A stretch of 39,987 bases of DNA from an uncultured Bacteroidota bacterium (GTDB lineage: Bacteria; Bacteroidota; Bacteroidia; Chitinophagales; LD1), in contig CAISWS010000370.1 of assembly GCA_903889265.1 (NCBI GenBank), positions 1 to 39,987 of the forward strand, written 5' to 3'. Of this stretch, positions 1-39,987 are shown in pieces. The notes under the pieces are model-generated. The model did not search any database, had not been told where the DNA came from, and was given only the letters and a program-made list of their open reading frames with translations. The translations under genes were made by a program, and so were the position numbers. How positions within the stretch are numbered: position 1 is the stretch's first letter; each line of letters begins with the position of its first letter.

Positions 1-3000
1 GTATGCCTGCTTAACGAACCCGGGAATTTGGCTGCATCAATCTGCGCATCAAAAGTATCTGTTGCCGCGCTGTTAAACGCAACGGTTGTTTGGTCAAGCA
101 TACCGGTAGTGCTGTTGGCAGCTACTATATTCAGCTGGTTTGCATTTTGTGCAAAGAAGGCCAGTGCCGTCCTTACGCGGTCCGTTGCATTCATAGTAAA
201 GGCAGCTGAACCGCCTACACTGGTTTTATGCACCATAAAAGCCTGGAACGGTGCAATGGTTGCATCATTACCAATAAGGCCCGGCTGATACGAGCCCGCA
301 TAATTTCCATCGGTATTCCAAATCTGCACCTGGTTATCAAAACCGGCAGGTACCGTAGTTATGTTAAGGGTAGCCAGGTAAGGATTTGAAACCAGCTGCC
401 ATCCCGAACTTTCGGTATGGTTTTGCATGGTAGTATTGGTCCATCCGCTGTTGGTTAATCCAGTGATGGTGTAGCTTTGATTTAAGTTAGCTGCACCATG
501 CAATGTTAAAACACCTGAATCTGTTTTGGCTACAGAATAGCCTTCACCGTTTTGCACGTTTCCGCTGGTTTCAACTTTCCATTGTTCCAAACCGCAACTT
601 GATCCGGCTGATTCATGGAGGCTGAACACCGTTCCGTAAGGAGAGCCATATGCAATTTCTTGCTCATTACAGGCGGGGTCGTAAACATATCCCTGGGTTC
701 CACTGGCGCCAAATTGTGCAAGCGACGGTGAATTTACCGGACTGCCTATATAGTGCTGGCTGAATGTATTGGAGGTTGCATAGTAACGTTCGGCGAAAAT
801 ATTACCACTAAGCGTACCTCCGAATCCTGAGCTGAAGTTATCAATGATAGCAACACTATCAACAGCAGTACTCTTAAAGGTTAGGGTGCCTTTGTTTACA
901 TCAAAATTGCCTGAAACCAGATCCATGGCAGTGTATATATCAATGGCTGAAGCGGAGTCCATACTAATACCCACACTGTTATTTGTAAGTAGTTCCTGCA
1001 TTTGGGTATATCCGCTTATAGTTTGCAAATAACTGCCGTTTAATACTACAATTCCTGAGCCGTTAATTGTTGCTGCTGCACCGGTGCCACCGGTCCAGTT
1101 TTTACAAACTCTAAGGTTGGCTGAAAGTGTTAACGTGGCACTGCTGTTTATCTGCACATTACCTACCTGAACAACCGTACTGATAACCGGTGATGTGGTT
1201 GTGTTTGGTATTACCACATCCACGGCACAATCATTTGGCCCACCAATAGGTGCCGTTGGCGACCAGTTATTAGGATCGGTCCAACTGGTACTGCTGGTTC
1301 CTGTCCAGGTATAAGATGCAGTGGTAGCTATTACCACATCTGTAGTGGCAGTTGCTGTGCATCCAAGTGCCGTTGTGGCAGTAACGGTATAATTGCCTGC
1401 CATAGCCAGCGAGTCGGCCTGAAAATTAAGCGATTGTCCGTTGCCTGAATAGTTACCCGGGCCTGACCATTCATAACCCGTAGCACTGGCGGAAGTAGCT
1501 GAAATTGCGATTGTCTGTCCTATTACATACGGGCCCGTATTTGACGCGGTTGCAGAGGTTAAAGCATTTACCGTTACGTTGGTGGTAAATGAATTAATTG
1601 AACCGCAACTGGCATCGGTTACTGAACAATGATACCCATCGTTGGCGGTTAAATTCCCCGGGGCATAGGTACTTGCCGTTGCTCCGCTAATGCTGCCTGC
1701 ATTGTTAAACCATTGGTAAGTATATGCACCTGAACCCCCGTTGGCTGACAGCACAAAAGTTCCGGGAGATGCACCGTAACAAATATTTGTGGAGCCACCG
1801 CTAATGATAGCGGTTAAAGAACTGTAAACGGTTGTGACGGTTGTGTTTGAATTGGTAGTTCCACAGCTTGCATCGGTTACCGCGCAATGATAACTATCGG
1901 ATGTTGTCAAATTACCCGGCGCGTATGTGCTTGCAGTCGCTCCATTGATGATGCCGGTATTGTTATACCACTGATAAGTATAGCTGGCCGACCCACCGGA
2001 TGCTGTGGTTGTAAAGGTTCCCGGTGGCGTGTTGTAGCAAAGTGGTGTGGTTCCGCCACTGTTTATTGCCGTAAGATCAGCATATACTGTTATTGAAGTA
2101 GTTGTAGTATTGGCAGTTCCGCAACTTCCACTGCTTACAGCACAGTAGTAGGTATCTGAACTTGTTAAGTTTCCGGGGGCGTAAGTATTTGCTGTGGCCC
2201 CGCTTACAAATCCCGAGCTGTTATACCATTGATAAGTATAGCTACCGGCTCCTCCGTTTCCAATAGCTGTTATTGTTCCGGGCGCACTGTTGTAGCATGT
2301 GGGCGATACTCCACCACTTATACCGGCTGTAAGACTGGCATTAACAGTTATGTTGGTAACGGCACTATTAGCAGTTCCGCAGCTTCCGCTCGTAATCGCG
2401 CAATGGAATGCATCTGAAGTTGACAAATTACCAGGAGCGTAAGTACTTGCAGTTGCCCCGCTCACGCTTCCTGCGCTGTTGTACCACTGATAGGTATAAC
2501 TTAATGTCCCGCCGTTTCCGGTTGCTGTAAATGTTCCTGGTGTACTGTTATAGCAAACCGGCGATGTTCCTCCACTGATAGTGGCCGTAAGGTTGGCATC
2601 TGTTGTTATATTAGTGTTGGAAGTGCTGACAGTTCCGCAAGTTCCGCTGGTAACAGAGCAATGATAGGAATCGGAGGTAGTTAGGTTTCCCGGTGCATAG
2701 GTATTGCCCGTAGCCCCACTTATGCTGTCAGAGGAGTTATACCATTGATAGGTATAGCTGCCTGTTCCGCCGTTGCCGGTAACACTAAGTGTTCCCGGTG
2801 AGGTATTGTAGCATACCGGCGAGGTACCGCCGCTGATACTTGCCGTAAGGTTAGCATCAACAGTAATAGCCGTTGTTGAAGTGTTTACTGTGCCACAGCT
2901 TCCGCTTGTAATGGCGCAGTGATAAGCATCAGATGCGTTCATACTACCCGGTGCATACGTACTGGCTGTTGCGCCGCCTACAGAACCGGAAGTGTTATAC

Positions 3001-6000
3001 CACTGATAACTATATGAGCCTGTTCCTCCGGAACCAGTAGCTGTAAATGCCCCCGGCGACGAGTTAAAGCATATAGGACTGATACCTCCGCTTATGGATG
3101 CCGTAAGATTGGCATCAACAAGTATGTTGGTGTTGGAGGTTGCAACAGTTCCGCAACTTCCGCTGGTTACTGAACAACGATAGGCGTCGGATGCGGTTAT
3201 ATTTCCTGGTGTATATGAACTTGCTGTGGCACCACTGATGCTTCCAGATCCATTATACCACTGGTAAGTGTAAGTTCCGGAGCCGCCAATACCAGTAGCA
3301 GTAAATGTACCGGGCGTGCTGTTATAGCAAACCGGCGATGTACCGCCGCTGATGGTGGCTGTAAGATTTGCATCTACAGTAACCGGGGTTGTAGAAGTTG
3401 TTGCAGTTCCGCAGCTTCCGCTTGTTACTGAACAGTAATAAGAATCAGAAGTAGTTAAATTTCCTGGTGTATATGCGCTGCTTGTAGCGCCACTTACTAA
3501 TCCCGAACTGCTATACCACTGGTAAGTATAGGTACCGTTACCACCATTTCCGGTAGCGGTAAATGTTCCGGGAGATGAATTGTAGCAAATAGGTGAGGTG
3601 CCTCCGCTAATGGCGGCTGTAAGGTTGGCATCTACTGATATACCGGTAGTTGAAGTTGCAACTGTACCGCAGCCTCCGCTGCTAACCGAACAATAATAAG
3701 AGTCCGATGCAGTTAAATTACCCGGTGTATAAGTGCTTGCCGTTGCACCGGGTACAGAGCCGGAGGTTTTATACCATTGATATGTGTAAGTACCGGTTCC
3801 GCCACTGCCTGTGGCAGTAAATGTTCCCGGCGATGTATTGTAACAAACCGGTGATGTTCCACCGCCTATAGTGGCAGCCAGGTTTGCGTCCACTGTAATT
3901 GGCGCATTTGAAGTCGCAGCAGTTCCGCAGCTTCCACTGGTTACTGAACAATAATAAGCATCAGAAATAGTTATGTTGCCCGGGGTATAGGTGCTTCCTG
4001 TAGCCCCGCTTACACTGCCCCCACCATTGTACCATTGGTAAGTATACGAGCCTGTTCCACCATTACCGGTAGCAGTAAATGTACCTGGTGAAGTATTGTA
4101 ACAAATGGGTGATGTACCCCCACTTATACTGGCCGTAAGGTTAGCATCTACTGTAACCGGTGAGCTTGAAGTTGCAACAGTTCCACAGGTTCCGCTGGTA
4201 ACGGAACAATAGTAAGCATCAGAAGCGGTTATATTACCCGGAGCGAAGGTACTTGTTGTAGCTCCGCTAACGCTTCCTCCTGCGTTATACCACTGATATG
4301 TATATGAACCTGTACCTCCGCTTCCGGTTGCAGTAAATGTTCCGGGTGCTGTGTTGTAGCATATAGGCGTAGTTCCACCGCTAATAGCGGCTGTAAGGTT
4401 TGCATCTACTGTAATTGCAACGGTTGATGTGTTTACCGACCCGCAGGTACCGCCGGTTACATTGCAGTAATAAGTATTTGAGGCTGTTAAATTACCCGGT
4501 GCATATGTGCTGGCCGTAGCACCGGATACAGAGCCTGAGCTGTTATACCATTGATAGGTATAAGTACCGGATCCACCGCTGGCGGTTGTTTTAATAGTAC
4601 CAGGTGCTGTATTATAACAAATGGGTGAGGTACCACCACTTATGGCGGCTGTTAAGTTGGCATGTACAGTAATGTTTTTAACCGGGGTGTTTACCGAACC
4701 GCAGCTACCGCTGGTTACGCTGCAGTAAAATGCGTTGGATGCGGTTAACAAACCTGCAGTATAAGTGCTGCTGGTTGCCCCTGCTATAGAACCAGAACCG
4801 GTAAACCACTGATAAACGTAAGTACCGGTACCTCCGGCTGCTGTTGCAGTAAATGTACCTGGCGAGGTGTTATAACAGATAGGAGTTGTTCCACCGCTTA
4901 TGGCAGCGGTTAGGTTAGCATCAACAGTAATGTTGGTTGCAGTAGTGCTTAGCACACCACATCCCGCAACATCAGTAACCGTGCAGTTGTAGGCGTTAGA
5001 TGCTGTTAAAAGGCCGGGATTAAAAGTGTTGCTGGTTGCGCCACTTATTAAACCCGAATTATTATACCACTGATAGCTGAAACTGCCTGAACCACCGCTT
5101 CCGGCAGCTGTAAATGTTCCGGGTGAGGTATTGTAACATATGGGTGAAGTGCCGCCACTCTGGCTGGCGGTAGGTACGGTATAAACCTGCACGGTTTGTG
5201 TATTTGAAGTAGCAGGAGCACAACCCGAGCCTGAGAACGTTGCTACAATCTCATAAAACAAAGTTCCTGAAGCTGATGTTGGCGGTGTATAAGAAGTAGA
5301 TGTAGCGCCCGGAATTGTTACAGGAGAGCTAAACCCGGCAGTAGTTGAACTATACCATTGATATGTAGCAGGTATAACCACACTCAGATTAGAGGTAAGC
5401 ACTACAGAACCATTTAGGCACACATTGGCTCCTCCGGTGGCAGTTTCCTGCGGACCGGTAGTTAACACTGTTACCTGCACGTCATTGGCTGCCCATTGAC
5501 CAGTGCCGCACACAGGGCTTGCCGGAGTTACAAAGCAGGCAAAGGTTATATTAGAGGATGCCCCGAACGCTGTAAAACTGCCGGTGTTATATCCTGTTCC
5601 AAGGGTTGCATCGCACGCCGTCCACCCCGATGTACTGCTTCCGGTTGGAGCTGCAATTAAGCCGCTTTGATAATACCACTGGTAAGTGAATGAACCTGAA
5701 CTTCCGGCCGCACCGCTTGCTACCAGCGGGTTACCGCTGTTAGGTGCAACGTTATCGCATACTGTTTGGGTTAAGCCACCTGAAGCCGAGACAGCACCAT
5801 AACTGCTAACAGGGGGCTCTACCGTGACAGATGTAGTGCTTGTGGAAGTTGTACCGCAACCGGCACCACTGGTAACTGAACAGTAGTAAGAGTTGCTGCT
5901 GGTTAGCGCCGGAGCCGTATACGTGCTGGCGGTGGCTCCGCCAATGGATGTTGAACTGTTATACCATTGATAGGTGTAACTTCCATTACCGCCGGCGCCG

Positions 6001-9000
6001 GAAGCAGTAAATGTTCCCGGTGAAACGTTGTAACAAGAAGGCGAGCTTCCACCGTTGATAGTTGCGGTGAGCAAAGGATATACAGTTATAGCAGAAGCCG
6101 TAGTATTTACGGTGCCACAACCGCCACTGGTTACTGCGCAGTAATAAGTAGTGGAAGCGGTAATATTTCCCGGGTTGCAGGTGCTGCTTGTTGCACCCCC
6201 AATTGAAGCCACTCCGGTATACCACTGATAGCTGTAACTACCAGTTCCACCGCTGCCCGTAGCCGTAAATATACCTGGTGAAGAGTTGTAACAGATAGGT
6301 GTGCTGCCGGCATTTTGGCTGGCAGATAAGTTGCCGTAAACCGTAATGGTTGAGCCGCTGCTGTTAACGGTTCCGCAACTTCCGCTGGTTACCGCGCAAT
6401 ATATTGTTGAAGTACTGGTAAGGTTGCCCGGTGCATAAGTACTGGTAGTTATACCGCTTGATAAACTGTTTACGTACCACAGATAAGTATAAGCACCCGG
6501 ACCACCGCTTGCGGTTACGCTAAATGTACCCGGTGCAGTGTTATAACAAAGCGGAGATGTTCCACCACTTTGGCTGGCGGATAAATTTCCATAAACCGTG
6601 GCTGTGTAAGGCGTAGTGTTAACAGTGCCGCAGCCACCGCTGGTAACTGCACAATAAATGGTTGAAGATGCCGTAAGGTTACCCGGCGAATAAGTATTGG
6701 TTGTAACACCTGTAGATGAAGCATTATTATACCATAAGTAGGTATAAGAACCTGTTCCACCGCTGCCGCTTGCTGTAAACGCGGTTGGCGCGGTATTGTA
6801 GCATAAAGGCGAACTACCACCGATTTGACTGGCAGTTAAGTTTGCATCTACAGTAACAGTATAAGCAGAAGTATTAGCCGTTCCGCAACTGCCACTTGTA
6901 ACTGCACAATATACTGTTGAAGTTGCACTAAGATTACCTGGTGAATAGGTGCTGCTGGTTACACCGGTAGCAGCACTGTTCAGATACCACAAATACGTGT
7001 ATGAACCTGTTCCCCCGCTGCCCGTTGCGGTAAAGGCCGTTGGTGTTGTGTTATAGCATATTGGAGAACTGCCGCCACTGAGGCCGGCAGTTAAGTTGCC
7101 ATCTACGGTAACTGTATATCCCGTGGTATTTACCGTTCCGCAACTACCGCTTGTAACTGCGCAATAAATGGTTGAAGTTGCAGTAAGGTTACCTGGAGAA
7201 TAGGTATTGGTTGTTACACCTGTTGATACCGCATTTTTATACCACAGATAGGTATATGAACCTGTTCCACCACTGCCGCTCGCAGTAAATGCTGTTGGCG
7301 TGCTATTGTAACAAATTGGTGAACTTCCACCGCTTTGGCTGGAAGTTAAGTTGCCATCTACGTTAACCGTAAAAGGCGAAGTGTTAACAGTTCCACAAGG
7401 ACCGCTTGTTACAGCGCAATAAATGGTTGAGGTGGAAGTGAGATTACCCGGCGCATAGGTGCTACTTGAAATTCCTGTTGATGAGCCATTGAGATACCAC
7501 AAGTAGGTATAACTACCACTTCCACCGCTTCCGTTTGCCGTAAGTGTACCAGGTGATGTATTGTAACATACCGGCGATGTACCACCACTTAAACTGGCAG
7601 ATAAAGAAGGCACAACCGTAATGTTCACCGGGTTTGTAACTACTGCCGGACATACTCCGTTTGAAACATTAGCTCGTACATATAAGATGGATGCACCGTT
7701 TAAGCTGGAAGTCCAGTTATAAGGGTTTGTAGTACCCCATGCCCCGGAATATGATCCGGAGGTAGTATTCCATTGATATTCGAAATAATTAAAGGTACCG
7801 GTTTGGCCGGAAAGAGAATAATTTACGTTTCCTCCATTGCACACCGTAGTACCGGTGGCCGGAGTCTGCGTTATAGTTCCTGCCACGGATGGAGCATCAA
7901 TAGTTACAATTACAACATTTGAAGTTGCGGCAGGGCAAACTCCGTTGGTAACAGTTACATCCACTTGTAACTGATTGTAAACTCCATTTATACCACTTCC
8001 CCAGTTTTGAGTGGTACTGCCACCATTGCCCCAATTGTTCCAGCCAGAACCTACACCACCTGCACTCCAGTTGTAATTCCAATTGGTTATAGTGCCAGTA
8101 TACCCCGACAATGAATAGGCAACGTTGCTGCCGCTACAGATATGTCCGCCGGTACCGGGTGTCTGAGTCAATGTCCCTCCATTCGATTGCGCACTTACAG
8201 TCAACGTTGGGCTGGTTGATGAAGTACTGTTTACACCGTTGGCAGAGGCTGTAACGGTAAAGTTACCGGAATTTGCTGCGGAAGGCGAAACTATAGTAAC
8301 AGATTCCGAAGTTGTGGATGCTGATGGGCTGAAAGTAGGCGAACCGGGGCCTGACCAATTATAAGTGTAGAAAGCAGTTGCAGTAGAACCCGTAGTAGCC
8401 CCGGACTGCACCGTGCCGTTGCACGAACTACAGGCTGCACTACCAGTGGCGCTGTTAGGCACCGTGCCCGATCCATCCATTTTGTAATAAGCAACCAGGT
8501 TATTCCAATTAGGGTCGTTGCTACTGGTGCTAGCCTGGGTCATTAAATTGCTGATAGCGTTTTGAGATAAGGCAACGTTGTAAATCTTAGCTTCATCCAC
8601 AGTTCCCATATCCTGTCCGCCGCCCTGATAGTTACCTATAGCACAAACATTATCATTAACAATCTGTGTTTGCGAGTGGCCCGCTAACACACCATCTACA
8701 TAAAAATAAGTTACACCGCCTGTGCCTACAGCAGCTATGTGATGCCACCCGGTAGATAGTGTGGAAAGGTCCAGAGATTGGGGCAGGGCAGTGGTACCTG
8801 AAATATCAACCCCATTCACTCCGCTGGCAGCAGAGCAAGGGTAAAAGCCATTGTTGTAAGTGCCCAATAATAAACCTGCGTTGGTGGCCCCTTGGGTGCG
8901 TTCAACTATAATGGTGTGTTCCGTTTCTCCCCGGAACAGCGTATTCCAATATGGATTGGCAGGTAAAGGGAATTTTACCCAGGCCATTTCGGTCCAGTTG

Positions 9001-12000
9001 GTACCTATGGCAACGTTGGATACAAAAGCGCTGGAACCAAGCATCAGGTAATTTGAAGTATTAGTACCCGTGGTTAAAGCATATCCTGCAGGTGCCATCC
9101 CTGAAGTGGTCAAGGTTACATTAGTACCTGCACAATCTGTTGACGGCCCTGCAACACTTGGTCCGGGAAAAGTACTTACTGAAGCTGTTGACGTTGTGCT
9201 TGCCGTGTTGGCAGCCTGGTCGCTGGCTATAAAACCTTCGGTTGTTGCAGAGGAGAATGTTTGAAATGCCTGCGCCGAAGCAAGTGGGCATGGTAAATTG
9301 TATTTGGCTGCCAGGTATCCTTCCACAACCTGACGTTGTGCGGTACTTAATATAGTATTGTAGTAAATTATTTCGGCAACATCACCTGTGGAGTATTCTC
9401 CGGCCGGGCTGTAACCGCAGCAACCAGTGCCTCCAAGGCCTATATTACCTGGCCCGTTGGGCGAGCCTGGAGTACCCGTTGCCAGTAACTGCCCGTAATC
9501 GTATAAACTGGTACCATTACCATTGGTACTATTACTGGTAACCTCATTCATGTGAGGTAGAACATCTGGTGTTGAATTTATTGCACCATATGAATACGGC
9601 CCTGCTATCCAGCCATTACAGTATAACTGTTCCTGCGACCCACCCCAATCGCCAAATAACCAGTTGGTACTTGAAGAGGTGCATAAACGTCCATTGGAAC
9701 CGCCGTTTAATCTCTGTACCACAAACATGGTATAGTTTGAATTACCTCCACCATCAACACTGTTTACCAGGTTCAGGTATTCGTTGGCAGTACCAAACGT
9801 AATAACAGGGTAACCGTTAAACGACGAGGATGATGCTGTACGCTGCGGCCTTTGACTGTAAGTGGAATTATAAAATTTATTTCCATTGCCGCTAATATCC
9901 CTCCATTCAGCTACATTTCCGTTTCCGTCCTTCACAACCCCAGCATCTCCCTTACACCAAAGTTTTAAATTACCTGCTACTGCTGACAAAGGCCCCGAAC
10001 CGGATGCCAGATTAAAACTACCTACCGCATCGCCGCAAGCATCAGAAGCGCCTGGTGTGCCAAAAGTTTCGGCAGCAGCACCGCCATTGTTAGGGCTGTT
10101 ATTGGTTGAAATTGCAGCAGGTGCAGTTACGGATGGTGTTGCTGTTGTGGTAGCTACGGTGTATGGTCCGGCCTGTGCAGTTGCACCGCAGTACGATGTT
10201 GCATAAACATAATAGCTTTGGTCGCCACCTATAGTTAATGGGTTTGTTTGTCCTAAGTTGTTGCCGCTTCCATTTGCGCCGGTATACCAATCCCAGTTCT
10301 GTCCAATAAAGCTGTTTGCAGTAATAGTAGTGGTGCCTTCTCCACAAACCGGGCTGGCAGGTGTGCTGGATCCAATCTGGGCAAATCCTGACCCGAAGTT
10401 AACCTGGTAGTTAACCCAGCCAAAATTGTTCTGTCCACAATTATCCCCCGTATAAACCGATATAGCGTTAGTATAGTTGGATTGCGGGAATGAAGTAGTT
10501 GGAGTTACGGTCCAGGTTACAGTGTTGGTGTAACCGTTAAATGATTGCGTAGCACCATTCAGTGTAATTACACTATTCCCATAACTTGGTGCCTGACCAA
10601 CCCAGCCCACCCCACTGCTTACAGGGTGCTGGTTGATGGTATAACCCAGTGCATTTAATTCTGCCTGAGTGTAATTCCAGGCAAAATAACCGCCGTAATT
10701 ACCCGCGTTGGTTCCCTGCAGGTTTATAAGGGCCAATAATCCATAATCATTACCTCCATCGGAGCCCCCCCATGTGTTATTGCTTGAGCTTGCGGCACTG
10801 GCCGTAATTGTGTATTGATTAGATCCGTTGGTTACCCAGCAACTATTATTTGTTGAAGCCGCTGTAGGTATTGGGCCCGAAGTTTCGCGATATGTAAGGG
10901 TAGCGCTTGTGCCCGGCCAGGCTGGTGGGCAGGATGTTCCGTTATATGCAACCACCAGGTTCCAGCCTGCTCCGTATCCATCCTGACCATTGTTAGGTGT
11001 AATACTCATGCTATTGGTAGCCTCGGATTGGTAAACCCATGAACTGCCGTTGTATTGGTACCATTGAAGTGCAGGTGTGGTCCAACCGCTTCCGCCTGCC
11101 AGGCTGAAAGTATAAGTTTGTCCTGATATTCCATCCCATTCTGCTTCTTCCTGGCTTCCAAGTTGTAATGCCTGGGTAGTAATGGTACAATAGCCGCTAC
11201 CGGTATGTGCATAACACGCTCCATAGGCACCAACTCCGGCATTATAAGAGCCGCCGCCACCGCCCATACCATAATACGAGCCGCCGCCACCGCCACCATA
11301 ACCACCGCCGCCACCGCCGCCGGTATAGTATTCCCAATCGCCACCACCACCACCGCCATAACCTCCGGACCCTCCGGAACCAATACCAGCACCACCGGCA
11401 CCACCATTTTGATATGAACTACCGCCATAAGCAACCGGGTAACCAGAGCAACTTGGCGGTGTTCCGCCATTACCAACCAGGCCACCACCCCCTGCACCCG
11501 TACCGCAGCCGGTGTAAGTGCTCTCGTAGTTACCGCCATTGGGACCTGCTCCACCATTACCAACCCCATAACCATCCACTCCAAATACACCCCCATTTCC
11601 TGAAGTGCTGGTAGTAGCATTTAACCAACTGCAACCATAATTGTAGCCAGCACTATAGCCTCCATACCAACCACCGCCGCCACCGCCTGAAATAATTAAA
11701 GGATTAGGACTTACACCGGTGTTAGTGGTACAAACAAAAGTTCCACCACCTCCGCCACCGCTAAGGCCCGAGCCTCCCTGGCCACCTACCATTATATAAA
11801 GCACCTCTCCCGGGGTTACTGCAAAAGTTCCCACCTCATAGGCTCCATAACCTCCGGGGCCACCATTGCCACTTCCACCTTGTGCGCCCCAGGTTTGTAT
11901 TTGAACAGAGCTTACCCCTGCCGGTACTGTAAAAGTTTGCATGCCACCGGTATATCCGTAATTGTAAACACCGCCGGATGAGCAACCAATCATATTACCA

Positions 12001-12227
12001 CCTATGTAGAAACCGCCTCCCCAACCATTGGTATTGGTATAACAATATTGCGCCTTAACGGGCGTTATACCTGTAAGAAAAAAAAGATATAGCGCCAGTA
12101 AGACATACTTGCTGAACGCAGGGTTAAAGAACCCATCATGGTTTTTCGGAAAAAAGTTCTTCGGCGAACTTTGTAACGAGGGGGTTAACAAAAACAACTG
12201 ATCAGGAGTAGGGGTTCCCATAAGCAT
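1..12227 (-). CDS. Giant Ig-like-repeat surface adhesin, T9SS cargo type (3' end beyond window)
   Basis: One frame stays open from the ATG at 12227 to the left edge, at least 4,075 codons; an in-frame TAA lies directly before this ATG. Order in the protein: a long N-region and signal peptide (hydrophobic YVLLALYLFFLTG, cleavage near residue 63 after VKA); a glycine-rich domain to about residue 410 starting with TFTVPAGVSSVQIQTWGAQGG-like sequence; a concanavalin-like domain (about 742-980, with LKLWCKGDAG and EIIYYNTILS); a LamG-like domain (about 1026-1250, with GWHHIAAV and FYVDG); divergent Ig-like domains; 7 regular 86-residue repeats; two irregular ones; 14 more regular repeats; a segment with TSWTDPNNWSP; and a region with GWQLVSNPY and APFQAFMV, which in Bacteroidota usually precedes a T9SS sorting domain. 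That sorting domain should lie beyond the left edge. I infer a secreted or cell-surface adhesin; the ligand is unknown. The frame is continuous and not a pseudogene within the window. Confidence 0.93.
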   Translation of the reverse strand, partial: MLMGTPTPDQLFLLTPSLQSSPKNFFPKNHDGFFNPAFSKYVLLALYLFFLTGITPVKAQYCYTNTNGWGGGFYIGGNMIGCSSGGVYNYGYTGGMQTFTVPAGVSSVQIQTWGAQGGSGNGGPGGYGAYEVGTFAVTPGEVLYIMVGGQGGSGLSGGGGGGTFVCTTNTGVSPNPLIISGGGGGGWYGGYSAGYNYGCSWLNATTSTSGNGGVFGVDGYGVGNGGAGPNGGNYESTYTGCGTGAGGGGLVGNGGTPPSCSGYPVAYGGSSYQNGGAGGAGIGSGGSGGYGGGGGGDWEYYTGGGGGGGYGGGGGGSYYGMGGGGGSYNAGVGAYGACYAHTGSGYCTITTQALQLGSQEEAEWDGISGQTYTFSLAGGSGWTTPALQWYQYNGSSWVYQSEATNSMSITPNNGQDGYGAGWNLVVAYNGTSCPPAWPGTSATLTYRETSGPIPTAASTNNSCWVTNGSNQYTITASAASSSNNTWGGSDGGNDYGLLALINLQGTNAGNYGGYFAWNYTQAELNALGYTINQHPVSSGVGWVGQAPSYGNSVITLNGATQSFNGYTNTVTWTVTPTTSFPQSNYTNAISVYTGDNCGQNNFGWVNYQVNFGSGFAQIGSSTPASPVCGEGTTTITANSFIGQNWDWYTGANGSGNNLGQTNPLTIGGDQSYYVYATSYCGATAQAGPYTVATTTATPSVTAPAAISTNNSPNNGGAAAETFGTPGASDACGDAVGSFNLASGSGPLSAVAGNLKLWCKGDAGVVKDGNGNVAEWRDISGNGNKFYNSTYSQRPQRTASSSSFNGYPVITFGTANEYLNLVNSVDGGGNSNYTMFVVQRLNGGSNGRLCTSSSTNWLFGDWGGSQEQLYCNGWIAGPYSYGAINSTPDVLPHMNEVTSNSTNGNGTSLYDYGQLLATGTPGSPNGPGNIGLGGTGCCGYSPAGEYSTGDVAEIIYYNTILSTAQRQVVEGYLAAKYNLPCPLASAQAFQTFSSATTEGFIASDQAANTASTTSTASVSTFPGPSVAGPSTDCAGTNVTLTTSGMAPAGYALTTGTNTSNYLMLGSSAFVSNVAIGTNWTEMAWVKFPLPANPYWNTLFRGETEHTIIVERTQGATNAGLLLGTYNNGFYPCSAASGVNGVDISGTTALPQSLDLSTLSTGWHHIAAVGTGGVTYFYVDGVLAGHSQTQIVNDNVCAIGNYQGGGQDMGTVDEAKIYNVALSQNAISNLMTQASTSSNDPNWNNLVAYYKMDGSGTVPNSATGSAACSSCNGTVQSGATTGSTATAFYTYNWSGPGSPTFSPSASTTSESVTIVSPSAANSGNFTVTASANGVNSTSSTSPTLTVSAQSNGGTLTQTPGTGGHICSGSNVAYSLSGYTGTITNWNYNWSAGGVGSGWNNWGNGGSTTQNWGSGINGVYNQLQVDVTVTNGVCPAATSNVVIVTIDAPSVAGTITQTPATGTTVCNGGNVNYSLSGQTGTFNYFEYQWNTTSGSYSGAWGTTNPYNWTSSLNGASILYVRANVSNGVCPAVVTNPVNITVVPSLSASLSGGTSPVCYNTSPGTLTANGSGGSGSYTYLWYLNGSSTGISSSTYAPGNLTSTSTIYCAVTSGPCGTVNTSPFTVNVDGNLTSSQSGGSSPICYNSTPTAFTASGSGGTGSYTYLWYKNAVSTGVTTNTYSPGNLTATSTIYCAVTSGSCGTVNTTGYTVTVDGNLTAGLSGGSSPICYNTTPTAFTATGSGGTGSYTYLWYLNSAATGVTSSTYSPGNLSATSTVYCAVTSGSCGTANTSAYTVTVDANLTASQIGGSSPLCYNTAPTAFTASGSGGTGSYTYLWYNNASSTGVTTNTYSPGNLTASSTIYCAVTSGGCGTVNTTPYTATVYGNLSASQSGGTSPLCYNTAPGTFSVTASGGPGAYTYLWYVNSLSSGITTSTYAPGNLTSTSTIYCAVTSGSCGTVNSSGSTITVYGNLSASQNAGSTPICYNSSPGIFTATGSGGTGSYSYQWYTGVASIGGATSSTCNPGNITASTTYYCAVTSGGCGTVNTTASAITVYPLLTATINGGSSPSCYNVSPGTFTASGAGGNGSYTYQWYNSSTSIGGATASTYTAPALTSSNSYYCSVTSGAGCGTTSTSTTSVTVEPPVSSYGAVSASGGLTQTVCDNVAPNSGNPLVASGAAGSSGSFTYQWYYQSGLIAAPTGSSTSGWTACDATLGTGYNTGSFTAFGASSNITFACFVTPASPVCGTGQWAANDVQVTVLTTGPQETATGGANVCLNGSVVLTSNLSVVIPATYQWYSSTTAGFSSPVTIPGATSTSYTPPTSASGTLFYEIVATFSGSGCAPATSNTQTVQVYTVPTASQSGGTSPICYNTSPGTFTAAGSGGSGSFSYQWYNNSGLISGATSNTFNPGLLTASNAYNCTVTDVAGCGVLSTTATNITVDANLTAAISGGTTPICYNTSPGTFTATAAGGTGTYVYQWFTGSGSIAGATSSTYTAGLLTASNAFYCSVTSGSCGSVNTPVKNITVHANLTAAISGGTSPICYNTAPGTIKTTASGGSGTYTYQWYNSSGSVSGATASTYAPGNLTASNTYYCNVTGGTCGSVNTSTVAITVDANLTAAISGGTTPICYNTAPGTFTATGSGGTGSYTYQWYNAGGSVSGATTSTFAPGNITASDAYYCSVTSGTCGTVATSSSPVTVDANLTASISGGTSPICYNTSPGTFTATGNGGTGSYTYQWYNGGGSVSGATGSTYTPGNITISDAYYCSVTSGSCGTAATSNAPITVDANLAATIGGGTSPVCYNTSPGTFTATGSGGTGTYTYQWYKTSGSVPGATASTYTPGNLTASDSYYCSVSSGGCGTVATSTTGISVDANLTAAISGGTSPICYNSSPGTFTATGNGGNGTYTYQWYSSSGLVSGATSSAYTPGNLTTSDSYYCSVTSGSCGTATTSTTPVTVDANLTATISGGTSPVCYNSTPGTFTATGIGGSGTYTYQWYNGSGSISGATASSYTPGNITASDAYRCSVTSGSCGTVATSNTNILVDANLTASISGGISPICFNSSPGAFTATGSGGTGSYSYQWYNTSGSVGGATASTYAPGSMNASDAYHCAITSGSCGTVNTSTTAITVDANLTASISGGTSPVCYNTSPGTLSVTGNGGTGSYTYQWYNSSDSISGATGNTYAPGNLTTSDSYHCSVTSGTCGTVSTSNTNITTDANLTATISGGTSPVCYNSTPGTFTATGNGGTLSYTYQWYNSAGSVSGATASTYAPGNLSTSDAFHCAITSGSCGTANSAVTNITVNASLTAGISGGVSPTCYNSAPGTITAIGNGGAGSYTYQWYNSSGFVSGATANTYAPGNLTSSDTYYCAVSSGSCGTANTTTTSITVYADLTAINSGGTTPLCYNTPPGTFTTTASGGSASYTYQWYNNTGIINGATASTYAPGNLTTSDSYHCAVTDASCGTTNSNTTVTTVYSSLTAIISGGSTNICYGASPGTFVLSANGGSGAYTYQWFNNAGSISGATASTYAPGNLTANDGYHCSVTDASCGSINSFTTNVTVNALTSATASNTGPYVIGQTIAISATSASATGYEWSGPGNYSGNGQSLNFQADSLAMAGNYTVTATTALGCTATATTDVVIATTASYTWTGTSSTSWTDPNNWSPTAPIGGPNDCAVDVVIPNTTTSPVISTVVQVGNVQINSSATLTLSANLRVCKNWTGGTGAAATINGSGIVVLNGSYLQTISGYTQMQELLTNNSVGISMDSASAIDIYTAMDLVSGNFDVNKGTLTFKSTAVDSVAIIDNFSSGFGGTLSGNIFAERYYATSNTFSQHYIGSPVNSPSLAQFGASGTQGYVYDPACNEQEIAYGSPYGTVFSLHESAGSSCGLEQWKVETSGNVQNGEGYSVAKTDSGVLTLHGAANLNQSYTITGLTNSGWTNTTMQNHTESSGWQLVSNPYLATLNITTVPAGFDNQVQIWNTDGNYAGSYQPGLIGNDATIAPFQAFMVHKTSVGGSAAFTMNATDRVRTALAFFAQNANQLNIVAANSTTGMLDQTTVAFNSAATDTFDAQIDAAKFPGSLSRH
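1600..5160 (-). repeat. Block of 14 tandem ~258-bp (86-aa) Ig-like repeats
   Basis: A YQWY motif recurs near + strand positions 1711, 1968, 2224, 2484, 2740, 3000, 3256, 3515, 3773, 4030, 4289, 4547, 4805 and 5064, a period of about 258 bp. A typical unit reads SGGTSPVCYNTSPGT, then GSYTYQWY, then TSDSYYCSVTSG and CGT. The first Cys, the Trp and the Tyr-x-Cys are arranged as in an immunoglobulin-fold domain (B-strand Cys, C-strand Trp, F-strand YxC), and there is a third Cys about 7 residues further on. The copies are clearly diverged at the DNA level, so the array is not a recent duplication. Confidence 0.93.
5880..7600 (-). repeat. Block of 7 tandem ~258-bp Ig-like repeats (N-terminal block)
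   Basis: The same 86-residue unit recurs with its central Trp motif near 5961, 6219, 6476, 6733, 6989, 7244 and 7497. The five copies nearest the N-terminus carry YLWY where the other block has YQWY, and several have TTVYCAVTSG-like sequence before the last Cys pair. This block is therefore a recognisable subfamily. It is separated from the 14-copy block by two irregular Ig-like domains (about 5160-5880) of different length. Confidence 0.9.
10990..12000 (-). other. Glycine-rich domain-coding stretch of the giant adhesin
   Basis: The + strand shows dense runs of (ccg/cca)cc, for example around 11250-11410 and 11670-11770. In the coding frame on the minus strand these are Gly-Gly runs with interspersed Tyr, Ser and Asn. 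The domain begins with a TFTVPAG entry sequence seen in many secreted glycine-rich Bacteroidota proteins. The low-complexity DNA creates long open frames on both strands (Arg/His-rich or Ala/Val-rich); I read these as shadows. Confidence 0.85.
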
Positions 12228-12339
12228 TTATTTAGTTACTATTACAATATGTCAAAACCATTCAAGAACGCCGACACAGCCCAAAGCTGTAACACTTTTA
12301 TCTTTCGCCAAGAAACCAATAAAGAAGGCTAAACCGTTG

Positions 12340-12383
12340 AAGCTTTATAAATTGTATAAACCGTAGTCTATACAATTAAGCTT
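12340..12383. repeat. Imperfect inverted repeat in the adhesin upstream region
   Basis: The left arm AAGCTT-tata-AATTGTATA (12340-12358) and the right arm TATACAATTAAGCTT (12369-12383) pair over 15 bp, with a 4-nt TATA bulge and a 10-nt loop. It lies 113-156 nt before the adhesin ATG. It may be a 5'-leader hairpin or an operator; the sequence does not decide. Confidence 0.6.
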
Positions 12384-12508
12384 GAGTTAAGTTATATTGT
12401 TTTTTTTATTTTGTCAAACATGAAATAATTACTTTTTAATTTTTCCATGCCCGGTTTTTGATGTTTTGCCCTGATTTAGGAAAGGTATTTTGGCAAAACT
12501 GCATAATT

Positions 12509-12522
12509 TGTAATAAATTACA
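12509..12522. promoter_or_regulatory. Palindrome TGTAAT-AA-ATTACA, possible operator
   Basis: Six-base arms TGTAAT and ATTACA flank a 2-nt centre. The same TGTAA/TTACA half-sites occur in the stronger palindrome centred 38 bp away at 12544-12563. A pair of related palindromes suggests a dimeric regulator, but no regulator gene is adjacent. Confidence 0.3.
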
Positions 12523-12543
12523 TAGTGGCATATTTGAAATGTA

Positions 12544-12563
12544 TTGTAACAGGCCTGTTACAA
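12544..12563. promoter_or_regulatory. Perfect 20-bp palindrome, operator or weak terminator
   Basis: TTGTAACAGGCCTGTTACAA is identical on both strands. It is followed on the + strand by ATTTTTT (12564-12570), giving a terminator-like shape, but no + strand gene ends here. The 234-aa gene on the minus strand stops 40 nt to the right, and the minus strand has no U-tract after the hairpin. A Crp/Fnr-type dimer site is an alternative reading. Confidence 0.4.
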
Positions 12564-12602
12564 ATTTTTTCCGTAAAATCTTTTTGATGTTGTTTTATAT
12601 GC

Positions 12603-13307
12603 CTATTTGACTGGGGTGACAAACTTTACTGCGGCGTTTCTGCCATCGGCAGTACTAAGTTGACAAAAGTAAATTCCCAGAGGTAGCTGTGGTAGCGGAA
12701 TATCGGTAATAAAGTCCGAGGTTATTTCCAGTAATTTTTGCCCAAGGTCGTTATAAATTCTTACCTGCTTAAAGTTTATTTTGGCATCTGTTGTTTTTAT
12801 TAAAATATTGTTGTTTACAACGGCATATGAAAAAGGGATTTCTTTTTCATTACTGATTCCGCTGGGGTCCACTACGTTAATGGGGATGATAATAGAGTCT
12901 GAAATTAGTTGGCTGCAAATGGGCCAAACCACCACTACATCGGGCCCCGGCTTAAAATATGGCTGATTAATTGTAACACTGAATATAGCCGGAACCGTTT
13001 CATGCCCACCCAGAGAAACCGTATCTCCGCTATAAGGTGGTTTATCAAATAAGCCCGTATTGCTTAGTATTTCAGTGTTGTTATGGAGGCCGAAGTTGAT
13101 AACTCCCATAAAAGGAAGCGAGTCGAAATTGGTTACTTCTGCATTGATGGTAATTGTATAACCCAGAGATACATCATTGTTAACGGTATCAAGGGTATAA
13201 TTTACCAAAGTAACCCCAAGGCCGTTACCGGCCGCGTTTGTTGCCAGTGCTGCAGGCAATAAAAGAAGTAAGAAAAAAACTATTTTAAGGGTTTGTTTTG
13301 CTGTCAT
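12603..13307 (-). CDS. Small secreted protein with T9SS type A sorting domain
   Basis: 234 residues. A classical signal peptide (KQTLKIVFFLLLLLPAALA, cleavage near residue 22-25) is followed by a beta-rich domain of about 130 residues with CARDB-like character (YTITINAEVTNF, then GGHETVPAIFSVTI), and a C-terminal sorting domain of about 75 residues (VRIYNDLGQKLLEI, then LPLGIYFCQLS and VKFVTP). The last part matches the known T9SS C-terminal domain pattern, so the protein is expected to cross the outer membrane and be attached or released. The function of the middle domain is not recognised. It is divergent from the 494-aa gene, with which it shares a short intergenic region carrying a good promoter. 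Confidence 0.88.
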   Translation of the reverse strand: MTAKQTLKIVFFLLLLLPAALATNAAGNGLGVTLVNYTLDTVNNDVSLGYTITINAEVTNFDSLPFMGVINFGLHNNTEILSNTGLFDKPPYSGDTVSLGGHETVPAIFSVTINQPYFKPGPDVVVVWPICSQLISDSIIIPINVVDPSGISNEKEIPFSYAVVNNNILIKTTDAKINFKQVRIYNDLGQKLLEITSDFITDIPLPQLPLGIYFCQLSTADGRNAAVKFVTPVK

Positions 13308-13379
13308 GTCCGTATTGATGGCTAAGATAATTGCTTCGTTGCAATTGAAGGAAATATTTATCTTCGTTTCTTACCTGTT

Positions 13380-13409
13380 CAAAAATAGATTATGCAACTG
13401 CTTAACAAA
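13380..13409 (-). promoter_or_regulatory. Bacteroidota-type promoter for the 234-aa T9SS protein
   Basis: On the minus strand TTTG (13409-13406), 18 nt, then TATTTTTG (13387-13380) match the Bacteroidota -33 TTTG and -7 TAnnTTTG elements exactly. The predicted leader is about 65 nt. The promoter overlaps the first codons of the divergent gene at 13392, so the two transcription units may interfere. Confidence 0.6.
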
Positions 13410-14876
13410 GTTATTGCCGTAATGAACAAAGAAGAAGTACGTAACTTCAAACTTTGGCTTAACAGTACCAATGCCTCCAGTGCGCGGAAAGATATTCTTC
13501 TTTTCGATTACATCCGGAAATCGGCTGATAAGTATGATGAAGACTTCATTTTTAAGAAGTTGTACCCGGATGACGATAAAAACTCGTTTTACCGGTTAAA
13601 GAACCGGCTGCTTGAGGATATTGGATATAACCTTTCGCTGCTGCATTTTAGTAAGCACGAATCCAATAATTTATACCTGTTGCTTGGGTTGTATAATATT
13701 TTTATTTCGCGTAACGAACCTGAAATTGCCTTGTTTTATCTGAAGAAGGCAGAAAAGCGTGCATTACTGATAGAGAATTTTGAATTACTGGATATAATAT
13801 ACGCTAATTTTGTAAAGCTATCTTACGACCTTACCGGCATCAACCCGGAGGTTTATATCCGGCACCGGAAAGAAAATGCCGTAAAGCTGGATAAAATCCG
13901 CGAAACCGACCAGGCACTGGCCGCAGTAACTTACCGGTTAAAATTATCGCAAAACTATGGTAAGCAGGATGCAGGCCTTTTAAAGCTCCTGGACTCCACC
14001 ATTAAGGAATTTGCGGCTGACGAATCTATCTGGAAGAGTAAAACATTTCAAACCAGGGTTTTCAGGGCGGTTAGCCAGATACTTATTCAAAACCACAATT
14101 TTGTTGAACTTGAAAAGTTTATGCTGGCAACTTATCAGCGGTTTTTAGATCAGAAGTGGTTCGATAAATCGAACCACGAAACTAAAATACAGATGCTGAT
14201 TTATATTATCAACTCCACCTTTAAAAATCACAAATTCAGGGAAAGCCTTGACTATGCCGAGGCGCTGGGGGAGGAGTTGAGTGCATATAATGCAATGCTT
14301 TATAAAAAATTTGTGTTCTTCTACTATAACGCCCTGGTAATTAATTACGCCAAAACTGACCTGGCCCGTGGCGTTAAGGCACTTGACGAGGCCGAGCGCG
14401 AAATGAAGGACATAAAAAACAGCTATTACGATTTTTTTATACTGCTTAATAAGGCTACGCTTTTATTTTACCAGCGCAAAAACAATGAGGCCATTAAAAA
14501 CCTGGTAAAACTTTATCTGAACGATCATTACACAAAAACCGATGTTTCATTTAAGGTTAAAATAGCGGTAGCCGAATGCATTATGCAATACGAATCAGGT
14601 GATGGGGAGAGTGCTTTAAAACGCGTTGAACAGGTAAAGAAACACTTTAAAGAGCAGCTGGCCACCGATGACTTTAAGCGCGAGTGGTTTGTATTAAAGC
14701 TTTTGCCCGATTTAATGGGAATAAAGGAGCCTGAAGCCAATTCAAAGCTGCACACACAGGTAACCAGGTTTGTAAAGACAGCGGTAGCGGAATCAGTAGA
14801 AGATGGCGAGGTATTACGCTACAGGGCTTGGCTGGCCCCCAAAGTAGGCATAGAATCTGATGTTTTGGGCGAGTAA
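13392..14876 (+). CDS. Helical (TPR-like) cytoplasmic protein of unknown function
   Basis: 494 residues with no signal peptide and no membrane segment. The N-terminal 80 residues contain NKEEVRNFKLWLN and FYRLKNRLLEDI, a pattern I know only from uncharacterised Bacteroidota proteins. The rest is predicted almost entirely helical, with paired-helix spacing that resembles degenerate tetratricopeptide repeats (for example FYYNALVINYAKTDLARG and FFILLNKATLLFYQRKNNEA). The ATG at 13392 follows a T/A-rich leader; a second Met (MNKEE, residue 11) is an alternative start. A TATCTTCG box with TTG 17 nt upstream (13339-13366) could be its promoter. It lies 109 nt before the giant PKD protein on the same strand and may be co-transcribed with it. 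The function is unknown. Confidence 0.85.
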   Translation: MQLLNKVIAVMNKEEVRNFKLWLNSTNASSARKDILLFDYIRKSADKYDEDFIFKKLYPDDDKNSFYRLKNRLLEDIGYNLSLLHFSKHESNNLYLLLGLYNIFISRNEPEIALFYLKKAEKRALLIENFELLDIIYANFVKLSYDLTGINPEVYIRHRKENAVKLDKIRETDQALAAVTYRLKLSQNYGKQDAGLLKLLDSTIKEFAADESIWKSKTFQTRVFRAVSQILIQNHNFVELEKFMLATYQRFLDQKWFDKSNHETKIQMLIYIINSTFKNHKFRESLDYAEALGEELSAYNAMLYKKFVFFYYNALVINYAKTDLARGVKALDEAEREMKDIKNSYYDFFILLNKATLLFYQRKNNEAIKNLVKLYLNDHYTKTDVSFKVKIAVAECIMQYESGDGESALKRVEQVKKHFKEQLATDDFKREWFVLKLLPDLMGIKEPEANSKLHTQVTRFVKTAVAESVEDGEVLRYRAWLAPKVGIESDVLGE

Positions 14877-14985
14877 GAATCTGTTTAGGTTTTTGATACC
14901 CGGATACAACTTAAACGTATCTTTAACCAATCATAACAGGCAAAAGATAGTCGCAATTATTTTAAGCCATACTAAAAATAAAGCT

Positions 14986-17900
14986 ATGAAGTCAATTAAA
15001 CACCTTTTTATCCTGATGCTGGCGGTTTGCTTTTCATCATTAGTGAAAGCACAATGCACTGCTGCGTTTACCGATACCGTTATCGGTAATAATATTACGG
15101 TAAATGCCACTGCCCAATCCGTAACCGGTTATGCCTGGTATATTGACGGAACTTTGAGTGTGGCTGCAAACCCGAATACCTCTTTTACATTTCAGAATGT
15201 GTTACCGGGTACGCACAGTATTTGTCTCTGGCTTTATGTAAATAATACTTTCTTGTGCGACACGGTTTGCAAAAATGTAACCGTTACATCCTGCGGTAGC
15301 CTTACAGCTTATTGGAACTTTACTACGCCGGTAAATGATACAGTCAGATTTGCTGCTTATGATACAATCTCTTTGGCACACCATGTTTGGAGTTTTGGCG
15401 ATGGTACAAATGCTTCGGGCACCACGGCCACGCATGTTTATTCTGCTCCCGGAACTTACACTGCCTGTTTTTACAGTTATATTCCCGGTACATCCTGCAT
15501 AGACTCTTTGTGTCGTACAGTTACCATACCTCCGGCCAGCAATGCCTGCGGAGTTGCATCGTTTACTTCTTACATTTTGAATGACTCCACTATCAGGTGT
15601 TATAGTACTTCAGCCGGTGCGGGTGATTCAAGTAGTTATGTTTGGAATGTATATAATGCCAATGGCCTGCTTGTTCAATCAAGCTCAACCGGGCATAATT
15701 CATCTTTCCTTTCGCAATCCATCCCCACAGGCACATACAAAGTTTGTCTTGATTTATATAGCGGACTGAATGTGCTTTGCGATTCATTTTGTAGTAGTGT
15801 TAGTGTGCTTCGCTGTTCAAGCTTAACTGCTTCGTACACTTATACCGCATCGGCCAACTCTGATACGCTGGTGGTAATTGCATCCACCAACAATCCTGCC
15901 GGCACCACCTACACATGGCATTTTGGCGATGGGGCCTCATCAACTGCAACTTCGGTAACACACGTTTATGCGCAGTCAGGTAATTATGTTGTAACCCTGC
16001 TTGTTGGTAATCCTGCGCTTACCTGTGTTGATACAATGTACGAAACTATAACTATTGGCAACCCGAATGCATGTGGAATTGCTTCCTTTGCATACTATGT
16101 TTTGAATGATTCTACTATCAGAGGTTATAGCAATTCCACCGGAACCAGCGATTCAAGTAGTTATGTGTGGAATATTTATGGCACCAGCGGTAATCTGATA
16201 CAATCATATTCAACCGGCCATATTAATAATTTCTTATCGGGTGGCCTTCCGATCGGTACATACAAAGTTTGTCTGGATTTATATAATGCCCAACATGTTC
16301 TTTGTGACTCAGCTTGTAACAGTATTCAGGTGCTGCGCTGTTCAAGTTTAATTGGTGCATGGCAATATGCTTCGTCTGCTACCAGCGATACTGTCAGGTT
16401 TTATGGATCAACTTCAAACCCTACCGGTACCACTTTTGCATGGACTTTTGGCGATGGTAATACCTCAAGCCTTGGAACACCCATGCATGTTTATGCTCAG
16501 GCAGGTGTATATAATGTGTGCCTGGTGGTTAGTAATCCTGCGCTTAGCTGCCGCGATACTTTTTGCCAGAGTGTAACTGTAGGAAATCCTAATGCATGTG
16601 GTACGGCCTCCTTCTATTATTATGTTCTGAACGATTCAACTATAAGAGGCTATAGCAGTTCGACCGGTACCAGCGATTCAAGTAGTTATGTTTGGAATAT
16701 ATACGGCACCAACGGTAATCTTATTCAATCATATTCAACCGGGCATACCTCATCTTTCCTGTCCGGTGCCTTGCCTGTTGGTACCTATAGGGTTTGCCTT
16801 GATTTGTATAATGCTGCGCATTCTTTTTGCGATTCCGCATGTAACAGTATTTCCATACTCAGTTGCTCAAACCTGACCGCGGCGTGGACTTATACCGCTT
16901 CTTCGGCTAATGACACCTTAAAAGTTGCCGGCTCCACAACTAATCCTTCAGGTACTACCTATAGCTGGACTTTTGGCGACGGGGCAACTTCAAGCTATGC
17001 AGGGTTTACACATGTTTATGCTCAATCCGGAGTTTATACAGTATGTCTTGTAGTTGGTAACCCTGCTCTTACATGCAGAGATACATTATGTCAAAGTATT
17101 ACTATTGGAAGCCCTAACGCATGTGGTACTGCTTCTTTTGAATACTATGTGTTGAACGATTCTACCATCAGAGGCTATAGTAATTCCACCGGCACAAGCG
17201 ATTCAAGCAGTTATGTTTGGAATATTTATGGCACCAGCGGTAATCTGATTCAGACTTACTCCACGGGACATACCAATAATTTCTTGTCCGGTGGTCTTCC
17301 GATAGGAACTTATAGGGTTTGCCTTGATTTATATAATGCCGCGCACACGTTCTGCGATTCGGCATGTAACACCATTCAGGTACTTAGGTGTTCAAGTTTA
17401 AATGCCCAGTATTTTTCTACAGTGCTTACTAACGATTCAGTTAAATTCAGTCCACCAACAAACAACCCTTCAGGCAGTACCTTTACCTGGACTTTTGGAG
17501 ACGGAACCTCTTCAACATCAACAACTGTAACGCACGTATATTCACAGGCCGGTACTTATACGGCTTGCCTTATTGTTAGTAACCCGGCCCTTACCTGTCA
17601 CGATACTCTATGCAAAAGCATTACTGCGACCGGAACTAATTGCGGAACCTTAACTGCTTACTGGAACTTCCCCACACCGGTTAATGACACCGTAAGGTTT
17701 ACAGCGTATGATACTGTCTCAGCGGCTCACCATATCTGGAGTTTTGGTGATGGAACAAACGGCTCCGGCACTTCGGTTACGCATGTTTATGCAGCCGGAG
17801 GTACTTATAACGTATGTTTTTACAGCTATATCCCTGGCACTACCTGCACTGATTCGTTCTGCCGCACAGTGGTTGTGCCGTCGAATATGGCCTGTGGTAC

Positions 17901-20900
17901 CGCTTCTTTTAGTGACTATGTATATGGCGATAGCAGCATCCATGCATTCAGCAATTCTACAGGAACTAACTCTTCAACAATTTATGCCTGGACTATTAAA
18001 GGGGCAAATGGAAATATTATTCAAACTCAAACCGGCTCCAGCTATTACATTATCAGCCAGCATTTATATCCAGGTGTTTATACGGTATGCCTTACTTTAT
18101 ATCAGGGAACTGCTTTGTGCGATTCTACCTGTAGCACCGTAGTTGTACCTTTAATTGGTGCCTGCGGAACAGCATCCTTTGGCGATACTGTTTATGCAGG
18201 TGTTGGAGGTGGGGCTATACATGCTTACACAACATCAACCAATGTTGATTCACTGTCTCAGTATAGCTGGAAAATATGGGGCCCTAACGGAGGCCTTGTG
18301 CAAACGTTTACCGGCGGTGATTTTACATCCTCAACACTAGATACCGGCACTTATACGGTTTGCCAATATATCCGTGCAACTGGTTCTACTTATATCTGCG
18401 ATTCAATTTGCAGTACTGTTGTAGTAGGAGGTGGTTCTAATCCATGCAATGGATTAACAGCTTCATGGACGCATAACCTGCAATCAAATACTACCGATTC
18501 GGTAGAATTTCATGCGGCTACTAATCCTGCTGGTGCTGGGTACTACTGGAGATTCGGCGATGGTACCTCAGGCTATGGCCAGAATATAACACATGGCTAC
18601 GCGCAAAGCGGAACTTATACTGCTTGCTTGTATGTTATCCTGTCAGGCACAAACTGCAGCGATTCAAGTTGTCAGACAATTACAATTACAACTACTACAC
18701 CTTGTCCGGTAGCGGCGTTTGGTTTGTATGTTTATAACGATAGTACGATACACGCCTTCAGCAGTTCCACCGGTACTACTGCCAATACGGTTTACGCCTG
18801 GCATGTTACCAACTCTGCGGGAGTGGTAGTTCAAACTGAAACAAGCGTTGGAACTACAGCCAGTCTTTTGAGTCATGCTTTGCCTAACGGCACTTATGAT
18901 GTGTGCCTGTTTATTTATGCTAATACCGGTACCTATTGCGATTCGGTTTGCCATACCATTACAATTGCAGATTCTGTGAATCCTTGCGGAGGCCTGAATG
19001 CTACGTTTACCGCAGCACATCTATCTAACGGCAACGTGCAGTTTACCGAGGTTGACAGCGCTGCCGGTTTAACCCATTACTGGCACTTTGGCGATGGCAC
19101 TATTGCCACCGGCCCAAATCCGGTTCATGCTTATGCCACTGCGGGTTTATATCATGTTTGCCAGTACGTATTTTATGCAGGAGCGCAATGCCTTGATTCT
19201 TTCTGCATCAACGTTCAGGCCGGTGCTTCCGGTTGCAGTGCAAACTTTAGCGCGCAAGGTTATTATCCTCCTTATAACGGCGTGCATTTTACCAACCTGT
19301 CTACTTCAAGCGATTCTATTATTTCATACCGCTGGACATTTGGCGATAGCACCTATGCTTCATTTGCAAGCGGCGACCATGTATTCCCACATAGCGGAAC
19401 CTGGTATGTATGTTTAACAATTTATGCTTCCAACGGATGTAGCAGTACTTACTGCGATTCGGTAAAAGTTAGTTACGATCCTTGTTACGGATTAAGTTCT
19501 ACTTATACTTACACTTACACATCAGGTGGCGGGGTACATTTTGCAGGTAGTACGAGCATTACCAACGCCACCAATTACTGGGCCTTTGGTGATGGAACAT
19601 CGGCAACTACGTTCGACCCAACACACTATTATACCCAGGGCGGAACTTACACAGTTTGTCATATAGTAAGCATTCCGGGTACGCTTTGTTCTGATACCAC
19701 CTGCCAGAGCGTGCAGGGGTCAGGTACCAACACCGGCTGCCAGGCAAGCTTTACTGACACAACCAGCAATACTTTAAACCAGATAATTTTCTATAACAAC
19801 TCAACCAGCAGCGACTCTGTTGTTTCCTCAGTTTGGAGCTTCGGTGATGGTACAAGTTCTACTTATCATAATACTTATCATACTTATAGCACACATGGCA
19901 CTTACTATGTATGCCTTACCATTACTTCTTTAAACGGGTGCACCAGTACGCATTGCGATTCTGTCCATGTTGGCACAACCACACCGCCGGCCTGTCATGC
20001 GTCGTTTACTTATACAGTGGATAGCTGTCAGGTAATAACTTTCACCAGCACATCGACCGGCTCACTTGATTTTCTGCGCTGGATATATGGTGATGGAACT
20101 ACTGATACCACTTATCACCCCACACACCATTACGCCCAGGGTGGGGTTTACACGGTTATCCTGCATTTTTACGGCAACGGTTGTTATAACTTTGATACGG
20201 CACAGATTACGGTTCCTGCGTGCGGAAGCAGCAACGATACCGTATGCGGATATGTGTTTGACGACCTGAATGGTAACGGAGTTCAAAATACCGGCGAACC
20301 GGGTGTTGCAAGCGCTGAAGTGCATATAGGTAGTTATGTAACCTTTACTGACTCAACCGGCCATTATGAAGTTATAGTGCCTGCGGGTACCTACACCATT
20401 TATTATTGTGCCCCGGCAGGTTATGCTTTCAGTATACCTGTATACTCGCAGCATAGTAATTCAGTAACCTGTGCCGCTTATCAGGCTGTTCAGATTGGCA
20501 GCGGTACTAACTGCGGATATAATTTTGGAATTATAGATAGCAGCGCAAGCATTTGCGGTACCGTATATTTTGATGCCAATGATAATCATGCACAAGATCC
20601 AGGTGAATCAGGTATACCGGGCGCACAGGTAACATTCAGCAGCGGCGGACAGGTTGTTTATACCTGTTATACCGATCAGTATGGCCACTATTGTGCAGTA
20701 TTAAAGGATGGTAATTATGTAATTACTGCTACCAGCACAACCTATGCAGGCGGGGTGGTTTATCCGGGTTCTATTACGGTAGCAGCCACGGGTGGCGGGG
20801 CTTTTGATAACAATAACTTTGGTATTTACGTTACACCGGCTGGTTGCGACCTTAGTATCAAAATTACACCTAACACCACCATAACACCGGGTTACCCTGC

Positions 20901-21891
20901 ATGGTACCAGATACAGGTTTGCAATGTTGGAACCAACGTTACCAGCGGCACCGTTAATTTATTTTACGACCCTACATTAAGGTTCAACTACGGTTCGCCG
21001 GTGCCATCAACTCAAAACTCAACCACATTTACAGCAAGCTGGGATTTAACCAATCTTAATCCCGGAAGTTGCCAGTACTATTATGTTTCGCTTACTACCG
21101 ATAGCACAGATGTAGCGGGTCAGTTTATATTCACGCTGGCTAATGTTACTACTAACGGTTGCAGTGATATTAACCTGGCCAACAATGTTGACACTTTGCA
21201 TCAGAATGTAACTGCAAGCTGGGATCCTAACAACAAGCAGGTTTCGCCTGAAGGAAATATCAGCGACAATCAATGGTTAACCTATACGATTAACTTCCAG
21301 AACACCGGAACAGCACCCGCAATTAATATAGTTATTGAGGATACTCTTTCGGCAAACCTCGATGTAAGCACATTTAAAATGCTGGGGGCCAGCCTGCCTT
21401 ATACATTGCAGTTTGCGGGTAATGTTGCTATCTGGAAGTTCAATTCAGTGTCATTGCCTGATAGTTCAACCGACCAGCAGGGAAGCCACGGATTTGTAAG
21501 CTTTATGATACTGCCTGTGCAGGGCTTACCGGGTAAATCGCATATAACCAACCAGGCGGATATCTACTTTGATTTCAATGCAGGGGTAAGCACTAATCAA
21601 ACGCTTAATACGATTGATTACCCTTTATCGGTTGCGCAGATTGCTGCGGATAATGTAACCATTACTTTGCAGCCTAATCCTTTCAGCCAATACACTACCA
21701 TAAAAATAGATGGCGCTGAAGGCCCGTATGACCTGAATGTTTATGATATGCTTGGCAGATTGGTGAAAGCCCAGCCTGCATCGGGTAATATATTCAACGT
21801 AGAGCGGGGAAGTCTTGCCTCAGGTATGTATACGTATGAGATATTAGAGCAGGGCAAAGTAATTGGCAAGGGTAAAATGATAGCCCAGTAG
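14986..21891 (+). CDS. Giant PKD-repeat T9SS surface protein (2,301 aa)
   Basis: The frame is open from 14860, but that ATG overlaps the preceding gene and gives no signal peptide. The ATG at 14986 gives MKSIKHLFILMLAVCFSSLVKA, a clean signal peptide, so I choose it. Twelve PKD domains carry FGDG-type motifs near residues 137, 312, 487, 663, 837, 919, 1190, 1367, 1452 (FGDS), 1530, 1618 and 1700 (YGDG). Seven related units without FGDG alternate with them. Then come two SdrD-B-like domains (about 1753-1849 and 1856-1948, each with GYVFDDLNGN-like starts), a CARDB/DUF11-like domain (about 1955-2070), a DUF7619-like domain starting DPNNKQVSPEG (about 2079-2210) and a T9SS sorting domain (about 2226-2300, PNPFSQYTTI to GMYTYEIL). 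Most repeats have a YxxC and CxDxxC pattern, which suggests disulfides. It is likely a cell-surface adhesin; the ligand is unknown. Confidence 0.93.
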   Translation: MKSIKHLFILMLAVCFSSLVKAQCTAAFTDTVIGNNITVNATAQSVTGYAWYIDGTLSVAANPNTSFTFQNVLPGTHSICLWLYVNNTFLCDTVCKNVTVTSCGSLTAYWNFTTPVNDTVRFAAYDTISLAHHVWSFGDGTNASGTTATHVYSAPGTYTACFYSYIPGTSCIDSLCRTVTIPPASNACGVASFTSYILNDSTIRCYSTSAGAGDSSSYVWNVYNANGLLVQSSSTGHNSSFLSQSIPTGTYKVCLDLYSGLNVLCDSFCSSVSVLRCSSLTASYTYTASANSDTLVVIASTNNPAGTTYTWHFGDGASSTATSVTHVYAQSGNYVVTLLVGNPALTCVDTMYETITIGNPNACGIASFAYYVLNDSTIRGYSNSTGTSDSSSYVWNIYGTSGNLIQSYSTGHINNFLSGGLPIGTYKVCLDLYNAQHVLCDSACNSIQVLRCSSLIGAWQYASSATSDTVRFYGSTSNPTGTTFAWTFGDGNTSSLGTPMHVYAQAGVYNVCLVVSNPALSCRDTFCQSVTVGNPNACGTASFYYYVLNDSTIRGYSSSTGTSDSSSYVWNIYGTNGNLIQSYSTGHTSSFLSGALPVGTYRVCLDLYNAAHSFCDSACNSISILSCSNLTAAWTYTASSANDTLKVAGSTTNPSGTTYSWTFGDGATSSYAGFTHVYAQSGVYTVCLVVGNPALTCRDTLCQSITIGSPNACGTASFEYYVLNDSTIRGYSNSTGTSDSSSYVWNIYGTSGNLIQTYSTGHTNNFLSGGLPIGTYRVCLDLYNAAHTFCDSACNTIQVLRCSSLNAQYFSTVLTNDSVKFSPPTNNPSGSTFTWTFGDGTSSTSTTVTHVYSQAGTYTACLIVSNPALTCHDTLCKSITATGTNCGTLTAYWNFPTPVNDTVRFTAYDTVSAAHHIWSFGDGTNGSGTSVTHVYAAGGTYNVCFYSYIPGTTCTDSFCRTVVVPSNMACGTASFSDYVYGDSSIHAFSNSTGTNSSTIYAWTIKGANGNIIQTQTGSSYYIISQHLYPGVYTVCLTLYQGTALCDSTCSTVVVPLIGACGTASFGDTVYAGVGGGAIHAYTTSTNVDSLSQYSWKIWGPNGGLVQTFTGGDFTSSTLDTGTYTVCQYIRATGSTYICDSICSTVVVGGGSNPCNGLTASWTHNLQSNTTDSVEFHAATNPAGAGYYWRFGDGTSGYGQNITHGYAQSGTYTACLYVILSGTNCSDSSCQTITITTTTPCPVAAFGLYVYNDSTIHAFSSSTGTTANTVYAWHVTNSAGVVVQTETSVGTTASLLSHALPNGTYDVCLFIYANTGTYCDSVCHTITIADSVNPCGGLNATFTAAHLSNGNVQFTEVDSAAGLTHYWHFGDGTIATGPNPVHAYATAGLYHVCQYVFYAGAQCLDSFCINVQAGASGCSANFSAQGYYPPYNGVHFTNLSTSSDSIISYRWTFGDSTYASFASGDHVFPHSGTWYVCLTIYASNGCSSTYCDSVKVSYDPCYGLSSTYTYTYTSGGGVHFAGSTSITNATNYWAFGDGTSATTFDPTHYYTQGGTYTVCHIVSIPGTLCSDTTCQSVQGSGTNTGCQASFTDTTSNTLNQIIFYNNSTSSDSVVSSVWSFGDGTSSTYHNTYHTYSTHGTYYVCLTITSLNGCTSTHCDSVHVGTTTPPACHASFTYTVDSCQVITFTSTSTGSLDFLRWIYGDGTTDTTYHPTHHYAQGGVYTVILHFYGNGCYNFDTAQITVPACGSSNDTVCGYVFDDLNGNGVQNTGEPGVASAEVHIGSYVTFTDSTGHYEVIVPAGTYTIYYCAPAGYAFSIPVYSQHSNSVTCAAYQAVQIGSGTNCGYNFGIIDSSASICGTVYFDANDNHAQDPGESGIPGAQVTFSSGGQVVYTCYTDQYGHYCAVLKDGNYVITATSTTYAGGVVYPGSITVAATGGGAFDNNNFGIYVTPAGCDLSIKITPNTTITPGYPAWYQIQVCNVGTNVTSGTVNLFYDPTLRFNYGSPVPSTQNSTTFTASWDLTNLNPGSCQYYYVSLTTDSTDVAGQFIFTLANVTTNGCSDINLANNVDTLHQNVTASWDPNNKQVSPEGNISDNQWLTYTINFQNTGTAPAINIVIEDTLSANLDVSTFKMLGASLPYTLQFAGNVAIWKFNSVSLPDSSTDQQGSHGFVSFMILPVQGLPGKSHITNQADIYFDFNAGVSTNQTLNTIDYPLSVAQIAADNVTITLQPNPFSQYTTIKIDGAEGPYDLNVYDMLGRLVKAQPASGNIFNVERGSLASGMYTYEILEQGKVIGKGKMIAQ
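15543..17640 (+). repeat. Four tandem 525-bp higher-order repeats inside the PKD protein
   Basis: The start motif (CG[VIT]ASF) recurs at 15543, 16069, 16594 and 17119, intervals of 525-526 bp or 175 residues. Each unit holds a non-FGDG domain (YVLNDSTIRGYS, SSSYVWNIYG, GTYKVCLDLYN) followed by an FGDG PKD domain. Copies 2-4 are much closer to each other than to the other domains of the protein, so the pair was duplicated as a block. Confidence 0.88.
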
Positions 21892-21913
21892 ATTTTGTAA
21901 ATGTCAGCAGTAC

Positions 21914-21949
21914 AGAATGCGGCCCCGTTTGGGGCCGCATTCTTTTTTT
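21914..21949 (+). terminator. Rho-independent terminator of the PKD protein gene
   Basis: A 13-bp stem (agaatgcggcccc / ggggccgcattct, 21914-21926 and 21931-21943) with loop GTTT runs into seven T (21943-21949). It begins 22 nt after the stop codon. Confidence 0.92.
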
Positions 21950-22114
21950 GGATGTTAGCAAATATTCAAATCCGGTAGGGTGCGATTGAGTTGTTCTCAA
22001 ACTTTGAAGGTGATGGGAACATGCAATAGCCTTACCTCTCCTTCTGTTCACAGCCAAAAAGGGAAAAAGAAAATTACGATTTGCAACAGTTGAGGCTATT
22101 TGATTTATGTTGCT

Positions 22115-22351
22115 TTAATAAAGCAGAAAAAACCACCAACCCAGTTCCGCTTTATAAAAAAGGTATTCGCCCCAGGTTAAATTATGTGCTTTGGCTGGAG
22201 CCTTGGTACTTTCGTGTGCTGGAAATTTTTGATTGGAGGGTGTAGGTATACCAATACCGGTGCAATCGCAAAAGGATTGAGGGGCTGGTTTAACTTCTGC
22301 AAATACTGAGAACGCGCTGATTATAAGTGCCGCAGTTATTAGCTTTTTCAT
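22115..22351 (-). CDS. Small exported protein, unknown function
   Basis: 78 residues when started at the ATG at 22351, which gives a good signal peptide (MKKLITAALIISAFSVFA). A frame upstream extends to 22429, but its first 26 residues (Arg/Pro-rich) look non-coding, so I prefer the internal Met. The mature part is about 60 residues, with a Cys pair (FCDCTG) and an aromatic C-terminus (GEYLFYKAELGWWFF). No family is recognised. It is the last gene of a minus-strand series after the lipoprotein, with a gap of about 175 nt, so it probably has its own promoter or is a weak distal member. The short length keeps the confidence modest. Confidence 0.5.
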   Translation of the reverse strand: MKKLITAALIISAFSVFAEVKPAPQSFCDCTGIGIPTPSNQKFPAHESTKAPAKAHNLTWGEYLFYKAELGWWFFLLY

Positions 22352-22526
22352 GGCTTTGCTTTTTGCCGGTAGCCTGCAAGGTGGCCATCGCGTTAAAAAT
22401 ACACTGCCTTGCCGGTGTTCATTTAACAACGCTCGCTGATAATGGCTTACTCAAACAAAATTCATGCCGTAGTAATTGACCTTTCTTAATAGCTGAAAAC
22501 CTTATTATGATACTCTAAATCAGTAA

Positions 22527-22997
22527 TCAGTTAATGGTATATGTGGTCATTTTTGACCAGCCGCCCACTTTAATAAGGGTGGTTTTGGTGGCAGAGGTAT
22601 CGCCTTTAAGTTTAAGCGGCGAAATGTTAAAGGTAAGGTGGAATTTGTGACGTTCCTTACAAGCCCCGTCAACCAGTTGAAACAGCCTGACAGCGGTTTG
22701 TGGCGGACTTGCTTTTCCAAGGTCTCCATTCCAGATAAGTTTAAAGTTGTCCGCATCGCAGCCAAATATCTTTTTGGTAAAAATGTTGAGGGTATCTTTT
22801 GAGATATAAACAGTATCCAGCGGTACCACTTCAGTGGTTGACATAAACAACTCTTTATCCTTTACTGGCTTGTGAAACGTTTCGGAGGTTAGAAAACCGG
22901 AGTTTTTGCCATTACCACCGGCGTCTTCTTTTTTAGTTGTTTTACATGAATACGAAAAAAACACCGGTAACATTAAAACAAGGATATAATTTTTCAT
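22527..22997 (-). CDS. Lipoprotein of unknown function, paired with the T9SS protease
   Basis: 156 residues. The N-terminus MKNYILVLMLPVFFSYSC carries a lipobox (SYSC, lipidated Cys 18), followed by Lys/Glu/Gly-rich linker sequence. The remaining about 100 residues are predicted beta-rich (TSETFHKPVKDKELFMSTTE, WNGDLGKA, KFHLTFNISPLKL) with two further Cys (CDADNF and ACKERH). No family is recognised. It starts only 3 nt after the stop codon of the protease gene, so the two are surely one operon. By position it could assist the protease, for example as inhibitor, chaperone or surface partner; this is inference from adjacency only. Confidence 0.85.
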   Translation of the reverse strand: MKNYILVLMLPVFFSYSCKTTKKEDAGGNGKNSGFLTSETFHKPVKDKELFMSTTEVVPLDTVYISKDTLNIFTKKIFGCDADNFKLIWNGDLGKASPPQTAVRLFQLVDGACKERHKFHLTFNISPLKLKGDTSATKTTLIKVGGWSKMTTYTIN

Positions 22998-23000
22998 GCG

Positions 23001-25337
23001 CTACTTTAACACTAATTTTTGAACTGCTTTTCCCGATTCGGTTTCAATCTGCAGTATGTAAACACCCCTGCTTTCTGCCGAAAGGTCTAAAATAACATTT
23101 TGTGCGGCAGTCTTTCGTTCCAGTATCATTCTTCCGGTAACATCAAAAACGCGGATGCCCGCCATGTCGTTATTTTCGGCAATAACATTAAAGGTTCCGG
23201 TGGATGGGTTAGGTACCACGCTAACTGAAAAAGCAGCAGGCCCGGCAATTCCTACTGAGGATGGAACCAGGCAAAAATGATGCACTTCCTGGCTGCCAAA
23301 AGACGGATTGGTTAAGCTGGCATAAATAAGTGTTCCTGCCTCGCCGCTAAGCACAAAATTGCCCTGCACAACAGAGTCCATGCCGTTGCCGGCAGATGAA
23401 AAGATGGTAAAAGTATAACAGGCAACAGGCAGACACAGAGGGATATTGTAGGTTGCCCCATTTGCCAAGTCAGGATAAGGCCCGCCTGCGGCTACCACAT
23501 TAGCGGTGGCATCAGTAACCTGCCAGGTGGTTTTGCTGCCCACAGCATCGGTTTTAAGCAGCAGGTTCAGGCTGCCCCCCTGGTTAGCTATAAAAAAGGA
23601 AGAGGTTGCAGTATCGTTACCGGGGTTACTATCTGCACCGCCATTCGGATTAGTGGATATAACCGTAAAAGTATGGGCTCCTGCCGCAAGCGTTGTTGTG
23701 GATAGCAAAATATTGGTTGTTGAACCTGGCATCAAACTGCCACTCCATGGATAAGAAGCAAAATTACCGTTATCGAAGCTATAGCTCAGCGTCGCAGAAC
23801 TGAGCGCATTACCGCCGTAATTACGCAAGGTTACCACCGGCACGATACCTGATGAGCAAACGTTGCCAATTGGCTGCACAATGGCCTGTATGCCCGCATC
23901 GTTATTAAGGGAGTTGCCGCAAGGTGGGTACATACCCTGTAAAGTGGTGGCACCCGTGTTGTCAGGGTCAAGCCAGGTTTTTAATTGTGTTGACGAAGTT
24001 ACGCCGCAACTGGTCCAATCGTAGGCAATTTTTCCAAACAGGTCTGGCAGGTTTGGGCCTGTGGTTATGTTGGCGCCGCAGCCATCTGCGGTGCAACATG
24101 AATTGCCGCCTGTTAAATGCCCCACAATAAATTTACCCGGGCCATACAATGGCGAGCCCGAAGAGCCCGGTTCAGTAACTCCATGGCCATTGGGCGTTGT
24201 TGCCCAGGTTACCTGCCAATGTGTGTTTTGTGCAACATTACCCCATGAGGTTGAAACAGCAGGAGTATTGTACGTGGATATTTTTTCAATATCGGCCGAG
24301 GGGTATCCGATGCATACACCTGAATCGGGGGCAGTATTGGTAGCATCCCAGCCGGAATAGAAAATGTTATATGAAAGTGGTGGTGTGTTGTTTAATTTGA
24401 GCAACAAAAAATCAGAAGCGGTTGCGCTGTCTCCATCGTTGCTATCAGCCATTTTCTGACAACCGTTTACCGACTGGTTTTGCAAAGCTGTGGTAGAAGA
24501 ACAGGTGGCTCCCTTATAATTAAAATAAAATATCCACTGGTTAAACTCCGAATCTGTAACCCCATTCTCGGTACAGTGATTAGCCGATATCAGGTATGGC
24601 GTGCAATCCTTGCGGACATTGTTAATCATAGAACCACTACAACTGGCTTCACCAGTATTATCCACAATTTGTATAAGGGCCGATGCCTGTATCTGATCAG
24701 CCCAGTTATCGCCTTCGCTGCACTTAACATTCACTTCGCACGGCCCCGAGCCGCTTTCAACGCTTTTAGCAAGTGGGGCTACCCAACGGTAGGCATAGCC
24801 TACCTTATTGATACTCAGAATGCCTTTTCCTTTTTGCTGGGCAGGTTCATAGTATTCAATAATGCAACTTTCACCGTGTATTAAACCACAGCAAAAAGAA
24901 ACCGGGGCAGGTGTATTATAATGGGTAAATGCCCCCAAAGTTTCCTCTCGGTCAGGCATATATACGTGCAGAGTTGCGCCCGAGGGTAAATATAAACGGT
25001 CGAACAGGGGTATCAGTCCTTGAGCACCGGCTGAGGTAATCTGAACCCGCCAGACGGTACCTCCGCCGGGCAAATTAGTCAGTGTTCCGGCGTTGTTTAA
25101 AGTAATATTGGCACTTATGTTTTTTGCAAAGTGAGGTACGTGGCCATTTTTTGCATTGTTATAATCAAATTGTTCTATATCCAGCGCTAAAAGTGCAGGG
25201 ATTTTAACTTCACCGATACTGCTCTGCAAATAGGATGCAAATTTAAGGCTCAACGGGGCAACAGACTGATCCATTTGCGCCGAGGCTGAACCTAAAAAAA
25301 CAAGGCAGCTTATGCATATGGCAAACAGATTTTTCAT
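23001..25337 (-). CDS. Secreted lysyl-endopeptidase-like serine protease with T9SS sorting domain
   Basis: 778 residues. Signal peptide 1-20; N-terminal propeptide-like region to about 195; trypsin-fold (S1) protease from about 199 to 473; a CARDB-like domain (about 478-580); a beta domain; and a T9SS sorting domain (about 705-778, PNPSTGTFNV to KLVLK). The catalytic triad is read as His254 (SANHC), Asp309 (ASDFLLLKL) and Ser393 (EPGSSGSP). The spacing is close to that of Achromobacter protease I (57/113/194). Asp432 (PDLFGK) aligns with API Asp225, which gives lysine specificity, and Trp365 aligns with Trp169; Thr409 stands where API has His210. Six or more Cys fit the disulfides of the family. 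It probably cleaves after Lys outside the cell. The cotranscribed lipoprotein follows after 3 nt. Confidence 0.93.
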   Translation of the reverse strand: MKNLFAICISCLVFLGSASAQMDQSVAPLSLKFASYLQSSIGEVKIPALLALDIEQFDYNNAKNGHVPHFAKNISANITLNNAGTLTNLPGGGTVWRVQITSAGAQGLIPLFDRLYLPSGATLHVYMPDREETLGAFTHYNTPAPVSFCCGLIHGESCIIEYYEPAQQKGKGILSINKVGYAYRWVAPLAKSVESGSGPCEVNVKCSEGDNWADQIQASALIQIVDNTGEASCSGSMINNVRKDCTPYLISANHCTENGVTDSEFNQWIFYFNYKGATCSSTTALQNQSVNGCQKMADSNDGDSATASDFLLLKLNNTPPLSYNIFYSGWDATNTAPDSGVCIGYPSADIEKISTYNTPAVSTSWGNVAQNTHWQVTWATTPNGHGVTEPGSSGSPLYGPGKFIVGHLTGGNSCCTADGCGANITTGPNLPDLFGKIAYDWTSCGVTSSTQLKTWLDPDNTGATTLQGMYPPCGNSLNNDAGIQAIVQPIGNVCSSGIVPVVTLRNYGGNALSSATLSYSFDNGNFASYPWSGSLMPGSTTNILLSTTTLAAGAHTFTVISTNPNGGADSNPGNDTATSSFFIANQGGSLNLLLKTDAVGSKTTWQVTDATANVVAAGGPYPDLANGATYNIPLCLPVACYTFTIFSSAGNGMDSVVQGNFVLSGEAGTLIYASLTNPSFGSQEVHHFCLVPSSVGIAGPAAFSVSVVPNPSTGTFNVIAENNDMAGIRVFDVTGRMILERKTAAQNVILDLSAESRGVYILQIETESGKAVQKLVLK

Positions 25338-25595
25338 TCGTTCTTCGTTTCTTACTTGTGAAAATAGCTTTTTTTAAAAACGAATACTATATCCGGCACA
25401 GGCAATACCAGTATGTAGCCCCGGAAGCCAGTCTGAACTTAATATATCCGAAACGAACACTTTAAGAAATACAAATAATAATTAATGGCCTTCGTTATCC
25501 ACAACCTTTGGCTTTAAATGCCGCAGCGCCAAAAAAATTAAAGGAATATTGCACGGCGAAATTTTGACGGACCTATTCCGTTTAAATGGACAGAT

Positions 25596-28151
25596 ATGAG
25601 CAAGCGCTTCAGAAATATCATTCTTATTATAATTGGCAGTATCCTTTTTCTGGTGCTTGCTGCGGTTGTGCTGGCTTACGCCCTGCAGGATAAAGTGAAG
25701 CAGCAGATTGTGGTACAGATAAATAACCAGATAACGGTTCCGGTGCAGGTAAAAGGCAGCATTGACTTTTCGTTACTAAAACACTTTCCTTATGCGTCGC
25801 TCAGCTTTAACGAGGTTACAATTGATGATAAACTGCGGAAAGGGAAACAATTACTGCGCGTAAAGGAGGTGTCGTTGTTGTGCAATGTATTCAGCCTTTT
25901 CGGTAATAAAATTGAGCTGTCGAAAATTCTGGTTCGGGATGGTAATATCAATTTGTACAAAGATGAAAACGGTAAATTAAATTTTGATATTCTTAAACCG
26001 GTTTCGCCTAATGGAGCCAAAAGCGATTTGGGTGTTCAGCTAAAAAGGGCTGAGATTAAGAATGTTCATTTTACGTATGTAGATAAAATACTGTCATCGC
26101 TTACGGATGTTGAGTTAAAGGATGTACAGTTAAAAGGAAATTTCAGTAGCGCACAGTTTGACTTACAAAGCACCTTAACGGCAAGGGTAAACGAAATAAA
26201 TGCTTCGGGACAGAAATATCTGTTTAACAGAAACGTAAAGGCAGACATTGTATTAGAGGTAAACAATAGTACGCATCACTTTACCTTTAAAAAGGGCAAC
26301 ATAAGTATTGAGGATAACGAGTTTATTATAAACGGTTTTTTTGCCACGCTTAAAAACGGCACTCAACTTGATTTTACCTTAACCAACGAAGGCAAGGATT
26401 TAAGAAAACTGGTTGGCCTGATACCCGAAAAATACCGCCAGGCATTTGACCAGGCCGAAGGAAACGGGCAATATGCCATCAGCGCCTCAGTAAAAGGAAT
26501 GGTTACAAATAGCGCCGGCCCTAAAGTGCGTGTGGATGCTGATTTAATTAACAGCGAAATAAAGTTGGGCAAATACAACAAGCTGCTTAAAAAGGTAAAC
26601 GCCAAAGCCAAATACGAAATGGATGAAGCAGGTAACGATAGAATTGTTATCAGCAATTTTGATTGCACCCTGAACGAGTTGCCTTTTAATTTCAGATTGT
26701 CGTTAACTAAATTAAGCGACCCTGATTTTGATTTTTTTGCGCAGGGTACTTTGCATTTATCTGAAATTTCGTCTTTCGTTCCCGATAGCATTATGCACGA
26801 CCTTGGTGGTACTATCAGTTTCAATAATTTCCGTTTAAAAGGAAGAAAAAGGGATTTTACTGATGTAGAGAATTCCACCCTAACCGGTAGTGGTGAGTTT
26901 AAAATGCAGGATATTGAATTTCAGCAGGGAGGTATCAGCTATGGCAATATTAACGGCTTACTGAAATACCACGACCAGGTAATTGAGGCCGATAACCTGA
27001 CCGCTAATTTTTTAAGTAACCAGGCTACTTTTACCGGTAATATAACCCGGCTGGCCGCTTTTATTTATAACCTGAGTATTAACCGAAGCGCCAATAATGT
27101 GGTGCTGGGCGTAAATGGCAAGCTGAAATTAAAAACCTTTAACCTGTCGGGCATAATTGATGCTTACAACAAAAAGAGCCATCCGCAGGCAATGCCTAAA
27201 GGCAAAATTGATTTGCGCGAAATTGTGAACATGGCGGGCAACCTGGATATCGAAATGGAAAAATTCATTTTCCGCAAAATGGAGTTTGATAATGTAACCG
27301 GTAACCTGCAGGTAGCGCCCGGCAATATCCGCTGTAATAATTTACAAGCCAAAACAATGGGTGGTGATGTTCAGATAAACGGAAATATTGTTTTTGGCGA
27401 TGATTATTCAATTAATCTGGCTTATGATGTAAGCGCTATAAAGATGAGCATACCTGCTATGTTTGCCGAATGTGAAGGGTTTGGGCAAACCGTGCTAAGC
27501 GACCGGCACTTGAAAGGCACACTGGATGCAGCTGTTTCATTTAACGCCACCTGGGATAATTACAAGGTGCTTAACCAGGATAAGTTAAATGCAATAGTGG
27601 ATTTTACAATAAAAAACGGAGAATTGATAAAATTCGAACCTTTAAAGGCGGCTTCAAAATTTATAAGGGTTGAGGAGTTGGAGGATATCAGGTTTGCCAG
27701 CCTGCATAACACAATAAAAATTGGGAACCGGCGTATTGACATACCGCTTTTTGAAATTCAGTCGAGTGCTTTGAATCTGATGTTTGAAGGAACCCATTGG
27801 TTTAACGATTCCATTGATTATAGCATTAAGGTTAACCTGCATAAGCTACTGGCCCAGAAATTTAACCGGAACAAGCGCGATGATATTCAATACATGGAAG
27901 AAGACCCTTACGAAGGGCTGAATTTATATCTGCGTATGACAGGTTCTTTAGGCAATCCTCATATTTCTTACAATAAAAAGGGGACTAAGAACAAAATAAA
28001 GAGCGATTTTAAGAATGAAAAAGAGAACCTTAAAAACCTGATGCGTAATACCACGCCTAAAATGGATGAGAATGAAAAGAAGAAAGAGGAGAGGTATTAT
28101 GATATTAAAGAAGCTCCTAAATTTATAGATCTGGATTCAACATCGAACTAA
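25596..28151 (+). CDS. AsmA-like family envelope protein
   Basis: 851 residues. One N-terminal membrane segment (residues 7-29, IILIIIGSILFLVLAAVVLAY) anchors a large periplasmic beta-rich region. The sequence after the anchor (QIVVQINNQI, VKGSIDFSLLKHFPYASLSF) is the AsmA N-terminal pattern of bridge-like lipid-transport proteins. A middle region reads as repeated beta strands with GNLQV- and GNIVFGDDYS-like turns, and the C-terminal tail of about 60 residues is charged and Lys/Glu-rich (KSDFKNEKENLKNL). Length fits Bacteroidota members. AsmA-family proteins are thought to move or regulate lipids between inner and outer membranes. It is followed 55 nt later by a histidine kinase on the same strand, possibly one transcript. 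Confidence 0.85.
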   Translation: MSKRFRNIILIIIGSILFLVLAAVVLAYALQDKVKQQIVVQINNQITVPVQVKGSIDFSLLKHFPYASLSFNEVTIDDKLRKGKQLLRVKEVSLLCNVFSLFGNKIELSKILVRDGNINLYKDENGKLNFDILKPVSPNGAKSDLGVQLKRAEIKNVHFTYVDKILSSLTDVELKDVQLKGNFSSAQFDLQSTLTARVNEINASGQKYLFNRNVKADIVLEVNNSTHHFTFKKGNISIEDNEFIINGFFATLKNGTQLDFTLTNEGKDLRKLVGLIPEKYRQAFDQAEGNGQYAISASVKGMVTNSAGPKVRVDADLINSEIKLGKYNKLLKKVNAKAKYEMDEAGNDRIVISNFDCTLNELPFNFRLSLTKLSDPDFDFFAQGTLHLSEISSFVPDSIMHDLGGTISFNNFRLKGRKRDFTDVENSTLTGSGEFKMQDIEFQQGGISYGNINGLLKYHDQVIEADNLTANFLSNQATFTGNITRLAAFIYNLSINRSANNVVLGVNGKLKLKTFNLSGIIDAYNKKSHPQAMPKGKIDLREIVNMAGNLDIEMEKFIFRKMEFDNVTGNLQVAPGNIRCNNLQAKTMGGDVQINGNIVFGDDYSINLAYDVSAIKMSIPAMFAECEGFGQTVLSDRHLKGTLDAAVSFNATWDNYKVLNQDKLNAIVDFTIKNGELIKFEPLKAASKFIRVEELEDIRFASLHNTIKIGNRRIDIPLFEIQSSALNLMFEGTHWFNDSIDYSIKVNLHKLLAQKFNRNKRDDIQYMEEDPYEGLNLYLRMTGSLGNPHISYNKKGTKNKIKSDFKNEKENLKNLMRNTTPKMDENEKKKEERYYDIKEAPKFIDLDSTSN

Positions 28152-28206
28152 TTTCATAATTCATTTCGTATTTTCAGATTTGAAACATCATCCTGTATAA
28201 CCGGTA

Positions 28207-29721
28207 ATGGACCTCTACTCACAAAAATCAAACCTCAAACTTATATTGCTGCTGCTGGGTATATTCATCGGCATCTCTACTGTTTTATACACAGACCACC
28301 TGGCCAATAAAATGGCTAACGAGGAAAAATACAAGGCCAGGTTGTGGGCTGAGGCCATTGCGCGTAAAGCAAAACTGGTGAGATATACCAAAGAGCTTTT
28401 TAGCAAACTTGCGGCCGATGAAAGGCGCAAAGTGAATGTATATGCGCAGTCCACAAAATTTTTGCTTACGGTTAACAATAACGATGAGTTAACGTTCTTC
28501 AACGATATAATTACTTCTAATAACGATATCCCTGCAATACTGGCCGATGAAGAGGGTAACATTGTGGGGGCAAGGAATATTGAGTTGCCTAAAGGGGTAA
28601 GGACATTTTCTGAACTCCCGGCAGATATCCGAAAGCAATTTTCAGTTTATCTGCCTATTGTAGTTGATGCTAAAGTAAGTAAGAGTTACATCTACTACAA
28701 GGACTCGAACCTGTTTACCAAGCTGAAGCAGACACTGAATGATTTGCTGGAAACTTTCATTTCGGATGTGTTGCTTAATACTGCATCCACACCCGTTATA
28801 CTTACGGATGAAAAAATGAATGTGCTGGCTTTTGGCAACATGGATTCCAGCCAGATGATAGGGCACGATGCTGAAATGCAGATGATAAATAAAATGAAAT
28901 CTGCCAACGATCCGGTAGTAGCGGATTTGGGCGAAGGGGTAATGCGTTTTATTTATTACGATGATTCGTCTACGTTAAAACAACTCAGGATTTTTCCATT
29001 TGTGCAACTAGGTATTTTTGCGGCATTCCTCATTATTTCATACTTCGCTTTCAGCAATGCGCGCAGGGCTGAGCAGAATATGGTTTGGGTGGGAATGGCC
29101 AAGGAGACGGCTCACCAGTTGGGTACCCCAATTTCTTCGCTTGAAGGATGGGTTGAGGTTTTAAAAGAAACGGAAGGCATCAGGGAAAACCCACAAATCT
29201 TGGACGAATTGCAAAGCGATATTAACCGGTTGTCGTTAGTGGCTGAGCGCTTTTCAAAAATCGGTTCTGTACCTCAACTGATACCTGAAAATGTGAAGAT
29301 TTGTGTGGAACGCAATGTGGGCTACATGCGCAGGCGCGCCAGCGAAAAAGTAATTATGACGGTGCATTGCCCTGATGACCTGCAGTTTAAAATAAATAAG
29401 CAGTTGTTTGACTGGGTATTTGAAAACCTGATTAAAAACGCCCTGGATGCCATGGAGGGAGAGGGCAGGATTGATGTAGATGTAACTTCCGATGCGCGCA
29501 ACGTAATAATTGATATTACTGATAGCGGTAAAGGCATACCCAAAAACAAATTCGAAACTATTTTCGAACCCGGTTATTCTACCAAACGCAGGGGATGGGG
29601 GCTTGGGCTTTCGTTAACCAAGCGTATTGTGGAGGAATACCACAATGGCAAAATAAGTGTGAAACGTTCTGAGATAGATAAGGGTACTACTTTCAGGGTG
29701 TTGATACCCAAGGTGGTTTAA
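28207..29721 (+). CDS. Membrane sensor histidine kinase (orphan)
   Basis: 504 residues. TM1 11-28 and TM2 262-284 enclose a sensor of about 230 residues in the periplasm, without a recognised domain and with a PAS-like feel (ILADEEGNIVGARN, VILTDEKMNVLAFG). The cytoplasmic part has the H-box KETAHQLGTPISSLEG with phospho-acceptor His303. It is followed by the N-box (ENLIKNALDA, 406-414), G1 box (DSGKGIP, 439-445), F-box (IFEPGYSTK) and G2 box (GWGLGLSLTK, 463-472). The set is complete, so it should be active. No response regulator gene is adjacent; the next gene is convergent. The partner is therefore elsewhere. It is 55 nt downstream of the AsmA-like gene. Confidence 0.93.
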   Translation: MDLYSQKSNLKLILLLLGIFIGISTVLYTDHLANKMANEEKYKARLWAEAIARKAKLVRYTKELFSKLAADERRKVNVYAQSTKFLLTVNNNDELTFFNDIITSNNDIPAILADEEGNIVGARNIELPKGVRTFSELPADIRKQFSVYLPIVVDAKVSKSYIYYKDSNLFTKLKQTLNDLLETFISDVLLNTASTPVILTDEKMNVLAFGNMDSSQMIGHDAEMQMINKMKSANDPVVADLGEGVMRFIYYDDSSTLKQLRIFPFVQLGIFAAFLIISYFAFSNARRAEQNMVWVGMAKETAHQLGTPISSLEGWVEVLKETEGIRENPQILDELQSDINRLSLVAERFSKIGSVPQLIPENVKICVERNVGYMRRRASEKVIMTVHCPDDLQFKINKQLFDWVFENLIKNALDAMEGEGRIDVDVTSDARNVIIDITDSGKGIPKNKFETIFEPGYSTKRRGWGLGLSLTKRIVEEYHNGKISVKRSEIDKGTTFRVLIPKVV

Positions 29722-29771
29722 AATATTTTCCGTTTTCGGTAGTAACACGATCCTTTACCTGAAGATTTTCA

Positions 29772-31982
29772 TTATGTTATCGGCTTTCTCTTCAGCATCA
29801 AACTATTGCCCACTACCGAAACTGAGCTTAATGCCATTGCCGCCCCGGCAAACATAGGGTCTAACTGAAAATGGGTGAAAGGAAAAAGCACGCCAGCAGC
29901 GATGGGTATGCCAATCAGGTTATAAATAAAAGCCCAGAACAGGTTTTGTTTGATGGTGCTTACTATTTTGGCCGAAAGGTTAATGGCTTTCGGTATGGTA
30001 TTTAAATCGGAACTCATCAGGGTAATATCCGCAACACTCATGGCAATATCTGTTCCCTTGCCCATGGCAATGCTGATGTTGGCTACTGCCATGGCTTCAC
30101 TATCGTTTATACCATCGCCCACCATAGCAACCTTTTTACCGCCGGCCTGCAGGGTTTTGATAAAAGCAGCTTTATCTGCCGGTAACATGCCCGCTTTAAA
30201 CTGGCTGATGCCTACTTCATCCGCCACTGCTTTCGCCGTAGCGGCATTATCGCCGGTAAGCATATATAGCTGGTGTGTTTTGCCTAATTCGCGCAACGCC
30301 GTGGCTGAATTTTCTTTTACCGAATCCGTAATAGCAATTAATGCCAGCAGGTCTGTAGCATTGCTGAAGTAAACCACTGTTTTGGCTTTTGCCCGAAAGG
30401 CAGCAGCCTGTAATTCAATTTCCCTGGTAATCCATATCAGCTTGTCGCTCATTAGCTTATCGCTGCCTATGTAAAAAGTCCCTTCAGTCGTTATGGCTTT
30501 AACTCCTTTGCCGGTTATAGATTCAAAAGTGGTAATAGTTACACCTGTGCCATCTGCTTTTAAGTATTTTACCACTGCCCCGGCTAAAGGATGCTCTGAT
30601 TTCCTTTCTATGGCCGATAGTGTAGTTCCATAGCGTTGTTTAAAATCTGTCTCCACCCAATTTAAATCTGTAACCTGCGGTGTGCCGTTGGTAATAGTGC
30701 CGGTTTTATCAAATACAAAAACATCAATGTTGCGGGCATGTTCCAGGGCTTCGGCATTACGTATCAGAATGCCGTTTTCGGCGCCCTTGCCTACTCCAAC
30801 CATAATAGCAGTTGGTGTGGCTAAGCCAAGGGCACAAGGGCAGGCAACTACCAATACGCTGATTGCTGCAACAAGCCCGTGTATTAAATAAGCTTTGCCA
30901 CCAATGGCAAACCAGGCAATAAAGGTTATAACCGCAATAGCCATTACAACCGGCACAAAAACCGAAGCCACCTTATCAACCAGGCGCTGCACCGGTGCTT
31001 TGCTGCCTTGTGCTTCCTGAACTGTTTTAATAATTTGGGCTAGCAGCGTTTCAGCGCCAACCTTTTCAGCGCTTATGGTTAAGCTGCCTTTTTGGTTTAT
31101 AGTGCCGGAAAAAACTTTGGCATTCTTTACTTTTTCCGCAGGTACCGGTTCGCCGGAAATCATGCTTTCATCAATAAATGAAGTGCCAGCTAATACCAGT
31201 CCATCAACCGGTATTTTTTCACCGGGCCTGATGGTAATTATTTCATGTTTTAATATTTCTGCTATTCCTATTTCAATTTCTTTACCATCCCGTTTAACCC
31301 GCACCATTTTAGGCTGCAGGCCAATCAGCTTTTTAAGGGCGCCTGAAGTGCCGGCCTTTGCTTTTTCCTCTAAAAACTTACCCAGCAGTATAAAAGAGGT
31401 TATAACAGCCGCGCTTTCGAAATAGACATCAGGCTTTAGTCCCTGCGACGAAAGTATTTGCGGAAAAATGGTGTTAAGAGCACTAAACGCATAAGCAATC
31501 CCCGTGCTTAAAGCCACCAGCGTATCCATATTTACCTTTGCATGCAGTGATTGTTTAAACGCCATTTTAAAGAACTGCCGGCCGAAATAGAATACCACTA
31601 CTGCCGATAACACCAGGGAAATCCACCTGCCAATGTCAAAGTCAGGGAAACCCATGCCCAATATCAAAACAGGCAAAGCCAGAACAAATGATAATATCAT
31701 ATTCAACCTTGCTTTGCTCAATTGCAAATCACGTTCGGTATCGTAATCCTCACTCGTTTTTTTGTTACTGATATCAATATCATACCCGGTTGATTGAACT
31801 GCTTTTTTTATTTGGGCTAAATCGGCTGTGGAATCAAATTCAACCAACGCGGAATTATTGGCAAAATTGACCGCAGCCGACGTAATGCCCTTTTGATCCG
31901 ACAGCGTTTTTTCAACACTTGCGGCACATGAAGCGCAGGTCATGCCCATTACAGGGAAGGTATTTTTTGTAATTGCGGCCAT
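29772..31982 (-). CDS. copA: Cu+-exporting P1B-1-type ATPase
   Basis: 736 residues. One N-terminal metal-binding domain with GMTCASC (Cys16, Cys19), then eight expected membrane segments. Signature sites are: SGEP (276-279), CPC in TM6 (381-383), phosphorylated Asp425 in DKTGT, SEHP (462-465), TGDN (576-579) and GDGIND (622-627). The Cu+ subgroup marks N-x6-YN-x4-P (680-693) and MxxSS (716-720) both fit exactly. It pumps Cu+ out of the cytoplasm with ATP. No CopZ, CsoR/CueR-type regulator or oxidase gene lies beside it. It is convergent with the kinase gene (50 nt apart) and divergent from the M13 peptidase gene. Confidence 0.95.
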   Translation of the reverse strand: MAAITKNTFPVMGMTCASCAASVEKTLSDQKGITSAAVNFANNSALVEFDSTADLAQIKKAVQSTGYDIDISNKKTSEDYDTERDLQLSKARLNMILSFVLALPVLILGMGFPDFDIGRWISLVLSAVVVFYFGRQFFKMAFKQSLHAKVNMDTLVALSTGIAYAFSALNTIFPQILSSQGLKPDVYFESAAVITSFILLGKFLEEKAKAGTSGALKKLIGLQPKMVRVKRDGKEIEIGIAEILKHEIITIRPGEKIPVDGLVLAGTSFIDESMISGEPVPAEKVKNAKVFSGTINQKGSLTISAEKVGAETLLAQIIKTVQEAQGSKAPVQRLVDKVASVFVPVVMAIAVITFIAWFAIGGKAYLIHGLVAAISVLVVACPCALGLATPTAIMVGVGKGAENGILIRNAEALEHARNIDVFVFDKTGTITNGTPQVTDLNWVETDFKQRYGTTLSAIERKSEHPLAGAVVKYLKADGTGVTITTFESITGKGVKAITTEGTFYIGSDKLMSDKLIWITREIELQAAAFRAKAKTVVYFSNATDLLALIAITDSVKENSATALRELGKTHQLYMLTGDNAATAKAVADEVGISQFKAGMLPADKAAFIKTLQAGGKKVAMVGDGINDSEAMAVANISIAMGKGTDIAMSVADITLMSSDLNTIPKAINLSAKIVSTIKQNLFWAFIYNLIGIPIAAGVLFPFTHFQLDPMFAGAAMALSSVSVVGNSLMLKRKPIT

Positions 31983-32174
31983 ATCAGCGATTTGGGTTTA
32001 AACTGCCGGAATCCATGGGCCGACAGACCTAAACAACAGTATGCAAATTACAATTGTTTTAAATCCGCAGTTGATGAGTGGAATCATGAAGTGGCAAAAG
32101 CTTGCTTAGGTTTTCAATAATTGCTAAAATGCTTAAAGAGTTTTAGCAAAAACGGCCGGTTTAAACAATTAAAT

Positions 32175-32182
32175 TACTTTTG
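32175..32182 (+). promoter_or_regulatory. Candidate -7 box for the M13 peptidase gene
   Basis: TACTTTTG matches TAnnTTTG exactly; the -33 TTTG is not present at the right distance. A small hairpin (CGCCT-GAAAA-AGGCG, 32188-32202) would sit near the start of a leader of about 70 nt. Confidence 0.35.
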
Positions 32183-32258
32183 CGCACCGCCTGAAAAAGG
32201 CGTGTTAAGCGTATTTAATAACACATTTTAATAACAAGGAGACTTCAAACAATTTCTG

Positions 32259-34289
32259 ATGAAAAAAATATTTCTGGCTATCACAGGTAGTGCTATGCTT
32301 TTAACGGCGTGCAATAATCACCCCAAAGTAGAAAACACCGCAAGTTATTTCGATACCAAAGGCATGGACTCCACCGTTAGTGCTGGTGACAATTTTTATA
32401 GTTATGCTAACGGCAAATGGGTAAACACTGCCCAGATACCTGCCGACCTGAGCAGTTGGGGTGGTTTTGATTCGCTGAGGCAAGGTAACATCAATAAGCT
32501 AAGAACCATACTTGACAGCCTTGCCACTAAAACTGATTTAAAGAAGGGGACACTTGAACAAAAAGCCGGTGATTTTTACGCCAGCGGCATGGATACAGTG
32601 GCTATTGAAAAGGTGGGATATACGCCGCTTAAAGCCCGGCTTGCACAGATTGGGGCAGTTCAAAATTATAAGGACCTGATTAGCCTGCTTGCCAGTGGAA
32701 CAAAAGATGGCGATGGGGATTTGATCAGCATGTTCGTAAATTCAGATGCCCGGAACAGTTCTATGAACATACTGAACCTTTACCAAGGAGGAACTTCACT
32801 GCCTGAAAAGGGATATTACACCCGTAACGACAGTGTTACTGTAAACATGAGGCAACAACTGGTTGCACATGCTGCCAGATATTTCGTTTTAACCGGCGAG
32901 GATTCAGCACAGGCCGCAAAAGATGCACAGGATGTATTAAAGATTGAAACTGAACTTGCTCAATCGCACCTTGCACCTGCTGAATTAAGAATCCCGCTGA
33001 ATAACTATCATAAAATGGCAGTAGCCGATTTGCAAAAATCAGCGCCTAATATTCAGTGGAAAGAAACGCTTAGTACAATGGGTTTTGCTACCGATAGTTT
33101 AAATGTGGGCCAGCCTAAATATGTAGAAACCTTGAGCAAGTTGCTTGCCAGCGAGCCCATCAGCGTTTGGAAAAATAAAGTAAGGTTTGATTACATATCA
33201 AGAAATGCAGACGCCCTTAGCAAGGCATTCCGCGATGAGGATTTCAAATACGGGCAATTGTTTTCCGGCGCAAAAACGCAGAAGGAGCGCTGGAAAATCA
33301 TGGTTTCGGAAACAGACGAAGATTTAAAGGATGTTTTGGGCCAGTTATACGTTCAGAAATACTTTACGGCTGACGCCAAGCGCCGTATGGATACTTTGGT
33401 TAACAACCTGCAAAATGCTTTCAGGGTAAGAATAGGCAAACTAACGTGGATGAGTGATTCCACAAAACAACTTGCGCTGATTAAACTAAATGCCATTATG
33501 AAAAAGATTGGTTTTCCTGATAAATGGAAAAGCTATGATGATGTGGATATAAACAGGAGCGATTATTTCAGTAATCTGAAAAGTGTAACGCGCCACTTTT
33601 TTGCTGAGCAAATGAAGAAACTGAATAAGCCCGTTGACCGTGGTGAATGGGGAATGACCCCGCCAACAGTAAATGCTTATTATGAGCCCGCCAACAACGA
33701 AATAGTTTTCCCAGCCGGTATTTTGCAGTTTCCGTTTTTTGATGCTAATGCCGATGATGCCATTAACTATGGTGCCATTGGTGTAGTAATAGGCCACGAA
33801 ATGACACACGGTTTTGATGACGAAGGGCGCCAATATGATGCAGTAGGTAACCTGAAAAACTGGTGGACCCAGGCTGATGGAGAAGCTTTTGATGCCAAAG
33901 CAAAAAACCTGATTAACCAATATAGCAGTTATACTGTATTAGATAGCTTACATGTAAAAGGCGATTTGACCCTAGGCGAAAACATTGCCGACTTAGGTGG
34001 TGTAACTATTGCCTACGATGCATTTCAGTTAACAAAACAGGCGCACGATACAACTAAGATTGATGGCTTTACACCTAACCAGCGTTTCTTCCTGGGCTTT
34101 GCGCAGGTATGGCGTGGCAAAGTTCGCCCCGAAAGATTGCGTATGCTTATTGCTACCAATCCTCACTCACCATATCAGTTCAGGGTTAATGGTGTGCTTA
34201 CTAATTTTGAACCTTTCTACCAGGCATTTGGTGTTACAGAAAAAAGTAAAATGTATAAAGCACCGGAAGATAGGGTTGTTATCTGGTAG
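32259..34289 (+). CDS. M13 family (neprilysin/PepO-like) lipoprotein metallopeptidase
   Basis: 676 residues. Lipoprotein signal with lipobox LTAC (Cys18), so it is probably held on a membrane facing the periplasm or the outside. The M13 N-terminal helical domain covers about 40-415. The catalytic half contains NAYYEP (472-477), the zinc site HEMTH (513-517) with catalytic Glu514, and GENIADLGG (573-581), where Glu574 is the third zinc ligand. RVNG near residue 642 also belongs to the family. Length matches usual M13 proteins (about 650-700). The last residues are VVIW, without the terminal Cys seen in many members. It should cleave short peptides on the amino side of hydrophobic residues. It stands alone on its strand, followed by a palindromic element and the convergent dipeptidase. 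Confidence 0.94.
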   Translation: MKKIFLAITGSAMLLTACNNHPKVENTASYFDTKGMDSTVSAGDNFYSYANGKWVNTAQIPADLSSWGGFDSLRQGNINKLRTILDSLATKTDLKKGTLEQKAGDFYASGMDTVAIEKVGYTPLKARLAQIGAVQNYKDLISLLASGTKDGDGDLISMFVNSDARNSSMNILNLYQGGTSLPEKGYYTRNDSVTVNMRQQLVAHAARYFVLTGEDSAQAAKDAQDVLKIETELAQSHLAPAELRIPLNNYHKMAVADLQKSAPNIQWKETLSTMGFATDSLNVGQPKYVETLSKLLASEPISVWKNKVRFDYISRNADALSKAFRDEDFKYGQLFSGAKTQKERWKIMVSETDEDLKDVLGQLYVQKYFTADAKRRMDTLVNNLQNAFRVRIGKLTWMSDSTKQLALIKLNAIMKKIGFPDKWKSYDDVDINRSDYFSNLKSVTRHFFAEQMKKLNKPVDRGEWGMTPPTVNAYYEPANNEIVFPAGILQFPFFDANADDAINYGAIGVVIGHEMTHGFDDEGRQYDAVGNLKNWWTQADGEAFDAKAKNLINQYSSYTVLDSLHVKGDLTLGENIADLGGVTIAYDAFQLTKQAHDTTKIDGFTPNQRFFLGFAQVWRGKVRPERLRMLIATNPHSPYQFRVNGVLTNFEPFYQAFGVTEKSKMYKAPEDRVVIW

Positions 34290-34300
34290 GAAATAATACC

Positions 34301-34400
34301 GTTCACGCAAAGTGCGCAAAGGTTTACGCAAAGAGCCGCAAAGAAATTCATTCTTTGCGGCTCTTTGCATTGTGTTTTACTCCGCGTTCTTTGCGTGAAC
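34301..34400. repeat. Nested palindromic CGCAAAG element (REP-like), bidirectional terminator candidate
   Basis: Inner arms of 18 bp (34328-34345 and 34351-34368) pair perfectly around loop ATTCA. Outer arms of 12 bp (gttcacgcaaag 34301-34312 and ctttgcgtgaac 34389-34400) also pair perfectly. The heptamer CGCAAAG occurs four times in the left half and CTTTGCG twice, plus a variant, in the right half. It sits between two convergent genes. Confidence 0.8.
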
Positions 34401-34414
34401 AGTATTTGAACAAT

Positions 34415-35785
34415 TTACTTGCTCATCTCAGTAAAATACTGAAAGAAATAAGGTAAGGTCTCAATGCCTTTGTAATAGTTAAACAACCCATATTTCTCGT
34501 TAGGCGAGTGGATAGCATCGCTATCTAAGCCAAAACCTAAAAGCACAGATTTAATTCCCAATACCTTCTCAAACATGGTTACAATAGGAATACTACCACC
34601 ACTGCGAAGGGGAATTGGAGTTTTGCCAAAAGTTTTTTCCATGGCTTTTGCCGCTGCCTTATAAGCTATGGAGTCGGTTGGGGTAACAGCAGCCTCGCCA
34701 CCATGGTGAGGGCTTACTTTTACTTTTACATAAGGCGGTGCTATCTTTTTAAAATGCGCTTCAAACAAGTCCATTATTTTCTGGCTCTTCTGGTTAGGCA
34801 CCAGTCGCATAGATATTTTGGCATAGGCTTTTGAGGGAAGAACTGTTTTAGCACCCTCGCCGGTATAACCGCCCCAAATTCCATTTACATCTAAGGTTGG
34901 GCGGATGGATGTTCTTTCTAAAGTTGAGTAACCGCTTTCGCCTTTAACTTCGTTAATATCCAGGTGTTTTTTATACTCGTCTAAGCTGAAGGGTGCTGCT
35001 GCCATTTGGGCGCGTTCCTCTTTTGAGACTTCCTGCACATCATCATAAAAGCCGGGTATGGTTACTTTGCCGTCCTTATCCTGCAATGACGCTATCATTT
35101 CGCATAGCACATTAATAGGGTTTGCCACTGCGCCGCCGTAAACACCTGAGTGCAAATCGCGGTTAGGGCCGGTAACTTCAACTTCAAGATACGCCAAACC
35201 CCGAAGGCCGGTGGTAATAGACGGAATATCGTTTGATAACATAGAGGTATCAGAAATAAGCACAACATCCGATTTCAGTTTCTCTTTGTTTGAAACCGCA
35301 AAGCTTTCCAGGTTAACCGAGCCAACTTCCTCTTCGCCTTCAATCATAAATTTTACGTTGCAGGGCAGCACGTTATTTTTTAGCATCATTTCAAATGCTT
35401 TTACGTGCATATACATTTGTCCCTTGTCATCAGCTGAGCCACGGGCATAAATGTCACCATCTTTAATTACCGGTTCAAAAGGAGGGGAGTGCCATAGGTT
35501 CAACGGGTCTACTGGTTGAACGTCGTAGTGGCCGTAAACAAGCACGGTAGGCAGTTTGGCGTCTATTATTTTTTCGCCGTAAACAATAGGGTAACCTTTG
35601 GTTGGGCACACTTCAACCTTTTCGGCACCAGCGGCAACCAGTTGTTGTTTTACAAATTCGGCAGCCCGGTTTACATCAGCCGAATATTTTACGTCGGCAC
35701 TTATAGAAGGTATGCGTAACAGGTCGAACAATTCGTTCAGAAATCTTTCTTTATTATTTTCGAGATATGGTTTTAACTGGTCCAT
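34415..35785 (-). CDS. M20 family dipeptidase
   Basis: 456 residues from the ATG at 35785 (MDQLKPYLENN). The frame extends further to 35842, but the added 19 residues lack homology-like features and would leave almost no room before the divergent gene. Metal ligands are visible: His86 (YGHYDVQP), Asp119 (ADDKGQ), Glu151/Glu152 (EGEEEVGS), Asp179 (SDTSML), and the last His in DAIHSPNE. His212 (LHSGVYGG) lies in the dimerisation domain. The set matches the cytosolic nonspecific dipeptidase/peptidase V branch, and length (about 455) is typical. It hydrolyses short peptides in the cytoplasm with two metal ions. It is convergent with the M13 peptidase gene and divergent from the GNAT gene (60 nt). 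Confidence 0.92.
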   Translation of the reverse strand: MDQLKPYLENNKERFLNELFDLLRIPSISADVKYSADVNRAAEFVKQQLVAAGAEKVEVCPTKGYPIVYGEKIIDAKLPTVLVYGHYDVQPVDPLNLWHSPPFEPVIKDGDIYARGSADDKGQMYMHVKAFEMMLKNNVLPCNVKFMIEGEEEVGSVNLESFAVSNKEKLKSDVVLISDTSMLSNDIPSITTGLRGLAYLEVEVTGPNRDLHSGVYGGAVANPINVLCEMIASLQDKDGKVTIPGFYDDVQEVSKEERAQMAAAPFSLDEYKKHLDINEVKGESGYSTLERTSIRPTLDVNGIWGGYTGEGAKTVLPSKAYAKISMRLVPNQKSQKIMDLFEAHFKKIAPPYVKVKVSPHHGGEAAVTPTDSIAYKAAAKAMEKTFGKTPIPLRSGGSIPIVTMFEKVLGIKSVLLGFGLDSDAIHSPNEKYGLFNYYKGIETLPYFFQYFTEMSK

Positions 35786-35845
35786 AGTGTTGGTTTGTAA
35801 GTTTAGCGATGGGCGAAAGTAATAAATAAGGTAATCCAGCAAATA

Positions 35846-36394
35846 ATGTCACAGATAATCATCACCACACCCCGCTTAATTCTCCGCGAATGGAAGGAGG
35901 AAGATGCCGTGCCGTTCATTAAAATGAACATGGATAAAGAGGTGATGCGGTTCTTTCCCTCCACCCAAACAGCAGAGGAAAGCATGGTCTTGATAGCCCG
36001 TGTAAAAGCGCATTTTGCCGACTATGGATATGGTGCGTGTGCAGTGGAACGAAAGGATAACGGCGAGTTTATTGGCTTTACCGGATTAACACACCCGCGT
36101 TTTGAAAGTTACTTTACTCCATGTGTTGAAATTGGCTGGAGGCTAAGTAAAGAAAACTGGGGCCACGGCTTTGCCACTGAGGCTGCCACAGCTTGCCTTA
36201 ATCATGGGTTCACCAGCCTGGGGCTTGAAGAAATCTACTCCTTTACCACCACAACAAATGATCCCTCCATGAACGTAATGAAGAAAATTGGGATGAAACA
36301 TGTAGGTGAATTTGAACACCCGGGCCTGCCCGACGGCCATATACTGAAGACCCATGTACTTTATAAAATTACCCGCAATGATGTTGGCCTTTAA
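35846..36394 (+). CDS. GNAT family N-acetyltransferase (RimJ/RimL-like)
   Basis: 182 residues, the usual size of a single-domain GNAT. The N-terminus ITTPRLILREWKEEDA is typical of the RimJ/RimL branch. The acetyl-CoA pyrophosphate-binding motif is at residues 96-109 (IGWRLSKENWGHGF), followed by the expected helix (ATEAATACLNHGF). A later NDPSMNVMKKIGMKHVGEF segment is also standard. It transfers an acetyl group from acetyl-CoA to an amine; the substrate (protein N-terminus, antibiotic or metabolite) cannot be told from the sequence. It is divergent from the dipeptidase gene, 60 nt away. Confidence 0.9.
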   Translation: MSQIIITTPRLILREWKEEDAVPFIKMNMDKEVMRFFPSTQTAEESMVLIARVKAHFADYGYGACAVERKDNGEFIGFTGLTHPRFESYFTPCVEIGWRLSKENWGHGFATEAATACLNHGFTSLGLEEIYSFTTTTNDPSMNVMKKIGMKHVGEFEHPGLPDGHILKTHVLYKITRNDVGL

Positions 36395-36517
36395 CACAAA
36401 TAGATTTATTATTTTCGATTTGAAGGTTATCAACATTTTAACTGTGCGTATACCGGAAGGGCAAAACGACTTATGGTGCAGCAGTTTTAATAATATTGTT
36501 AAGTAAATATTACCACC

Positions 36518-37117
36518 ATGGTGCTTCGATTTTTTCAAACCCTGCTTTGTGCCATTTTATTCTTTACGGTTGTTGTAGCCCAAAAGAATGAGACACTTCC
36601 GAAATTTCAGGAGCATGTTGTCAGAGACCGCGAAACTGCCTCGTCCATAGCCAGTGATTTTAACGTAAAGCTGAAGTATTTTTTAATGCTCAATAATTTT
36701 CCGGATAGCGTTAAGCTAAAGCCGGGTCAAAAGGTTTTGATACGCCAGCTAAAAGAGGGTGAAACGGTTGAAAAAGAGGGCGCCTATTATGCCTCAAAAC
36801 CAGCAGTAACTTCGCCTCCGGAGGAAGAAAATACAGGGGTTAAAAAAACTGCCCCTGCTAAAACTGCCCCGGTTAAAACAACAGCGGCCAAAAAAGTAAA
36901 TGATGATACTGCCGACAGCGACAAAAAAAGTCCGCTTGTGGGGCCCAATGGCGCAAAATACGAATTGGCAAGTGGTGGTTTTCATATCGTTCAAAAGGGG
37001 CAAACTTTTTACCGTATAGCCCTGATATACCATCTTACTATGGACGAACTGAAGGCACTTAACAACATGACTACCACAGATATTAAGGTAGGGCAGGAGT
37101 TAAAGGTTACCAAATAA
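36518..37117 (+). CDS. Secreted protein with two LysM domains
   Basis: 199 residues. A signal peptide (FQTLLCAILFFTVVVA, cleavage near residue 22) precedes a first LysM domain (about 33-75: EHVVRDRETASSIASDF, LKPGQKVLI). A linker of about 75 residues rich in Lys, Ala, Pro and Thr follows (residues 90-140). A second LysM domain ends the protein (about 150-198: FHIVQKGQTFYRIAL, IKVGQELKV). LysM domains bind N-acetylglucosamine polymers such as peptidoglycan, so it probably acts at the cell wall. No catalytic domain is present, so it may be a structural or targeting factor. The next gene (desaturase) starts 62 nt later. Confidence 0.88.
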   Translation: MVLRFFQTLLCAILFFTVVVAQKNETLPKFQEHVVRDRETASSIASDFNVKLKYFLMLNNFPDSVKLKPGQKVLIRQLKEGETVEKEGAYYASKPAVTSPPEEENTGVKKTAPAKTAPVKTTAAKKVNDDTADSDKKSPLVGPNGAKYELASGGFHIVQKGQTFYRIALIYHLTMDELKALNNMTTTDIKVGQELKVTK

Positions 37118-37164
37118 GGCTTGCCATATCGTTGTTCCCGCTTCTATTATAAGGCGCTATCCAT

Positions 37165-37172
37165 TACATTTG
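37165..37172 (+). promoter_or_regulatory. Candidate -7 box just before the desaturase gene
   Basis: TACATTTG matches TAnnTTTG and ends 7 nt before the ATG at 37180. If used, transcription would start at or next to the start codon, giving a leaderless or nearly leaderless mRNA. No TTTG is seen at the -33 position, so confidence is low. Confidence 0.25.
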
Positions 37173-37179
37173 CCTTGCT

Positions 37180-38199
37180 ATGGCCGAAAATCATTTAAAG
37201 TGGTATAATAAAACCCTGCATCAATATCTCAGCAACGATGAAATAAAGATGCTGATGCAAAAAAGTAACTGGAAGGGTGCCCTTGAAATTGCAAATACCT
37301 GGGGCTGGATTGCCTTTGCTTTTTTGCTATCAGGTTTATTTCCCAATCCGGTTACAATTACTATTTCCCTTTTTATTCTTGGAGGAAAGCAACTGGCCTG
37401 TGCTATTATACTGCACGATTGCTCGCACGATTCTGTTTTTACCAGCAACAAACTCAATACGTTTATAGGTAACTGGTTCGGCGCTTATCCTATTTTGCAT
37501 GACCTTAAAAAATACCGGCCTTACCACACCCAGCACCACATCAACACCGGCCTTGCAGATGACCCGGATTTGAGCCTTACCAAAGGTTACCCAACCACTG
37601 CCATCAGCATGGCCCGCAAATTTGGCCGCGATTTAGTGGGAGTATCAGGTGCCAAAGCAAACTTTGCCGTGCTATTTATGCAGCTTGGGTTTATTAAATA
37701 CGCGTTGAACGGCACAGCGGAATGGCTATCGGTAAAAGGAAAAAGTGCCTGGAATATTACAAAAAATGCTGCACAGAATTTAGCCGGACCAGTAACTGCT
37801 AACCTTATTATGTTTTTGATTTTGTATGCCTGCGGCAAGCCATGGTTATATCTTTTGTGGTGGGGAGCAATGCTAACCACTTTTAATTTCTCACTTCGAG
37901 TAAGAAGCATGGCTGAGCATAGCATGGTTGAAGACCGCACCAATCCGCAAAAAAATACGCGTACTACCTATGCCAATTTTATTGAGCGCATATTATTTGC
38001 GCCGCACCACGTAAACTACCATGCCGAACATCATTTATGCATGGGTGCTCCATCCTACAACCTACCTGAAATGCACCGGTTATTGCTAGAACGCGGTTTT
38101 TATAAAGAGGGAACTTTGGAGCCTAATTATTGGGCGGTGGTTAAACGGGCCGTGGTTAGTTTTCCGGATAATGTGGAAGCGGAGAAAACGACTGCTTGA
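37180..38199 (+). CDS. Membrane fatty acid desaturase
   Basis: 339 residues with hydrophobic segments near 40-75, 200-235 and others. Three histidine boxes of the membrane desaturase/hydroxylase superfamily are present: HDCSH (79-83), HTQHH (116-120) and HAEHH (281-285), with HH at 276-277 as an additional pair. They bind the di-iron centre that activates O2 to insert a double bond into an acyl chain. Length and box spacing fit the bacterial DesA-like branch, but ketolases and hydroxylases share these boxes, so the exact substrate is not fixed. It follows the LysM gene by 62 nt. It would adjust membrane lipid fluidity or modify a specialised lipid. Confidence 0.9.
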   Translation: MAENHLKWYNKTLHQYLSNDEIKMLMQKSNWKGALEIANTWGWIAFAFLLSGLFPNPVTITISLFILGGKQLACAIILHDCSHDSVFTSNKLNTFIGNWFGAYPILHDLKKYRPYHTQHHINTGLADDPDLSLTKGYPTTAISMARKFGRDLVGVSGAKANFAVLFMQLGFIKYALNGTAEWLSVKGKSAWNITKNAAQNLAGPVTANLIMFLILYACGKPWLYLLWWGAMLTTFNFSLRVRSMAEHSMVEDRTNPQKNTRTTYANFIERILFAPHHVNYHAEHHLCMGAPSYNLPEMHRLLLERGFYKEGTLEPNYWAVVKRAVVSFPDNVEAEKTTA

Positions 38200-38572
38200 A
38201 ATTGGGCTAAAGGTGAATCAATAGAGCAGCAGAAATTTTGCAGTTATAAATTGATAATCAAATCTTTAAGTCAAAAAATGGTCAAAAGCTGCTACCGGAC
38301 ACTTGAAGAATTTTTGGAGCCTGGACTAGGATGCGCAACCTGATATTTAGAGGGTAAAAATCCGGTAAAGTTCATATAGACGGAACATACTTCGCCGGAT
38401 ACTTATTTTTATTTCATGGTTTTGCCAGCTTCCGGGGCCAAGTGCCAGGATAGTTTGCAGCAATAAAGTAAGGGCTGCATAAGCGTCTGGCGACAGTTTA
38501 GCGCTGCTAATTGTCCATGATCGCGAGGCCCGGAAACGTAGGTGCCAATTTTAACAAGATAGCTTAAAAAAT
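38200..38572. other. Non-coding region before the DKNYY lipoprotein
   Basis: 373 bp with no believable reading frame. The left two-thirds is plain. The right part (38465-38560) is richer in GC and contains short self-complementary pieces (AATTG near 38508 with CAATT near 38546, and GCGAGGCCCGGAAACG between them), so it may fold. I see no transposase remnant, tRNA or clear promoter. Confidence 0.5.
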
Positions 38573-39196
38573 ATGGTAAATAGATATATAATAGTATTTT
38601 TTTTAATTTACTCTTTGTCAGGTTGCAGGCAAGGATACAAGGTTGAAAGCGAAAAAGTTTATTACGAATATTGGAACGAAGCCAATGGACAGGGGAAGCA
38701 ATATATGGCGCAAGCAGATGCGAAAACTTTTCAAAAATTAAAATTTGACTGTGATTGCAGTTTTGATTTTGGTAAGGACGAGAAACATTTGTTTATTGAC
38801 GGTGAACCAATCAGAGATATTGATCCTAACACCTTCAAATTTATCGGCAATTACGTTTTTGCAGACAAAGACGCTGCATATTTTTTCGGCTTTTACGATA
38901 ATATTAATGATTGTGCAATACAAGGGATAGAATTAGATAAGTTGCAATTAATTAAGTATCCTTGGTCAAAAGCGGGAAAAATACTTATACATGGCCGTGA
39001 CACTCTAACGATTGACGATATAAATGACTTTCAACCATTGAGCGAAGATTGGGGGAAGACGAAAAAGCATGTTATTTACGGCAATGAAATTTTAGAAGGA
39101 GCAGACCCCGAAACTTTTAAAGTAATAAATAGCTACACAGGGAAGAATGGGAAGGACAAAAACCACACATACGAATTCGGAAAAATTAAAAAATAA
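38573..39196 (+). CDS. DKNYY-family lipoprotein, AT-rich
   Basis: 207 residues. The lipobox LSGC (Cys18) follows a hydrophobic N-terminus (YIIVFFLIYSLSG). The rest carries repeats of the DKNYY type: a short strand with Phe/Tyr and Asp-Lys turns (FDFGKDEKHLFIDGEPIRDI, NYVFADKDAAYFFG, DWGKTKKHVIYGNEIL), each followed by a DP[NE]TFK strand at two places. The family has no assigned biochemical role; members are often surface or periplasmic proteins. Codon use is visibly more AT-rich than in the neighbouring genes. It is flanked by structured non-coding sequence on both sides, which could reflect separate acquisition. It stands alone between the desaturase and Ffh. Confidence 0.8.
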   Translation: MVNRYIIVFFLIYSLSGCRQGYKVESEKVYYEYWNEANGQGKQYMAQADAKTFQKLKFDCDCSFDFGKDEKHLFIDGEPIRDIDPNTFKFIGNYVFADKDAAYFFGFYDNINDCAIQGIELDKLQLIKYPWSKAGKILIHGRDTLTIDDINDFQPLSEDWGKTKKHVIYGNEILEGADPETFKVINSYTGKNGKDKNHTYEFGKIKK

Positions 39197-39232
39197 AGAA
39201 ACCGTCAATAAAATCGGCTTGGCAATATAGCG

Positions 39233-39358
39233 TTATGAGCCAGATAACAAAACGCAGGTGCTCTCAGGGTATTGAATGTCTACTTCCGTTTCTTTTGGCG
39301 TTTCTACAACTGTTAACGCTTTAAAACCGGTTGTGCTTATCCGTCTTGCAATATGCAT
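39233..39358 (-). CDS. Possible 41-aa small protein downstream of ffh
   Basis: An ATG at 39358 opens 41 codons to a TAA at 39233. The protein has a natural-looking composition (RRISTTGFKALTVVETPKE, then EVDIQYPESTC). It is on the same strand as Ffh and starts 110 nt after its stop. No family is recognised. It could be a small gene, the tail of a decayed gene, or chance. Confidence 0.2.
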   Translation of the reverse strand: MHIARRISTTGFKALTVVETPKETEVDIQYPESTCVLLSGS

Positions 39359-39468
39359 TTAAATGAGGTAATAGTTTAGATGCCTTGTAAAAAAATTAGA
39401 CTCCATTATATTTAAATGGGTAACTATATTAAGTCTAAACACTTTGCAATAAATATTTTACCAGTAAA

Positions 39469-39987
39469 CTACCTCCCCGGCATCCCCTTAATCATTCTAC
39501 CCGCTGTGCTCATTTTCTGCATACTCTTCATCATCTTCTTCATTTCGTCGAATTGTTTGATGAACTGGTTTACTTCCTGTATGGTGTTGCCGCTGCCCTT
39601 GGATATGCGGAGTTTGCGTTTGCCATCTAATACTTCGGGGTTCGACCTTTCATGTGGGGTCATGGACAGGATAATGGCTTCAACTTTTTTGAAAGAATCA
39701 TCGTTTATATCAACGTCCTTCATGGCTTTGCCCATGCCGGGTATCATGCCTAACAGGTCTTTAACATTACCCATTTTCTTTATCTGGGCAAGCTGAGCTA
39801 AGAAGTCATTAAAGTCGAACTGGTTTTTACGGATTTTGGCTTCAAGTTCTTTAGCCTTCTTCTCGTCGTATTGCTCCTGTGCTTTTTCAACAAAGGAAAC
39901 GATATCACCCATGCCTAAAATACGGCTGGCCATACGCTCAGGGAAGAACACATCCAGTGTATCAACTTTCTCACCGGTTGATACAAA
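39469..39987 (-). CDS. ffh: Signal recognition particle protein Ffh, C-terminal part (5' end beyond window)
   Basis: The last 172 residues are present; the reading frame continues past the right edge (TTT GTA TCA ACC GGT GAG...), giving FVSTGEKVDTLDVFFPERM, the closing part of the GTPase domain. It is followed by SRILGMGD and the methionine-rich M domain (KKMGNVKDLLGMIPGMGKAM, the RNA-binding SMTPHERSNPEVLDGKRK with RISKGSG, then QFDEMKKMMKSMQKMS). The M domain binds the signal peptide and 4.5S RNA; the whole protein directs nascent membrane proteins to the FtsY receptor. The end KGMPGR is normal. An internal Met at 39951 is not the start. Confidence 0.97.
   Translation of the reverse strand, partial: FVSTGEKVDTLDVFFPERMASRILGMGDIVSFVEKAQEQYDEKKAKELEAKIRKNQFDFNDFLAQLAQIKKMGNVKDLLGMIPGMGKAMKDVDINDDSFKKVEAIILSMTPHERSNPEVLDGKRKLRISKGSGNTIQEVNQFIKQFDEMKKMMKSMQKMSTAGRMIKGMPGR

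Follow-up and report, generated by a model that had tools for sequence, protein, structure and literature searches.

The first 12 kb of the DNA analysed here, a window of 39,987 nucleotides that comprises the whole of contig C370 from a 5.1-Mb draft genome in 527 contigs, raise the question of what protein is encoded by a single minus-strand frame that runs off the contig, and what such a protein might do. Based on analyses of the translated frame, comparisons to relatives and fold searches, we propose that the gene encodes a surface adhesin that is exported by the T9SS and carries its recognition head at the distal end, a reading that we consider probable. A giant, secreted, mosaic adhesin-like protein had already been suggested by a sequence-only reading of the locus, in agreement with the frame, the domain make-up and the presence of a T9SS in the genome.

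The frame extends from the ATG at position 12227 to base 3 and comprises 4,075 open codons without a single stop or N, with 190 and 207 stops in the other two minus-strand frames over the same stretch and 184-272 in the plus-strand frames. Given how frequent stop triplets are locally, a frame of this length would stay open by chance with a probability of about 4e-59. GC content at the second codon position exceeds that at the others in all 340-codon blocks save the last, and a frameshift is therefore unsupported; the one uninterrupted gene of more than 12 kb that had been claimed for this stretch thus stands. As base 1 of the window is the contig end, the C-terminus of the adhesin is absent from C370. 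The features of the frame are collected in Table 1.

Table 1. Features of the proposed adhesin gene, in order from the N-terminus, with positions in the window (strand in brackets).
Feature	Residues	Window positions	Basis
Start codon, N-terminal extension of about 40 residues and likely signal peptide (KYVLLALYLFFLTGITPVKA/Q)	1-59	12051..12227 (-)	Translation
N-terminal beta domain, first part, before the insert	60-87	11967..12050 (-)	Aligns to L187 N-terminus
ALK/LTK-type glycine-rich domain, inserted in the head	about 88-345	11193..11966 (-)	PDB matches, profile
N-terminal beta domain, remainder	346-460	10848..11192 (-)	Aligns to relatives' heads
Middle region, probably beta/Ig-like	461-744	9996..10847 (-)	blastp
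ConA-like lectin domain 1	745-985	9273..9995 (-)	Model and fold search
ConA-like domain 2 (Laminin_G_3)	about 1048-1290	8358..9086 (-)	PF13385
Two divergent Ig-like units	1348-1540	7608..8186 (-)	Motif TQTP.TG...C twice, weak profile match
Ig_7 array A, 7 units of 85-86 residues	1541-2143	5799..7607 (-)	PF19081, unit profile, tandem array
Two degenerate Ig-like units	2144-2350	5178..5798 (-)	Unit profile
Ig_7 array B, 14 units, mostly of 86 residues	2351-3561	1545..5177 (-)	Period of 258 bp
PKD/Ig-like linker	3562-3635	1323..1544 (-)	Resembles paralogue C306 and several relatives
Conserved pre-sorting module, includes SGWQLVSNPY, runs off the contig end	3636-4075	3..1322 (-)	C306 identity, alignment

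At the N-terminus, a hydrophobic stretch and an AQ site are visible, and the AQ-C cleavage-site region is common to the homologues L187, L188, L189 and L191, pointing to a likely signal peptide. Some 40 residues stand ahead of the hydrophobic signal stretch (window positions 12110-12227, minus strand); translation may in fact begin at a later codon, or this may be a signal peptide of the extended kind. The beta domain that follows is split. Its first 28 residues (60-87) align to L187 with a score of 73, where 300 shuffles reached no more than 63, and their alignments to L188, L189 and L191 are not significant against shuffles; residues 346-460 align to the heads of four relatives with scores of 151-220, where the shuffle maxima are 70-80. 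Since the glycine-rich domain between the two parts is absent from the homologous heads, in which the flanking sequence joins up, it is most simply explained as an insert near the mature N-terminus.

The only PDB sequence matches of this insert are to ALK/LTK receptor chains, at E 0.03-0.12, with an alignment that spans the beta core as well as a second piece, GGGGGTFVCTTNTGVSPNPLIISGGGGGGWYGG, placed against a 31-letter stretch of ALK. A members-only profile, built from eight bacterial relatives that match PF12810 with the window's own protein left out, scores the domain at 30.9 bits, while 200 shuffled versions of equal composition reach -53.5 at best, and a stretch of 75 residues agrees to 57% with L158, a relative that passes the PF12810 cut-off. 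Pfam's own PF12810 model gave no match at E 1 in hmmscan and none here in the genome search, composition corrections weighing strongly on a sequence so rich in glycine. From these matches we assign the insert to the glycine-rich domains of the ALK/LTK receptor type. The ‘glycine-rich head’ described previously is accordingly real as to composition, yet imprecise, as the ALK/LTK-type domain inserted in the head had been missed. An AF2 model of the glycine-rich head from five sequences was set aside: its mean pLDDT is 44.9, only a short beta core reaching about 80, and Foldseek returned no match under E 0.001 with it. A PADLOC search of the head found nothing.

The same pattern of beta core and glycine stretches is found in the ALK/LTK domain (PF12810) and in phage tips (S16 gp38, Pam3 gp24). 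In Pam3 gp24, a TNF-like part and a glycine-rich part that resembles ALK form the proposed receptor-binding tip (PMC9608196). The adhesin differs in that the domain, of putative ALK/LTK-like fold, sits in a bacterial surface protein, and no receptor kinase or trimer-forming part was seen in it. It is conceivable, though doubtful, that the insert, like the variable receptor-binding tips of some phage fibres, serves as an exchangeable recognition tip on a T9SS stalk. Glycine-rich domains of this type also occur at the C-termini of three further proteins of the same genome (L194 on C272, L195 on C12 and L196 on C465), two of which begin with an N-terminus of the ‘INYQ(S/A)(V/I)VR’ type. The relative G012 has 18 PF12810 matches, and an IMG/VR contig of 134.8 kb classed as viral (L197) holds three consecutive ORFs with such domains.

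Downstream of the split beta domain, the middle region is partly common to L188 (47%) and L189 (36%) in blastp, and a Pfam scan of its residues 461-744 gave no match. It leads into two ConA-like domains, which had been proposed from the letters as concanavalin-type domains and are confirmed here, one by Pfam and one by model and fold search. Domain 1 has neither a Pfam nor a PDB sequence match; its AF2 model (pTM 0.70) finds PDB structures with Foldseek at E 2.9e-7, the matched element being a lectin-like jelly roll as it occurs in sialidases, in arabinanases and in the pilin PilC. The best VIA-align result is the C-terminal part of a trans-sialidase (residues 387-632; Z 15.7 over 196 residues, rmsd 3.1), and the ConA-like domains of the arabinanase AbnA and of a GH54 arabinofuranosidase align at Z 14.9 each. 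The model thus establishes the fold of domain 1, and ligand binding is putative; a ConA-like fold can also act as a non-binding spacer. Identity of domain 1 as a toxin or sialidase was rejected, with 10-14% sequence identity and no catalytic part; the matches to clostridial neurotoxin binding domains and sialidase folds reflect the shared lectin-like jelly roll only. Domain 2 is recognized by PF13385 over residues 1072-1226 (E 3.3e-12; 47.2 bits, gathering score 27.6). The two domains go together: both are present in six relatives of the family.

The domain order and repeat count also bear out the sequence-only reading in that lectin-like domains precede an Ig stalk with more than 20 repeats. 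PF19081 matches 23 stretches of the protein (E 2.7e-53; 178.6 bits, gathering score 27.3), and the stalk totals 21 regular units of 85-86 residues (7 + 14) and three degenerate ones. The unit profile matches the divergent region weakly at residues 1462-1538, and the degenerate units between the arrays at 2147-2208 (0.0007) and 2264-2349 (0.04). Sampled regular units are 46-84% alike, the most similar ones lying in the middle of block B, as would be expected of tandem duplication. Elsewhere in the same genome, the nearest array counts three units and belongs to a protein of 2,038 residues encoded on C58. A TetR_C_24 match on the adhesin was dismissed as an artefact, as no stretch passes alone.

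Beyond the stalk, the pre-sorting region of the GWQLVSNPY type noted earlier indeed sits at the right place. The module is present in 31 of 61 genomes and has 36 invariant columns in its alignment (A1); its range extends to Hymenobacter, Adhaeribacter and Rufibacter. A paralogue on contig C306, which matches the final 439 residues of the adhesin at 62% identity, breaks off at nearly the same point, which suggests that the alike tails of the two genes confused the assembler and that the C370 gene was cut for this reason; no other contig of the assembly shares an overlap with the left end of C370. At the end of contig C253 lies a frame of 306 residues that lacks a start, containing a PKD domain (1.5e-12) and a type A-like sorting domain, and C510 holds a second fragment of this kind. 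In relatives, the module and a C253-like tail occur in a single ORF about 35 residues apart, and the ORFs of complete close relatives extend 339-350 residues beyond the module end. From the C306 break, the C253 fragment and these ORFs, we infer that about 342 further residues, with PKD and a type A-like T9SS sorting domain, follow the end of C370, which should bring the complete protein to about 4,400 residues. The tail on C253 or C510 could, however, belong to the C306 paralogue instead.

Each of the 11 homologous tails has matches to both TIGR04183 and PF18962 (best 4.3e-6 and 1.7e-5); on the candidate C253 tail they score 21.3 bits (curated cut-off 23) and 16.1 bits (cut-off 27), respectively. 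The T9SS setting of the organism, also claimed earlier, is borne out by SprA in the same genome (TIGR04189, 2358.7 bits, cut-off 200), a GldJ-like protein (374 bits) and at least 150 Por_Secre_tail matches, and export of the giant adhesin by this route is a well-supported inference from these sequences. We note that the tail is found as separate small genes too: L019 (C348) and L020 (C386) encode stand-alone proteins of about 450 residues with their own N-terminal hydrophobic stretch, the module end and the tail, without head or stalk.

Comparison to relatives indicates how the protein was put together. A complete ORF of 2,095 residues from another species (L187, positions 1919-8203; genome G023, contig C26) shares the N-terminal beta domain, the two ConA-like domains (57 and 69% identical to those of the adhesin) and an Ig_7 stalk, here with nine stretches. 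It differs in lacking the glycine-rich insert, in its shorter stalk, and in ending with a canonical type A sorting domain (3.9e-10) in place of the pre-sorting module and PKD tail. Conversely, L087 (3,224 residues), L085 (1,968) and L081 (2,062) have the pre-sorting module, PKD and sorting domain following one another as predicted for the adhesin, behind N-terminal parts of fibronectin type III, T9SS-associated galactose-binding and PKD-like type; neither the ConA-like pair nor the Ig_7 array was found in such cassette-bearing relatives. As the module follows other heads and the same head ends canonically in L187, head, stalk and tail are exchanged independently among relatives. In the adhesin, the long tail is combined with an Ig_7 stalk and with a head that has two ConA-like domains and a glycine-rich insert. 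The architecture had been called uncommon. This was overstated, since L187 already combines head, two ConA-like domains, Ig_7 stalk and sorting domain, and since giant ORFs are common in the order, with Ig_7-like repeats matched in 139 out of 150 of its genomes, in ORFs of up to 7,209 residues. The kind of protein is known and common in the phylum; the combination is a variant with untypical tip parts, and no paper describing it was found in the open literature.

Four T9SS-type surface genes, the adhesin included, lie in the window. The largest of the others (14860-21891, plus strand) encodes a second giant T9SS-type protein of 2,343 residues with 12 PKD_4 stretches, SdrD_B-like domains, DUF7619 and a sorting domain. 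Two sorting-domain proteins are encoded on the minus strand, one of 234 residues (12603-13307) and one of 778 residues that is protease-like by eye (23001-25337). Rfam and tRNA scans of the window found nothing.

We propose that the adhesin operates as follows. The signal peptide would take the protein of about 4,400 residues across the inner membrane, and the T9SS would carry it over the outer membrane via the C-terminal sorting domain predicted beyond the contig end. With its C-terminus presumably held at the cell surface, the stalk, made up of Ig_7 domains of which 21 are regular and several divergent, would push the N-terminus outward, likely placing the beta domain with its ALK/LTK-type insert and the two ConA-like domains at the tip. 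There, these domains may bind to polymers such as glycans, be it on particles or on other cells.

Alternatively, the protein may be a gliding-motility adhesin, the T9SS/Gld motor moving the fibre while the lectin head grips the substrate. RemA of Flavobacterium johnsoniae carries a lectin domain and SprB of the same species uses a type B sorting domain; the likeness of the adhesin to the two consists of great length (SprB), a likely signal peptide, a T9SS organism and the lectin domain (RemA), and the predicted tail of the adhesin is type A-like. Both are gliding adhesins secreted by the T9SS, SprB measuring several hundred kDa (PMC10202324). The genome encodes SprA and a GldJ-like protein, in agreement with such a role, but the latter, at 374 bits, stays under its curated cut-off of 458, no gliding genes were seen next to the adhesin gene in the window, and the sorting-signal models that match the candidate tail are those of types A and C only, the SprB-type B model not being among them. 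We regard a gliding function as unlikely. It is likewise quite unlikely that this is a secreted polysaccharide-handling protein, in which the ConA-like domains would be carbohydrate-binding modules that hold polymer for enzymes produced elsewhere and the stalk a spacer: the alignments of domain 1 to AbnA and the GH54 arabinofuranosidase are compatible with this, whereas no catalytic domain was found in the 4,075 residues and no glycan-utilisation cluster lies beside the gene. Both possibilities are partly refinements of the surface-adhesin reading.

That the gene is an assembly artefact, in which two genes were joined or repeats of the array were lost or added, might be suspected of a repetitive gene in so fragmented a draft. 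The longest exact direct repeat in the gene is, however, 23 bp, and the Ig repeat copies are about 70% alike at the DNA level, which makes short-read collapse or false joining within the array unlikely; together with the single coding frame, open throughout and free of N, and with the occurrence of head and Ig_7 stalk in the complete L187 ORF, this renders an artefact very improbable.

In conclusion, the proposed surface adhesin shows, with boundaries, how the long surface proteins of Bacteroidota are assembled from exchangeable parts, namely heads, stalks and a common sorting tail of about 780 residues, and it would place an ALK/LTK-type glycine-rich domain at the tip of one of them. If the insert is a recognition module, bacterial adhesion would be linked to a fold of animal receptor kinases and phage fibre tips, and the insert would offer a small soluble piece for ligand screens. 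A bacterial adhesin, a phage fibre and an animal receptor would then share one recognition fold.
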